Below the pieces are notes generated by a model. That model saw only the letters and a list, made by a program, of their open reading frames with translations. It searched no databases and was not told where the DNA came from. Below, piece after piece: positions 1-64,000 of a stretch of DNA of 64,000 nucleotides (the stretch's first letter is position 1; each line of letters starts with the position of its first letter). Origin of the DNA: Porphyridium purpureum (Eukaryota > Rhodophyta > Bangiophyceae > Porphyridiales > Porphyridiaceae). The stretch spans positions 1,054,001 to 1,118,000 of the forward strand of contig VRMN01000002.1 of NCBI GenBank assembly GCA_008690995.1. The letters are read 5' to 3'. The position numbers and the translations under genes are program-made.

Positions 1-291
1 GCATATGTAGGTAACGCCACTTTGTCATTTTTATCGGCTCAACGAGTCAACGGAATTTTGTGTCCGGTGTGGCGCAGGCTGCGGAGGTCTGAGAAGCGGC
101 GACCAAAATGGATAGGGGACAGTCCCTTTTACCACGTTTTACTAGTAAAATGAACCATTTGACTATGAAGAGGATAAAGGTCCGGTGGAACGGGAATGTG
201 CGGGGAGGTTAAGACGGGTAGGGGGCACATTCGCGATTGTCTGCTGCGCTTCGTTCGCGACACTATTGTTCTTCCCTTGCAAGGACGGGGT

Positions 292-804
292 ATGTCTTTG
301 CAAAACATTAGCATTGACATTCGGCACACGCTGCGCACGCTGCACTGGGGCGGGCGCAAGGAAACATATGAGTGTCGTAGAAAAAGCGATGGTGGGAAGC
401 GCTACGATATCGTTGCAGTAACACCAGAATCTGGTTGTCCCCGTCCCTGTATTGGCGAGATGCTACTGTTCTTGAAGATATCGTACACAACGTGTCCTGT
501 CAATGTGCAGGCAGCAGAGTATCCAAACGCGCGAATGACGGTCGAGCACAATCCAACAGAGTGGAATGTCGCTGTGGTATCACCGTGGAACTTGTGTGCG
601 TTGGATAGCTGCTACTGCATTATTGCCTCACCGGTGTTGCATCATTTGGTTGCAGATGATACCCTCGATAATCTGCTCTGCATCCGTGCGGAGCATATCC
701 TCACAAAAGTTTGCGCACTCTTGGATGTGAATACACACGCCCACGACCGCAAATATTTCTGCCTTGATCCGTGTCGTCTCTTGCGAGTAGAAACATATGT
801 GTAG
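292..804 (+). CDS. Hypothetical protein, 170 aa (island gene 1)
   Basis: The frame is open from 196, but the first ATG is at 292, giving 170 residues. I recognise no domain. The protein is fairly rich in cysteine (about ten, including several in its last third) and has no clear signal peptide or membrane segment. It contains three ATAT palindromes (365, 406, 477), a fourth at 752, and its last sense codons before the stop run through the CATATG at 794-799. Like its neighbours it belongs to the palindrome-rich island. It may be a real gene or an exon of one; only the open length and the shared sequence style support it. Confidence 0.4.
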   Translation: MSLQNISIDIRHTLRTLHWGGRKETYECRRKSDGGKRYDIVAVTPESGCPRPCIGEMLLFLKISYTTCPVNVQAAEYPNARMTVEHNPTEWNVAVVSPWNLCALDSCYCIIASPVLHHLVADDTLDNLLCIRAEHILTKVCALLDVNTHAHDRKYFCLDPCRLLRVETYV

Positions 805-1066
805 AGGAAAGCATGTCGATGAATTTTGCCCCCTTCGCTCACTTTGAAGACCAACAATGCGATCCCTTCCGTAGCTCGTCCCGCTCTGCCTCGGTGTCTC
901 CAGCCCACCCATGAGCGCGCGGCTCCACGGGTTTGCCTTTGCACATGCAGGGCCTCGAAGGCGTCCGGTAAATTGTTTACGCCGGGCGTAACGAAGCGAT
1001 ACAAAGTCACACCGTTCCCCAACACTACTTCGAGCTCCCAGCGAAGGAGAGGGAGGTGGTTTATGG

Positions 1067-1696
1067 ATGAAAATGCCAGTCCTTATGGAGACAGCAAGCG
1101 AACCGACGAGAAAAACGAATGACGCGCGGGGTTCAAAGCGCAAGCGTACCGGCGTCGAACCAGGTGTGGAGCCAGTGAGTCCACGCGCGGTGCCATCCCA
1201 TTTGGCTCGCGCAGCCCAGATGCAACGTGAACATGATAGTGCAAAGTCAATTGACATTGCGGATATCCGGCACTTGCACGACTTGGGTCGTGCGAGCGAT
1301 GGTATGGCGGTCAGTGACGACGACGGTCTTGTCCATCGACTGCTCCGCGTACTGATGTTCGCCACTGACGTGATAGAAGACCGTGCCCGGATCAAGGAGC
1401 TTGAGATGAGGGTAGCAGCATTGTCCCGGAAGGTCACAATATTGGAGACTCGGATACACGGGAGCGTCGCCGTTGACTCGCTGGATGTCAGCGATATTGA
1501 GACACCAAAGTCGGTAATTGGTGACGTGAGCCTTGCACAGTTCACGAGAGCCGCCCCGATATCGGACGCAGTAGCCGGGAATATCCGCGACATTTACACT
1601 CGTAGATGCGGCATCGCAAAAACATGGCTGCGTTCCATAGCCCCGCATGACAGACCTTACCCATATGAACTGGTTCTGGCAAGATACGCCGGATGA
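1067..1696 (+). CDS. Hypothetical protein with coiled coil, 209 aa (island gene 2)
   Basis: Starts at ATG 1067. The first 35 residues are basic, with a KRKR-type cluster that could be a nuclear localisation signal. Residues around 110-140 form a heptad-like helix (IKELEMRVAALSRKVTILE), suggesting a short coiled coil and self-association. No catalytic motif is visible and I do not recognise the family. GATATC at 1262 and 1558, AATATT at 1438 and CATATG at 1662 lie inside it. A 321-aa frame antisense to it (628-1593) is judged a shadow because it lacks any recognisable order, but that choice is not certain. Confidence 0.45.
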   Translation: MKMPVLMETASEPTRKTNDARGSKRKRTGVEPGVEPVSPRAVPSHLARAAQMQREHDSAKSIDIADIRHLHDLGRASDGMAVSDDDGLVHRLLRVLMFATDVIEDRARIKELEMRVAALSRKVTILETRIHGSVAVDSLDVSDIETPKSVIGDVSLAQFTRAAPISDAVAGNIRDIYTRRCGIAKTWLRSIAPHDRPYPYELVLARYAG

Positions 1697-1902
1697 CCAT
1701 GGTGGCCGGCCGTGGTGGTTCTCAGTATTGACGGACTTGGCCCTGAAGTTCTTATGAAAGGGTGCGTGCGAGATACCTCTGAAGAAAGCCGCAAGAAAGC
1801 CGACGAAGATGCGATGACATTGAGGAAGGGTTGCATCGTTGTCCGTTTCCTTGGGAAAAGCGCCGCATCTTTTGTGTGGGTCCTCATGGAGCACCTACAC
1901 AT

Positions 1903-2034
1903 ATGAAGCACGATTTTACCCTTGCAGATGGTACGCCGAAAGGGCGCACAAAGCCATCGAAAGAGTTGGCGTCGGCGTATGCCATGGCGAAACAGTATGC
2001 TGATATCAGACTCAATGGCGCAAAGACCCGTTGA
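1903..2034 (+). CDS. Possible small ORF or 3' exon, 43 aa
   Basis: An ATG at 1903, embedded in the CATATG at 1900-1905, opens a lysine- and alanine-rich 43-residue frame ending at 2034. It lies 207 bp after island gene 2 on the same strand and 58 bp before the 3' end of the convergent gene at 2093. It could be a separate small protein, a terminal exon of gene 2, or chance. GATATC at 2002 is inside. No similarity is recognised. Confidence 0.2.
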   Translation: MKHDFTLADGTPKGRTKPSKELASAYAMAKQYADIRLNGAKTR

Positions 2035-2092
2035 TGACTTTTTGTCTGCGCAAGGCGAGCAATAAACTCCATTTATAAGCAGTACACTATGT

Positions 2093-3727
2093 TCAAGGTT
2101 TCGTGTCCGAACCGGAATATTCCATGTAGTCCAGGAACGACGGTGCAGATGCCGCGGATGGTGCGCCCATAGCTTGTTCGATATCGTCGCTTTCATTCAT
2201 TGAGTTCACCGTTGGAGCATGTGAAGGTCGGGGCAAACGACTAACAGACGCGCGCGGGCAATTGATGAGGCGCAATTGAGTTGCACGATATCGGATGGCT
2301 CGACACAAGCGTAGGTCTCCGTCGTTGATTGCGATATCGCTGTCACGGACACAAATTCGGCCCTCTTCGTCCAGCTGTATGGAATGGATATCCGAGCGAA
2401 ACCAGCGTCGGCATATCTGGATACACTTCAATATGCCCATGAAGCCCTTCTCAGGCAGCTTTTCATCAGCCCAAGACGTATATGCTTCCCAGTGTACTGG
2501 AATATTCCATTCGTCTTCATTATCTCCAGACATGTCATCACTTTTCTCCGATCGGTCTTGCCACTCCGATGCGGGGTCATCACGTGCTTGACACACTTTC
2601 GATACCGATGGTGCCCGCGCCTGAGCCGAAGAGACAACGAGGGAGTGCATCTGCAGCATACAGAGCCCTTCCAAGTTGAGTCCGATATCAGCAAACGGAT
2701 AGTCTTTTCCATCCTTCGCACCCGAGCGCAGGTCCAATAGTGACAGCATGAGCGAGTTTGACCACAGTGTCGACGACCAAGCCTTGTCAGATTCGGAACC
2801 GTCCCTATCCGGACGTAGCCATATGGAGTCCGCTTCATCGATTTTCAGCTCACGACAAAGGACACTGTAGTATGGATCCCGTTCAAGCGCCAATATTGAT
2901 CGGCTATACTTTCCCAGGACCTGCGTGATTGCGCAGTAGATCGCAGTCATCCAAGTGATCCCGAGATCGAGAGCTTCCTTCTCCTCGTTTGGCGTGATGC
3001 TGTCATCCAGTGGAACTAGACTTGTACCATATGGTGATACTGGCGTTCTGAACTTTCTGTACAGTCTAGTACTTAATAATGGCCGACAGGCAAACGACTT
3101 GACCGGTTCCTCAACCGTCCCGTCTCGCGTTATGCAGTCGACGACGCGACGCGCGGTTCCCAAGTGGGCCTTGAAAGCTGCCGCGAGCGACATGCGAATA
3201 TTCCTACGGAGCCCATTTTTGGCACCTTCCAGCGATTCCTGCATCAAAGTAGTAAGTGCTTCGTCTTCCATCATGGACGGAGGACCCACAAACCCAATGT
3301 CAGTGTACCATGTGGTAAACATTGTCAAGCCCGGCGATGCCGCTGGCGTGTACGGCTCGCGATGATCATATGTAGCGGCAAGGCGCTCGAAGTTGCGCCA
3401 GAAGTCCATACAGCCCGTACCCGCGTCGTCGACCTTTACAACAGCAGGCAACAGCCCACGATTCACAATATTGCGCACAAAGATATCGGTCGCGGAGCCT
3501 CTTCTGGCTCGCTTCTTCGCTCTGTCTTTCCCGCGGCGCCGCCGCCCAAAATTGGAGCCATCGACTGTGGAAGACAAGGCTGGTGTGACCACAGCCTCCG
3601 CCGGCGCGTCCTCATCCCCCCGCAGCCGCCGGGCCACTGCGCTGCGCGACGATATCTCAGCGCTGCGACTCATTCTAATATTGACACCCGCGCCACGGAC
3701 ACGCGCACCCCTTCCCAAGTCTGCCAT
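2093..3727 (-). CDS. Hypothetical protein, 544 aa (island gene 3)
   Basis: The frame is open back to 3754, but the first ATG is at 3727-3725, inside the CATATG palindrome at 3725-3730. The N-terminal 80 residues are strongly basic (an RRRRGKDRAKKRARR stretch), which suggests nuclear import or nucleic-acid binding. The middle is mixed alpha/beta with tryptophans, and the C-terminal part is acidic and serine-rich (around the SEKSDDMSGDNEDE stretch). No conserved domain or catalytic signature is recognised. About 15 ATAT palindromes lie within it. It is transcribed divergently from the large RING gene across a 282-bp spacer, so the two may be co-regulated. Confidence 0.55.
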   Translation of the reverse strand: MADLGRGARVRGAGVNIRMSRSAEISSRSAVARRLRGDEDAPAEAVVTPALSSTVDGSNFGRRRRGKDRAKKRARRGSATDIFVRNIVNRGLLPAVVKVDDAGTGCMDFWRNFERLAATYDHREPYTPAASPGLTMFTTWYTDIGFVGPPSMMEDEALTTLMQESLEGAKNGLRRNIRMSLAAAFKAHLGTARRVVDCITRDGTVEEPVKSFACRPLLSTRLYRKFRTPVSPYGTSLVPLDDSITPNEEKEALDLGITWMTAIYCAITQVLGKYSRSILALERDPYYSVLCRELKIDEADSIWLRPDRDGSESDKAWSSTLWSNSLMLSLLDLRSGAKDGKDYPFADIGLNLEGLCMLQMHSLVVSSAQARAPSVSKVCQARDDPASEWQDRSEKSDDMSGDNEDEWNIPVHWEAYTSWADEKLPEKGFMGILKCIQICRRWFRSDIHSIQLDEEGRICVRDSDIAINDGDLRLCRAIRYRATQLRLINCPRASVSRLPRPSHAPTVNSMNESDDIEQAMGAPSAASAPSFLDYMEYSGSDTKP

Positions 3728-4009
3728 ATGGCGCGCCACCTTCGAGACGCACAAGTTCGCCTATCTCTCTTCTCCCCCTTGGCGAGAGCGCGCGCAAAAG
3801 ACAAGTCTAGATTGGAAAAATAGAGCTATTTTCATATCAAAACGTGACCTCTTGGACGTGACCCGTGTGGGGTGTTGGGGAAGGGATCGCATGCCGTCAA
3901 GTTGCGAAGGGGTCGCTTGCTCGCGGAGAAAAAGGGGAGCGGCGATATTGCGACAGAGGCAGGTTCTGCGGAGACGGGGATTTGCCGGCTGACGACAGCA
4001 CTTGTCCAT
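3728..4009. promoter_or_regulatory. Divergent promoter region of the two large island genes
   Basis: This 282-bp spacer separates the ATG at 3727 (minus) from the ATG at 4010 (plus). Both initiation codons are themselves the second half of a CATATG palindrome, so a site sits at each border (3725-3730 and 4007-4012). Between them there is no further site and no convincing TATA box; an AT-rich stretch lies at about 3815-3840. A longer non-ATG open frame on the plus side begins at 3872 (GTG) and is not taken as the start. Confidence 0.4.
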
Positions 4010-7000
4010 ATGGAACGCTCGCTCGGTTCATACCGGGCGGAGGCATGGGAGCTGGAGGACTTGTACGCGTCCGGAGATATCACCCAGGATGACTTGGACG
4101 CCACTCCATATGGACAAAGGATGTGGTTCGGGCCGCTGCTGCCGCCCGATCTTCCGCAGGTCTCTCGGGTGCGGCGCACGGAAGCCTTGCGCCGTGACGA
4201 GACGGCCGCGTCGGACCCGATGTCTCACGCCGATATCGGAGCCCGCGAGGCGCACCTGGGCATCGCTGTGAGCCATGCCTTTTTGATGTACTTCAGCAAT
4301 ATTGTTGGAGCTCTCAAGTGTCTACTTGGCGGCGTCACGGTGGCCCACTGGATCGCAGAAACCCCATATGGGCAGCACCACTATTCAGCTCATATGGGAG
4401 AGCGGGAGGTGGCACTGTATCGCATGTTTCTGGCGGCGCAGCGCACGGAACGCCTCTTTGCGTGGTCATATGACGAATTCACGGGTGCGGTTGCCGACCA
4501 AAGTGCTCCGCGCCAGCTTTCATATGGACATAAGCGCAGGCGCACTGACGCAGGTGCACTCGGATATCCGAGCCGTGCACGCATTGAAGAGAGTCTAGAC
4601 TTGGAGGCGTGGCTGCTGAAGCAGAGATGCGAGTGGCCTCGCCGCCTGACAACCGTTGGCCCATATGAGCTCAGCCCAAAGCCGACGCGAAGTGACGGCT
4701 GGAACAGCGCATATGCTCATTTTTACCATTTGCGCTCGCTTATGCCTGCTGCGTACGGTGCGCTATCATATGATGCTGCATTGGTGGTTCGCGTTGACGA
4801 TGATGCGGTGGAGCGCATCTTGAGGCTTACTCGCAACGCTTATCGGCTTCCTCAATTGCCGCGCAATATTGCATTCCCGTGCAACAGAGAAGCATGCCCG
4901 GCCGTCATTTTCGTCCACGAAGGCCCAAGGTTCCATGTGGAGACGATGCCGACAGGTCCGCGCAGGGCAAGAGACGTTGACCAATTGTTCCCGAAGGGAT
5001 GCTTGGCGCGCTTAGAACGCATCCGCGCCGCGCGCGTGATGATGGACTTTGCGACAACGCTCCTCGATATCAGCACGTATGCTATCGTATGGTTTGGCAG
5101 AGATGGCGCTCTTGCGCATATGCGAAACTTGGTCCAAGAGCTTCGGAGCCGTGTCATGTCCGCTGACTACTCGGGATCGGTCTTCCCATACGGGCCCACC
5201 GAGATGGATGAACAGCTGCAAAGGGTGTTTCGCTGGCCGCCACACCATACAGAGTATCATGGGCGCCAGCTGCGCGAAGCCTTCAGGATGGAAAACGTCC
5301 CGACCCAGCAGATTTCTGCAGATGGGCAGACTTATACCGTCCCACGCTACTCCGAGCGGCACGCCGTCGATATATGTGTAGCACGGCTGCGGAGCGCTCA
5401 GCTGTATGCTTGGCCTTCGATTGCGAGGACGCAATTGTATGCGTTCCGGGACGCGATAAATCCAGATGGAACGCACGTTCCAGAATTACTCGCACCACGC
5501 TTCGATGTCGGCATGGGCAACATCCTGGAATGGGGCATTGAGCTATGGGACCACACGGTAGAGGCGCACAATCGAATATTCGCACATGCGACGCATGACT
5601 ACCTGTGGGACGACCTGCCCGAACTGCATGCCACACCGAGGGACACGGACTTGGCCATTGCCAAGGTGTTTGGCAGCTTCCATATGGAGCACGGAGGTAG
5701 CAGGATCAACTTTGGCCTTCCTGAAGACCTCAATATTGATGCAGCCTCGCACGCAGCATCCATCGAGCTCGACACGGCAGCAATCCAGTATTGGAAGGCG
5801 CAAGAGACTGCCTTTGCCTGGGATCGGGGGAGCAGCAGCGTGTGGGTACGATGGTTATCTGGCAACGTGACCCGAAGACATACGTACCGCGGACACCAGT
5901 GCACATCTAATGTGCGATCAATAGAGCATGGGGGGACCGCGCCATATGGTGTCTGGATCGCCATGCTCAGGCGATTGTGGGTGGATGGCTGGCAGCTGCA
6001 GAGGGGCCTTGAATGTGCAGCGGAGATGCTACCACGCCCGTCCGAGCCGCGCACGCCATATGGCACCCGTTTTGAGGAGCCTTTTGCCCCGCAAACGCAC
6101 CGCACGTCCAGCTTCGCAAGCGGTACTTACGGGGATGTGCCATTGCCAGCGGCCAGCCAAAGTTGGAGCGATGTGGACATCGTGCAAAGTCCGATATCAG
6201 CAGCTGTGCGTGCACTTCCGGCGTCCGCACACGTGGATATCCAAGACTGCTTGATCTGTCAATTTCCAGTGACAGGCCAGTTCATCTACGAGTGCGCGAC
6301 CCTGCACCCGACATGCACCAGCTGCCTGCGCATGACATATGTCTTGAAGGTGGCGAACATGTACAGCGTAGAACTGTCGAACTTCCATATGAATGACAGG
6401 TTCATGCGCAATTACAGCATGTGCGAATTGTGCAGGAAGGCCGTTGGCGTCTGCCGCATATGCGAGCAAAATTACGCATTCGTGCCCTTCCATCTTGCCG
6501 GTGCAATCTGTACGGAAGGCTTCTCGGACGCTTTCGTCGACCACATGGAGAGATGCCTTTTAACATGGCATGTCACAGATTTTGCTGCTTTGGCCGGCTG
6601 CATCGCCGAACCCAGAAGCTCGGGCAGGTGGCGGATATCCACGAACCCACCGCTCGTCGAACTGGTAGCAGGCCAGGCGCGGCGCCACTTCGCGCACAGC
6701 ATATGCCACAATATTGTGCGCATAATGCTCGTCGAAATGCGCCGGGCCCGGGCTCGCCAGATGGCTTTGCAAGTGGAGGATATCCAGGAGTTGCTGGAGT
6801 ACTTCCCTGGAAATCGACGCAGGCCGTATGGAATATCCCGCAAGCTTGCGTTTGACGTTCTGGACACGCGCCGATTTCCTGTGTGGGACGATATCGTCAA
6901 CAAGTACAACATGTACTGGGATATCCGACCGGTCGTACAGGCAATTGGCTCGAGCCCAGATTGGCCTCACCCGCCGAACTTGCCCTGGTGCCAACATATG

Positions 7001-7432
7001 AACAGTACGTGGCGACCTGGGTATATCCGGCATTCTCGGGGTCAGCGCATGATGGAGGATATCCTTTCATATGAGCGACAGCGGGCTCGCTGCTGGTGCG
7101 ATTACTTCGTGTCGGAAACCAAGCTCCGCATGCGGCAGGCACTAAGCGATCATTTGGTCTCGCTGCAGGAAGGCGGCACCGGGTTAATACCGCCGCCACT
7201 GCGAGAGCTTTGCGTGTGCGACGAGTGCAGGACAGGGCAAGGCGTGGCTGCTCATATGAGAAGATACCCAGGGCTGGCGGACGACATGAAGATCGCGTGG
7301 TACCTTGCCAAGAAGGCCATCGCATATGCGAACCACGGCTCCGTGACGGGACCGCTCAATACGTACCAGGTGCCGTCAATATTGACGTGGTCACCGAGGC
7401 AATTCCGTGACCACGCTGACAGCACAGAATGA
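4010..7432 (+). CDS. Large RING-finger protein, 1140 aa (island gene 4)
   Basis: A single frame of 1140 residues from ATG 4010; the open frame extends upstream only to a GTG at 3872. A RING-HC finger is visible: Cys747-x2-Cys750, Cys762, His766, Cys769-x2-Cys772, then a 32-residue loop to Cys805-x2-Cys808. It is followed by another Cys pair, 815/818, which could replace the last pair. RING fingers commonly recruit E2 enzymes for ubiquitin transfer. The other 700 N-terminal and 320 C-terminal residues match nothing I know; they are rich in Arg, Trp, Tyr and His, and a second CxxC-type cluster lies near the C-terminus. About 38 ATAT palindromes lie in the gene. They are read as His-Met, x-Tyr-x (often Pro-Tyr-Gly) or x-Ile-x depending on phase, so the words do not reflect one protein motif. 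Confidence 0.7.
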   Translation: MERSLGSYRAEAWELEDLYASGDITQDDLDATPYGQRMWFGPLLPPDLPQVSRVRRTEALRRDETAASDPMSHADIGAREAHLGIAVSHAFLMYFSNIVGALKCLLGGVTVAHWIAETPYGQHHYSAHMGEREVALYRMFLAAQRTERLFAWSYDEFTGAVADQSAPRQLSYGHKRRRTDAGALGYPSRARIEESLDLEAWLLKQRCEWPRRLTTVGPYELSPKPTRSDGWNSAYAHFYHLRSLMPAAYGALSYDAALVVRVDDDAVERILRLTRNAYRLPQLPRNIAFPCNREACPAVIFVHEGPRFHVETMPTGPRRARDVDQLFPKGCLARLERIRAARVMMDFATTLLDISTYAIVWFGRDGALAHMRNLVQELRSRVMSADYSGSVFPYGPTEMDEQLQRVFRWPPHHTEYHGRQLREAFRMENVPTQQISADGQTYTVPRYSERHAVDICVARLRSAQLYAWPSIARTQLYAFRDAINPDGTHVPELLAPRFDVGMGNILEWGIELWDHTVEAHNRIFAHATHDYLWDDLPELHATPRDTDLAIAKVFGSFHMEHGGSRINFGLPEDLNIDAASHAASIELDTAAIQYWKAQETAFAWDRGSSSVWVRWLSGNVTRRHTYRGHQCTSNVRSIEHGGTAPYGVWIAMLRRLWVDGWQLQRGLECAAEMLPRPSEPRTPYGTRFEEPFAPQTHRTSSFASGTYGDVPLPAASQSWSDVDIVQSPISAAVRALPASAHVDIQDCLICQFPVTGQFIYECATLHPTCTSCLRMTYVLKVANMYSVELSNFHMNDRFMRNYSMCELCRKAVGVCRICEQNYAFVPFHLAGAICTEGFSDAFVDHMERCLLTWHVTDFAALAGCIAEPRSSGRWRISTNPPLVELVAGQARRHFAHSICHNIVRIMLVEMRRARARQMALQVEDIQELLEYFPGNRRRPYGISRKLAFDVLDTRRFPVWDDIVNKYNMYWDIRPVVQAIGSSPDWPHPPNLPWCQHMNSTWRPGYIRHSRGQRMMEDILSYERQRARCWCDYFVSETKLRMRQALSDHLVSLQEGGTGLIPPPLRELCVCDECRTGQGVAAHMRRYPGLADDMKIAWYLAKKAIAYANHGSVTGPLNTYQVPSILTWSPRQFRDHADSTE

Positions 7433-7685
7433 TCCATGTAGACCGGGTACAGGAAGTTGAAATATACAGCCAGTGACAATCAATTAAAAACTCCTGCTGT
7501 TTTGCACATTTTCTATGAAAATAGGTAATTTTAGAATAAAATTGAAGAAGGTCGACATTCCGGTGACCGTGTCATGAGAGGTAGAGGCAGCGCCGTGGTG
7601 CGGATTGTAGTAGAAGGCCATTCTCTTTACTAAACCGAAAGACCTTACCTCTGAGCCTATCTCCAAGTGGTGCCGAGTCGCCAGG
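7433..7685. other. Spacer between island and first retroelement
   Basis: No gene is seen. There is no ATAT palindrome after 7383. The last five bases (7681-7685, CCAGG) are the left copy of the target-site duplication of the adjoining retroelement. Confidence 0.5.
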
Positions 7686-7979
7686 TGTTATCCGTTCGAC
7701 CCCAGTCACCTAGAACGGTTCGGTTAATCCGAAACCGGTAAGCCGTTAAACCGGTAGACCGTTTAACCGTTTCTAGAAGCTTCTAGAGGTTCCAGAACCT
7801 TCTAGACGCGCGCAGAAATGCCAATGATTTGCATTGTCATTTCTCTTGGCGCCTTGCTGTCCCTGGCGGAAGTAAGGGTATAAAAAGGCGACGCGCCTGC
7901 CCGGACTAGCCGGTCAGGTCTTGCTCGGAGACAGAAGAGGCAAGAAGAAGAGAGAGTAAAAGGCACAGCATTGGTAACA
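7686..7979 (+). repeat. 5' LTR of the Ty3/Gypsy element
   Basis: 294 bp with TG...CA ends. It carries a TATA box (TATAAAAA at 7879-7886) that probably drives element transcription. Short AACCGGT/ACCGTTTAACC-type repeats fill the first half. It reads as identical to 12852-13145. Confidence 0.93.
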
Positions 7980-8549
7980 TTTGGTATCATCGCTGGTTAC
8001 CTGGGGTTGCTCTAAGGTTCTCTTAGAGTATCTCTGGGGTTGCCTGGGTGGGGGAGTCTGCGGGTTAGGGGGTTCGAGTAAGTCGATCCGGAGGGTGCGA
8101 CGGGCGGAAGCGGGTCTCAGTCTTGGCTGTACGATAGGCCTAGGCCTTGACGGCGGACTCGCTCTCTGCCTTAGCACGCATTAGTAGGCAAGAGCCGTAA
8201 CGGTCAGCCTTCACTAGGATTCATCCTAGTGTCGCACGACCACCTTTGCGAAGGTAGGCGCCGAACACCTCCATACAAGATCGCATCTATAATCCCCGCC
8301 CCAGTGCAAAGGCCCGGGCCGCTCCCCATCCAGCGCAACAGAGGAGGATTGTTGTGTGCTTTGTTGTGTGTGCGTGAGAAGATTGCTGTGTGCGTGTGTG
8401 TGCGTGAGAGGACCGCTTCGTGCGTCGATTTGTGGTCGTGAGGGCGACCGAGCCCCGTTCGTGGTGCGCGCAGCTGTTGGAGAAAGTGAGCATCGGAGGC
8501 TTGCTGTTTGTGTCGTTGTCGTCGTTGAGCGTGCTTTAGTCCAGAAAGC

Positions 8550-9356
8550 ATGGAGATTGATTCGGAGACGCTGGGACCACGTGGCCCGAAGGAGGCCCGT
8601 CTGATGAGGTTCGACGGGAAGCGTGACCTTCTGGTTGTGAAGACGTGGTTGTTCCAGGCGAGAAAGAAGATCTTGGGCCGGCTGTCGGAGAGCATCCACC
8701 CGGACGATTTGGAGAAACGTCTGCTTGCGGAGAGGCGTGCTGTGGACCTGGCATCAGACTATTTCGAGGGAGAGGCGCTTCATTGGTGGGTTCTGAACTG
8801 CGAGCGCTACCCGCAGGAGATCCCCACGACGTGGAATGATTTTGCTGCCCTCGTGAGTGCTCGGTTCACGCCGCAGGATTCGATCAGGCGTGCAAGGGAC
8901 AAGTTGACGCGTCTTTCGCAGAAAGGCCCGGCCCATGCGTATGTGGCGGCTTTTCAGAACGCGGCACTTGTGATTCCGGACTTGTCGGACGCAGAAATGA
9001 TGGACCGCTTTGTGAGGGGTCTGAAGCCCGAGGTCCGCCTGGAAGTTTACAAGCGAGGAGTGAGTACGTTTGCGGAGGCTGCGCAGGTGGCGGTGGTCGT
9101 GGATGACGCCATTCATGCGACCCGCGGCGTGCGTGATTCAAGTGTGAGGGCGCCATTTTTCGGTCGTGCAGCGCAGGAAGGACCTGTCCCGATGGAGCTC
9201 GGGAACGTGCAGGGTCAGAGGCGTGTTCGTACCGAGCTCAAATGCTGGAATTGTGGAAGGCCGGGACACATCGCCAGGAAGTGTCCCGAGGCAAGGAAGT
9301 CTATCCAGCAGCTGGAGGGAGACTCGCTGGAGTCAAAAAACGAGGAGCTCGAGTAG
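8550..9356 (+). CDS. Gag of the Ty3/Gypsy element (268 aa)
   Basis: Capsid/nucleocapsid polyprotein of the retroelement, starting at ATG 8550. The middle has the retrotransposon Gag fold signature (an ALHWW-type motif, then an F-x-RF-x-P region), and the end has one CCHC zinc knuckle (CWNCGRPGHIARKC) for RNA binding. It follows a 570-bp leader and overlaps the start of the pol region, as is common when gag and pol lie in different frames. Confidence 0.88.
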   Translation: MEIDSETLGPRGPKEARLMRFDGKRDLLVVKTWLFQARKKILGRLSESIHPDDLEKRLLAERRAVDLASDYFEGEALHWWVLNCERYPQEIPTTWNDFAALVSARFTPQDSIRRARDKLTRLSQKGPAHAYVAAFQNAALVIPDLSDAEMMDRFVRGLKPEVRLEVYKRGVSTFAEAAQVAVVVDDAIHATRGVRDSSVRAPFFGRAAQEGPVPMELGNVQGQRRVRTELKCWNCGRPGHIARKCPEARKSIQQLEGDSLESKNEELE

Positions 9357-12300
9357 AGAGGTTCCTCGGACAGTCAGAGGGAAAGGAGGCTCGCAGACGT
9401 TACGAGACCTCTAGGGGCGGCAATGAAGACCGCTGTGGTGGCCTTGGTAAGCCAAGGTCTGGCTGTCCGACACCTTGTGGGCGAAACTCGAGCGCAAATC
9501 AGCCCGTGATCAAGGAACTTGGAGGGATGGGAGCTGCCATGCTTCTTCGAGTTCGAGGAAAAGTGCACAAGTCCGACGGAGAGGCCACGTTTTTGATTGA
9601 CAGTGGCGCGACGGACAACTTCATGAGCGTGGACTTTGTGCTGAAATCCGACGGCCTGAAGCAGAAGGCGTCGTGGAAGAGAGATCATGTGACCCTAGCG
9701 GATGGGTCTGTATTGGAAACAGCCGGAGAAGTTTCCAATGTCAAGTTTGAACTGAGCGATGGGTACTCAGGGGCCGCTAACTTTGCCATTTGCCGGATTG
9801 CGGGACAAGACGCAATCTTGGGCATGGAGTGGCTGAAGCGGGAGAACCCAGTGATTGATTGGCAGTCTGGCATGTTGGCCTACGGAGAGAAGAAGGCCTG
9901 GAGCATGACGCAGATGCTGGTGCCGCGGAAAGAGCTCCGTCGGCTGTTGAAGAGTCAGGAGGTAGAAGAGTGCTACCTCGGCGTGCTGAAAGGAAGGGAG
10001 GAGCCCTGTTCAGTGGAGCGCAAAGGAGATGACTCTGTGAAGAAGATGCTCAAAGATTTCGAAAGTCTGTTCGAGGAGCCACGAGGGCTGCCTGAGAGCC
10101 GAACAGTGGAGCATGTGATTAGGCTGAAAGATGAGAAGCCTGTGAGAGTGGGCAGGGTCTACCGACTGAGCCCTGCGGAGTTGAAAGTCCTCCGAGAGAC
10201 TTTGGATGACTTGCTGGACAAAGGATTCGTCCAGCCGAGTCAGAGCCCGTTTGGAGCACCCGTGCTGTTCGTGAAGAAGAAAGACGGCAGCATGAGGATG
10301 TGCGTCGATTATCGGGCGTTGAACGACGCGACTGTGAAGGACCGGTATCCGTTGCCGAACATGGATGAGTTGCTGGATCGACTGGGCGCAGCTCACTGTT
10401 TCTCAAAGTTGGATTTGGCATCGGGATACCACCAGTTGCGTGTTCGGAGAGAGGACGTGCCGAAGACCGCGTTCCAGACCAGGTACGGACAGTTCGAGTT
10501 CCGTGTGATGCCGTTTGGTCTTTGCAACGCGCCGGCAACTTTTCAGAGGGCCATGAACGAGCTGTTTGCAGATCTGCTGGACAAGACCGTCATTGTCTAC
10601 TTGGACGATATTTTGGTCTTTACCAAGGATAGGCAGTCGCACGGCGAGGTCCTGAAGGAAGTGTTGTCGCGCTTGCAAAAGGCGGGGTATCGGTTGAAGC
10701 GCAAGAAGTGCAGCTTCTTCGTTTCTGAAGTCGAATACCTGGGGAACATTGTCGGGAACGGTTGCGTGAAGATGGATCCACGGAAGGTGGAAGCTTTGAG
10801 AGATTGGCCAGTGCCAAAGACGGTGACGGAGTTGAGATCCTTTTTGGGAATGACAAACTGGTTTCGGAGGTTTGTTAAAGGATACTCTACCGTCGTGGCG
10901 CCGCTGACTTCGCTGTTGCAGAACGCAAAGTCGAAGAAGCAGCTGATCGAACTGGGAGATGAAGGCAAGTCGGCCTTCAAGAAGATTGTGGGGATGTTGA
11001 CGGAAGCGCCGGTGTTGGCCTTGCCAGACCCTGAAAAGCCATTTGAGGTGTACACGGACCGCTCCGAAGTCGCGGTGGGGGATGGCTGGCACAGGAAGGC
11101 AGACCGGTCGCGTTTACGTCGAGGAAGCTGCTGGACCGAGAGACCAGGTACAGCAGCTATGAAGGTGAGCTCATGGCCGTCATTCACTGTCTGCGAGAGT
11201 TTCGACCTTATCTGTACGGGGCAAAGTTTGTGCTGCATACAGATCATGAGGCGTTGAAACATTTGATGACGCAGAAGCAGCTGAATGGCCGGCAAGCACG
11301 GTGGTTGGACTTTTTAGCCGAGTTTGACATCACAATCGACTATGTGAAGGGAAAGTCGAACGTGGTAGCCGATGGTTTGTCGAGAAAGCCAGAGTTGCAT
11401 GCGCTAGAGTACCAAGTTCGGTGTGATGAATTTGGTGCGGGGTTCCAGGCATTCGTGGGTTCGTACTCGAGTGACCCAGACTTTGGTGCTTTGATGGGGG
11501 ATTTACCGACCCACCAAGGCTTTCGAACCGAAGCTGGGCTCTTGTACTTGAGGAATCGCGTTTGCGTGCCGAGGAAGTTCAGAGAGCGTGTCATGCAGCT
11601 CCACCACGATATCCCGACAGCAGGACACCGTGGAGCGGACACAACGTATGCATCTTTGATAACTCGCTTCTACTGGCCAAAGATGAAGCGAGACGTGAGC
11701 CGTTTTGTGAAGACTTGTCACGCGTGCCAAGTGACAAAGTCAGAGAATCGGTCGTTTGGAAAGCTGAAGCCCTTGTCGATCCCAGAAGGACCTTGGGTCG
11801 ACATTTCGATGGACTTTGTGACGGAGCTGCCTCGGAGCGAAGGCAGCTGTGATGCAATCATGACTGTGGTGGATCGCTATTCGAAGATGGCGCTGTTTAT
11901 CCCGACGCGCAAGGACTTGACAGCAAAGCGTTGTGCTGACTTGTTCGTGAAGCACGTCGTGAGCCGTTTCGGATACCCCAAGTCAGTTGTATCGGACCGA
12001 GATCCGCTGTTTACGTCCACGTTTTGGCAGCAGCTGAGCAAGCGGGTGGGCATGAAGTTGGCAATGTCTACCGCCAACCACCCGCAGACAGATGGCCAAA
12101 CTGAGCGAGTGAACCGCGTGATTCGGGAAATGCTCAAGCTGATGGCGACGAATAGTGGCTGGGTGCGAGACTTGCCGTTGTACGAGTTTGCGTACAACTC
12201 TGCACCAAGCAGTGCCACTGGATTCGCGCCGTTCAAAGTGGTGTATGGAAGGGATCCTTGGTTTCCACCGAGCGAAGGGTGGAGGCCTGCGCGCGACGGA

Positions 12301-12732
12301 CAGACAAAGGACATGGCGGAGCACTGGTTTCGCCTGTGCAAAGTCCATGAAGAAGTCCGCGACAATTTGATCGAAGCCCAGGGAGAATGCAGAAGTTCTT
12401 CGATCGACGCAAGGATGCCCGGGAGTTTCAAGTTGGTGATCAAGTGTTGATCACGGCGCCGCAATTGCGGCCGAACAAGAGTGATTTGGCGGCAACCAAA
12501 GTTTCTTGGTCCGGTGCCTGTCATTGAGAAGGTAAGCTCGCATGCTTACCGAGTGATTTTGCCCGAGGGTGTGGCTTGTCATGATGTTTTTCCGATCCAA
12601 CATCTGAAGCCATACTATGGACGCGAAGACTACATGGCAGGGGAAAATGATGAAGAAGTACCCGACGACCTGCCAGCGTCCGATTCTGAGCCAGACTTGT
12701 TGAAAATTATCGAAGAGTCTGACTCTGAATGA
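9242..12732 (+). pseudogene. Pol region of the Ty3/Gypsy element (PR-RT-RH-IN), broken
   Basis: Visible parts in order are an aspartic protease (DSGATDNF), a reverse transcriptase with the YLDD catalytic motif, RNase H, an integrase with an HHCC zinc region and DDE core, and a C-terminal GPF/Y-like tail (HLKPYYG). Order and motifs place it in Ty3/Gypsy. No chromodomain is seen. The region is not one continuous frame; about two breaks. Treated as a fossil. Confidence 0.88.
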
Positions 12733-12851
12733 CTTGGGAATTGTGAGAAGTTTGCTAGGCAGAGGTTTTCTCCCGGAGCGCGGGTTCCTCGAGCCAAGAA
12801 TGCAACTTAGTTTGAAGTCTCGCCGAGACGTCGAGCCAAGAGGGGGGGAGA

Positions 12852-13145
12852 TGTTATCCGTTCGACCCCAGTCACCTAGAACGGTTCGGTTAATCCGAAA
12901 CCGGTAAGCCGTTAAACCGGTAGACCGTTTAACCGTTTCTAGAAGCTTCTAGAGGTTCCAGAACCTTCTAGACGCGCGCAGAAATGCCAATGATTTGCAT
13001 TGTCATTTCTCTTGGCGCCTTGCTGTCCCTGGCGGAAGTAAGGGTATAAAAAGGCGACGCGCCTGCCCGGACTAGCCGGTCAGGTCTTGCTCGGAGACAG
13101 AAGAGGCAAGAAGAAGAGAGAGTAAAAGGCACAGCATTGGTAACA
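12852..13145 (+). repeat. 3' LTR of the Ty3/Gypsy element
   Basis: Copy of 7686-7979, with its TATA box at 13045-13052. It is preceded by the polypurine tract and followed by the CCAGG target duplication (13146-13150). Confidence 0.93.
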
Positions 13146-13753
13146 CCAGGCGAGAGGAGGCTGGCGCTTAAATAGAGCCGCTGCATTGCACTTCGCTTCT
13201 GCCGTGCGGGCACGGCCCTGCGGAGGGGTCGCCCGAGTGGAGGTGAGGGGTCGCGCCCCCTCCCGCGTCTTCGCCGTCGGGCGAACTAGCTGCCCCAACG
13301 GAGCGTCTCCATCCAGCCCGACCGGTTGCGGCGCCCTGGAGACAGGGACCGAACCGCTGCCGGTCTCGCCGTTGGGGCGTACAGCGATGTCATCACACCG
13401 TGCGAGCGTCCAAGCGATTAAAAAAAAGTGCAGTCAAACACACATTCCAGGGGTCATAGAGCATGGACACGAGCGCGCGGCGCGGTTTCATCAGGAGCAC
13501 AGCAATGTCTTTCAGTGGACAAGAGCCCAGCATGATTTGTGGCGTAGTTACGGAGGAATGCATGATGCGGGTGATCACGAACTGATCATTAAGATTTTGC
13601 TCCGTTGCATTAGTACAAAGGTATTTGAATAGCCTCAAAACGGAAAGCAAATGGAGACCCGATAAGAATGACGCAAGAATAAAATGCAAACCGCACCCAA
13701 AGCTTGAAAATGTCCCAAAGCAAGGCCTTCTTTTGCTGCGTTTTTGGTGTGCA
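13146..13753. other. GC-rich spacer between the two retroelements
   Basis: No gene is recognised. Positions 13195-13385 are strikingly GC-rich and hold nested inverted repeats: GCCCCAACGG (13292-13301) with its complement at 13369-13378, GTCTCCA (13305-13311) with 13337-13343, and GACCGG (13320-13325) with 13360-13365. The last 200 bp are AT-richer and featureless. The final four bases (TGCA, 13750-13753) are the left target duplication of the next element. Confidence 0.4.
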
Positions 13754-14810
13754 TGTCACGAACCGTGCTGGCCCAGGACACAGCGGCACACCCAACAGCA
13801 AGCCAAGCGGCACACGCACGCACACAAGCTGGACAATCCACGCAACCAAGAGGAAACACAAGACACCCGCAGTCAACTGGACCTGCGGCAGGCAGGAAAC
13901 CCGGAACCAACGACGCTCACGCACGCTGCTCACCCGCGAGCAGCCAAGAGCACCCACACACGGGACCGACAGAACCAACCAAGAGCAGACACACGGGAAA
14001 GACACAGCCAACCAAGAGCACACGCACGGAGCAGGCACAGCCAACCAAAAGCACACACACGGAAGACGCGCGTAACGGGGGAACCAGGCGTCCGCTGCCC
14101 AACCGGGATCCCGTTCGGCCACACCTTACGGTGATCCGGGACCCGGGGAGGCGTTGTGGGCAGCCGGGGTTAGCCGGAGGAGGTTACCTCACCTTTCGGC
14201 TTCAAACGGCCTATCACTCCTTTATCCGCCCCCGCCCACGTACCACCCCCGGATCCACTTCCGAACAAGGACCGTCTAATGACGCCTTACCCCAGGGCAT
14301 CCGCGAACCTTCCCCGTTAAACCCCCCGCTCGCTCGCTCGCGCTGTACTCCCGCCGTACCCCCGCCGTACCCCCGCCGTACCCCCGCTGTACTCCCGCTG
14401 TACCCCCGCTCCCTCAACAGGTACCCAAGGCCCGAACACGCTCCCTTGAATACACCTGTTTTTACTTAGATCCACCTTACTCCTTCTGTCTCCCGACCCC
14501 CCTCTCCCCCCCTTGGTTGCCGACCCGCGCGTCTTTTTATACCCATCGCGACCACTGTACCCCCGAGGTACAGTGCCTTGCTGTCGCTGAGTCTAGAACC
14601 TTCCAGAAGGTTCCAGCCACCTCCTGGCTGTACACCCATTCCATACTGGGTGGTCATCGCGCGTCTGGTCCCTAAGGGAAGGGGCCTTCAGGCCTACCAC
14701 GCGCCCCCTTGTACACCTACAGTACAGTGGGTCCGGCGCGACCAGGTATCCGGCCACGGACTATGGCTATTTTTAATCATTTCCTTAACACACGGGCTAC
14801 TCCCGTGACA
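13754..14810 (-). repeat. 3' LTR of the chromovirus
   Basis: 1057 bp, near-identical to 19944-21000. It contains a short tandem array of about 11-bp CCCCCGCCGTA-like units (about 14345-14407) and a minus-strand TATA box (complement of 14534-14541). Confidence 0.93.
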
Positions 14811-15049
14811 TCCCACCCTCTCCGCTTCCCAATGTCAGGTATCACATGGTCCGAAGCTTCCGGAGAGTCACTTCATACTTACAGCACATGCCAATGCTTG
14901 ACGCGTCCGGCATCCACGTCTCAAGCTCGATGTCGCCCGTGCACTGGCCATCGGCTTCGTGTGCCCGTCTTGGCAACGTAAGTACTCGAAGAGGACGTCC
15001 GTCCACGTGGCCCTCCACCCGGCCGGTGTGTCCGAGGTTCCGCCACTGG

Positions 15050-18000
15050 TCACGCGTCACGGTAGGCAGCCACCATCATTGGTAGCAATGCGAGCTCAGG
15101 TTCCCACGTATCCCCACGTTTACCGAGTCCTCGCCATCTAACTCTGTACTCTCGGCGTCCGCCCACAACCCGATCCCCGGCTATAGCCTCTATAGCCCAG
15201 CTGCCGTCTTCTCCTTGCAAGACTTGGGATCCACTTGCCTCAAGGAGGTCCTTGTGGGCCCGAGCAAGCCGGTTCACGTGGACCAACTTCCCGTCAGGAT
15301 GGCCTTCACTGCACAGTACTGCATGAACCCCGACCATTCTCAGGATGGATAGTGGTCCTACCCACGGCTTTTTCAGCTTGCGCCCTTCTCCTGAAGGCGG
15401 CGCCCAAACGTACACCACGTCGCCCGGCTTGAAGTCATGTTCCCTGACTCGGCGATCATAATTCTTCGTGTACGGATCCTGTGCGATCTTCGCATTCTTA
15501 TTGGCAATGGCGTGACATGCAGCAAGCTTCTTCGCGAGGTCATCTGCTTGTTCAACAGCTCTGGGTCCCGCCATACTTGCCCAGTCCCGCGCCGGCTCAC
15601 CATACAACAGTTCAAACGGAGACATCTTCGTGGATGCATGCCGGGCTGTATTATACGCATACACCATTACCGGCAACCAGCGATCCCAGTCTTTTCCGTT
15701 CGCACACACGTATGCCGACAACATTTGACACACTGTCTGGTTAAAGCGCTCCACAACCCCGTTCGTCTGCGGATGGTATGCTGTCGTAAGCATACGTCCT
15801 ACACCCAGATTTTCACACATTTTTGAAAGGATGTCGGCTACAAAGCCCGGTCCGCGGTCGGACAGCAGAGATTCTGGCGGTCCAAAATCGCACACCCAAC
15901 CGTCTAGGAAAACACGTGCCAGTGTAGCCGCAGTCTCATCCTTGACTGCATGGGCACGAACCCACTTTGTGAAGGCGTCCACCATGATTACCACTTTGCT
16001 GTGCCCGCGAGTTGTTGTCGGTGTGATACTCAGAACATCTATCGAGACAATCTCGAAACGTCTCACCGCGCGATAGACTTGCATGCGAGCCCTTCTCGGG
16101 GGCGCCTTTGTTTTCCTTGAAAAGCACTCATGGCAACAAAGAACAAACTGACGAACATCTTCCGTCCAACCGGTCCACCAGTATCGTGCATCCGAGACCC
16201 GCTTTGCAGTCTTTTCTATTCCAAGGTGCCCTGAAAGTGGCGTGCTGTGATACACATGCAGGACGCGCTGCACCAGAGCGTTTGGTATCACGACCCTGGA
16301 CTCATCGCGAAGCATAGCCCAGATGACTCCATCCTCATCAACGGTGTACTCCGGGTACGTGTATTCGGGCTTGTCTGCTTTCAGATTCTTCAACTGTTCC
16401 TGAATGTCCGTGTCGTCTGCGTATGCAGCCACGATCTCTTCCATCGAAGGTGGTGTGTACGCATCGTTCGCTTCTGTATGCTCGCCAGTATGAAGCAGCA
16501 GCTCTCGCACTCCGGCCGATGTGACAGGGACCATACCCCCATCGGCCCCCGAAGCTGGACCCTGAATCTCTTCCTGCAGCATTTCAGCCAACCGAACTAC
16601 TCGCTTCACTTCCTCATCCTCAACAGCATTCAGTCCAATGAGCTCGATTTCGCTCGTGTTGTTGAGAGTCTCAGGCTTATTGCTCTCGCTCGCCACCCGA
16701 GCCTCTTCCTCATTCATACGTACAGCTGGACGCGAAAGCGCATCTGCCACTGTATTCGCCTTGCCCGGATGATGCTGAACCTGGAAGTCGAAGTCCTGTA
16801 CCTTGAGAATCCATCGCGCAATCCGACCTTGAGGCTCCTTTTGCCTCATGAGCCAGCTCAATGCGCTGTGGTCAGTCATGAGCACGAATCGTTTGCCGTA
16901 CAAGTAATGCCTGAAGTGCTCCATGGCTGCAATGGCGGCCAAGCACTCCTTCTCCGTCACGGTATAGTTCTGCTCGGCCGGTCTCAGAAGCCTCGAGTAA
17001 AATGCCACTGGACGATCGCCAGTACCCTCCCTCTGCGTCAACATTGCTCCCAAGCCAGTGCTAGAAGCGTCTGTCCACAGCGTATGCTCTGCTTCTGGGT
17101 CGTATGCAGCCAAAACCTTTCGATCTCCAGTTTCTGGATCACTGAGTGCTTCCCGCAGCGATAGAAATGCCTGACGCTGAGGCTCACCAAATCGTGCCTG
17201 CCAATCCGCCGAGTTCATAGGGTATTTCTTCCACTTGCTTCCTTTGGCGTTGATTTGAAGCCCCTTCATAGCATCCCTAAGAGGTCTGCAGACTTCCTCA
17301 AATCCCTCGATAAAATTGCGGAACCACCCCACGAGCCCAATGAACTGCTGCAGTTCCTTTGCATTCCTCGGCTCCTGCCATGCTCGCACAGCCTCCGTCT
17401 TCCTCTGGCTCGGCCTTATACCGTCCAGGCCAATATCATGTCCAAGAAACTCGACCCTTAAAGCCCCAAATCTGCACTTCGACAATGAGAACACCAAGCC
17501 CGCAGCGCAGAATTGCTCCAGCACCCGCTGCAGCGCTTGCAAGTGCTCTTCAAAAGTCTTTGTCCCGATTGCCAAATCATCAATGTAAACCAATGCATTC
17601 AGGTACCTGAGCGGGCCCAGGACCGTATTTGTCAATCGCTGGAAGGTACTTGGGCTATTACAGCAACCCTGAGGTAATCGACAGTATTGAAACAGCCCGT
17701 CCGGAGTGATAATTGCTGTCAATGGTCGGCTCTCGGGGGCCAGAGGGACCTGGAAGAAGCCATCCTTCCGATCCAGGATACTCTTGAACTTCCACGATGC
17801 AAACCAGTCGATCATCTCTCCCACGTCCGGAATGGGATATCGATCTTTGACAGTCGCATCATTAAGCGTTCGGAAGTCTGTCGTCAGACGCCAGCCGCCA
17901 TTCGGCTTCTTGACCATGACATTCTGGCTCGACACATCTGACAAACTCGGCTCCAGCACTCCTCGGGCGACCAGCCCTTGCACCATCTCGCGCTCAGCCT

Positions 18001-18787
18001 GCGTCACCGCAGGAGCCCTGCGACGTAACCTTGCCCTGGGGAGATCCTCCAAACGCTCTGCCTTGATGCGGATCGTATGCTCGACGAGGTCTGTCTTACC
18101 CAGCTCCGGCCGGAAGAGAACCCAAAACTTCTTCAAGAGCCCCTTCATCTCCCTGCTTTGCGCTTCATCCAAATGCTCAAAGATCTTGGCTTCAATGGTA
18201 GAACAAACAGCCTCGTTGTGACCTGCATACTTTTCTTCGAGGGCCTGGATTCGCTTCTTCACTTCTGCTCCATCAGCAATATAGTGCACCGCCTCCAACT
18301 GCACCGTGGGTTTGGCTTCCTCATACATCGATCCCAGGATCCTGTGTCTTTCCAGGCATGTATGACACACGGCTTCCTGTGTACTGGAAACGTCTCGGTT
18401 GACAAAAGTAATCCATCCGCCCGAGCGTAGGCCCAGACCCTTTCCCGGGATCAAGCAACTGACATGCTTGGCAAGAAAACGCATTCCCAGTATGAGATCA
18501 GGTCCGAGGTTCCTCATAATCCGGACGCTTTCCTCCGACTGAACTCCCTCACCAACCCAAATTGTGGCAACGCTCTCCTCGGCCTCCCCCAACACCTCAT
18601 TGGTTGGACCCAATGCCTGTGTGTGGGTCTTTCTACGAAGAAGCCCAAGACGGTCAGCCAAATCGTCGTTCATCCACGTGGATAAAGCCCCCGTATCAAC
18701 CAGCGCAGTAGTCCGAACCTTCAGGACTCCCCATTCAGCCTGTACGTCTATCCATGGATACGAGCCCAGTGGGACTGCCTCCGACAA
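15050..18787 (-). CDS. Pol of the chromovirus (PR-RT-RH-IN-chromodomain)
   Basis: One frame of about 1245 codons. In order: aspartic protease (DTGALSTW), reverse transcriptase with YIDD, RNase H (TDASSTGLGA), HHCC zinc region and DDE integrase core, and a C-terminal chromodomain (REYRVRWRGLGKRGDTWEPE). Chromodomains of this class can steer integration toward marked chromatin. It appears whole. Confidence 0.92.
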   Translation of the reverse strand: MSEAVPLGSYPWIDVQAEWGVLKVRTTALVDTGALSTWMNDDLADRLGLLRRKTHTQALGPTNEVLGEAEESVATIWVGEGVQSEESVRIMRNLGPDLILGMRFLAKHVSCLIPGKGLGLRSGGWITFVNRDVSSTQEAVCHTCLERHRILGSMYEEAKPTVQLEAVHYIADGAEVKKRIQALEEKYAGHNEAVCSTIEAKIFEHLDEAQSREMKGLLKKFWVLFRPELGKTDLVEHTIRIKAERLEDLPRARLRRRAPAVTQAEREMVQGLVARGVLEPSLSDVSSQNVMVKKPNGGWRLTTDFRTLNDATVKDRYPIPDVGEMIDWFASWKFKSILDRKDGFFQVPLAPESRPLTAIITPDGLFQYCRLPQGCCNSPSTFQRLTNTVLGPLRYLNALVYIDDLAIGTKTFEEHLQALQRVLEQFCAAGLVFSLSKCRFGALRVEFLGHDIGLDGIRPSQRKTEAVRAWQEPRNAKELQQFIGLVGWFRNFIEGFEEVCRPLRDAMKGLQINAKGSKWKKYPMNSADWQARFGEPQRQAFLSLREALSDPETGDRKVLAAYDPEAEHTLWTDASSTGLGAMLTQREGTGDRPVAFYSRLLRPAEQNYTVTEKECLAAIAAMEHFRHYLYGKRFVLMTDHSALSWLMRQKEPQGRIARWILKVQDFDFQVQHHPGKANTVADALSRPAVRMNEEEARVASESNKPETLNNTSEIELIGLNAVEDEEVKRVVRLAEMLQEEIQGPASGADGGMVPVTSAGVRELLLHTGEHTEANDAYTPPSMEEIVAAYADDTDIQEQLKNLKADKPEYTYPEYTVDEDGVIWAMLRDESRVVIPNALVQRVLHVYHSTPLSGHLGIEKTAKRVSDARYWWTGWTEDVRQFVLCCHECFSRKTKAPPRRARMQVYRAVRRFEIVSIDVLSITPTTTRGHSKVVIMVDAFTKWVRAHAVKDETAATLARVFLDGWVCDFGPPESLLSDRGPGFVADILSKMCENLGVGRMLTTAYHPQTNGVVERFNQTVCQMLSAYVCANGKDWDRWLPVMVYAYNTARHASTKMSPFELLYGEPARDWASMAGPRAVEQADDLAKKLAACHAIANKNAKIAQDPYTKNYDRRVREHDFKPGDVVYVWAPPSGEGRKLKKPWVGPLSILRMVGVHAVLCSEGHPDGKLVHVNRLARAHKDLLEASGSQVLQGEDGSWAIEAIAGDRVVGGRREYRVRWRGLGKRGDTWEPELALLPMMVAAYRDA

Positions 18788-18822
18788 TCCTTCAGATTCC
18801 GGGGGGCCTTCGTATCCCCCCG

Positions 18823-19764
18823 CTACTCGTTTTTTGTCTGGCGTTCTTCGGTCCTCTGCCTCTTATTTTTCTCCCACTTTGGGCACTCCATGCGAACGTG
18901 GCCCCGCTCCTGGCACTCCCAGCACTTGACCAGTCGCTTGCGAGGATTCAACCCAGGGAGCCCAGCTTCATCAAAGTTACCCAAATGGTGCACGCGCTCG
19001 GGCTTCCTCACTGCCCTTACACCGTACTGTGAGCCAAGCGCACCAAAGGTTCCATACTGACCAGCCTCCTCCAACAGAGCAGTCTTCATCAAGGTCCAGT
19101 TCCCCTGTATGCCGTACGTCCTGGCCTGACGACGCAGCTCGGAGTTTTTCGGAAGCGCCAACGTAAGTGCCTCAATCTTGCGAGTGTCAGATTCTCCCAG
19201 AGCCGTGCAGCGATCCTCCAGAACCTCCACGAATTTCTTCAAGTCCTGGCCAATGACATACTCAACATCGTGATGCTCTGCACGAAGGGCGCGCTCGTGC
19301 TCCTTGTTGTAGAAGTAAGCAGCCACAGCCGCCCATGCCTCTTGTGCTGTTGCACCGTGCAACTCCGACAGGACCTCGTAGCATTTCCTCAGCCCCACCC
19401 CGCGGAAAACTGCATCAATCGAGGATACATGTTGGTCTGGATCCTCTCCCATGTCATGCAGGCGATTGAACCAGACCATCTTGGCGGTCAGAAAAAGTGG
19501 ATCACCGGCCTTCTCAATCTGCACGCCCGCGTCACAAATAGCCTGGCCCAGTTGAGAACGAATCTTGCCGCGCACAATGGCGGGGACACCCTCTTCCTTC
19601 TGCTGAACACTCACAACCCCATGACTTCCTATCTCGTCACCACGAGCCGTGGGCATTGTCGGCTCTGGTGCCAGCGCGCCAGCCTGTGCACGTTCCAGCT
19701 CGCTCGAGGACGCGTGCTCTCGCGCATCGTCTGAGCCCATCGTCGTCTTCCTGCCACGCACCAT
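18823..19764 (-). CDS. Gag of the chromovirus
   Basis: Begins at ATG 19764 on the minus strand, about 180 bp inside the 5' LTR. It has a Gag-like helical body and a C-terminal CCHC zinc knuckle (CWECQERGHVRMEC) followed by a basic tail. Pol follows directly downstream. Confidence 0.85.
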   Translation of the reverse strand: MVRGRKTTMGSDDAREHASSSELERAQAGALAPEPTMPTARGDEIGSHGVVSVQQKEEGVPAIVRGKIRSQLGQAICDAGVQIEKAGDPLFLTAKMVWFNRLHDMGEDPDQHVSSIDAVFRGVGLRKCYEVLSELHGATAQEAWAAVAAYFYNKEHERALRAEHHDVEYVIGQDLKKFVEVLEDRCTALGESDTRKIEALTLALPKNSELRRQARTYGIQGNWTLMKTALLEEAGQYGTFGALGSQYGVRAVRKPERVHHLGNFDEAGLPGLNPRKRLVKCWECQERGHVRMECPKWEKNKRQRTEERQTKNE

Positions 19765-19943
19765 TTCTGCGACTTCGTTCCTGCTCCGAATCCTCTCTCG
19801 CAATCCTTCACTCGGTGACCGTACGTATCAGAATGTGGACACAAGTTTGCCCAAGATCAAGACCGATCTCACGTCCACACCCCACCCTCTCTCGCACCAA
19901 CGTCAGATGCCACGCAATCCTGGAAGATAATTTCCGGAAATTA

Positions 19944-21000
19944 TGTCACGAACCGTGCTGGCCCAGGACACAGCGGCACACCCAACAGCAAGCCAAGCGG
20001 CACACGCACGCACACAAGCTGGACAATCCACGCAACCAAGAGGAAACACAAGACACCCGCAGTCAACTGGACCTGCGGCAGGCAGGAAACCCGGAACCAA
20101 CGACGCTCACGCACGCTGCTCACCCGCGAGCAGCCAAGAGCACCCACACACGGGACCGACAGAACCAACCAAGAGCAGACACACGGGAAAGACACAGCCA
20201 ACCAAGAGCACACGCACGGAGCAGGCACAGCCAACCAAAAGCACACACACGGAAGACGCGCGTAACGGGGGAACCAGGCGTCCGCTGCCCAACCGGGATC
20301 CCGTTCGGCCACACCTTACGGTGATCCGGGACCCGGGGAGGCGTTGTGGGCAGCCGGGGTTAGCCGGAGGAGGTTACCTCACCTTTCGGCTTCAAACGGC
20401 CTATCACTCCTTTATCCGCCCCCGCCCACGTACCACCCCCGGATCCGCTTCCGAACAAGGACCGTCTAACGACGCCTTACCCCAGGGCATCCGCGAACCT
20501 TCCCCGTTAAACCCCCCGCTCGCTCGCTCGCGCTGTACTCCCGCCGTACCCCCGCCGTACCCCCGCCGTACCCCCGCTGTACTCCCGCTGTACCCCCGCT
20601 CCTCAACAGGTATCCAAGGCCCGAACACGCTCCCTTGAATACACCTGTTTTTACTTAGATCCACCTTACTCCTTCTGTCTCCCGACCCCCCTCTCCCCCC
20701 CTTGGTTGCCGACCCGCGCGTCTTTTTATACCCATCGCGACCACTGTACCCCCGAGGTACAGTGCCTTGCTGTCGCTGAGTCTAGAACCTTCCAGAAGGT
20801 TCCAGCCACCTCCTGGCTGTACACCCATTCCATACTGGGTGGTCATCGCGCGTCTGGTCCCTAAGGGTAGGGGCCTTCAGGCCTACCACGCGCCCCCTTG
20901 TACACCTACAGTACAGTGGGTCCGGCGCGACCAGGTATCCGGCCACGGACTATGGCTATTTTTTAATCATTTCCTTAACACACGGGCTACTCCCGTGACA
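19944..21000 (-). repeat. 5' LTR of the chromovirus
   Basis: 1057 bp; in element orientation this is the promoter LTR. The TATA box is the complement of 20723-20730, sharing the GGGTATAAAAAG context with the other retroelement. It carries the same GC-rich minisatellite (about 20534-20596). Right flank TGCA (21001-21004). Confidence 0.93.
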
Positions 21001-22449
21001 TGCACAGAACTCAAATCAGCATGTGCCGAGCCAATTTCAGCGCAACGCGCCAGACTTGGGACCAGAAATAAGCGCACGTACCAGACAAAAACGGTCGCAC
21101 CAGCTTTGGAGAACTGTCATGGACACACACCAAATGAATGAGTTGTTTTTACTGCTGAAAACAGAGAAAACTTGCAAGTGTTATTTACGGACCTAAAAGG
21201 CTCGAATTGGAGGGTTCTGATGACATCCTCTTCTCTTCGGGAGGGCCAAAGCTTACCTCAGTCAACTATTTCATCTGTACTTTTGGTGCACACAGCTTGA
21301 TAACTTGGGAGTGCCAACCGCACCCGAAAATTTAGACTTCTCCTTCGCATGCGACTATCGTATCCCTGTTGAGAGGAGCGCAAGAAACGTGAACATGTTG
21401 GACAGACTTCGGGTGAATGTGAGAGCCGTAAAAAAGCTCAGTTGCTTCATATTTATGTCGCTCTATGTAGCTTGCCTCAAGGCAGAGCAAACCTGATACC
21501 GATTGAAAAGCAAAAAGGTGGAGGCTATAGATAGTCCTGCGCTCCCGCGAGACTTGGATTCAATTGACCATGTTCGGAGACATGTAATAAGCCACGTTTA
21601 CGGTGAATTCTAGCAGCTTTATAGCTTGAAAGAGCTGCGAGAGGCAGATTAGGACGCCCTGGCGAAAATGGAGGGCTCCTGCGTCACAGGCTCGCGTGAC
21701 AGTGTGTCAAAAAGACTCGTTGGAAAGGTCTTGGGCCAAGCAAGGACGTGGTGCTTTTAGAACTCGCTTCTACCCTTCACTGCTGCGGTAAACTCTCTGA
21801 ACTTCCTCTCTTTTTTAATCGTTTGTCACTTTCCCTTGGCGCGTAAAATCTCGACTTCAACGAGTTTACACCAAAGTTACCATGTTTTGTTATAAAAAGT
21901 AACGACCAGCGGGTGTTTTTCATTGAGTGTCACTGGCTGTATGAGATCGATCGCTGCGACACGGAGTCGTGCGCGCTCTGTTCGGAGGTCTCTGTGCGAA
22001 TCACAGAACGACCCCAAAGGGAGGGTGTTCTGTGTTTTTCCAGGGTTCGATTCGACCGTGACTCGTGGCAAAGTGGATGCGGCCCAAAAATCAGACAATC
22101 CTTTCTAGCGGACGGTAAAAATCTGGGTCGCGGAAATCTGACAAGAACTACTTTTCCTCATTGCTCGTGAGTGGGAATCATGCGCGATGTCAGTAGAGGC
22201 CTTGAGCCTGCGGGCCGTTTGCGTAACCGTGCGTGAACCCAGCAAGCCTCAACAGCTTCCGCTGTCGGGTTTAAAAGCGGCCGCGACATCGTTTATTTTG
22301 GCACGTAAGACTCGGTTGGCCACGTGCGGGTGTCGTGAAAGGTAGCGAAGAGGGCAAGGTTGGGTGTGAAGTTTATCTTTGTCGTGTTTGTTGAGGAGAC
22401 CCCTCTTGAACACAGCTGGAGGATCTGACGTTGCCCCGTGACGAACAAG
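21001..22449. other. Gene-poor spacer
   Basis: About 1.45 kb between the retroelement and the Hog gene. I see no convincing gene, tRNA or repeat. The longest frame (21305-21496) is short and unremarkable. The last 200 bp presumably include the promoter and 5' UTR of the Hog gene. Confidence 0.4.
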
Positions 22450-23433
22450 ATGGCTCATACGATGGCTGCTCCGGTGATCCTGTTTGCACTGCTGCTGCTC
22501 ACACGCGTGGTGACCGTGCGTGCGGACGACTACGACATTTGTACCTATCGCAACAGCGGATGCACGGGAGACGAGGAGTGCACGGACTCGGACGTGGGCA
22601 AGTGCAAGGCGGTCGATGTTGACGACACCTTGAATACGTTGGGGGTCATTGTCAGCAAGTGCGATGGTGAAACCGCGACATTCAGGATGTGGAGCAGCGA
22701 TGACTGCAGCGGAACGGCGGATCTTGCAGGACTGGCGAATGGTGCGTGTGTCCGCTTCACGGGATCGCCGGAGACCATTTACTTTACGCTCAAGTGCAAG
22801 ACTGGAGACTGCTTTGCGCGGAACTCGAGGATCAAGCTGCAGAGCGGGGACGAGAAGCGACTCGCGGATGTGTCAGTGGGTGATATGGTCGAGAGTTGGG
22901 ACAGCGTCAGCAAGCAGCGCGTGTGGTCCGAGGTGTTCCTGATCCAGCACGGCAACGACGAGTCGACGACCAGGATGAACCGCATCGAGTATTTAACAGC
23001 AGACGGACGCGAAGGGGCTGTGATGGCGTCACCGTCGCACATGCTTCTTGCCGTGGGAACCGGAAACGAGCTTGTGCACGTGGCGACCAAGCGCATCAAG
23101 GAGGGCGACGAGATTGCGGTGCTTGGAGGTGAGGGCGAATCTTCGGCATCGATGAGCCGTGCGCGCGTGACCAAGGTGACGGGGATGAACGCCAAGAAGC
23201 TGAACGTGCACACGATGAACGACAATGTCGTTGTGGACGGCGTGCTGGCGTCGGTCGGAACGGACGTGATGCCACTGTGGATGCAGAAGTTATCTGTAAC
23301 GCCGCTCAAGGCGCTGTACAAGCTCGGCCTGACTGATGTGGTGCAGCGGCTGGACTCGGTTGTGCACCGGCTGTACGTCAGCTTGAAGCAGGGCCACGTT
23401 GCCCGAGCGCTTGCCCAGGCGGGCCTTGCCTGA
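22450..23433 (+). CDS. Secreted protein with Cys-rich domain and Hedgehog-type Hint (Hog) domain
   Basis: The first ATG is 22450 (327 aa). Residues 1-25 are a signal peptide ending near VRA. Next comes a domain with eight cysteines before the Hint module (about residues 31-116), unlike the Hedgehog signalling domain. The Hint/Hog module starts at Cys121 in GDCF, continues with an LADVSVGDMV motif, has SPSH with His197 (the TxxH-type block), and ends with VVVDGVLAS (262-268), a block shared with Hedgehog C-terminal domains. Known Hog domains cleave at the first Cys by an N-S acyl shift and can pass the upstream part to a sterol. A C-terminal stretch of amphipathic helices follows. Hog proteins without a Hedge domain are known from red algae and other protists. 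Self-processing is inferred from the conserved Cys and His. Confidence 0.88.
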   Translation: MAHTMAAPVILFALLLLTRVVTVRADDYDICTYRNSGCTGDEECTDSDVGKCKAVDVDDTLNTLGVIVSKCDGETATFRMWSSDDCSGTADLAGLANGACVRFTGSPETIYFTLKCKTGDCFARNSRIKLQSGDEKRLADVSVGDMVESWDSVSKQRVWSEVFLIQHGNDESTTRMNRIEYLTADGREGAVMASPSHMLLAVGTGNELVHVATKRIKEGDEIAVLGGEGESSASMSRARVTKVTGMNAKKLNVHTMNDNVVVDGVLASVGTDVMPLWMQKLSVTPLKALYKLGLTDVVQRLDSVVHRLYVSLKQGHVARALAQAGLA

Positions 23434-24104
23434 GCGGTAAATGCAGACCCTCGCGGAACCCACCACCGCTCATGACGCTGCGCATTAGCGAGCCTGCGCT
23501 GCGTTGCTCGTGCTTGGCTGTCCCTCTTTGATGCTGCTGCGTTGTGTCCCAGCTGTGTGCGCATGCCACCACGCTCCTGTCCCACGCGCGCCCATGCGGC
23601 GAACAGAACCCTACCAAAAAAGTGCGGTTGCTCTTCGATCGACAAACTGTACCGCGCCGCATTCTCATTGTGGTGTGTGCTGCTTGGACAGTGCGATGTT
23701 GTCCCTACACGCCACGCCAACGCAGAGTGAGTGGAAACCCCCCTTTTGCCCCACGCCTTCCGCGTGGGCGTGTTGTTGATGGTGGTGGAGGGCAAGCGCC
23801 ATGTTCTACACCGCAGCCGCAGCCGCAGCCGCTGTGGTCATGGGAGCGGTCGATGATGATGGGCTTGTGGCGCCTTGTGGTGGTGGGTGCTGGTTGAATC
23901 GATGGCGAAGGGTTGGTGCGGTTGAGTGGACGCGTGGAGATGGGGAGATAAGGGTAGTGGGGTGGGTGGATGGAGGTGTGGAGAGGGTGGAAGAGCGGAC
24001 GTGCAGGGCACTGAGTGAGAGAGAGAGAGAGGGAGGGAGGGATAGAGAGGGAGAGAAGGGGAGAGGCGGAGGGGGAGGCGTGAGGGCTAGGCAGGACACG
24101 TACT
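23434..24104. other. Intergenic region with GA-rich tract before VIPP1
   Basis: No gene is supported. 23801-23840 has a short GCAGCC-type repeat. From about 24018 to 24075 the plus strand is almost pure purine (GAGAGAGAGAGGGAGGGAGG and on), ending some 30 bp before the presumed VIPP1 start codon. Overlapping frames here are low-complexity shadows. Confidence 0.5.
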
Positions 24105-24987
24105 ATGGCGGCATTTGTGGGGCAGAGTGGCGCGGCGCTGGGCACCGTCGCCAAGGGTGGGTTCACGCGCGCGCCGCGCGATGGCGCGCTGTGCGTGCGC
24201 GCAGCCGGCCGCACGCGCAGAGGCTGCGGGCGCGCGCCACATGCAGATGAACCTGTTCGAGCGCTTCGGGCGCGTCGTCCGCGCGACCGGGAATAAGATT
24301 GTGGGCTCCATGGAGAACCCGGAGAAAATCCTCGAGCAGACCATGATTGATATGAACAACGATTTGGTCAAGGTCAGGCAGGCGTACGCCGAGGTCTCGG
24401 CCACGGCAAAGAGGATTGAGAGACAGCGCGAGCAGGCCGTCCAGACAGCGACAGAGTGGAAGAGCCGCGCGCAGCTCGCGCTGCAAAAGGGCGACGAGGA
24501 GCTCGCGCGCGAGGCTCTCGTACGCAAGACGCAACAGGATGAGACTGCGGCGTCGCTCACCTCGCAGCTTGAAAACATGTCTGCCAGTGTGGCGAAACTG
24601 CAGGAGTCAATGAGTGAAATCGAATCAAAGATTGCCGAAGCGCAGGGTATGAAAGATGAGCTGATTGCGCGCGCTCGCACCGCTCAGACCACCAACAAGG
24701 TCAATGACATGCTCGGGAACGTCGGCACGTCCAGCGGTCTCGCCGCGTTCGAGCGCATGCGCGAAAAGGTTGAGACACTCGAGGCGCAGAGCGAGATCTC
24801 GTCACAGATGGCGCTCGGCCAGGGCAATAGCAAGGCCACTCCGAGCCTGGAGAGTAGATTCAAGCAGCTCGAATCCGGCAGCGCCGTCGATGCCGAGCTT
24901 GCGAAAATGAAGGCTCAGCTGCCCTCGGCAAAAAACCCAAGGGTGGATGACGAACTGGAACGACTTAGGAAGGAGGCCGGGCTGTAA
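24105..24987 (+). CDS. VIPP1: VIPP1/IM30 (PspA family) thylakoid membrane protein
   Basis: The body from 24241 (248 aa, starting MQMNLFERFG) is a classic PspA/IM30 protein: an amphipathic N-terminal helix, the NPEKILEQ block, then long coiled-coil helices. VIPP1 forms ESCRT-III-like rods and rings on plastid membranes and supports thylakoid upkeep. An ATG at 24105 opens a frame reading MAAFVGQSG... up to an LCVRAA motif, which looks exactly like the plastid transit peptides of DXS (MAAFV) and Cpn60 (MAFV) in this window, but it is in a different frame from the body and stops at 24296. An ATG at 24181 in the body frame gives only a 20-residue extension. Explanations are a very short intron, a one-base sequence error, or a downstream start. 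Body call sure, start unsure. Confidence 0.9.
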
Positions 24988-25133
24988 AAAAAAAAGAAAA
25001 GAGAAACAAAGTTTGATAATGTGGCTCCGCCGGATGGACGCTGTCATGTAACGCGCACATACCTTTCCGCTTCCTTTACATACTGGTGGTAATAAAAGGT
25101 CTTGGTCATTGACTTGAAATTTGAAGGCATAGC

Positions 25134-25739
25134 TCACGGAAACAAGCCGAGCGCGGTCAGGATGCGTTCTGCACTCTCGGTAATACTCCGGGACTCCAGC
25201 AGCATTCTTTCTACATGAATAGCGTGAGCGCGTGCAAGACTGTCACCACACGAGCACAACGTGGGCGCGTCCTCCTGAGCTCCAGCAGGATCATGGTGCC
25301 TTGCGTGAAACTCATTTTCCGCAGCAGCAACAGCAACGTGCTTCACGCACGACATGTGCGAGCGTTCGACAATGCGCAGCGCTGCTCTGCACGATTCCAG
25401 CACATTCCGCTGCTCAGCATCCAGCACAAAGGCTGCGAAGGGCCACTTTGTCGAGTTCACAGCGGGAGAACATGACAGCACAGCTTCAATAGTGCCTAGA
25501 ACACGAGCGGCGCGTTCGGTGTCGCGAACTGCGCTGGAGAAGCCGCAGTCGAATCCTGTTTGCGCGGTGTGTTCGCTGTACGCTGATAGCGCGTCGCGAA
25601 AGCCTTGTTTCTCTAGTCGCTTGCGGACCTCGGCTAAGTCCAAGCCGCCGTCACGACCTGGTGGGGTTCCATATTGCGGTCCGAAAAAGTCGTCATCGTC
25701 TCCAACACTGTCCTCTGAGTCGAGCGCCTGCCTTGCCAT
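25134..25739 (-). CDS. Yae1/Lto1-type domain protein, 201 aa
   Basis: ATG at 25739. After an acidic N-terminus (EDSVGDDDDFF), residues about 43-75 contain the repeated glycine pattern of Yae1_N (KQGFRDAL... TGFDCGF), seen in Yae1 and Lto1. In yeast these form an adaptor that recruits the ABC protein Rli1 to the cytosolic iron-sulfur assembly machinery. The C-terminal 120 residues are helical with several cysteines and no known domain. The gene is convergent with VIPP1, the two stop codons being about 146 bp apart. Whether it acts as Yae1, Lto1 or a fusion of roles cannot be told from sequence alone. Confidence 0.65.
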   Translation of the reverse strand: MARQALDSEDSVGDDDDFFGPQYGTPPGRDGGLDLAEVRKRLEKQGFRDALSAYSEHTAQTGFDCGFSSAVRDTERAARVLGTIEAVLSCSPAVNSTKWPFAAFVLDAEQRNVLESCRAALRIVERSHMSCVKHVAVAAAENEFHARHHDPAGAQEDAPTLCSCGDSLARAHAIHVERMLLESRSITESAERILTALGLFP

Positions 25740-26800
25740 GCTGTCAAGCGCTAAATGTTGTCAATGTGCACCTCAAACTTCCGTGGGATAGCTGGATTCA
25801 CTGCGTCAGCGGAAGTGATGTGCATTTGCGCTTCGGTCTCGGCAGACCAGAGATACGCTCGCTGCGGCGCGCGGCACGCGGAGCCGCAAGAGCGGACAGC
25901 GGCGGTTAACATCGACGCGATGGAGCGAAAGATATTTATTTAAGCAGGTCGAGGTGCGTTCGGATCAGTATCAGGCAAAGCCCGCGGTTTCTCGAGCCGA
26001 AACGAGACTTGTCAGCGTACTCAGACAACGACAGAGTCGAAAGAGCCAGTGAATTCCAATCTGCTGGACACCAAGACGTAGATGACCGTTGGCTTGAGAG
26101 CCTGAAGGCTAGTAAGACGCCTCTCTGGGACGCGAGCATCACGATCAAAACCTTCATAAGACAGGCTCGCTTTGCGTTCCTCCGTTGCAGAAGGTCACAA
26201 TAAGGAACAAGAGGCCGATGCGTGAGCATGGGCACGAAATGGTTCAGTCTGTGTCGTACTTGCGCATGATGCAGTGAGTGCGTACTTCCCCCCTTCGGCT
26301 CTCTCCCCATGGGGGCAGCGCACCTACACGGGAAGATTGAATGACTTTCGAACAAGTGATTCGAACTTGTTGTGTCAATTGATCCCGTGCGTGAAGGTGA
26401 TGGCAGGCCAACGTTTAACAAGTCGTCCAGGGCGTCGACGAATCCTTTCAGGCTCGCTACCGGAGACGCCGCATGAGCTTTCGGCATCAACTTTAAAGAT
26501 GGCGTGTCTGCTTGGCATTGACATGGCATTCATGCGCGGATCTAAATCCCTGTGGGCGTCGTTTCTCGGTATCAGGGATAGAAAGATAAATCAGCATGAA
26601 AGCGCAGGCGAGGCGGGCGACAGTCAAGCGCCACCGTGGCTGACTAGAACTCTCGTTCGGTTCCCCTGGTCCAACTCCGTAGGTACGAGGACTTGCAGTC
26701 TTAGGGAAAGCGTAGGCTCCAAAGGTATAGTTCTCGCAGCACAAAGAATCTGAAGCATTAGGTGCGAAAATAACGGACGATTGATGAGCACCATTGCTTT
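25740..26800. other. Intergenic region, no supported gene
   Basis: Two overlapping antiparallel frames are open here (25936-26529 minus, 197 aa; 26274-26753 plus, 159 aa), but neither shows a recognisable domain or convincing composition. Either could hide a small species-specific gene. No RNA gene was recognised. Confidence 0.35.
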
Positions 26801-27874
26801 CTATGTGCCTTCTTCCTCATCTTCGCCGTCGTCTTCGATCACGACCCGCTTCGCTTCAATCCGCTTCCGTCGGGCCAGACGAGCTGCGCGTGAGTCGTCG
26901 GTTTCCTCAAAGTCCCGCACGCTCCCGTAATGCTCTTGCTGGTGGTAACTAAGAAGTAGCGTCGGAAATTCGAGCATGCGGGGATTTGTGTCTTGCACCT
27001 GGGTGTCCAGTATCTCGCCCATCGTTGATGTCCGGTCCGGATCCACGCGGACGCCAGCATTGTCTAGTGACTTGGGGTCAAAGTTAACGATTTCGATTGG
27101 TCTTGCGTCGAGGATGTAAATACGAAAGTTGGCGTGAAGTAGCATGGAAAGTGCTTGCAACTCCATGTTGCCGGCCCAAGTGCCGTCCTCGCGCATTTCT
27201 GATACATACACGTCAAACTTGCGATCCTCATCAACGAACGGAGCAAAGATTTCCTCGTGTTTCTCCATGTAGTCGCAGCATCGCGCTCTCAGCTCCTCGA
27301 TGCTCGAATGAGCCCACCGACAAGCTCTGCAGCTCAGAACGGACTTTTTTCGGTCAGACGTGTCCATGCTCCTGACCTGATTTCGTTCAGGCGTTCTTTG
27401 CGAGCGTGAATAGCTTCCTATGACAGGAATCCAGTCCCCTTCATTTTCTGCTGAAGAATTTCCATCGTCGCCGGGACTTTCTTCTTCTACGCCGGGCTCA
27501 TCTTTCTGTACATCGTCATTCTCATCATCGACAGTTGTCATTTCAGTTATGCCAGCCTCCACGTACCGCGCGCGATGCTTCTCGCGATGAACGCACAACT
27601 GGTCCATAACCGCGCGGAAAAGGCAATTTCCATCGCGCTCTGTGTCGAAAATTGTCTTGCTCGCCGGCTCCAGGAACAAGTTGAATTTAGCCAGATCTTC
27701 CAGATCACTGGCGCTGAGCGTGTCCTTTCCGTGAACCTTCGCCGAGCCCTTACCACCATTCCGTCGTCGAGTACTGCCTCCCTTATTCGACTGCTGCCGC
27801 TGGTGCTGCTGATGTTGTTGAGACTGGCTCTTTTTCGCCCGCTTTCCCGTCGAACCTGCTCTTTTTCCGCCCAT
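26801..27874 (-). CDS. OTU-domain deubiquitinase, OTUD3-like, 357 aa
   Basis: ATG at 27874. The N-terminus is basic and Gln-rich (residues 1-50). The OTU cysteine-protease domain begins near residue 73 with DTERDGNCLFRA; Cys84 is the likely nucleophile. The catalytic histidine is probably in the HYGSVRDF motif near residue 320, matching the HYNSV block of OTUD3-type enzymes. An acidic insert (VDDENDDVQKDEPGVEEE) interrupts the domain after the first helix, so this copy is longer than usual. It would cleave ubiquitin chains in cytosol or nucleus. It is divergent from the NSE1 gene, with a 260-bp shared promoter. Confidence 0.85.
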   Translation of the reverse strand: MGGKRAGSTGKRAKKSQSQQHQQHQRQQSNKGGSTRRRNGGKGSAKVHGKDTLSASDLEDLAKFNLFLEPASKTIFDTERDGNCLFRAVMDQLCVHREKHRARYVEAGITEMTTVDDENDDVQKDEPGVEEESPGDDGNSSAENEGDWIPVIGSYSRSQRTPERNQVRSMDTSDRKKSVLSCRACRWAHSSIEELRARCCDYMEKHEEIFAPFVDEDRKFDVYVSEMREDGTWAGNMELQALSMLLHANFRIYILDARPIEIVNFDPKSLDNAGVRVDPDRTSTMGEILDTQVQDTNPRMLEFPTLLLSYHQQEHYGSVRDFEETDDSRAARLARRKRIEAKRVVIEDDGEDEEEGT

Positions 27875-27992
27875 GTCACCGTCGCGTGAGGTTCGTGTTT
27901 CGTCGAGCGCCGGACAACCAAGTCTCCGCTCTGGCCCGTGGTCGCCATTCCCTCACCTCCGCGCGAGAATAACTCGGTCTGGCCGACTCGTC

Positions 27993-28023
27993 TTCATATA
28001 AATGCGGCCTCCTTTCATATAAA
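27993..28023 (+). promoter_or_regulatory. Twin TATA-like boxes before NSE1
   Basis: TTCATATAAA occurs twice, at 27993-28002 and 28014-28023, exactly 21 bp (two helical turns) apart and 110-140 bp upstream of the NSE1 ATG, in the spacer shared with the divergent OTU gene. Probable core promoter, by inference. Confidence 0.45.
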
Positions 28024-28134
28024 GTGCGCGCATGGCGCGTGGATCGACAACGCTCGTGCGCGCGTGTGCGAGTCCGAAAGCTGAGTCTCGCGTGTGGATG
28101 AAGGCATGTCACGTCAAGTCAGGTCCGGTCAAAG

Positions 28135-28851
28135 ATGAGCCCGACAACGTATCAGGAAAAGACGCTGATCCAGGCAATGATTTCACATGGCGCTGCCGAG
28201 GCCTCGTCGTTTGCAGAGTTGTTCTACCGGTGCATGACCTTGCGGATGGCCGATGAGGTCGCTGACGCTGAGAATGCGTTGGCGAGACAGTGGCAGGATG
28301 CGCCAATGGTACTGACTCGCCCGGTCGAGGCAGCGGTTATGACCGCGGCGCTAGGAATGCTGAACGAAAAGATTTCGTGGCTTGACATGGAAATTTCGAC
28401 GCTTACGTTCTGCGTGGATGGGAAGGTGTATTATGGGTTTGTGAACACGACAGCCGACGAGGTGACCAAGCACGCGACCAAGATGAGCGAGGCGCAGCGC
28501 GCATTGTTCTACGCTGTTGTGAGCAACCTCCTGGAGACCAGCGCAGAACTAGAGCAGGACACCCTGAATGTTGATGACCCGCGCAGCCACGCGACGAGGC
28601 AAGCCATCCAGACCATTTACTCTAGTGGCCTGGAGTACACAGAGGTCGAGTCACTTGGATTATCTGCACAAGGCAACCTCCACCTTCGTCCCTCAGACGT
28701 TGAGGCGTGTGTCCTGGAACTCGCCGACAAGCATTGGCTTCGTCTGATTCGCACCATCCACAACATCGAGTACGTCCAGCTCGGGCCGCGCGCAGTTCTC
28801 GAACTTTCTGAAGCGCGAGAATGGAACAACAACCGACTGATGAGAGGCTAG
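28135..28851 (+). CDS. NSE1-like SMC5/6 complex subunit lacking the RING, 238 aa
   Basis: ATG at 28135. The protein matches the winged-helix part of NSE1 (NSMCE1): an N-terminal helical segment, then an FCVDGKVYYGFVNTTADEV block typical of the family, then a second winged helix. NSE1 with NSE3 and NSE4 forms the kleisin-bridge module of SMC5/6, acting in DNA repair and silencing of extrachromosomal DNA. Usual family members end in a variant RING of about 60 residues with eight metal ligands. Here the frame stops at ...NNNRLMRG and no cysteine-rich segment follows in any frame, so the RING appears absent. The family assignment is moderately strong. Confidence 0.72.
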   Translation: MSPTTYQEKTLIQAMISHGAAEASSFAELFYRCMTLRMADEVADAENALARQWQDAPMVLTRPVEAAVMTAALGMLNEKISWLDMEISTLTFCVDGKVYYGFVNTTADEVTKHATKMSEAQRALFYAVVSNLLETSAELEQDTLNVDDPRSHATRQAIQTIYSSGLEYTEVESLGLSAQGNLHLRPSDVEACVLELADKHWLRLIRTIHNIEYVQLGPRAVLELSEAREWNNNRLMRG

Positions 28852-29137
28852 ATCATGTACAGAAGGGCTTTAAGCTCAGACAATAGTGAGCACGATCAAT
28901 ACGAGCGGCACCGACGCTCCCGCGTGAACGCATTGTAAACTGCAGAGTCGACAAATGAGCGAATGAGTCATTTGCAAGTCTTACCGAGAACCACTGACAT
29001 GTCGACGTGTTCGGGGATGTGCTGCAGAATAAATGTACAGTAAAGGCATTATCGAGGAAGCCATGCCGCGATTACGTGTGCTTTGCACGACAAATGTTGC
29101 ATTCATGTGCATACAAGCGGACTGCATGGATTTCAAG

Positions 29138-32100
29138 TCAAGTGTCCCCATGCCTACTGCGTCGTGACCAGTCTGCTGGAATTTCGGACGATGGGTGACA
29201 CAGCACGTACACGCCGTCCGTATTCGACACCTGACAGAACGGCTCCGGGGACGTGAGCACGTACGGCAGGTCGTTTCCGGCAGTAGGGAATTCTTCGTAT
29301 ACTGTCGTTCGTCCCGTGACTTTGCACTTATACTGGCCGCGTTTGCGTGTCAGCAGAGGCGTTTGCTCCACGAATGCCGGTGCAGAAGCTGATGATGATT
29401 GCGGGATGAACTGGTTAAGTTCCGAGGCCTGCTCGTCGCTGATGGCAAGGCGCACGCACGCACCTCCGCCACGATATAGGCCCAGCGCCAAGCAACCGAA
29501 TTCGAGCATTTTCTCAAATACTTCACGATACGTTCGGCCGCCGCTGCTCAGCTCGCCTTCCTCGACCCACGCGAGCGGAATATCAAGCAGTCGGATCCAA
29601 TTCTGGTTCGCAACAAGGTTGCCCTTTTTCTTCAACTTTCTCTTCGTCTTCATACCGAGCAGCAATTGCAGGAAGGACCATATACCCGGCTGTGCAAACT
29701 CGCGCACCATGGTCGCCACATACAGATTTTGAATGTACGTTTCGCCGGAGGCAAATCGCTGCCGTTCTGAGCTCTCGTCCACGATGCGACGCGACGAACA
29801 GGTGCCGGCTTCTCTATCTCGAGAAAGAGTCAGAAATTGCGACTTCGGCGGCCTTGCGCGCCCATATTCCACGGAATGCCGTGTATCAGAATCCTGTGTA
29901 TGGAATTCTGTTCTCTGTTCTTCTTCGCCGCCTTCATCTCCATCTTCGAAATCGCCATCGTCTTCTTCTTCCTCGTCTTCTGCGTCCAAGCTACCGCCGT
30001 CAAGCAGATAAAGCGACCGTGTGCGTGCAATGCGCTGATTAGCTAAATTCTGTGAAATAGCCGCGGTTCTGTGAATAAGTCTGGGGCTACTCAAGGGACG
30101 AGCACCAAACCTTCCTCCAGCAGGAGCAGCTTCATCATCACTATCAATGTACACATCACCCTCAGGCGCATTTTCACCAGCTTCACTTCCTTCGCGATGC
30201 TCCTCGACCGCGAGGATAGTTTCTGCTGGATGCGACTCTGCCAAATGCATAGAAATCTCGCCTACTTCGCCCAAGTGCACTCTGCGTCGGCGTGCACGAG
30301 GTGGCGGTCGCAGAAATTTCAAAGAATCTTCCGAATGCAGCAGCGAGCAAACAAATGCCTTGGAGGACGTTTCGAGTAAGAAGTCAAGTACCATGACGGT
30401 AAATAGGTTCATGGCATCCGCTTCCAGCACGTTCACCGCGTATGCTGCTGAAATGGCAATGGCCCGCGAACGGCTGTACTGGGCGTATCGTAGCGTTTTA
30501 ACGGAAGACGGGTTTCCTTGCACAAAGTAGAGGATGCCCCGGAACCGGTGGTACATGTGATCGATTCCGGCAGGAAATTCTGCACACACCACCACAATCG
30601 GTACGCGTGTCGCGTGGAACGCCGGCCGGTCCTGCCAGATCGACGTTAAAATGTAATCAAGATTGTTTCTCATCTCGCGCCGCTGAGAAAAGCAGATCAC
30701 GATGTGACCTGACAGCTCAACGGGCAGCGCTTGATTGATGTAGAGCAATTTTGCCTTCCTGCGAATATCCACAAGCTCAGCCATGCTCAAATCCTTAGCG
30801 ACGGTCTTGGAAGGGGTGCGCGATGCTGTGGACGAGCCGTAGGCGAACGTCCCTGATGCCTTTTCACGAAGAATGTCCGCAATCACCGCAGACGCGTGCG
30901 ATGCGATGGTCGCAGACTTGTTCGGCGGCGGCGCTGTTACGGACTGTGGCGTAGCCGTGGCGACATCGCTCCCGGAAGAATGCGACGAAATATCTGCAGC
31001 CGAGGCATGGAAGCCAGCAATAGGATCAAAATGCTCAGTGGCGAGTTCAAAGTCGATCTGGTCTCCGCCGAAAATCAAGTCATACAAGTCGCTTGGGTGA
31101 TGGTGATGCACGGAAGCGCCAGCTGAGCCGAGCTCATTCTGGCCATGGTCGGACGCGTTCGAATCGGTGTCGCTGAGACCTTGCTCGGAATGCTGCCGAG
31201 CAATAAAGTTGGCGGCACTCTCTAGAATTGCAGAGATCACTTCTTTGGGATGGAAGGTGAAACAAATCAATACCCGCCCGTGTTCGAGCACGGATGTCGT
31301 GCGCATGGGCTCCCAGTCTTGCTCGTCTGGGTCTCGTTGCATGGCCAGCAGTACCACACCAAAGTCATTTAGCACCGAGGCAAGCGAAAAATAACGCATG
31401 CCATCCAGCGCGCGCGGCACCACGGCGTAAGCTAAACGCACACTCGCCCCCACCTTGTACTCAATCTGCCACGGCAAATCAGCCAGGTCTGGCTTGGGCT
31501 TGTCCTCACGGACAAGATTGGCCACCAGCGTTGAAAGCCCATTCGAGAACAAACTTTCCGTCACGAGCGTCCAGGTGATGACCTGGTGGCAAAATGATGC
31601 ACTCAGGCGCTCCAGGCGCACTTGAAGATCGCCAGAACCGCACAGCGCAACGCCGTACTCGTCGTCATTATCCTGCTGCCGCTCGGACAATGCTATGTTG
31701 ACCTGCAGCACTGACTCGCGCACGAGACACAGCGCGTAAACTGGTATGCGTCCGGCAAATGCGCGCACTGACAAGATGCTCATGGTGACTTCGGACTCTT
31801 CCCGATACGCAATCTCGGCTGCAGTGTCGCACATGATGAAGACACATAGCGCGTCCGCCACTTGCGCGCGCTCGAGATCGCGCAAGTTGGATAGTGAGCC
31901 TTCCAGGTACACACATTGCTTCTGCAGATGTGCGTTGCTGTTCATTAGTGAAAGCCACTCGTCGTCGAGCCAATCGCGTGCGTTGCACAGGAGCACCACG
32001 TGGGTGTTGTAATGCTCGGGGAACGAGTAAAACTCGTCGAGAAATTTCTGCACGAGCCGAAAGCGAGGCGCTCCGCCCAGAACAACATGCTCAGTTGCGC

Positions 32101-33100
32101 TCTTGGCGTACGTTCCCATGCCCATCCGAAGCGAGGATGACACCTCGACCGCTTGCGTGACACTGCGCGAAACTAAGAAGACGCCCATCACAATGATAGC
32201 AATGACGGCGAGTCGTCCAAGCAGCGTGCCGGGCTCAAAGTCACCAAAGCCAACGGTGGTAATCGTAATGACCGTGAAATATAGCGAATTGGCCCAATTG
32301 AACGCGTACATCTCCTTGTAAATTGATGCCGCTGGGTCGCCCATAAGCTCAAAGAGCTGCGCGCCACTTGCCACCACATAGATGAATCCGGCAACTTGAA
32401 TAGCAAGCTTGACGTAAAAGCGCTGCAGCTTGGAATACTTGACGAGCACGAGACCGCGATGATCGAGCTCCGACCATAATTTCACAACGCGGACCATCTG
32501 GAAAAAGTTCCAATTCAGCCATAGACCTGGACGCGACTGCATGAGGCTCACGAGAGAAAAGCACTCGATAATTACATCAGCCGAGCATGCAAAGAGGAGT
32601 GGCTGGTTGCTCACAATGAACTTGAGCACGAGTCTCAAAAACAGCAAAATTCCCACCAGCATTTCGATGCGCGCGAGCAACAGAGGTACGGTCCTCCAGT
32701 ACGTGGCGGCAACGTAAAGCACGCAAACCGCGCTAGACACCAGAATGCGAATGTATGGCAGATAGAGCATGAAAAACTTTTCTCGCTCAAAGAGCGTTCG
32801 CACGCGCTCGCGCATTTTCACCAAGCTCGCGAACAGCCAGGAGCCTGTGCCTCGCTTTCGCCGGCGCCACACGGACGAATGAAATAAGTGCGGCGCACTT
32901 TTGTGCTTCCGCGAGTGGTACAGCACCTCGCCTGTCCGAAACAGAACACGCAGCAAGCCCGCGACAATCAGCATGGCCGCGACCCAAAACCCGGTCTTCC
33001 ATACATCCCACAACTCTGTCCATTCCGGCAGAGCCGGGTCGCGGTTTTTGAATGTAGTATAGGGCGGCGGCGTTTGTGATGCCCCTCCGCGCTCATCCAT
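29138..33100 (-). CDS. BK/Slo-type potassium channel with RCK domains, 1320 aa
   Basis: The frame is open to 33166 but the first in-frame ATG is at 33100. The N-terminal third has about six to seven membrane segments and a pore loop whose selectivity filter is TVGFGD (residues 282-287), preceded by an S4-like segment with few positive charges. Then come two regulator-of-K-conductance domains (about 320-560 and 770-930) with the Rossmann-like start HVVLLCNA and a second HIVICFSQ. This order is that of calcium-gated BK (Slo1) channels. Two acidic linkers (one near residue 1060 with EDEEEEDDGDFEDGDEGG) and a C-terminal globular part complete it. The substrate is K+. The gating ligand cannot be told: no obvious Asp-rich calcium bowl is recognised, though the acidic linkers might serve. 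Confidence 0.85.
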   Translation of the reverse strand: MDERGGASQTPPPYTTFKNRDPALPEWTELWDVWKTGFWVAAMLIVAGLLRVLFRTGEVLYHSRKHKSAPHLFHSSVWRRRKRGTGSWLFASLVKMRERVRTLFEREKFFMLYLPYIRILVSSAVCVLYVAATYWRTVPLLLARIEMLVGILLFLRLVLKFIVSNQPLLFACSADVIIECFSLVSLMQSRPGLWLNWNFFQMVRVVKLWSELDHRGLVLVKYSKLQRFYVKLAIQVAGFIYVVASGAQLFELMGDPAASIYKEMYAFNWANSLYFTVITITTVGFGDFEPGTLLGRLAVIAIIVMGVFLVSRSVTQAVEVSSSLRMGMGTYAKSATEHVVLGGAPRFRLVQKFLDEFYSFPEHYNTHVVLLCNARDWLDDEWLSLMNSNAHLQKQCVYLEGSLSNLRDLERAQVADALCVFIMCDTAAEIAYREESEVTMSILSVRAFAGRIPVYALCLVRESVLQVNIALSERQQDNDDEYGVALCGSGDLQVRLERLSASFCHQVITWTLVTESLFSNGLSTLVANLVREDKPKPDLADLPWQIEYKVGASVRLAYAVVPRALDGMRYFSLASVLNDFGVVLLAMQRDPDEQDWEPMRTTSVLEHGRVLICFTFHPKEVISAILESAANFIARQHSEQGLSDTDSNASDHGQNELGSAGASVHHHHPSDLYDLIFGGDQIDFELATEHFDPIAGFHASAADISSHSSGSDVATATPQSVTAPPPNKSATIASHASAVIADILREKASGTFAYGSSTASRTPSKTVAKDLSMAELVDIRRKAKLLYINQALPVELSGHIVICFSQRREMRNNLDYILTSIWQDRPAFHATRVPIVVVCAEFPAGIDHMYHRFRGILYFVQGNPSSVKTLRYAQYSRSRAIAISAAYAVNVLEADAMNLFTVMVLDFLLETSSKAFVCSLLHSEDSLKFLRPPPRARRRRVHLGEVGEISMHLAESHPAETILAVEEHREGSEAGENAPEGDVYIDSDDEAAPAGGRFGARPLSSPRLIHRTAAISQNLANQRIARTRSLYLLDGGSLDAEDEEEEDDGDFEDGDEGGEEEQRTEFHTQDSDTRHSVEYGRARPPKSQFLTLSRDREAGTCSSRRIVDESSERQRFASGETYIQNLYVATMVREFAQPGIWSFLQLLLGMKTKRKLKKKGNLVANQNWIRLLDIPLAWVEEGELSSGGRTYREVFEKMLEFGCLALGLYRGGGACVRLAISDEQASELNQFIPQSSSASAPAFVEQTPLLTRKRGQYKCKVTGRTTVYEEFPTAGNDLPYVLTSPEPFCQVSNTDGVYVLCHPSSEIPADWSRRSRHGDT

Positions 33101-33409
33101 CCCAGCTTCTTCTCCTGGGTCATTGGCGTTCTCGACACCCACTCCATCCCGTCTACCACTACCCAAACCTTTTCCACGCCGTCCCGAACTTTAACGGTTC
33201 CTTATCGGTTCAACGGCTCAAAGATTCACCCTTGTAAATTGGACGGCTTTAATATGACTAGTGTAAGCATGGGTTCGGAGCCACTTTGGCGAGAAGCACG
33301 CGGTGAGCTGGCTATAAAGAGCAGCCGGAGTCCGTGCCGGTGCTGGTGGCATGGATGCTGGACCGACGCGACGCGCGCACGGCACAGTCGCTCGGCGCGG
33401 ACCAGGAGA

Positions 33410-33667
33410 ATGGGATGGTTCGGGAAGTCGAAAGCAGCGAAGGAGGCGAAGCCAGCGCCAGGCATTGGCTCGGTCGGCGCGCAGGCCACGGCCAAGGCAA
33501 AGCTGCCGAACCACGGCTTGAAGAAGGCGAAGCCGGTTAAGCACACCGCCGCGGAGGAGAGAGAGCGCGCCGGCAAGGCGAAGAAGGACAAGTGGCAGGA
33601 CGTCGGCGACGAGGCGGCGAAGAAGGCGCGGCAGCGCAATATGCGCAAGGGCCTGTTCGGCAAGTAG
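33410..33667 (+). CDS. Small basic protein, 85 aa
   Basis: An ATG at 33410 begins MGWFGKSKAAKEAK and ends MRKGLFGK. It is lysine/alanine-rich, highly charged and probably disordered or helical, with no signal peptide. Composition resembles small nucleic-acid- or ribosome-associated proteins, but I do not recognise a family. The frame also extends upstream without a better ATG. The WFGK start and LFGK end mirror each other, which may be coincidence. It lies 310 bp from the divergent channel gene. Confidence 0.5.
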   Translation: MGWFGKSKAAKEAKPAPGIGSVGAQATAKAKLPNHGLKKAKPVKHTAAEERERAGKAKKDKWQDVGDEAAKKARQRNMRKGLFGK

Positions 33668-35109
33668 CCACGTCCACCACGCGCGCTGCTTGCTCGTGCA
33701 TCGTACCCTTCAGCTCACAACATGAAAAACGTTTGGGAAACCGCGGGTGTACAGCGAGTCCGGTAGCAGTGTACAGTCATCGGTTCCAGCCCGTTGAGCG
33801 AGCGAGCACGCACATCATAGCAAACCATGACCGAAATGCGTGGCGATACTTTGTCTTAAGAAAAACGATCCAGTCTACTATAAAACTGTGAGGGGTTCTG
33901 TGGAAAGTGTACCGCGGAAGCTCACGGCGGTTTGAGGACTTGTCACAGGGCAGGGGCAAGATCATTCGGCCCGCGGAGAATCGGAATGAATCCCGGTTTG
34001 CTTGCTCATAAGCGCGTCGAAGATAGACGCAGTCGAGGATGCAATCTTGTTGACGTACAGCTCATGGCCAGTGTCGGCTCGCCAAATCTTCCGAGCCAGA
34101 GCCTCTGTATTCTTGAGCTCCTGCACATTCTGAAGCTGCCGCGCGACCGTGCACACCTTGCGCGCGAGCAGCTCCCGCAAAATTGCGACGGTAGTGCATT
34201 CCGGCAAGTACGCTGGCAAGGCTTAAAGCCCGGCATTTTCATCGCTCGCGAAATTCTTCAGCGGCCACAGACGTACACCCTCACGTCGTGCCAATGCAAC
34301 AACAGAGCCGTGCCCAGTATTTTGCGACAGCAAGCTAGCACAATATCCTCACGAAGCTGAGAAAGATGATTTGCAACCGCGAAGGTGCCCTCCATAAATA
34401 AAGATGAGCCCTTCCCTTCGCATTAGGGCGCCCCGAGCCATATATCTGCCACTACTGGAGTCTCTTGGCCAAATGACCAGGAATCTCTTCCGCATGCTCA
34501 AGACGCAGCTTGGTAAAACCATAGGACCCTTTCATGCGAAAGATCTTATCGAGAATGACCACAATTGAGGCCAACCTCATTCATTCTGGCTGAAGCCGCC
34601 TGGCCGAAGAAATGTTCCTTAGCTTGCTAACGACAATCAGTGGCAGACGAGCTGAAATGTTGCCCCACTCATGTGTTTGGCTCACTGCCTCCCTAGTTTT
34701 GCGTTGCGAACGCGCAGTGCAGAATGATCAAACATGTTGGGCGCTCCTTCAAAAGCACAGTACAATTTTGATTCCTCCTTTCGAGTGTCTCACCGTCAGC
34801 CTTCAAACAACTGTGGATGTGCCTGCACGCGTCAGGAACGGTCCAAAAGAGGAGAACGGTGTTCTTGAAATGCCCAGATCGGTACTCTTGGCCTATATGC
34901 TCGAGCCCGCCCCACGAATGCTTGCAACGCGTTCTTTTGCCTGTGCCGAAGGACGAAGGTTACGCGTCATGGCGTCGGAATGAATTGTCCCACGAGGTGC
35001 ACTAGAGCCGCGTTTCTGCGCCCGCAATGGACGGCCGGCATCTCAGATCTTTCGCGGCCACGCAAGGGTGTCGATTATGCGTCCTGAGCCGCGAATCTCT
35101 TCCTAGCAG
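33668..35109. other. Intergenic region, no supported gene
   Basis: The only frame with protein-like composition is on the minus strand, 33962-34219 (helical, about 85 codons, no ATG at its start). It might be an exon of an unrecognised small gene. A plus-strand frame at 33932-34360 overlaps it. The last 300 bp would contain the PLAA promoter. Confidence 0.35.
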
Positions 35110-37878
35110 ATGCTCCTCAAGCACGGCGCAACATTTCCCACAACAGCGCGCCAACGTTTAACGTGGAATCACTATTTTATAAGAGAAATGAACGGTCCCT
35201 TGTTTGTTCGGTTCGTGCCTTGCTTGCTCGTTAAGTGCGACGACACAAAGGTGGAAGCCAAGGATCGCCGGAACGCGCGGCGGTTGTCGGATCCATCGCA
35301 CGGGCTGACTGACGGGGAATCGTCGCTCATGGGGACGCCAGTGAACGCCATGTACAAGCTGCGCGCCGAGCTGAGCTTGCACACCGGCGATGTGCGATGT
35401 GTGACATGGCTGGGCCCGGGTAGGTTTGCGTCCGCGTCGCGCGACAAGTTGGTCGTCGTGTGGAAGGAGGAGAGCGGGCTGGACATACGAAGCCAGGAAG
35501 ATCAGGATAGTGAACAGCTCAGAAATCAAAGCGCCGCCCAGTACCACGCAGAACATGTGCTGCATGGTCATGAGCATTACGTCAACGCGTTGAGGTACCT
35601 GCCAAGCTTGCAGGTGCTTGTGTCTGCATCTGCGGACAAGACGCTTCGCGCTTGGGACGTGGCGGATGGCGTCACGCTGGGCGTGGGAGCTGAGCACTCG
35701 CAAGCGATTTGCGCGCTGGAAGTCCTAGGCGAGAATCGTCTCGTGAGTTGCTCGTGGGATCACACGGCTCGAGTGTGGAGCGTGCAACGTGAGGGTGCAA
35801 GTGCAATTTTCAAGTGTGATGCCGTGATTTCGTCGCACAAGGCGCCCGTATGGGATGCTTGCGCCATCGAGCGACTCGAGCTTCTCTTTACGGTTGGCGC
35901 AGACAAGAAACTCTGCGCATTCAACCTTTCCGAATCCGGCCCTCCCGGTACAATGCCCGTCGCAGTAGTGGAAAACGCACATGAGGATGTCATTCGTGGC
36001 GTGCGGGCCTTACCGCCGAGCACAAATAACAGCGACAAGAGCGTACTTGTAACCGTGGCGAACGACGGGTGGCTGCGGACATGGACCGTGACTCGCGTCT
36101 CAAAACAAGAGGTGCAGATCCAGCCACTTCGAGTACTGTCGGATGTTCACGGTGGCCATTTTATTTACACACTGAGCGTCGGATACTCGAGCTTGCCTGA
36201 CGGTCTCGTTGAAATTCATACGGGTGGGGAGGATAGCACACTGCGCGTCATCGAAGACGACGGCTCTGGTTCCGAACTAAACATGGTGCAAAGCCTGCAA
36301 CATCCGGGTACCGTGTGGTCTATCGCGTCGTGCATTGACGCGAACCAGCATGACCTGGTGACGGGCTGTTCGGATCAAATTGTGCGCGTATTCACACGCC
36401 GCGCCGATCGCGTGGCACCAGAGGAAGTGCTGGCGCAGTACGAAGCGTCAATCAAAGAACGAAAGGTTGCTTCGCAAACCATCGGCGGCGTGGATGTGTC
36501 AAAGTTGCCGGACGAAACCGCTCTTCTGGTGCCTGGGAAAAGGGAGGGTGAGAACAAAATCATTAAGAACAGTGCAACGGGCGTCGCAGAGGTGCACATG
36601 TGGGAATCGAGCTCGCAAAGCTGGAGCAAGGTCGGTGACGTGGTCGACAATCCCAACAGCAGCGGCAGCGGTAATGGCGCGAAAGAAATTAATGGTGTTC
36701 CCTTTGATTTCGTGTTCGATGTCGAAGTCGACACCAATGGACCGCATTTGAAGCTTGGATACAACACGGGCGAAAACCCGTACACAGCAGCGCAGCGCTT
36801 TATCGAAGATAACGAAATGTCTCAGGAATTTCTGGACCAAATCGCAAACTTCATTGAACAGCAGGTTCCTCCATCTGCTTTGATGCCGTCTGGGCCAAAT
36901 GCGGCCGCATCCGACCCGCTGACTGGTGGCAGCAGGTATATTCCATCGTCTTCTGGGACGCCGGCAGCGGCGACTGGCGGGCACATTCCGGATGGAAGTC
37001 CCCTGACAGAAGGACGATATCGGCCAGGCGGTTCTGCGGCGGGAACATCGCCTTCAGCCGCCACAGCCGCCCCCATCAAATACATTCCAAACTTGCACGA
37101 GCTTGTGCTCTTCAAGCACAGCGATATGCTGGAAAAAATGCATGGAAAGATTTTGGAGTATGATGGGGAGCCTCAGATTGATGATGCGACGCGTACAGCG
37201 CTCGCCGGCCTCTTTGCTGCGCTCAGCGCACCGGATGCGTCGCAAACAGCGCTCATGGACGAGCAAATGTCGGCAGTTGAGTCTCTGCTGCAGCGTCCAG
37301 TAGGTGTTGTTTTCCCTGTGCTCGACCTCGCTCGGCTAATTGTGTCACGGCCGTCAGGCGTGGCATACTTTTTCGGCAAGCGCGAAGGCGCCGTGTTGGA
37401 ACGCGTACTAGAGCTCGCGCAAATGGCCGATGCACCGCCGCCAGTGCTTATCATGAGTGGCAGATTCCTCTGCAACCTGTTCATCAGCCGGTTAAGCGTG
37501 AATTTTATGCAAGCCAACCTGGAGCGCGTCTTGCGGGCCGCACGGCCCATGGCTGCGAGCCAGAATGCCAAAGCTCGCGAAGCATTCTCGGGTCTGGTTT
37601 GGAACTACGCGACGCTTCTGCACGGCGCCAAGGCGAGTGCCGTACAGAAAGGGGCGCTTTTGGCGTGCATCACTGAGCTTCTCAATTCGCACCTCGATAC
37701 GGTCGAGCTCCACGTGTTCCGGCAAATGGTCGCAATGGGCACTTGTATGTACGACGACAAGGAAGCTGTTGCGCTGGCCAATGAGCTCAACGTACCGATT
37801 GCTGTCGCAAACGCGGCTCGTGTCTCGGCGCGAACACAGGCAGTGGCGGAACAAATTGCAAGGCTTCTTATCTTGTAA
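35110..37878 (+). CDS. PLAA: PLAA/Doa1/Ufd3 ubiquitin-binding WD-repeat protein
   Basis: 922 residues from ATG 35110; a second ATG at 35350 lies just before the first WD repeat (MYKLRAELSLHTGDVR) and may be the true start, because family members usually begin there. Domains in order: about seven WD40 repeats (to about residue 450), a PFU ubiquitin-binding domain (about 530-590, FDFVFDVEVDTNGPHLKLGY then NPYTAAQRFI), a Gly/Pro/Ser-rich linker, and a PUL domain (about 655-922) that binds the C-terminus of CDC48/p97. Doa1 acts with CDC48 in ubiquitin-dependent degradation and sorting. Length and order fit the family well. Confidence 0.92.
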   Translation: MLLKHGATFPTTARQRLTWNHYFIREMNGPLFVRFVPCLLVKCDDTKVEAKDRRNARRLSDPSHGLTDGESSLMGTPVNAMYKLRAELSLHTGDVRCVTWLGPGRFASASRDKLVVVWKEESGLDIRSQEDQDSEQLRNQSAAQYHAEHVLHGHEHYVNALRYLPSLQVLVSASADKTLRAWDVADGVTLGVGAEHSQAICALEVLGENRLVSCSWDHTARVWSVQREGASAIFKCDAVISSHKAPVWDACAIERLELLFTVGADKKLCAFNLSESGPPGTMPVAVVENAHEDVIRGVRALPPSTNNSDKSVLVTVANDGWLRTWTVTRVSKQEVQIQPLRVLSDVHGGHFIYTLSVGYSSLPDGLVEIHTGGEDSTLRVIEDDGSGSELNMVQSLQHPGTVWSIASCIDANQHDLVTGCSDQIVRVFTRRADRVAPEEVLAQYEASIKERKVASQTIGGVDVSKLPDETALLVPGKREGENKIIKNSATGVAEVHMWESSSQSWSKVGDVVDNPNSSGSGNGAKEINGVPFDFVFDVEVDTNGPHLKLGYNTGENPYTAAQRFIEDNEMSQEFLDQIANFIEQQVPPSALMPSGPNAAASDPLTGGSRYIPSSSGTPAAATGGHIPDGSPLTEGRYRPGGSAAGTSPSAATAAPIKYIPNLHELVLFKHSDMLEKMHGKILEYDGEPQIDDATRTALAGLFAALSAPDASQTALMDEQMSAVESLLQRPVGVVFPVLDLARLIVSRPSGVAYFFGKREGAVLERVLELAQMADAPPPVLIMSGRFLCNLFISRLSVNFMQANLERVLRAARPMAASQNAKAREAFSGLVWNYATLLHGAKASAVQKGALLACITELLNSHLDTVELHVFRQMVAMGTCMYDDKEAVALANELNVPIAVANAARVSARTQAVAEQIARLLIL

Positions 37879-38244
37879 AATTGAGTTTTAGCTTTGCCTT
37901 TCTCCACAAGAACCCGCTCACAGTTGCCTTGCCTGGCTGACGATGGCATTCTGCATGACTTTCCTTTTGCATCTATCTCAAGCCTTCCGGCAATGCGCAG
38001 AGAACGACAAGTGCATACGAAGCTTGGCGGGAAGACTGCACGAATCTGTCTAGGAGCGACTGGTAAACCCACACTGTGGACAAGACAGCAGAACCAGCAG
38101 CACATGTGGGTGCGTCAGAGTCCTTCCTACACGGCCAAGCAGAGACTCGCAAGGGAACTGCTGAGTGACCGACGAGAGAGTAAGAGGGTGTAAGAAGAAA
38201 ATGCGGGTACGGCGGGTGGCGCCAAGGCATTGTGCGAGAAGATA
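37879..38244. other. Intergenic region
   Basis: 366 bp between PLAA and the ULP1 gene. No feature is recognised; it probably holds the PLAA 3' end and the ULP1 promoter. Confidence 0.4.
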
Positions 38245-39930
38245 ATGCAAAAACCGCATCAAGATAGAACGCTTCCGAACACGTCGCTCAAGCCGCGCCC
38301 TTTGATTAGGCGCATCCGTGAATTATTTCTCCGCAAACTGCGCTACAGGAATCGTACTCTCGACAGAGGACACAGCAATATCAGTGCAGCGGGCAACTCC
38401 TTGGCCGCAGCGGCGCGCCGGCTTGCGAGCTTTGATAATAGAGGACCGGAGCTGAAGGCAGAAACCGCAAAGGAGAAGCAACAAGAAAATCCGAGAGTCG
38501 CGTCGCCCGTCTGGCCGTCACTGTTGACAGCAGTCCCGCTTCCTCGGCGAACGAGACCGTCCCGGTCCGCATTTTGGGCGTGGGACCGTATGCTTGACGA
38601 GGGTATGATGGCGCTGGACAGTCAATTCGGCGCAAACAATACAGGCCTTGAAGTGAGGGATGGCAGTGCAAACAGAGACGGTGACACCAGCCCGAAACGT
38701 GAGCCTGCAGGAACGCGAAGATGCGGAGACCAAAGCCGCGCCTTGATGCAATCGCTCGACACAGTCGATTTAGTATCCAGTAGTGGAACTGAAGCGGTTA
38801 ACTCTCCATCGAGTGAGGCCACGTTGATCAGGCCGACGTCCATATCCAGGCGCGAACACATTCCGAGAAGGGCGAGCGTCCAGCCCAACACGGCCAAGGT
38901 GGTCGATATGATTGATCTTGTCAGCTGCAGTGAAAGCGAGGATGACCTTACGGAGCCTGTGATGAGCTTGCGTGGCGACAAGCAAGAGCACGCGCAAGCC
39001 AGCTTGGATCATGCCCTTCGGCGGTTGGGCTCGCTGTCCGTGACTCGCACAGACCGCGAGACCTTCTGTGGACTCGCCAGCCAAGTTTCATCCATTCGCA
39101 TGAGATGGAGGACTGAACGGCTCGCTCCACCAACGGGAGAAAAGCTGAACGACGTCTTGAAATGGGCTTTCCGCGGTCCGCAAAAGTACCCGCTTGTCAC
39201 AGTGAAAGCTGCGAAAATCACGCTTCAACGAGAAGACATGTGTCGTCTCCGCGGGAGCAGTTGGCTCAATGATGAGCTTGTGAATTCCTACGTGGCATTG
39301 TTGAATGCGCGCAACGCGGCTCGACGGGAAGAGAATGCGAGCTGCGGGCATAATTCCAGGCCTTGTGTGCAGCGAGTGTACTGCTTCACGAGTTTTTTCT
39401 ATGCGCGTCTGAATGCGACAAAGGCTGGATACGACTATGACGGCGTGCGACGCTGGACCACACGCGCAAAGGTGGACGTGCTGAGCACTGACATTCTACT
39501 CATTCCCGTCAATCTCGGAAACACGCATTGGGTACTCGTGTCTATCAACATGCGCCGCCAAAGTATTCACTACTTGGATTCGATGTCAAGCCCGGACTCG
39601 CTTTCAAGTTTTGTGATGGCTTCCTTAGCACGGTGGCTCGACGACGAGGTAAATAATAAGCATCCTGGAGCGACCGAGTCGGGCCTCAATCGCGCTGCAG
39701 GACCGTGGAGTTGCTCGTCGTGGCCTCGGAAAGTGTTGCGTCATCTTCCGCGCCAGCGCGACGGTGGCAGTTGCGGTGTATTCATGCTCATGTTTGCGGA
39801 GAGCATCGAATGGCAGGGACACGACCGCGAGTTTGACTTCAATCATAGCCACATTCCGGCTCTCAGGCAACGTGTATGTCTTGAACTTCTAGGGGAGCGC
39901 CTGTGTACATACGAGCCGTGTGTTTCGTAG
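38245..39930 (+). CDS. ULP1/SENP-type SUMO protease, 561 aa
   Basis: First ATG at 38245. The N-terminal 320 residues are low in order and variable; they contain two DLVSSS/DLVSCSE-type motifs (IDLVSCSESEDD and VDLVSSSGTE) that look like SUMO-interacting motifs, hydrophobic next to acidic/serine. The C48 protease domain fills about 325-561: WLNDELVNSYVALLN, then the catalytic triad His428 (in NTHW), Asp445 (in YLDS) and Cys510 (in GGSCGVF), with a preceding Gln in PRQRDGGSC. It matures SUMO and removes it from targets, usually at the nucleus. The SUMO-interacting motifs are my inference. Confidence 0.92.
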   Translation: MQKPHQDRTLPNTSLKPRPLIRRIRELFLRKLRYRNRTLDRGHSNISAAGNSLAAAARRLASFDNRGPELKAETAKEKQQENPRVASPVWPSLLTAVPLPRRTRPSRSAFWAWDRMLDEGMMALDSQFGANNTGLEVRDGSANRDGDTSPKREPAGTRRCGDQSRALMQSLDTVDLVSSSGTEAVNSPSSEATLIRPTSISRREHIPRRASVQPNTAKVVDMIDLVSCSESEDDLTEPVMSLRGDKQEHAQASLDHALRRLGSLSVTRTDRETFCGLASQVSSIRMRWRTERLAPPTGEKLNDVLKWAFRGPQKYPLVTVKAAKITLQREDMCRLRGSSWLNDELVNSYVALLNARNAARREENASCGHNSRPCVQRVYCFTSFFYARLNATKAGYDYDGVRRWTTRAKVDVLSTDILLIPVNLGNTHWVLVSINMRRQSIHYLDSMSSPDSLSSFVMASLARWLDDEVNNKHPGATESGLNRAAGPWSCSSWPRKVLRHLPRQRDGGSCGVFMLMFAESIEWQGHDREFDFNHSHIPALRQRVCLELLGERLCTYEPCVS

Positions 39931-40001
39931 CGTTAAGCAATGACTGGCGAACGGGAAAACTAAAAATGTTTGGATTTCGACGCGTATAATGCTCCAGTGC
40001 C

Positions 40002-40784
40002 ATGTCTAAGCGCGCGCGTAGCACGCGCCACTCCGACAGCGAACTCCTGGACCGCTTGGAGCAGAACGTGCGAAGCGGGAATGTGGAGCAAGTTCGGACG
40101 AGTGTCCGAGAGTATGGCGTCGACGTGGATGCGTTGCTAGGCGCATACGGCGGCTGCCCAGCGCTGGGTGTCGCCGCGACTCAGGGGCAGATTCAAGTGA
40201 TGCGAACTTTACTGGACGAGCTTGGTGCTGACGTGAACGCCATGAATCGGCGGGGCTCCACCGCACTTATGCTAGCCGCGTTGACGCGAAACGCAGAATG
40301 TGTCGAATATTTGCTGAAGTCACAGCTAGTCGACGTGAATCATGTGAATCAGGCAGGTTGTACCGCGCTCATGTACGCGGTCATGCATGTATCAGAGGAA
40401 ATAGTCCACTCGTTGTTGATGCGCGGCGCACGCGCAGACGTTGGCGATGCGCCGCTGCTTTGGAGCTTGAAGCACTGCGCGGGCAGTTCTTGTCCGCGGA
40501 TTGCGCAACAGCTGCTCCAGGCCGGCCACGCGGATCCAGACGCGCGAGATACAGAGGGAATGTCTTGCTTGATTGCCGCTGCCTCTTCTGCTGACGTGCT
40601 CGGGATGAAGGATTTGATACTTTACGGAGCCGACGTAAACTATGAATGGGGGGAGGGTATGCGAACCTGCTTGACCGTCCTCGGACGAAACGACCCGGAC
40701 GCTTTGGAGGAGCTTCTGGTCCTCTTCGCACGTCGCATTTCGCCGCGCCAGTGTCGCGTCCTTTTCACATTGCGACAGTATTGA
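40002..40784 (+). CDS. Ankyrin-repeat protein, 260 aa
   Basis: ATG at 40002. After a basic start, at least four ankyrin repeats are visible (about residues 15-215), with the usual G-x-TALM-x-A and LL-x-x-GADVN pieces; two of them keep the full TALMLAA or TALMYAV form. No other domain is present. Ankyrin stacks bind partner proteins; the partner is unknown. It starts 72 bp after the ULP1 gene and ends 38 bp before the convergent neighbour. Confidence 0.85.
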   Translation: MSKRARSTRHSDSELLDRLEQNVRSGNVEQVRTSVREYGVDVDALLGAYGGCPALGVAATQGQIQVMRTLLDELGADVNAMNRRGSTALMLAALTRNAECVEYLLKSQLVDVNHVNQAGCTALMYAVMHVSEEIVHSLLMRGARADVGDAPLLWSLKHCAGSSCPRIAQQLLQAGHADPDARDTEGMSCLIAAASSADVLGMKDLILYGADVNYEWGEGMRTCLTVLGRNDPDALEELLVLFARRISPRQCRVLFTLRQY

Positions 40785-40822
40785 TGCCGTTCTTTATTCC
40801 TCTATCGTATCCTATTCTGTTC

Positions 40823-42010
40823 CTAGAGCCGCACAAAGCGCGCAACTTCGGGCAGACGAGATTGCTCGTACAGCTCGGCGAGCTCATTCTTCGCTTCCGC
40901 ATTCCAAGCGGTACGCTCTGCAACCATGCGGTCCAGAAGGTAAGCTGCGCGGTCAAGTGATACTTGCTCAGGAGCCTTGCCTTCTTGCACTTCGGATTCG
41001 CGCGGGTCAAGCGACAAGCCGCGAAACATTGTACCCAACGAGGTCGGATCCTGGAAGCCAGCGAGCGATGCAACCTTGTCGAGGTCTTCGTCCAGCGTCA
41101 TCAGCGGAAGATGAATAGCAAAACGCGCCGCGTCTCGCGCCTCAAGCTCACGGTCGGACATGGACGCGAGCATGCGTGCATGAAATGCGTGCGCATGCGA
41201 CCAACCAGGAAAGCTTTGAGCCATTTTCTCACACGTGATGAGAGCTGACTGCTCGTCGCCTCGGTCCAAGTGCCCCCTGGCGAGTGTTTGCAGCACGTCC
41301 ATGAATGGTCCCACGTTGAGCATTAAGTACTTGTGCAGTCCCATGCCGGATTTCATCACCTGCCCGGCATCATAGAGGCCCGGTGCTAGTTTGTCAGCCT
41401 CGGTAAACTCCTCCTTCAGCTCAAGGAAATCATAGTAAGCTAGCTGTCTGCGAATGAACAGCTCGCACGAGTTGGCAATATGGCATAGCTGGCCAGGCCC
41501 GACAAGCGATGTTGCAACCAACGGCATGTCCATACCAGACGGTGGCGTAGGCCATCGCAGAAGCCCAGCGCTGACCGCGCCAGTCTGCTCGTCTCGCGCG
41601 AGTGGAATAACCAACGGGTGGTCCGCTTCGCGCTTGCCTGCTTCTGTGCACAGTTTTTCACCATTCAGCTCCAGCGCACGAAGCGTTGCAGCAAGGTACC
41701 TTGGCGGATCGGCCGCGCACTGTTCGCGAATATACTCTTCGTGCGCCTCTGCGAGCTTTGCCACATCGCTCTGTGGTAGCACCGCATCGCCAGACATCGC
41801 TGTGATCAAGACGGAGCTTGACCGCGTCCTAGTCTTCTGGGACGGCATTCGGTACCTCCTCCCAGCACGAATGCTGGGGCCGATCAAGACGCCAGACGCC
41901 GCACGCGCTTCAACCGCCGGGTTCGACCAGCTCAAAGAGTGAACATGTAGCCTCTGGTCTGGCACGCGCAGCGGCAGCCCGTAATTCGCGGCAAATCCTA
42001 TGCCCTCCAT
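40823..42010 (-). CDS. Probable plastid protein of unknown function, 395 aa
   Basis: ATG at 42010. The first 70 or so residues are rich in Ser, Arg and Ala with few acidic residues and a phenylalanine near the start (MEGIGFAAN), compatible with a red-algal transit peptide. The mature part (from about DVAKLAEAHEEYI) is helical, acidic and resembles repeat-like helical proteins: a PPRYLAATLRALE segment, a central LVGPGQLCHIANSCELFI region and C-terminal helices. I do not recognise a named family. Plastid location is inferred only from the N-terminus. Confidence 0.6.
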   Translation of the reverse strand: MEGIGFAANYGLPLRVPDQRLHVHSLSWSNPAVEARAASGVLIGPSIRAGRRYRMPSQKTRTRSSSVLITAMSGDAVLPQSDVAKLAEAHEEYIREQCAADPPRYLAATLRALELNGEKLCTEAGKREADHPLVIPLARDEQTGAVSAGLLRWPTPPSGMDMPLVATSLVGPGQLCHIANSCELFIRRQLAYYDFLELKEEFTEADKLAPGLYDAGQVMKSGMGLHKYLMLNVGPFMDVLQTLARGHLDRGDEQSALITCEKMAQSFPGWSHAHAFHARMLASMSDRELEARDAARFAIHLPLMTLDEDLDKVASLAGFQDPTSLGTMFRGLSLDPRESEVQEGKAPEQVSLDRAAYLLDRMVAERTAWNAEAKNELAELYEQSRLPEVARFVRL

Positions 42011-43058
42011 CGCGCAACCTCTCCTGTTCGCCTCTGAACCCTGTCAGTCCTCCCACTCCGTGCAACTTCCGTCTCCCGCCGTGGAACGCACGGTCTGTGG
42101 CGCAGGTTTGCTCCGTGACGGAAAGTCTCTCACAAGAGGAAGGTGAGCGACGGGTTTCGTGCGAGCCGCGGTAAGTGCTCAGTCGGGTGCAAGCCAACTG
42201 CCGAAATGGGTGAAACCGAAAGGGATCATGTGAATGCCGCTGGAATCCACAAGCCGAGTCGTGGCGCCATCATTGTCGCGTAAGGTTACGCGGTGCGGGC
42301 CTAATGCGTCGTGTGTGTGAACACATGTTCATACCATGGCGCGACGCGACGCGAGGCCCAGAGCTAGAGTTGTGCGTTGAGCTGAGCTCGCAGCGCTCGG
42401 TAGAAAGTGTCGGTTGTCCTGTGCGTGTTTGATGGAATACTGAGCGTCAGAATTGGTATCCACGTGGACGTGCAGACGCATTTCACTTTGTTCAGGCCGT
42501 CCGCGACGGTCTCAGTAGTTTGTGTCCCACGAGCCGCGTATGTGAGGTTGTTTGTATCGACAAGTGCTAGTTGGCCATGGTATGGCTGCGTAGCTACCAT
42601 TGCGGATGGCAGCAAGAACACGCCGCAGCCTATCCCACGGAGTGGAATGGACTTCGGTTTCAGGCCTGGTTGAATCCAGGAAGGGGGCATCTTTGCCGAT
42701 GCTCACAACCCGTAAGCCACTCGCGGGGGTCTGGGCTTGTATACCGCTGGGCACGGACGTGTAATTTTGTAAGCTGTGCTTGAGCGCCAACTTACCTGGT
42801 ATAGACGTTCCGGAATGCCACATAGCGTCGTCTGAACATGCTTTGCCCGATACATATGAGCACAGCACGCGTGTCCCGCAAGATGGTACCCACTGTTGCG
42901 TTCGCATCCACGCACGTATGCGTTTGTATCAGTGTCCTTTATTTTTTATATGACTGAGACTCCGGGAGAAACTTTGGGAAAGGAGCCTCTCATTGAAATC
43001 TTCACACCAGCAAGGAACATTATACTTGGCCAAGCGGTAGCTAAATGCCAGTCGTGGC
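42011..43058. other. Intergenic region, no supported gene
   Basis: Just over 1 kb. Short overlapping frames at 42364-42907 on both strands look like shadows. A lone CATATG lies near 42853; the island-type palindromes are otherwise absent here. Confidence 0.4.
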
Positions 43059-43733
43059 CTACTCGTGTTTCACACCTGCCGAAGTGTTGTCGCGCACGAC
43101 ATCCAGAAGCATACTCACAACACGATATGCCTGCGAGACAAACAACGAACCGACAATGAGCCAAAACATGACGCCCACGGAGATGAAAAGTGCTGCCCCC
43201 AGTACAAGCGCGGTAACAAACGCGATCACGAGAACAGGCACGGTCAACAACAGGGCCGCGACAGCTAAGAAGATGCCGAGTGCTGTGGCGCTCACCACTA
43301 CGAATAGCGCCAAGTAAACGAGGATCACCGCAGACATGCTGCAGCGCACAAGTAGGCTTGTATTCTGGACCGCGGCGCGGAGACCATCCTTCCCAATCAC
43401 GTCTATGAGATTCAGCAATGGTCGTGCAAGCAACATCACCACATTTTTCACTTCGCTCGCGGCGCTCTGCGCTGTGCTCGACAGTGCCGCCTTGATAGCG
43501 ACTGGGCCATCCTTCGCCTCCGACGTATACTCGGACCGCGTCTCCATTCTTCCTGTCCTACTTACGCCGTCGCAAGCTTTCGACCTCTGTCCTTTCTTCC
43601 TCACCAAGCGCGAGCCAAGCGCACGACACCCGCTTGCAATTTCCACAGCGTAAGGGTCACAGACTTTTGCGTACAGGTTCAGCAGGACGACAAACACAAA
43701 CAGCACGAGCAGTAGGTGAACCAATGCGCCCAT
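43059..43733 (-). CDS. Multi-pass membrane protein, 224 aa, unknown function
   Basis: First ATG at 43733; the frame is open further upstream to 43892 but only with a GTG. The protein begins directly with a hydrophobic helix (LVHLLLVLFVFVVLL). A basic and polar loop of about 90 residues follows, then a long C-terminal hydrophobic block (about 130-205) that would make two to three close membrane spans or a re-entrant hairpin, ending in a short polar tail. No known transporter or enzyme motif is visible. Confidence 0.55.
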   Translation of the reverse strand: MGALVHLLLVLFVFVVLLNLYAKVCDPYAVEIASGCRALGSRLVRKKGQRSKACDGVSRTGRMETRSEYTSEAKDGPVAIKAALSSTAQSAASEVKNVVMLLARPLLNLIDVIGKDGLRAAVQNTSLLVRCSMSAVILVYLALFVVVSATALGIFLAVAALLLTVPVLVIAFVTALVLGAALFISVGVMFWLIVGSLFVSQAYRVVSMLLDVVRDNTSAGVKHE

Positions 43734-44829
43734 GCAATGCTTCACGAATTCCAACTTGCTTCGGGTCTTTCCCCCTCTGCACTCTCGAGCCCTTGTCGAG
43801 CGCAGCCCAACCCCGTGTTCGCTCAAGACATCGCTAATGTGCCCTAGAAGTTCACTACAGAACGTCCGGTTAGAGGAAAAATGAGTTTGCACATCTGCTT
43901 CGCAGCGTCCAACTTGGAAGCAGCGTTGCGGCGCGGCTCGGGTAGTGCGCTGTGAGGCTCTGGCACATCCTCACCTCTCGCGGTCGAGGCACCAAGAGGA
44001 ATTAAAATTGAGGAAAGAGTTTGGTCGCTCGCCGAGCGAAGGTATGACAGCTTGCATGAGAATCAATATTCTCGAGCGCCCATGACGGTTTGGGAGTTAA
44101 AGCCATTCCGTGCCTTGCACTCATGTCGGCGTCCAACGCGTCGTGAGCAAATGCGCCATTCATAGCTTGAACCTAAGTCGGGGCAGAGAGCCATTCGCCG
44201 CGGCTCTTCGGCCAGTTCGTGTGCCTAACAGATCCATGATAGGCACCATGTCCTATTCTTGTGATCTCGCCTTCTCCTCTTTCGCTGCATGAGCCTCTCC
44301 AAAGCTCTTTCTATCATTCGCATGCGGAAGCCACGTCTTCGTCGCCTTCGCCAAGATGCTGCCAGAGCATGGCAAGTGGTAGGCGATGAACCCATTCTTG
44401 TGCGATGACGTGGGGCATTGACCTGCATGACGACCATGGCGAGTCATAAGTCAAGGATGATGTCCTGGTATACGCAGCACATAAGGCTGTCAACAGCTGG
44501 CGCTGCGTACCGCCTCGGGTCAGCTCTCGTTGTTGGCTTCCGACGAAGCGCGGCGTTTGCCAGAGAAGAGGTTCCTCGAATCCGGAGAGAGATAGTGGGC
44601 CTCCCTCGTAGAGCCTGCCGAAAGAGGCATCTAGTGCTATGCCATTCCTGCACTAACGAAAGTCATGGTCGTCTTTACTGTTTCCTTTTTCCCCGATCCG
44701 CTTTCTAGGATTTTCTCCGGTGATTGGCTCTTCTCCGGGAAGGTACGAGGACCTCCTGACCCGCAGAGCAATCCCGTGTAGGTCTTGCGTCCAGCGCAGA
44801 TTAAGGTATGACAAAAAGCCGACATGCCG
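43734..44829. other. Intergenic region, no supported gene
   Basis: About 1.1 kb with only short frames on both strands. An AATATT lies near 44065. No RNA gene or repeat was recognised. Confidence 0.4.
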
Positions 44830-45402
44830 TTAGATGGACAAATTGTTGTTGAGCCACTCGAAGCCTTCCGAGATGCCCATTTTGCGTCCGACAGAGCACA
44901 TGAAGATTTCGATGGGGCGAATGTCCTTAGTTGTTGTGGTGCCTTTTCCTGTGGTGAGGTGGATGAGACCCAGTGCGTGCCGCAGCTCGTCCTCTGGCGC
45001 GGCTTCTTGCAAGTCGATCTTGTTCCCAAAGATGAGGAATGGCACGTCAGCCAGCGCCTCGTCGGCTAGTAGTTGGTCGAGCTCCTTCTTGACTTCCGGG
45101 AATCGCTCCCGGTCGGCGGCATCCACCATGAAGATTATCGCGTCCACGCTTGTGTAGTAGCTTGCCCACAGCTCGCGCGCCGCTCTATGCCCGCCCAGAT
45201 CGGACACGCGGAAGCGCACCTTTCCAATGACCACTTCCTCTGTGGTCGGATGCTGCGTGGGCGCGTGCACTGCCACTTTATCGTCGCGCAGCACGTGCAT
45301 TAAGGTGGTCTTGCCGGCATTATCCAGGCCCAGGAACAGGATCTTCGCGTCCTTGTACCACAGTCCCAGGTACGACAAGATATCCCAGAACCACGAAAAC
45401 AT
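44830..45402 (-). CDS. SAR1: SAR1 small GTPase, 190 aa
   Basis: ATG at 45402. It begins with the SAR1-specific hydrophobic N-terminal helix ([15 protein letters not shown]), not a myristoylation glycine, which separates it from ARF. GTPase motifs: GLDNAGKT (P-loop), HPTTEEV (switch 1), DLGGH (switch 2), NKID (base recognition). SAR1 recruits Sec23/24 and Sec13/31 to form COPII vesicles at the endoplasmic reticulum. Length is normal. A CA/GT microsatellite lies immediately upstream of the coding start. Confidence 0.96.
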
Positions 45403-45492
45403 CTCGGTCCGCGCTTCCGCTCTCACACACAAACACGCACACCCACAACGACGCGGCCAGCCACAGATTCCTCGGCGGCGTCCCTCTCCTTA

Positions 45493-45615
45493 CACTCACA
45501 CACACAAACACACACACACACACACACACACGAACGCACACACACGAACGCACGCACACACACGAACGCACGCACACACCCTCACACGTGCACTCGAGTA
45601 TACGCGCACACACCG
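45493..45615. repeat. CA/GT microsatellite upstream of SAR1
   Basis: A nearly continuous run of CA dinucleotides with CACGAACG interruptions, between 90 and 215 bp upstream of the SAR1 ATG. The long frames seen across it are repeat artefacts. Confidence 0.9.
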
Positions 45616-45924
45616 CTCAACCTTTCTGCGCCTGCCATCCGCCACTCGCAGCGTTCGCCTCTTCGCGCTTCTCAACCACTCCGCAAATCACATAGCAAAA
45701 CAGCGCGTTTTGATGTATGTTTCGCGGCTTGAGCGCCACTGCGCTTCGGTCACTGTACGCAACTGTACCGCATGTTGATTGATCTAGGCTGGCTCGCAGG
45801 TTTCTTTACTTCAAAATGTGCACGGCGCGGGTCAAAGAGGAGAGGGAAATGGTGGTGCGTCGCCTCGGCGCGGACTCACGGTCGGGTTGTACTCCCTGAA
45901 CTTGGTCTGGGATGCTAGCGCGCG

Positions 45925-47718
45925 CTACCCGCCAAACTCGTCGCCGTACACATACTCGCCTGCGCCTGCCATGGCGGCGAGCTCCTCGGCAGTCGGCGGC
46001 TTGGGGATTTCCACAACCAGACAGTCCGTCGTGAGAATCAACGCCGCGACCGACGCCGCAGCACCCAGCGCGGCGCAAGTGACTCGGCACGGGTCCACCA
46101 CGCCCGTCGCCATCATGTCTGCGTACTCTAGCGTCTTGGCGTTGAAACCATGCCCGCGCTCGCACTCCAGCTCGACCGTTTCTGCAATCACGTCCCCGTC
46201 CTGACCGGCGTTGTACGCAATCTGCATGCACGGCGTGAACAGTGCCTTGTAAACAATCTCACCTCCAAAGCGCACATCCTCATCGTCCCACGTCCTGATG
46301 ATGTCCGGCAAAATTTTGCGCGCCTGCACAAGCGCGACGCCCCCTCCAGCCACAATGCCGTCCATCAACGCAGCGCGCGTCGCGTTAATCGCGTCTTCGT
46401 AGCGTAATGCTTTATCGCGCACCTCGACCTCTGTGTTCCCGCCCAGCCGGAAGCGCGCGATGCCGCCAGCCAGTTTGGCTATTCTTTCGCGAATGTATTC
46501 GCGCTCCGATGGGTCGGATGCCTCCTCCGCAAGTCTCTGCAGGCTCTCCACGCGCTTGTTGACCGCATCTTGTGTTTGAGACGGCGCGACCAACTTACTT
46601 GCTTTCGCCGCCATGAGGGCACGCTCCAAGTTCCCCAGGTCGCTCATGCTGATTGCATCAAGCGACTGGCCAGCTTCTGTGGAGTACAACTTGGCCCCGG
46701 TCATCGCACCAATGTCGCGGAGGTAGTCAGCACGTCGGTTCCCGACTCCTGGCGCCTTGATAGCGCACACGTCCAGAATGCCCTTTTGCCGGTTGAGCAC
46801 TAGCGATGTCAAGGCTTCGTCCGAAATGTCCCCACAAATGATGAGCAGGGGCACCTCCTCTGTGGCCACATCCTCTAGCAAGTCGACTAGCTCCTCCACG
46901 TTTTCTATTTTGCTGTCGGTAAGCAGCACTCGGCAATCGCGCATGTCTACGAGCCCGCGCTTGTCCGCAAAGTACTCAGACAAGTAGCCCTGGTTGATCT
47001 CCATCCCGTCCGTGAAAAACACTTCGTCCACGAGACCCTTGCCTTCCTCGACGGTTGTGGATCCGTTTTTCCCGATGCGGTCAAAAGCCTTTGCGACCAT
47101 TTCACCAATCTCTGGGTTATTGCCAGCCGAAATCATCGCTACCGCGAGTAAGTCGTCATAAGAGGAGATTTGCTTGGCATACTTGCGCACCTCGTCCTGT
47201 ACAAGCTTGACCGCTCGCTCAATGCCGACCTTGATGCCTACGGGTGACCTTCCAGCCTGGACATACTTCATTCCTTCTCGGACCAGCACCTCACAGAGCA
47301 CCGTGGAAGTGGTGGTGCCATCGCCGGCATTCAAGTCGGTTTTGGATGCGACCTCGACCACCAAAGTCGCGCCCACATTCTGCAAGTGGTTATGTAGCAC
47401 GACTTCCCGCGCAATGGTGACTCCGTCATTCACGATCTGTGGCAGCTGATCGCCTTGCCTTTGAAGGACCACGTTCCTCCCCTTTGGCCCAAGGGTCACT
47501 TTCACGGCAGCGGCGACCGCATACACGCCTTGCACCAATGCGAGCCGCGCTTCGTCATAAAAAATCACGTCCTTCTCCGTCTCTCTCGCCATTTGCAGCT
47601 TTACACCACTTCTTGCCGTTCTTGCCACACCCGCCAGTGTCCTGACTCTACATATTCCTTTCCCACGACGCAGGCACGCGCCCACATTCGGCGTGCTGTT
47701 CGCTCCGACAAACGCCAT
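45925..47718 (-). CDS. Plastid chaperonin Cpn60, 597 aa
   Basis: ATG at 47718. Residues 1-42 form a transit peptide starting MAFVGAN and rich in Arg and Ser; the mature protein begins near MARETEKDV. It is full-length group I chaperonin: equatorial start with VTLGPKGRNV, ATP-binding GDGTTTST (132-139), apical and intermediate domains, and a C-terminal equatorial half with ALMDGIVAGGGVAL. It lacks the GGM tail of bacterial GroEL but ends in Gly-Gly. Many red-algal plastids also encode GroEL, so this nuclear copy would be a second subunit. It assists folding of imported and plastid-made proteins. Divergent from MenB. Confidence 0.94.
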   Translation of the reverse strand: MAFVGANSTPNVGACLRRGKGICRVRTLAGVARTARSGVKLQMARETEKDVIFYDEARLALVQGVYAVAAAVKVTLGPKGRNVVLQRQGDQLPQIVNDGVTIAREVVLHNHLQNVGATLVVEVASKTDLNAGDGTTTSTVLCEVLVREGMKYVQAGRSPVGIKVGIERAVKLVQDEVRKYAKQISSYDDLLAVAMISAGNNPEIGEMVAKAFDRIGKNGSTTVEEGKGLVDEVFFTDGMEINQGYLSEYFADKRGLVDMRDCRVLLTDSKIENVEELVDLLEDVATEEVPLLIICGDISDEALTSLVLNRQKGILDVCAIKAPGVGNRRADYLRDIGAMTGAKLYSTEAGQSLDAISMSDLGNLERALMAAKASKLVAPSQTQDAVNKRVESLQRLAEEASDPSEREYIRERIAKLAGGIARFRLGGNTEVEVRDKALRYEDAINATRAALMDGIVAGGGVALVQARKILPDIIRTWDDEDVRFGGEIVYKALFTPCMQIAYNAGQDGDVIAETVELECERGHGFNAKTLEYADMMATGVVDPCRVTCAALGAAASVAALILTTDCLVVEIPKPPTAEELAAMAGAGEYVYGDEFGG

Positions 47719-48365
47719 GGCCTGCCCAGATCAATGAATCCACGCCCGTGCGTCGCGATATCACACGCACACAAACTCCCCACCGTCACGCCCTACCCGC
47801 CAGCCCGAATCAAAACGCACACGGTTCTCGGCTGCTCGAAACTGGACCTTTGATCGCTCACTCCCGTTCTTCACCCACGCATCTGTTCAAGCCTGTGCCT
47901 GTATCTGAGCATGAGTCACAGACGTGCACATGAGCCGTCACGTCGTGCTTCTTCCCCCACCGCCGCGCCACCTCCACGCACCCACGCTCACACACAAACA
48001 CGCCCCAACCGTCGCGCCGTCCCGTCGTCGTCCCTCCCGCCCGGCCCGCGCCCATTCGCCACATCCCCAAAATCGGCCTCTGCGAGATTTCGCGCTCAAC
48101 ACGCAACCCCTGATAAAAATCAACACGCAAAACCTTAAAAAATTGGGAACTGTACCTTTATTGACGATAACTGTACTTCTACTGATTTGGGTACAGTCCA
48201 CTTCAAAAAACCCTAATAACTGTACCTCCATTTCTCGATCTCGTGGAATTTTCGGCGCCTTGGTGAAGCAGAATGGCGGCTGCATGAAGAGGAAGACAAT
48301 GGGAAGAGAGACACACAGAGAGAGAGAGGGACTGAGAGAGAGAGAGAGGAGGGAGGGAGAGGAAT
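47719..48365. promoter_or_regulatory. Divergent promoter region of Cpn60 and MenB with ACTGTAC cluster
   Basis: 647 bp. Close to MenB there are four copies of ACTGTAC within 78 bp: 48149-48155, 48170-48176, 48219-48225 and, inverted, GTACAGT at 48191-48197. From about 48306 a GAGAGA-rich purine tract runs to the MenB ATG. Possible binding sites for a factor with a GTAC core; inference only. Confidence 0.4.
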
Positions 48366-49292
48366 ATGGGCGATGCGCCGAAGATGGGAGTGCAGGATAG
48401 AGCGGCATCTGGAAGCGGGCTGCAGCGGCACACGGTGCTGAGCAGGAACGATGGAGTCGAGCCGGAATGGCGTCGCGTGGAAGAGTTTGCGCACGTGTTT
48501 GTGGACATTGAGTTTGAGACGGCGGACGACGGAGCGATAGCGCGCATCACAATAAATCGTCCAGATAAACTGAACTCGTTCCGGCCTCAGACGCTGCGAG
48601 AAATGGAGCGCGCGTTTATGCACGTGCGCGATGAGCCGCGCATTCGCGTCGTCATCTTGACCGGAAAGGGAGCCGGCTCGTTCTGCGCGGGTGGCGACCA
48701 GAGTGTGCGCGGAGAGTCTGGGTACGTGGGGAGCGATGGTGTCCCTCGGCTTGAAGTGCTGGACCTGCAGGTGATGATGAGACGCCTGCCGAAGCCCGTG
48801 ATTGCCGCCGTGGCCGGATATGCCGTGGGTGGCGGTCACATCTTGCACATGGTGTGCGACTTGACCATCGCAGCAGAGAACGCCATGTTTGGTCAGAGTG
48901 GCCCACGCGTCGGTTCGTTCGATGGCGGATACGGCTCGTCGCACATGGCGCGCCTGATAGGCCAAAAGCGTGCACGCGAAATGTGGTTTCTCTGCAAGCT
49001 GTACGACGCACAGACCGCGCTACAATGGGGCCTCATCAACTGCGTCGTACCAGTGGACGCGCTTCAGCTTGAAGCTGTCACATGGGCGCGCGAGATCGTC
49101 CTCAAGAGTCCAACCGCTATCGCCTGCCTCAAAGCCGCGCTCAACGCTGACGAGGATGGGCAGGCGGGGCTCTCACAGCTTGCTGGCGAGGCCACGCGCC
49201 TTTTCTACCAGAGCAAAGAAGGGCAAGAGGGCCGCAACGCGTTTTTGGAAAAGCGGCGGCCAGACTTTGCACGCGTCGCGGCAAAATTGTAG
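48366..49292 (+). CDS. MENB: 1,4-dihydroxy-2-naphthoyl-CoA synthase (MenB), 308 aa
   Basis: ATG at 48366. Crotonase-fold enzyme of the phylloquinone/menaquinone pathway that closes the second ring of o-succinylbenzoyl-CoA. Evidence: [16 protein letters not shown] near the start, GSFCAGGDQ with the oxyanion Gly, [20 protein letters not shown], the [18 protein letters not shown] block and the [14 protein letters not shown] end typical of MenB. A roughly 45-residue N-terminal extension lacks a clear plastid transit peptide. The protein ends ...VAAKL; the last three residues, AKL, fit a type-1 peroxisomal signal, which would parallel the peroxisomal location of this step in plants. Localisation is inference. 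Confidence 0.93.
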
Positions 49293-49343
49293 CAATCAAA
49301 AAAAAATAAAAAATAGAGCACAAACTGCTCAAGGCGAGGGAAA

Positions 49344-50657
49344 ATGCGGGAAGTTGACGACCGGGTACGCCGCGGCGCCCGGCCGTCAGATGCTGAACTC
49401 GAGCACAAGGCACACATCAAACGCGCACGTGTTCAGGCTTTGAATGAATCAAGGAACGAGGCTCACCGCGAAGCCGAGCGCTCGGCGCACGACCTCCATC
49501 GGGCCGCGTTGGACGAGTTGGACGAGTCACATTACCAGATCTCCGCGTGCGGAAAGCTGCGGTACGCAGTTCCGTATGCGTTTGGGTACCGCACGAACTG
49601 CAAGCGGCGCTGGGTTGGGCGCGAGCTGGCAGACGTCTTTGCGGAGGAATTAGGTGGAGAAGGCCATGACCGCGAGTATTGGCTGAACGAAGTTCGCTGC
49701 GGCCGAATCTTGATACGTGGCGCAGTGGTCACCCAGCTGCCATTGGTGCTGAGCGATCCAGATTGGGTGGTGCATCTTGCACATCGCCACGAAGGCGCCG
49801 TGTTGAATATCCCCATTGGCATTGTTTACGAGGACGAGCACCTGCTTGTGGTAGACAAACCCGCGTCGGTACCAGCGCATCCGTGTGGAAGGTACCGGAA
49901 GAATTCTCTTTCGTTTCTGCTACATCTTCAGCGCAAGCAAAAGGACCCGTGTGCTGACGTCGCCGTGAAGTCTTCGACCACAGAGCTTCGTGGCGTGCAC
50001 CGGCTTGACCGGCTGACCTCTGGCATTTTAATTTTGGCCAAGGATGCCGAGACAGCCAAGCAGCTCACGCAGCAAATCGTAGACGGGCTGGTGCGGAAAA
50101 AGTACCTTGCTCGCGTGGCCGGCAGGTTTGGTGGCGTCGAACAAGCCCAAGTAGAATGTACTCTGCCGCTAAACTATGACGCGCGCAGTTGTCGTGCGCA
50201 CGTTGACACTGTTCAGGGCAAGCCAGCGCGAACGACGTTTGTTGTGCGGAGGTACTCGGCGGAGCGTGACTACTCCATAGTGGAGTGCACTCCATTCACC
50301 GGCCGCACGCACCAGATCCGAGTGCATTTGCAGGCATTGGGTCACCCAATTATTAATGACCCATTGTATGCCGACGCGGCGACCCATGCCAAGTACGCGT
50401 GCGAGAATGCGCAACTCGGTCCGGGCGGCGCCGAACCAGAACAGTCCGAGCCGCTGTGCAGTGAAGCTGTATTGCAGGAAGGCAAAACACTAGGCTGCTT
50501 GGTGTGTCCTGCCATGCAGCAGGCCGTCGCCGAACGCGTCAACTCGAAGCACCAGTTCCACATTGATTTACACGCGCTTGAATATATTTTGCAAGACCGC
50601 CGCGCCTTTCGGACGGAGGAGCCGACTTGGAGTTTGGATACGAATAAACGCAAGTGA
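49344..50657 (+). CDS. RluA-family tRNA/RNA pseudouridine synthase, 437 aa
   Basis: ATG at 49344, only 51 bp after MenB. The N-terminal 100 residues are basic and charged, then comes an S4-like region and the catalytic domain: YEDEHLLVVDKPAS, the signature HRLDRLTSG with catalytic Asp222, KKYLARV, and FTGRTHQIRVHL followed by HPIINDPLY. This resembles the eukaryotic PUS8/PUS9 and RPUSD2 group, which modifies U32 of tRNA or other RNAs. No clear organelle signal is visible. C-terminal extension without a known domain. Confidence 0.9.
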   Translation: MREVDDRVRRGARPSDAELEHKAHIKRARVQALNESRNEAHREAERSAHDLHRAALDELDESHYQISACGKLRYAVPYAFGYRTNCKRRWVGRELADVFAEELGGEGHDREYWLNEVRCGRILIRGAVVTQLPLVLSDPDWVVHLAHRHEGAVLNIPIGIVYEDEHLLVVDKPASVPAHPCGRYRKNSLSFLLHLQRKQKDPCADVAVKSSTTELRGVHRLDRLTSGILILAKDAETAKQLTQQIVDGLVRKKYLARVAGRFGGVEQAQVECTLPLNYDARSCRAHVDTVQGKPARTTFVVRRYSAERDYSIVECTPFTGRTHQIRVHLQALGHPIINDPLYADAATHAKYACENAQLGPGGAEPEQSEPLCSEAVLQEGKTLGCLVCPAMQQAVAERVNSKHQFHIDLHALEYILQDRRAFRTEEPTWSLDTNKRK

Positions 50658-50718
50658 GTGTCTTTTGAGCCGGGATTGGGTACATCATTGCCCAGTCGCA
50701 TGCGCAGCTCGTCTCGGC

Positions 50719-52017
50719 ATGGCATTCATTCCACTATCGCTGATTACTTTGAGCCGGCAGCGGACATGTGATGTACCGCGCCGCGGGCGAGGCACGAGTC
50801 TGCAACAAGACAATGGCACTACATGGTTGGGTGTCTGTCGGCGTGCGCGTACGCCACCAGCTTTATTGAGCGCAGTAGAGCCGCTGGGAGAGCAGGAGGA
50901 TCTGATTCGCTCGCTCGCCGAGGATGCGATGGACGAATGGATTGCGCCTGGTGATACCATCGCGCTTGTCGGGCGAACGGAGATTACAAAAGCGATCATA
51001 CAGGCGATGGATCGCAAAGTGAACGCCGGTATGCTGGCGGATGTGCGTCTAGTTCCGAGCGCGGCGTCCTTGGGAGTATTTATACAGCAGATGGACTATG
51101 GCGTTCATGAACCCGACGCACAATCAGGTACCGAGCTGCTGCCGGCGTCCAGGATTGATCTGGCTTTGGTGGCCGCCGAACGTGTTGATCACGCGCTCAA
51201 CTTTTCGCTGCCGCTCAGCGAATCACTGTGCATGGATGTGCAGACGCTGCAAGCCGCAAGAGACATCATTCTCGTCGTACCAGAAGAAGGTGTTGTGGTT
51301 GACGGTGGGAGCAACACGAACAAAGAGTCAGCAGGCTTTGGTAGCTTTTTTGTGGAGATTCTTCCCTTGAATGTGCGCCATACAAAAGCGTACATTGAGC
51401 GTGTTCTACGCGACTGCCTCCCTAATGCCGAGTTTCTGGTGTGCACGCGTTTCCAGAAGACGAAAGATGCTCCATTCGAAACCGTGCACGGGCATTTGAT
51501 TCTGGACGTCATCATGTTACCTGGCCACTTTGTGCGGTCGAGTCAGGTCCATCGTGTGTCTGAAAGTATCCAAGCCATTGTCGGTGTGACCGCGTGCAGT
51601 CTGCAAAGCGGCTGCGTTGTGCGCAGTGCGGTAGTCGGATGCCACGACGTCGTCTACATGCAACCCTCACGCATCGAGCGCGCGCGCGACCCTGAATTTG
51701 TGAACATGAAGCTCAATGAAGACGAGACTGAGCGCCGAGAGATGCTGGCGACTGTATCGTCAAGATGGGAACTTTACGAGCACGAGGGTCACGTAGAGCT
51801 CCGCCAGTCATTCTGTTTCACCTCAGCGCAGGAACTGGCGTCGTTCACGCGCCGCCTGCTGGACGTCGCCTGTTCGCTAAAATGCACGCCGCGCTTCAGC
51901 GTCGACGCCGACGCCGAATTCAAGATTCTCGTCAGACTGTTCTCCACCAAATACTCTGCGCCAACCACGCGGGACATCCTGCTGGCTGAGGAAGTGGCCT
52001 CGTGGCTTCCGCATTAG
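50719..52017 (+). CDS. Degenerate ribose-5-phosphate isomerase (RpiA) fused to PCD-like domain, 432 aa
   Basis: ATG at 50719 opens MAFIPLSLITLSRQ, a plastid-type transit start. Residues about 60-330 follow the RpiA fold in order: a P-loop-like LVGRTEIT where RpiA has GLGTGST, then VPSAASLG, IDLALVAAERVDHALNFS, DIILVV, FFVEILPLNVRH, HGHLILDVIM and IQAIVGV. The DGADE catalytic motif reads VAAER, and the conserved lysine and glutamate are also replaced, so isomerase activity is unlikely. The last 85 residues look like pterin-4a-carbinolamine dehydratase (LRQSFCFTSAQELASFTRR ... TTRDILLAEEVASW) but lack its catalytic HH. The product may be a regulatory or scaffold protein of the plastid. The family match is by motif reading, not alignment. 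Confidence 0.65.
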   Translation: MAFIPLSLITLSRQRTCDVPRRGRGTSLQQDNGTTWLGVCRRARTPPALLSAVEPLGEQEDLIRSLAEDAMDEWIAPGDTIALVGRTEITKAIIQAMDRKVNAGMLADVRLVPSAASLGVFIQQMDYGVHEPDAQSGTELLPASRIDLALVAAERVDHALNFSLPLSESLCMDVQTLQAARDIILVVPEEGVVVDGGSNTNKESAGFGSFFVEILPLNVRHTKAYIERVLRDCLPNAEFLVCTRFQKTKDAPFETVHGHLILDVIMLPGHFVRSSQVHRVSESIQAIVGVTACSLQSGCVVRSAVVGCHDVVYMQPSRIERARDPEFVNMKLNEDETERREMLATVSSRWELYEHEGHVELRQSFCFTSAQELASFTRRLLDVACSLKCTPRFSVDADAEFKILVRLFSTKYSAPTTRDILLAEEVASWLPH

Positions 52018-52155
52018 AGTAGGGTTTGTGACAGGTACTGTGGGTACAGCAGACAGAGCGAGGATGAACGCATGCGAGGCTCGAGGACGGAGCGGGATGG
52101 CGGTGGTTGAGTTGGTGCGTGTCGGTCCTTCTCGTTGTTCCAAAGCGCGGGGCAA

Positions 52156-52617
52156 ATGGCGGAGGTGTTTGCGGGATGGGGCCGTGCGCTCTTCAAGCGC
52201 CAGTACAAAGGTCTATACGGAAATAAGATGATCAGGTTTGGGTTTAAGGAGACAGACAGTGGGAAGAAGATCCGGCGAACGTGGAAGCCGAACATTGTGA
52301 CAAAGGGCTTGTACAGCGAGCTGCTCGACGAAAAAGTACCACGAGTGCGCGTGGCGACTAGTGTGCTGCGAACAATCAAGCATAGGCACGGCGGAAGCTT
52401 CGACAAGTACTTGCTCTGCACCCCCAACCGTATTCTGAAGTGGCAGCGCGCCATCGACATGAAGCGCCGCCTTCTCGATATCATGTGGAAAAAGGCTCGT
52501 GCGGGTCAGATCGCAGCAGAGGAGCGGAAGCGCACTGAAAAAATACGGCAGGAGGCCTCTGGGAGCTCGGCGGCGCCATCCGTCGGCCTGGGGACAGTCA
52601 TCGAGCCCAAGACATAG
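52156..52617 (+). CDS. Ribosomal protein bL28, probably mitochondrial, 153 aa
   Basis: ATG at 52156. The core GLYGNKMIRFG, then GKKIRRTWKPN, LLDEKVPRVRVATSVLRTI and YLLCTPNR matches bL28 of the large subunit in the eukaryotic mitochondrial form (MRPL24/28-type spacing). It would sit near the E-site tRNA region of the mitoribosome. The C-terminus has a lysine-rich helix. The N-terminus is short; the import signal is not obvious. It lies 138 bp after the RpiA-like gene on the same strand. Confidence 0.85.
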   Translation: MAEVFAGWGRALFKRQYKGLYGNKMIRFGFKETDSGKKIRRTWKPNIVTKGLYSELLDEKVPRVRVATSVLRTIKHRHGGSFDKYLLCTPNRILKWQRAIDMKRRLLDIMWKKARAGQIAAEERKRTEKIRQEASGSSAAPSVGLGTVIEPKT

Positions 52618-52856
52618 ATTGATTCCATCAAGAAGGCGCGGTTGCTTCTGCACGTGGGTGTGCGTTATTTCCGCTCTCGCTCACACGCCGGCGCGCACGT
52701 GGTGACGTTCTTTCCATTTAATGGCTATTATTCAAGAAATCAACCTCTTCATTCGCGAATCAATGGGTCAAGTATGCTCCCCCGGCAGAGCCACGGACGC
52801 AGCACTGCCTGCTTTTCGTCGCCCTACATTACGGCCAATCTCCCATTATTGTACTT

Positions 52857-55109
52857 CTAAGCAATGGTCGATTCGCTCACCGCGATTGCGCTCGACTTGG
52901 CGTACTTGATGGCCTCCTGCTCACGGCCGACCAAACGCAGAGCCGTGGACACAATGTGGTGTGTGTTCAGGCCCGCTTCCTCGTACTGTTCTGTTTGTGA
53001 GCCCTGTTCGATAAATACGTCCGGAATGACCATCGGACGCACCTTGAGCTTGCCTGTGTCAAGCTTGCCCTCGAGCGTGAGCAGTTGCAGTACGTGCGAG
53101 CCAAACCCGCCAATGGAGCCTTCCTCAAGTGTGATTAATACGTCGTGGGTATCCGCAAGCTTCAGGATCAGATCCTTGTCCAGCGGCTTCATGAAGCGCG
53201 CGTCCACGACGCTTACGGGTACTCCGACCTCCTCAAGCGCCTCGGCGGCTTCAACGGCGTTCAAAAGGCGCGCCCCGAGAGAGAGAAGGGCAACCTTTGG
53301 CGACATTCTCTTGCCCTTGGGGGAAGGCTTGTTTCCACTGGTCGCGCGGCGGATAACGCGACCCTTTCCAATCGGAAGCGAACGGCCCATGTTCTCATTT
53401 GACTCCTCCAAACGCCGCGTGCCAAACTTCTGCGCAATCACGTCCAAACCGAGTCCATTGCCGCGCGGATATCGCACTACTGATGGCATATCGTCGATTT
53501 CCACAGCCGTGGCAATCATGTTCTGCAGTTCCAGCTCGTCTGACGGCGCCATAATCACAATGTTCGGAAGACATCCCATGTATGCAAGGTCGAATGTGCC
53601 GTGGTGCGTAGGTCCATCGTTACCCACCAGGCCTGCCCGGTCAAGAATGAAGCGGACCGGCAGGCGCTGCAGTACCACGTCATGTACCACCTGATCATAG
53701 CCGCGCTGCAGGAACGTCGAGTAAATAGCACAGAACGGTTTATAGCCCTCTGTGGCGAGCCCCGCCGCAAATGTGACGGCATGCTGCTCCGCGATGCCGA
53801 CATCAAAGCATCGCGACGGAAACTTGTCTCCAAACATGCTCAGGCCCGTGCCGCCCGGCATGGCCGCGTTGATGCCGACAATCGTGCGGTCAATCGCGGC
53901 GTGCTCGATCAGCGCCTTGGCAAAAATCGCTGTGTATGAAAGAGTCGCGGCCGTGCTCTTCTGCTGCACGCCCGTACTCACGTTGAACTTGCCGACACCG
54001 TGGTACTTGTCGAACGCTGCCTCCGCGGGGGCGTAACCGCGCCCCTTTTCGGTTCTGACGTGAATCAGCACGGGTTTGTTGCCAGGCATATCGCGCACAT
54101 TCTGCAAAACACCCGTCAGACTGTCGAGATTATGGCCATCGATCGGACCGACGTAGTAAAATCCAAGCTCTTCGAAAAGCGTCCCGCCCTGCTGCACCAC
54201 ACCGCGTGCATACTCATCAAATTGCGCCGCCATCTGACGCATTTCCGACGGCATCAGTTTCGTGAGTTGCTTGGCCACCGAGCGCACATCCATGAAGGGG
54301 CGGCTCGTGAGGATGCGAGTTGTGTACTCGGACAGCGCGCCTGCGGCTTTAGTCCCCGACGCAGACTTTGTGCCCGTCGGAAGGCTCACTTGGCCGTTGT
54401 CGTTCAGAATCACGATGACTCGATTGTTGTGCGAGCCGGCGTGGTTCATGGCTTCGTACGCCATGCCGCCAGTGATCGCGCCGTCCCCGATCACGGCGAT
54501 GCAGTGGTTCGTTTTGCCGGAAAAATCACGCGCCGTCGCCATTCCGAGCGCAGCTGATATACTTGTCGACGAATGACCAGCACCAAAGGGATCGTACTCG
54601 CTCTCGTCACGCTTTGTGAAGCCCGACAGCCCGCCATACTTTCGCAGCGTCGGCATCCTATGCCTCCTACCTGTCAAGATCTTGTGCGGGTACGCCTGGT
54701 GGGCTACATCCCACACAATCCGATCCGCCGGGGTGTTAAAAACGTAATGAAGCGCTACTGTGAGCTCCACAACGCCTAGCGACGCGCCGAGATGACCGCC
54801 GGTTTGGGAGACGGCTTTGATGGTTTCCCAGCGCAGCTCGTGCGCCAGCTTGGGCAGCTGCGATACGCTAAGGTTCTTCATGTCTGTCGGCGAGTTAATG
54901 GCGTCCAGAAACGGGGTGCTTCGCGGTCCGCGGTTAAAGCCCTGTCCAGGCGAATACGCCTCATCCACCTCCATTCGCAGCGCTCGCGGCCTCTTCAGCG
55001 CTGCCGAGCGCGTGAGCCCAAACTTACACCCTCGCGCCTCCTTGTCCTCCGTGCCCTGAATACTAAGCGTACCAGCCACAAAGCTGGAGCCACACACAAA
55101 TGCCGCCAT
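52857..55109 (-). CDS. DXS: 1-deoxy-D-xylulose-5-phosphate synthase (DXS), plastid, 750 aa
   Basis: ATG at 55109. A transit peptide (MAAFVCGSS..., to about residue 60) precedes full-length [14 protein letters not shown] (106-116), [16 protein letters not shown], the thiamine-diphosphate motif GDGAITGG (208-215) through MNHAG, then the pyrimidine-binding part with [15 protein letters not shown], and a C-terminal transketolase domain. It joins pyruvate and glyceraldehyde-3-phosphate in the first step of the plastid MEP isoprenoid pathway. All expected blocks are present and uninterrupted. Divergent from eL42. Confidence 0.97.
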
Positions 55110-55979
55110 TATGCTTACCGCAATGTCTCTCCAGCCCCCAGAAACAACGAGCCCCGTCCACGATCCCGCTTATTCGTGAGCCCGTCCACGCGCCTCCGTG
55201 CGTCAGTTCTTTCTCTCTCTCCCCCTCTCTCTCTCTCTCTCTATCCCCACGCACGCCTCATAAATTCGATACCTCAATGACGCACCCACCCACCTTTACC
55301 AATGCGGTCCTTGTGCGCGCGTCCCCACTCCTTCCTCACGTGCCTCCCTGTCCGTCCGCTCTCTTCCTTCCTTCCCCTCCTTCTTCCCCGACCCTACACA
55401 CACATGCGTCGTTCTTCCGTTGCCACATCCACGCATGCGCTCCACCCTCTCTTTCAAATTTGTAGCTCTCCAACACCGCACGAGCGACACCATTGTAAAT
55501 CAACGCGCTTTACTACATCCCGCCTCATTATCTCCCCCCGCCAAAAAAAAAAACACCCAAACAATCGAAAAAAAACACACACACCCCAGCCAGACAAAAA
55601 GGTACACTGACTAAGTACAGTTTCAGGAAGGGGAGAAGTACAGTGTCAGCATGACGAAAAGAGGAGACTTGGTTATGTTGAGGGTTTGGGAAACGCGGTC
55701 TAGGTTAGCATGAGGGTTTGAAGGGGAGGGGGTGTTTGTTAGGGCTGCGTCGGCGGTGACTTTGGAGAGCACTGTGTCATGATAATAGACTGGGAACACT
55801 TCGGGGTTATATCTAAATTGGGTTGTTTGTACAGGGCATTTGAGACAGGTGAAACAGTTCGGAGAGAGAGAGGAACAGCGACGGAGGGTGTGGTTGGTGA
55901 AGGCGCGAGAGTGTGTGGGACTCGCTGCGGTTTGGACGCGGTCAGGGGTGTGGACAAGTGCGCGCGCGGCGGTGGCAAG
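55110..55979. promoter_or_regulatory. Divergent promoter region of DXS and eL42
   Basis: 870 bp. About 100 bp from the DXS start there is a CT tract (55205-55243; GA on the DXS sense strand). Two GTACAGT words lie at 55615-55621 and 55638-55644, close to the ACTGTAC words near MenB. A short GAGAGAGAG tract (55860-55874) precedes eL42. An A-rich patch lies at 55542-55580. Confidence 0.4.
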
Positions 55980-56297
55980 ATGGTGGTCATTCCAAAGACC
56001 CGGAAAACATTCTGCCCCGGAAAGGAATGTAAGAAGCACACGTTGCACAAGGTGAGCCAGTACAAGACCGGCAAGGCAAGCTTGTACGCTCAGGGCAAGC
56101 GGCGATACGATAGGAAGCAGAGCGGGTACGGAGGACAGACAAAGCCCGTCTTCCACAAGAAGGCAAAGACCACAAAGAAGATCGTGTTGAGGCTCGAGTG
56201 CACCGCGTGCAAGTACAAGCATCATGCGGTGCTGAAGCGTTGCAAGCACTTTGAGCTGGGTGACCAGAAGAAGACCAAGGGCGGCGCCGTGTACTAA
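55980..56297 (+). CDS. Cytosolic ribosomal protein eL42 (RPL36A/L44), 105 aa
   Basis: ATG at 55980. Nearly the canonical sequence: [66 protein letters not shown] and KRCKHFELG. Cysteine pairs (FCPGKEC and CTAC) bind zinc; the first pair is spaced by four residues, slightly wider than usual. The protein is at the E site of the 60S subunit. The frame opens well upstream, but this start matches the family exactly. Confidence 0.96.
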
Positions 56298-56803
56298 ACT
56301 GGCGACTGCTACCCGCGCGCTCCTCGTCGGCGGATTGACTGGAGATGGAGCAGAAAACAGCCTCGTGCAAGTGAGGACTCTTTGCGATCGCCGGGAGGCT
56401 ACTTTGCGTTTTCGCCAGTGTCATCTTTCATTTTGCCGTGAGCGATGCGTGCTTTCGCACGGTGCGTTTGATGGACAGGTGCGATGCATTGAGCTTCTTC
56501 CCGGCCTCGGTTCCTTCGGCTTATGAGTGAGACCGCGTCTGCACGGAATCAGGTGCCGTTCGGTAAAGGCGTGTAGGTAGCGAGTGCATAAATAAGTGAT
56601 TTGTTTGCGCAGATATCCCCCGTCCGTCCTATCGCTTCTTCGCCGACCTTTGCTCACTTCTCAGATCCGCGCGAGCAGCCTCCTCTCACTTCGGCCAGAC
56701 CGGATCAAGGGATCGCTTCTCGCCACAAACAGCGAAGAAACACGTCGTATAAACGTGGATTGATGTCAAGTTTTGGTCAGCGCGGCTTGAAAATCTGCGT
56801 TTG
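56298..56803. other. Intergenic region between eL42 and Sm-F
   Basis: 506 bp. No feature is recognised; it presumably contains the eL42 3' UTR and the Sm-F promoter. Confidence 0.4.
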
Positions 56804-57073
56804 ATGGCGGCGGCGGCAGCAGCAGGAAGGCCTGTTGTTCTCAATCCCAAGCCGTTTCTCGCTGGTCTCGTGGGGAAACCCGTGGCCGTGCGGTTGAAGT
56901 GGGGGCTGGAGTATCGCGGTATTCTGGTGTCGGTCGACTCGTATATGAACTTCTTGCTGAAAGACGCCGAGGAAATAGTAGACGACGTGCTCACAGGCAA
57001 GCTAGGTGAGATTTTGATACGATGCAATAATGTTCTCTACGTGCGCGGAGTGGAGCTTGACACAGCTGCGTGA
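56804..57073 (+). CDS. SNRPF: Spliceosomal Sm protein F, 89 aa
   Basis: ATG at 56804. After an alanine-rich start, Sm1 ([20 protein letters not shown] then [16 protein letters not shown]) and Sm2 ([18 protein letters not shown]) motifs identify SmF, a member of the heptameric Sm ring on U1, U2, U4 and U5 snRNAs. Its presence shows that a spliceosome is retained even though most genes here read as single frames. Length matches the family. Confidence 0.95.
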
Positions 57074-58792
57074 ACGGCGCGGGACGAACGAGCCACCAGC
57101 CCAAACGATGGGGGCAATTGTGATAATGGGCCGCGAAAGCAGCTCGACAACGCGTGCGCCCGCGTGACGGGTTGTGTACGTAGATGCTGTGCGTGCGCGC
57201 GTACATTCTCTGGACGCTCACTGTCTGAAACGGTTCTAAGAAACGAGAACTTGTGATTCGTGAAAGAACCAGTGCCGGCTTTGCGCGGCGGCTGCCCCTG
57301 CGGATAGCACGCGCTTTCTGCGCGGTGGGCTGAAAACAGATATCTGAAGCAAGTTTGAGTCGCGAATCATACGACCGGTACAGCCGTCCTTTCCATGCGT
57401 GTCTTTATATAAACATCTGTGTGTGTATCGACGCGTCCTCAACCTCTTCTGAGGTGGATTTGCAGCACGCATCTTTCGTCACGCTCCTGCATGCTGCTGT
57501 TCGACAGAGCCCAAAGACCCCAAATCACGACGCCAATGCGCGTGACGAGTGTCGCCCCACCTCTTTCACCACACGCCCGTCTCCTTTCTCCCACACTTCA
57601 ACCCCGCACGAAGCACGACCCACCTCGCCACAGCACCCTCACCAGCCAACGCGCTCAGTCACGCCACTCCTCCAACCCACCCACGCACCAACCCTACTCA
57701 TCTGCACTCTGCGCGCGCGTTCCACTGGTGTCCCACTTTTGCTCCCCGCGCCAGTGGCCACATCCGACGGGAAGCAACCCACACAACCTTCCAAACTCAC
57801 TCGTGAGCAGAGTCACCTCGTCTTGTTTCCACACGAGCACGCTCCAAGTGGGACGCGTTCCACATGAACAAGCATCTTCACCAACACGTTTGTGAGTCTA
57901 GTAGGTGTGTCTATGAAAGTGAACAGGTACATACACACAATAAGCACGGAACGCCAAACGTCCTTAATGGACTATTTGTGATGACCACACTCTCCAACTA
58001 CAAGCAACAACTCTTCGTATTCCTATTACTATTCCTATTCCTATTATTAGGAGTTCTGCTGTTATGCGAGTTGGCGGAGGGTGTTCAGTTCTGTGTGGGT
58101 AGTGAGTACGTGCGTTGATAGGAAAAACGGGCCGCGCGGGATGAACAAGTCGGAGTGTGTGTGCTGATTTGGTGTGTTGTTGGTGTGTGTGTGTATGTGT
58201 GTGGATTTTTGTGTGAGTGGAGAGGGAGCTTGGCGTCGTGACGCGGAGCGCGCGAGAGATACAGGGAGCACGGCTGATTGCATCTGTAGAAGAGCAGCGC
58301 GCGCGTGTGTGCAACGTCGGCGCTGCGGGGGTTTTGGGGCTGCGGCTGGGTGTCAAGGTGTGTCGTGGCAGAGAGCAGCGCAGCTGAGTCTGAGCTGAGT
58401 GCGTCGGGTCGCGCGCGGTGCATGCAGGTGTGCAGGCGTAGGGCGGAACGCGGTTAAGCACGGCTTGGCGAGGACTTGGGGTTACCGGCGGATCTTCTGC
58501 ATGCATTGGAGGTGCACGGCCAGAAGTACCAGCATCGTCGCGCCGCACGGAACGGAAAGTCTGGTTCGGCCTGGGCGGGCAGGGCCGGTGCGAGTTGCGG
58601 CAGGTGGTAAAAGCGGCGTTGGGCTGGAGAGCAATTGAGTGATTGGCAGGGACCCGCGGCCGAGCACACGCCAGCAGATTGGCCGTGCATTCGCGCGTGC
58701 GAGTGCGCCGCTCCGCCGGGGAACCGCCGGCAGAGCACCGGTTGTTTGGGCGCCGAGCGTAGAAGCCTCGCAGAGAGCCCCCCCAACCAACC
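57074..58792. other. Low-complexity intergenic region before the P4-ATPase
   Basis: 1.7 kb. 57500-57850 is C-rich on the plus strand, giving overlapping Thr/Pro/His-rich frames that look like composition artefacts. A CTATTC/TATTCCTATTAC repeat lies at about 58016-58050, and a TG-rich tract at 58155-58210. The last 150 bp probably carry the flippase promoter and 5' UTR. Confidence 0.45.
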
Positions 58793-61700
58793 ATGCTTGA
58801 TCGCGAGGGTGTGTACGGGCTCGCCACATACGGTAGCCATAGCCCTGAAGAGGCGCCCACCAGCTGGGCTGACAGTGATATCGCTCGCTCAGTCTCAGGC
58901 TCGCTGCGCCGGGCTAAGGAGCGGTGGAAGAAGCGCCTGTCAAAAATATCCTCGCGGTTCGTGCCGGACGCAGCGCCGGAGAAACGCGTAGTGTATCTGA
59001 ATGAGGACGAGAAGAACGCCGGGTTTGCAAAGAACTATGTATCCACGACGAAGTACTCGGTGCTCTCCTTCTTCCCAATGTTTTTGTATTTGCAGTTCAG
59101 TCGCCCGGCCAACTTTTACTTTCTGGTTGTGGGTATTCTGCAGACATTTGACCTGTTCTCGCTTGTCACAGGGTTTGGGCGGTACGGCGTGGTGCTCACG
59201 CTCGGCATCATGCTGACCATTTCGTGCGTGCGTGAGGCGATCGAGGACTTGAAGCGATACCGGCAAGATCGCAAGGTGAACCGAGCACAGACTCAGGTAC
59301 TGGGCCAGTCTGGCAAGGTGCGCTGGGGTAACGTGCGGGTGGGTGAAATTCTCAAAGTCCATGCAAAGGAATTTATCCCCGCCGACATGCTGCTGCTGTC
59401 ATGCTCATCTTTGGACGGCGTGGTGTTTGTCGAGACCAAGAACCTGGACGGAGAGACCAACCTCAAAAGAAAGTCGTGCTTGGCGCCGCTGGCGCCGTAC
59501 AGCGGCTCTGAAGAGGCGCTGATGAATTTGAAGGGAACGCTCGAGTGCGAAGCGCCGAACGACCGCATTTACCAGTTCAGTGGCACACTGGAAGTGTCCG
59601 TTGGTGACGAGTCCCAGACGCTTCGGCTCGCTGCGACAACGGACTCGCTTCTCGTGCGCGGGTCGTCCTTGCGCAACACCGAATTCTGCTATGGACTGGT
59701 GGTGTACGCAGGCGGAGACACCAAACTGATGCAGAACATGCGCGACCCGCCAAAAAAGATCTCGACGCTGGAAAAGTCGGCCAACCGCTGGCTCATTGTG
59801 CCTTGGTGCTGGCAGCTGTTCTGTACGAGTTTGTTTTCTGGGCTGGGTGCATCTTCATGTGACAGTGCGCAGCCTTGGTATCTTTCGGGCGACTCGGAGA
59901 TCGGATGCAGCTCGCTCGATAAGTTTGCTCTGTTTGTGCGGTACTGGATCGTCTTTGCTGGCTTCGTTCCGATTGGGCTTTACGTGACCATGGAGCTCGT
60001 GCGCGTGACTCAAACGGTGTTTATTCACAGCGACTGGAAAATGTACTATGCTCCCTTGGACGTGTGGACTTCTGTGCGCACGACAGGGCTCAACGAGGAG
60101 CTGGGTGTGATCGACTATATTTTCTCGGACAAGACGGGGACCCTCACAGCGAATGAGATGGTATTCAAAAAGTGCTTTGTGGACGGCGTGGTGTTCTCGA
60201 CCGAAGCAGAGCGGGACAAGGAGGTCTACGAGGCGGACTGTGAGGTATACAGCATTGCTGCCATGCGCGACGCCATGCTGGCTGAGCAGATGTCAGGGTA
60301 TAATCACAAAATCGCAGGAAACGGTACGGCGGCTGCACTGGCTCGCAAGCAGTCGAACACGAGCTCTCAATCTTCAGGAAGCACCTCTCCCGCGACAAAG
60401 ACAAATTCAGCTTCATCTGCGCAAAACCAGCAGCGCCCTTCTTCTGCGAGCGCGCAAGCTGCGCTGCTTTTCTTCCATCTGCTGGGTTTGTGTCACACCG
60501 TGGTGCCCGAGTCATCCATTCAGCAAGAGGAAGACGCTCAACGCAAGGCGTTATCACCTCGCGCGCGTCTTGAAAAATTGGGCGCCGCGATGTCCCCGCG
60601 AAAGAGAGCGAGCGCGGCAGCAGCTCAACTACAGGCGACCACCGTTCAGGGCGAGGCGGAGGAGTCGCTGCACAAGGACGATGCGCCGGCTGTTCCCAGT
60701 GAGCATGGAGAAGAGCACTTTCTGACACACTCCGACGCGGATTCTTCCAGCGATCCGGCGCCCCACGTAAATGGGAATGAGAAAATTGTCGCAGAAGAGT
60801 TTGCAAAGCACAGCTCGACAGCCAGCGATAAGAATGCCGTAATTGAAACCCTTGGTAACGAACCTGTGTATCAGGCGACCAGCCCCGACGAGGCGGCGCT
60901 CGTTCTTGCGGCGTATCACGCTGGGCTAGAGTTTGTTTCTCGCTCCTCGTCAGCCATGGTACTGAAAACGTTCGGGGTCGGGGAGGAATGGGAAGTGCTC
61001 GGTGTCATCGAGTTTACGTCTCTCCGTAAGCGCATGTCCGTCATTCTGCGAGAGAAAGCAAGCAGCCTGGCCTCGGGTGCCGGAAATCCGCTGCGTGTGT
61101 ACACCAAAGGCGCTGATAACGTCATTTTTGATCGGTTGGCAGATGGTCAGGAGGGCGAGGTGCAAAAGATGACGCAAATTCTGGACTCCTTTGCTGCTGA
61201 GGGGCTGCGCACACTCGTCATGGGTTACGCAGAAATCGATGAGGAGTTTTTTGCAGACTGGCTCGACCAATACACGACTGCACAGGGCTTGCTGGGAGCA
61301 GAACGCGAACAGGCTATGGCCACGGTCGAGGATCAACTTGAGCGTAACCTTACGTTGCTTGGTGCGTCCGCGATCGAGGATAAACTGCAAGAACTTGTAC
61401 CAGAGGCACTTCGTAAGTTTGCGATGGCAGGTATCAAAACTTGGGTGGCGACTGGAGACAAGCAGGAGACGGCCATTAATATTGGGTTGAGCTGCGGCAT
61501 TCTCGACGCAGACATGGACGTTGTTGTCATCAATGAAACCTCAGCAGAAGACGCAGAGGCACAGATCGACCGTACCCTAGGCCGCTGGACTGCGCTTCGC
61601 CAGCTGCAAGGCCATAGTATCATTCCGGGCACAAACGTATCCGAGTCGGTGAGCGGAGACCAAGGTGAGAAAGGAAAGAAAAGAAAGAGAAAGTCTGCGT

Positions 61701-63583
61701 TGCGTAAAGCGGCGCTGGAATTCGTTCGCGCGGCGAAAATTGCCTTGTCTGTTTTCCAGATTTTCCCCGGCTGCCTCGGCGACTGTGGGACCGGACGGGC
61801 GAAGAAACATGGCAGGTATGCACAAAACGGTCACAAGAGCGATTCTTTGGAGGAGGCAATCGAAGGACGTCTGGACCACTCAAATGTGGTCGAGACGCAC
61901 ATCACGTCGTTTGGTTTGGTCGTAGATGGCTCAACACTCCAGTACGTGCTCGACTCTGACCTGTCAGAAAAATTCATGGTGCTGGCAAAAATGGCACGTG
62001 CAGTGATCACGTGCCGAGTCTCGCCCAAGCAAAAGGCCGACCTGGTGCGGTTAGTGCGCAAATATGACCCTTTGAAGGTATCACTAGCGATCGGCGACGG
62101 CGCGAACGACGTGGGAATGATCCAGGCGGCACACGTCGGTATCGGATTGTACGGCAAGGAAGGCGTGGAGGCTGTGCTGGCGTCAGACTTTGCTATTGGT
62201 CGCTTCCACTATCTGACGCGGCTCATTCTGGTGCATGGTCGCTGGTCCTTCAAACGCATGTCCAAAATGTCCATGGCCGTCATCTACAAGTCGATCTTCT
62301 GGGTGATGCAGGACTTTTGGATGGGTTGGTTTTTGCAGTTTTCGTCGCAGCCTTTAGTGGACCCACTGCTCGCGGGCCTGTATAATGTGTTTCTTAGCTT
62401 TCTGCCGGCATTCATGCTCGGTGTGTGGGACTACGATGTGCCACAAGACTATGCTCTCATGTTCCCGGAGATCTATCGAAAGGGCCATGCACGAACAGCG
62501 TCCCGCTACGGCGTTTTTGTTTCGTGGTTTATTGCGGCGATTTGGCACTCTGCGCTTGTGTTCTTCTCGGTTCGCGCGACATTTGCCCTGCCGGCAAGTG
62601 CTTCCATGAACCAGGGGCTCGATACCGGGCTGTTCGGTATGGGCTTTGTCATCGTGGGAGCAGTCATCTTTGTTCAACATTGCTACTTTGCGCTATTCGT
62701 GGGCGCGTGGACGTGGTTCTTTTTGGCGTTGTATCTGGTTTCGTTCACAGCTTACTTTTACGCGGGTATTATCTTCTGTCTTCCGAGCGTGTCGGCGGCT
62801 ATTTCGCCTGATGCCGACGGCATTGCGCAGTTTTTGTGGCAGCAGCCAAAACTTTATCTAGTCTGGTTTATTTTGCCCGTCATTGCATGTTTGCCATACT
62901 TCACGTACCGGTTTCTCAAGAAGAACTTTAATCCGAGTCTCAAGCACTACGTGAACGAGTTGGCGCGTCGCGGCATCCGACTGCAGGATATCTTGCCAGA
63001 TGAAGAGACCGAACGCCAGCTCTCCAGGAAGCCGGAGAAGTCCAAGAAGCCCAACATTACGCGTCGCGGCTTGGATTTTGCATACTCCGGGTACAACTTC
63101 GAGGCGGACGATACGGGTGCAATGCTTCGCACGGCGTTCAGACCAGACTATCGCAGGATCCAGATGCGTCATCTCAAGCGCTCAGGCTCGGATACTGAGT
63201 TGGACGTGATGGGTGTGAAGAGCAAGGGCATGGTAAGCATGGAAACTAAGCACCGCCGTGCGAGATCGGACGCGGCGACGCTTCGCAATGCGCGCTACGG
63301 TGGTGCGCAGGAGCCCGCGGAGGTGGTAACAGATGCGCAGATCAAAGCCGCAATAATGGCAGTGGAAGCTGGATACAGACCGGATTTTGGCGGCGGAACA
63401 GGGGGTAATGCAGTAGGCGTGGATCAGGCTGGCGGCCGGGGAGAACTGCGTTTCAACGTGGGAGGCGAAAATGCGGACAATAACTTAGTCGCTGGCTTGA
63501 AGGATACTAACAACCGCCGGCGGCGCGCTCCGCCACCTGGTGAGCGCAAGGTGCAGTTCGGCGGCAGTGCCGAAGCGCCTTGA
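58793..63583 (+). CDS. P4-type ATPase, phospholipid flippase, 1596 aa
   Basis: ATG at 58793 in an ACCATG context. P4 signatures: VVYLNEDEKN near the N-terminus, PANFYFLVVGILQ in the first membrane pair, DGETNLKRK in the actuator domain (about 219-227), phosphorylation motif DKTGTLT (Asp446), nucleotide-binding KGADNVIFDRL, GDGANDVGMI (about 1100), then six C-terminal membrane spans and a long tail. The nucleotide domain has a large, low-complexity insert (about 515-690, Ser/Gln/Ala-rich), making it longer than the 1100-1300 residues of most flippases. It moves aminophospholipids to the cytosolic leaflet, usually with a CDC50 partner that is not in this window. Confidence 0.94.
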   Translation: MLDREGVYGLATYGSHSPEEAPTSWADSDIARSVSGSLRRAKERWKKRLSKISSRFVPDAAPEKRVVYLNEDEKNAGFAKNYVSTTKYSVLSFFPMFLYLQFSRPANFYFLVVGILQTFDLFSLVTGFGRYGVVLTLGIMLTISCVREAIEDLKRYRQDRKVNRAQTQVLGQSGKVRWGNVRVGEILKVHAKEFIPADMLLLSCSSLDGVVFVETKNLDGETNLKRKSCLAPLAPYSGSEEALMNLKGTLECEAPNDRIYQFSGTLEVSVGDESQTLRLAATTDSLLVRGSSLRNTEFCYGLVVYAGGDTKLMQNMRDPPKKISTLEKSANRWLIVPWCWQLFCTSLFSGLGASSCDSAQPWYLSGDSEIGCSSLDKFALFVRYWIVFAGFVPIGLYVTMELVRVTQTVFIHSDWKMYYAPLDVWTSVRTTGLNEELGVIDYIFSDKTGTLTANEMVFKKCFVDGVVFSTEAERDKEVYEADCEVYSIAAMRDAMLAEQMSGYNHKIAGNGTAAALARKQSNTSSQSSGSTSPATKTNSASSAQNQQRPSSASAQAALLFFHLLGLCHTVVPESSIQQEEDAQRKALSPRARLEKLGAAMSPRKRASAAAAQLQATTVQGEAEESLHKDDAPAVPSEHGEEHFLTHSDADSSSDPAPHVNGNEKIVAEEFAKHSSTASDKNAVIETLGNEPVYQATSPDEAALVLAAYHAGLEFVSRSSSAMVLKTFGVGEEWEVLGVIEFTSLRKRMSVILREKASSLASGAGNPLRVYTKGADNVIFDRLADGQEGEVQKMTQILDSFAAEGLRTLVMGYAEIDEEFFADWLDQYTTAQGLLGAEREQAMATVEDQLERNLTLLGASAIEDKLQELVPEALRKFAMAGIKTWVATGDKQETAINIGLSCGILDADMDVVVINETSAEDAEAQIDRTLGRWTALRQLQGHSIIPGTNVSESVSGDQGEKGKKRKRKSALRKAALEFVRAAKIALSVFQIFPGCLGDCGTGRAKKHGRYAQNGHKSDSLEEAIEGRLDHSNVVETHITSFGLVVDGSTLQYVLDSDLSEKFMVLAKMARAVITCRVSPKQKADLVRLVRKYDPLKVSLAIGDGANDVGMIQAAHVGIGLYGKEGVEAVLASDFAIGRFHYLTRLILVHGRWSFKRMSKMSMAVIYKSIFWVMQDFWMGWFLQFSSQPLVDPLLAGLYNVFLSFLPAFMLGVWDYDVPQDYALMFPEIYRKGHARTASRYGVFVSWFIAAIWHSALVFFSVRATFALPASASMNQGLDTGLFGMGFVIVGAVIFVQHCYFALFVGAWTWFFLALYLVSFTAYFYAGIIFCLPSVSAAISPDADGIAQFLWQQPKLYLVWFILPVIACLPYFTYRFLKKNFNPSLKHYVNELARRGIRLQDILPDEETERQLSRKPEKSKKPNITRRGLDFAYSGYNFEADDTGAMLRTAFRPDYRRIQMRHLKRSGSDTELDVMGVKSKGMVSMETKHRRARSDAATLRNARYGGAQEPAEVVTDAQIKAAIMAVEAGYRPDFGGGTGGNAVGVDQAGGRGELRFNVGGENADNNLVAGLKDTNNRRRRAPPPGERKVQFGGSAEAP

Positions 63584-64000
63584 GAACATTTGGGAGCAGG
63601 AACGGAGCATGGCTGGCCAAGCAATGTCATTCAGGGTTCGTTGACACCTGTGTAGATCAGATAATAAGTGATGCATTTTATACTTATAATGTAAATCTTC
63701 TTCTTGCGGTCCGCTTCTGGAGCCGCGCCCGCCTTCGCCGCGCTGCGACTTGGACAATGCAATCCCGTCAGCTAGGTCACATCCTCGTTCGACCTGTGTA
63801 CCGCGGACTCTGTCATTTGCAACTGTGATGGACCGGCTCAACGCAAGAAAGGAAGGGCGTTTTCAGATGCCGATATCTTTGAGGCCCTTTTGAAGCAGTG
63901 ATGGACTTCAGCAACGTGATTAACTTTCCCCAGAAGAACCAAAACGTCTGCTGCTACGGAGCCGAGCAGTATGAGAAAGACTGTGAAGAAAAATAGAAAT
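63584..64000. other. 3' flank of the flippase gene and window end
   Basis: No clear gene. A 31-codon frame from ATG 63901 (MDFSNVINFPQKNQNVCCYG...) ends at 63996; it may be a tiny ORF or the start of an intron-containing gene, but nothing supports it beyond being open. Confidence 0.3.

Follow-up and report, generated by a model that had tools for sequence, protein, structure and literature searches.

The island of ATAT-centred palindromes at positions 1–7440 of the window (the whole stretch of 64 000 nucleotides that was analysed) is, by all sequence indications, a truncated copy (the right part) of a Porphyridium purpureum DNA transposon, here termed family A. Its genes carry a dense array of sites with a fixed core and short arms that are free in sequence and complementary to each other, and a related family, C, carries a different core in the same layout. 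In family C, evolution appears to have kept the tag itself, which suggests that these elements use a DNA code of their own to label their genes.

Palindrome counts and controls

Within positions 1–7440, ATAT was counted directly 79 times, and 67 of these occurrences formed the centre of an xATATx' palindrome (30 CATATG, 23 GATATC, 14 AATATT and no TATATA). The symmetry extended to 49 perfect 8-mers and 31 perfect 10-mers, and it reached at least 12 bp in six cases and at least 14 bp in two. This recount agrees with the preliminary description. The palindromes were also correctly described there as sparse outside the island, the figure for the remaining 56.56 kb being 17 rather than about 14 (64 ATAT, with 17, 3 and 2 perfect 6-, 8- and 10-mers, respectively). 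Perfect ATAT 8-mers numbered 3 in the rest of the window (4.1 by chance) and 17 in 50 kb of other loci (7 expected), four of these five loci having been picked for holding CCATATGG.

The genome comprised 22.16 Mb in 46 contigs, about 1% of which was read at sequence level. Over its full length, CATATG was found 2771 times (0.125 per kb, versus 4.0 per kb in the island) and GATATC 3993 times (0.18 versus 3.1 per kb). Codon-preserving shuffles, which had been proposed earlier, were run 2000 times with four ORFs of the window. The observed numbers of perfect 6-, 8- and 10-mers (64, 48 and 30) were never reached (shuffle means 17.2, 7.2 and 3.2; maxima 32, 16 and 11). The G+C content of the island (51–59% per kb) was similar to that of the remainder of the window, so that base composition has no explanatory power for the palindrome excess.

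Reading frames held 66 of the 67 palindromes, two of them where the PWWP frame, still open in the copy on contig C8, is already cut off in the window copy; the 67th, at position 4, lies to the left of the stretch common to the other copies. The earlier statement that the palindromes occur in coding and non-coding DNA alike is accordingly withdrawn. Eight further long ORFs in the window, taken to be host genes, had no core with arms above z 2.7 (GTAC 1 of 88, ATAT 0 of 29, GCAC 2 of 99), and scanning the window with Rfam and for tRNAs gave no match.

Family A: copies, ends and genes

The family A copy in the window (224..7466, plus strand) was delimited by blastn against four other loci, together with the element bounds and terminal inverted repeats. 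Identities were 96.9% with C8 over 7243 bp, 99.9% with C12 over 764–7685, 97.0% with C13 over 683–7372 and 96.4% with C11 over 4187–7466. Its array of 66 NATATN' sites, with the 49 perfect 8-mers and 31 perfect 10-mers, spans 367..7380, as taken from the listed positions and count statistics. The palindrome array was present in all five loci with long family A pieces (window, C8, C12, C13 and C11). Together with the separate core of family C, this upholds the earlier proposal of an element-specific mark; the island had not been recognised as a DNA transposon at that stage. The C12 and window copies are, judging from their 99.9% identity and common right flank, a single segmental duplication, and the number of independent insertions is therefore below five. 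On C43, 207 bp of the element's left end were located.

The complete element (C8:799964-810917, 10 954 bp) carries 13-bp terminal inverted repeats, CAGTCCATAACCG, at both ends and is flanked by GA/GA, a 2-bp duplication seen at one insertion. An element of family E with CAGTCC ends is nested in the C13 copy of family A, and its flanks are TC/TC (one insertion). Elements of the CACTA/EnSpm (CMC) group have inverted ends starting with CA, short target duplications, repeated subterminal words and a large transposase. Family A resembles them in each of these respects. Classical CACTA elements have terminal CACTA and a 3-bp target duplication, whereas the tips of family A read CAGTCC and its duplication comprises 2 bp; no Pfam transposase match was obtained. 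A CACTA-like cut-and-paste DNA transposon is the best explanation of family A.

Four genes are open in the C8 copy, encoding a 1121-aa transposase-like protein, a 321-aa PWWP protein, p553 (opposite strand) and p1186. In the window copy the left part is missing, about 194 residues remain at the transposase C terminus and the PWWP frame is shortened. The C-terminal transposase remnant (196..804, plus strand, 5 sites) corresponds to residues 928–1121 of the C8 protein at 96% identity. The PWWP-protein gene (1067..1696, plus strand) is an open frame of 209 aa that a stop codon ends earlier than in C8 (321 aa); homology to the C8 coding sequence continues to about 2033, and the sites number 6 in all. 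They are followed by the genes of two orphan proteins, p553 (553 aa; 2093..3754, minus strand, 17 sites) and p1186 (1186 aa; 3872..7432, plus strand, 38 sites), the latter with a RING-like Cys/His cluster recognised by eye.

The PWWP domain (PF00855) was detected by Pfam in the 321-aa protein with E 8.9e-7. The p553 copies in C8 and C13 are annotated as the hypothetical proteins FVE85_9349 and FVE85_4211. Among 8000 candidates scored, only P. purpureum's own copies were related to p553 (closest, FVE85_9349), and no relative of p1186 was found. PDB sequence searches with p1186 and p553 gave no match, and the NCBIfam search gave nothing useful. Between diverged copies, pN/pS was 0.42–0.67 for p553 and 0.30–0.64 for p1186, and the values for family A were mostly 0.3–0.7 (the short PWWP gene reached 0.87), indicating that the family A proteins have been under selection.

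Assignment of the 1121-aa protein as a putative transposase is based on the existence of copies, on their ends and on acidic residues conserved in the alignment, the invariant D and E being suggestive only. Elsewhere in the genome this protein matched at least 54 further stretches (25–48% identity) at about 23 places, grouped here into families B to F and two singletons. Among 8000 candidates scored for it, a single relative was found, in a metagenome, with 34% identity across 43% of the query. For five members of set A1 (four families and P0001), no Pfam E-value went below 0.075. The accessory proteins had no Pfam match at or above the cut-off except PWWP, which occurs in accessory genes of families A and B (E 1.6e-5 in family B, just above the cut-off). 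Pfam detected no methyltransferase domain, either in the four proteins of family A or in the other accessory ORFs tested.

Site grammar in families A and C

The C8 copy contains 120 ATAT (about 18 expected from background). Complementary pairs at ±3, 4 and 5 were present in 101, 88 and 65 of the 120, against 38, 35 and 31 expected for independent halves; at ±6 to 10 the numbers of symmetric pairs (36, 29, 27, 33 and 31) corresponded to chance. Every pair type except T-A next to the core was represented in the perfect 10-mers, and 28 different left halves were found among 46 of them. The family A site is an ATAT core with up to three complementary arm pairs of free sequence, at most 10 bp long, with no consensus word. 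The pattern is not the one predicted for a dimer that reads a consensus, and a simple dimer-binding consensus was rejected because the site halves are not independent. The earlier suggestion that a dimeric protein binds the sites is, in its ordinary form, not supported, because no half-site consensus exists, the arms are free and covary, and the core may be non-palindromic in family C. A 10-bp flip (C8 TTCACGTGGA, C1 TCCATATGAA) was seen in one case only and was dropped.

Family C was analysed with the C3 copy (L030) and one piece of a C11 subfamily. Its core is GTAC, GCAC or GTGC, set in the layout of family A. In the C3 copy, pairs at ±3, 4 and 5 flanked GTAC in 43, 37 and 41 of 76 cases (versus 24, 20 and 21), and in the ORFs 3-bp arms were found at 21 of 45 GTAC, 15 of 43 GCAC, 7 of 35 GTGC and 1 of 51 GCGC. 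The 21 palindromic GTAC 10-mers compare with a shuffle maximum of 6, and the 15 GCAC and 7 GTGC with three arm pairs compare with a mean of 1.3 and maxima of 6 and 5 in codon shuffles. The bare GTAC count (45) was within the shuffles (mean 33, maximum 47); only the arms exceeded them. Since GCAC and GTGC also carry arms, a palindromic core is not required, and it is the arms that must pair. The outer pair was G-C or C-G in 56 of the 57 perfect family C sites (C3 and C11 pieces).

Other families

Five of the six families were examined (A, B, C, E and F, the sixth being D). Each of families B to F was represented by a single copy, to which a piece of a second one was added for C; the copies of E and F were covered in part. 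The arm grammar was found in two of the five (A and C), and the core-plus-arm grammar is not universal among the examined families. Family F is saturated with an asymmetric word, ATHCG, at a half-site frequency of 0.165 (background 0.027) and with no arms; ATCCG occurred 81 times, versus 36 in codon shuffles. The contrast was modest in a 1-kb block common to families F and E, which held 19 ATHCG in F and 12 in E, and 4 and 10 CATCG, respectively. Family E showed a weak TCGA symmetry and an excess of CATCG (z 4.0 versus codon shuffles, the top word of the control ORFs reaching z 4.5). No trusted site signal was obtained for family B despite its PWWP gene. Inverted arms in families B, E and F were not in excess above z 3.5 at any gap from 0 to 40, the same as in the control.

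Placement and spacing

All 78 sites with at least two arm pairs in the complete C8 copy lie in genes and none in the 1399 non-coding bp (11.4 expected, P 1e-5); with at least one arm pair, 2 of 101 were non-coding (14.5 expected). Sites with at least two arm pairs are absent from the element ends and spacers of family A. The sites follow the genes on either strand, and all three codon phases are in use.

The 49 sites of family C in 5.3 kb were followed by none over 7.2 kb and by 9 in the last 7.5 kb examined. Of these 49, 43 are located in two ORFs, 3 between convergent ORFs and 3 no more than 70 bp upstream of the transposase start. For this family, the term genes denotes inferred transcribed units, six sites being outside the called ORFs. 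Transcribed units would be the simplest common denominator of site placement in A and C.

Family A sites were more evenly spaced than random ones, with a coefficient of variation of 0.548 for at least one arm pair (random 0.892 ± 0.083; 0 of 5000) and 0.629 for at least two (0 of 5000); for three pairs the value was 0.777 and evenness was not significant (P 0.13). The GYAC sites of family C gave 0.635 versus 0.89 (P 0.01), and GTAC sites with at least two pairs gave 0.792, evenness again not being significant (P 0.32). Median spacings were 84 bp in family A (at least one pair) and 91 bp in family C (three pairs). No helical phasing at 10.5 bp was seen among A or C sites.

Conservation of the sites

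The C3 copy was compared with the C11 subfamily over a single 1500-bp transposase stretch that is 24% divergent and contains no gaps. Third-codon divergence was 6 of 43 positions (14%) in the sites of C3 and 197 of 457 (43%) outside them, and none of 480 shifted placements gave a value as low; with the sites of C11, the numbers were 6 of 46 and 197 of 454. Seven of 14 sites were identical, compared with means of 1.6 (C3) and 1.5 (C11) and maxima of 7 and 5 for shifted placements. Some shifted placements also gave seven identical 10-mers. In the nine sites intact in both C3 and C11, the arms are identical. Other arm differences are mostly one-sided, and the one two-sided pair change is found where only C11 has a site. 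The identical arms and the mostly one-sided differences argue for selection with turnover and against copying from arm to arm. From this comparison, the family C sites themselves look to be under selection, and this is the strongest selection evidence of the analysis; together with the codon shuffles, it sustains the DNA-level selection proposed in the preliminary description.

In the family A copies, which are too similar to one another (about 3% divergence), the sites were not clearly more conserved (25 variable columns of 610 in sites, 273 of 6382 elsewhere). On C20, a decayed relative with 71.5% identity across 677 bp has kept three of four ATATs, one of them with all arms.

Interpretation

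Tentatively, and at somewhat less than even confidence, the sites may be interpreted as a family-specific cis-code over transcription units; a factor encoded by the element would read this code, and the element's own genes would thereby be marked or protected. Each family would have such a factor, specific for the family's core, and the factor would read this core at many places across the transcription units of that family; it would mark the element genes as self and so keep them expressed against host silencing. PWWP domains bind methylated H3K36, and the PWWP protein, which would bind the chromatin of transcribed genes, would be a natural partner of this reader. To our knowledge, a fixed core with free complementary arms has no counterpart in double-stranded DNA recognition. 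Since it is the match between the arms that would be recognised, whatever their sequence, the site should be read with one strand paired to itself, perhaps as a 4-nt loop on a 3-bp stem; opened DNA would be the more likely carrier of this form and RNA the less likely one. Such a stem-loop would be too weak alone, and a protein would have to hold it.

A self-identity code among families of one transposon superfamily is conceivable, although we would sooner doubt than assert it: each family would tile its transcription units with a private core, the arms would only have to be mutually complementary, the reader would sense intrastrand pairing plus the core instead of a sequence, and the families would diversify through core or grammar. 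If true, a mobile element could give its protein-coding genes a private and degenerate recognition code without loss of gene function, and related families would keep different codes. P. purpureum can be transformed, and self/non-self marking of transposon genes would then be directly testable in a transformable alga.

It is unlikely, but deserves serious weight, that the sites act in the element mRNAs as RNA stem-loops, with AUAU or GYRC as the tetraloop on a 3-bp stem, to which an element-encoded RNA-binding protein would bind for mRNA protection, export or recognition, in the manner of the dispersed packaging signals of RNA viruses. A fixed loop with a free, covarying stem is an RNA-like grammar, the sites track genes on either strand, and in family C they extend into likely UTRs. 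Sense-strand GCAC outnumbers GTGC by 15 to 7 in C3, but this bias is weak at most and is absent from the C11 piece (1 to 2). The commonest core in A and C is palindromic, which RNA would not need. In sites with two of three pairs, the third was broken in the sense strand by G-U as often as by A-C (19 versus 18), and RNA stems are not supported.

Biased mutation or repair, for example copying of arms by fold-back, could make and keep such sites without benefit to the element. This would account for arms that are free yet complementary, and a model proposed for cyanobacterial HIP1 is a precedent (PMC4390886). We consider it improbable in view of the sharp 10-bp limit, the near all-or-none 3-bp arms of family C and the absence of sites from non-coding element DNA. 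The integrated A copies also vary equally inside and outside the sites, and the C3/C11 comparison speaks against it as well, its sole two-sided change being at a C11-only site.

Marking of the element DNA by a modifying enzyme, for example by symmetric methylation of the core, is given little credence. The cores are mostly palindromic and family-specific, and cyanobacterial iterated palindromes are reported to accompany matching methyltransferases (PMC4390886). A methylase would, however, need the core and not free complementary arms, and Pfam gave no methyltransferase domain in the proteins tested. The core of family C contains no ApT, so methylation at ApT, one of the meanings suggested earlier, fails as a general explanation.

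Still harder to credit are internal transposase or helper binding sites for transposition, comparable to the subterminal repeats of CACTA elements: CACTA-like ends and repeated words near them do exist, but the ends have no sites with at least two arm pairs and their repeats are a different word. That the sites arise as a side effect of base composition, codon usage or amino-acid motifs can practically be dismissed, although Pro-Tyr-Gly written CCA TAT GG recurs in p1186, because this reading is rejected by the codon-preserving shuffles and is opposed by the use of all three codon phases, the third-codon conservation in family C and the window-like composition.

Comparison with known systems

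Among the papers listed in the literature searches, judged by title and opening part of the abstract (most subscription journals being outside the scope), no description of such sites was recognised. Dispersed RNA packaging signals are reported as many stem-loops with a fixed loop motif across a genome (PMC6281560, PMC3593212, PMC7612645). The sites described here differ from this outline in that G-U pairs were not tolerated in the sense strand above the A-C level (19 versus 18), the cores are mostly palindromic and the element is a DNA transposon without a known capsid.

HIP1 and the alternate HIPs of cyanobacteria are reported as iterated short palindromes that differ from genome to genome (PMC4390886). 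HIP1 is a fixed 8-mer spread through the genome, whereas here the arms are free, the array is tied to a transposon family and the variety of left halves (28 among 46 perfect 10-mers) leaves no fixed palindromic word.

The closest precedent is VANC of the Arabidopsis VANDAL transposons, reported as a sequence-specific anti-silencing protein, the word of which differs between families (PMC5735166, PMC10398659); the self-marking role proposed here was modelled on VANC (PMC5735166). The VANC21 motif is described there as a 9-mer, YAGTATTAY, mainly non-coding, in a single orientation and often in tandem repeats, whereas the family A sites are genic, dispersed and evenly spaced and have free complementary arms. 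As judged by Pfam, the only accessory matches were to PWWP, and no VANC-type protein was among them. The VANDAL elements and the present families are alike in being DNA transposons with accessory proteins and with a dense, family-specific short word that differs in related families. A dense family-specific motif of this kind was found in A, C and F, weakly in E and not in B. With this density shared and with position and protein different, the families of P. purpureum would at most work in a VANC-like manner.

Related transposon families

The family E element is nested in a copy of family A, the DNA transposon with the array of ATAT-core palindromes (L039 and L024, contig stretch C13:677680-687061), and this insertion reveals both the family E ends and a 2-bp duplication (TC). 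In the family F transposon (L025:3400-10000, C13:694400-701000), either strand is packed with the word ATHCG. Because the whole 6.6-kb stretch was matched over its full length at 99% in four more places (contigs C39, C19, C18 and C40), family F has probably been active recently. In family B, a PWWP protein gene (L038:74-1123, C11:854074-855123; PWWP match E 1.6e-5) adjoins a transposase frame of 1506 aa; a PWWP protein is encoded by family B as well as by family A.

LTR elements in the window

A Ty3/gypsy element (7683-13145) carries identical LTRs of 297 bp and a Ty3 capsid-like gag with a zinc knuckle. Its insertion adjoins the family A copy. Contig C12 has flanks in common with the window through a segmental duplication, but lacks the element at the corresponding place. 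A second LTR-like pair of about 1 kb (13753-14811 and 19943-21001; blocks 99-100% identical) encloses two minus-strand ORFs (15050-18787 and 18823-19803).

Repeated words

A tandem-repeat-like stretch rich in CTTATA/ATATAC (L030:5527-5940) adjoins the family C transposase, and similar words were found again on contig C30. Repeated words close to the family A ends (L022:4001-4400, L023:4820-4900) are of the AGTATTAA type, with the GTAATG/GCATTAC type at the left end; both differ from the palindromes inside the family A genes. The word AGTATTA recurs within the VANC21 motif (YAGTATTAY) of Arabidopsis VANDAL anti-silencing, an overlap probably due to chance.
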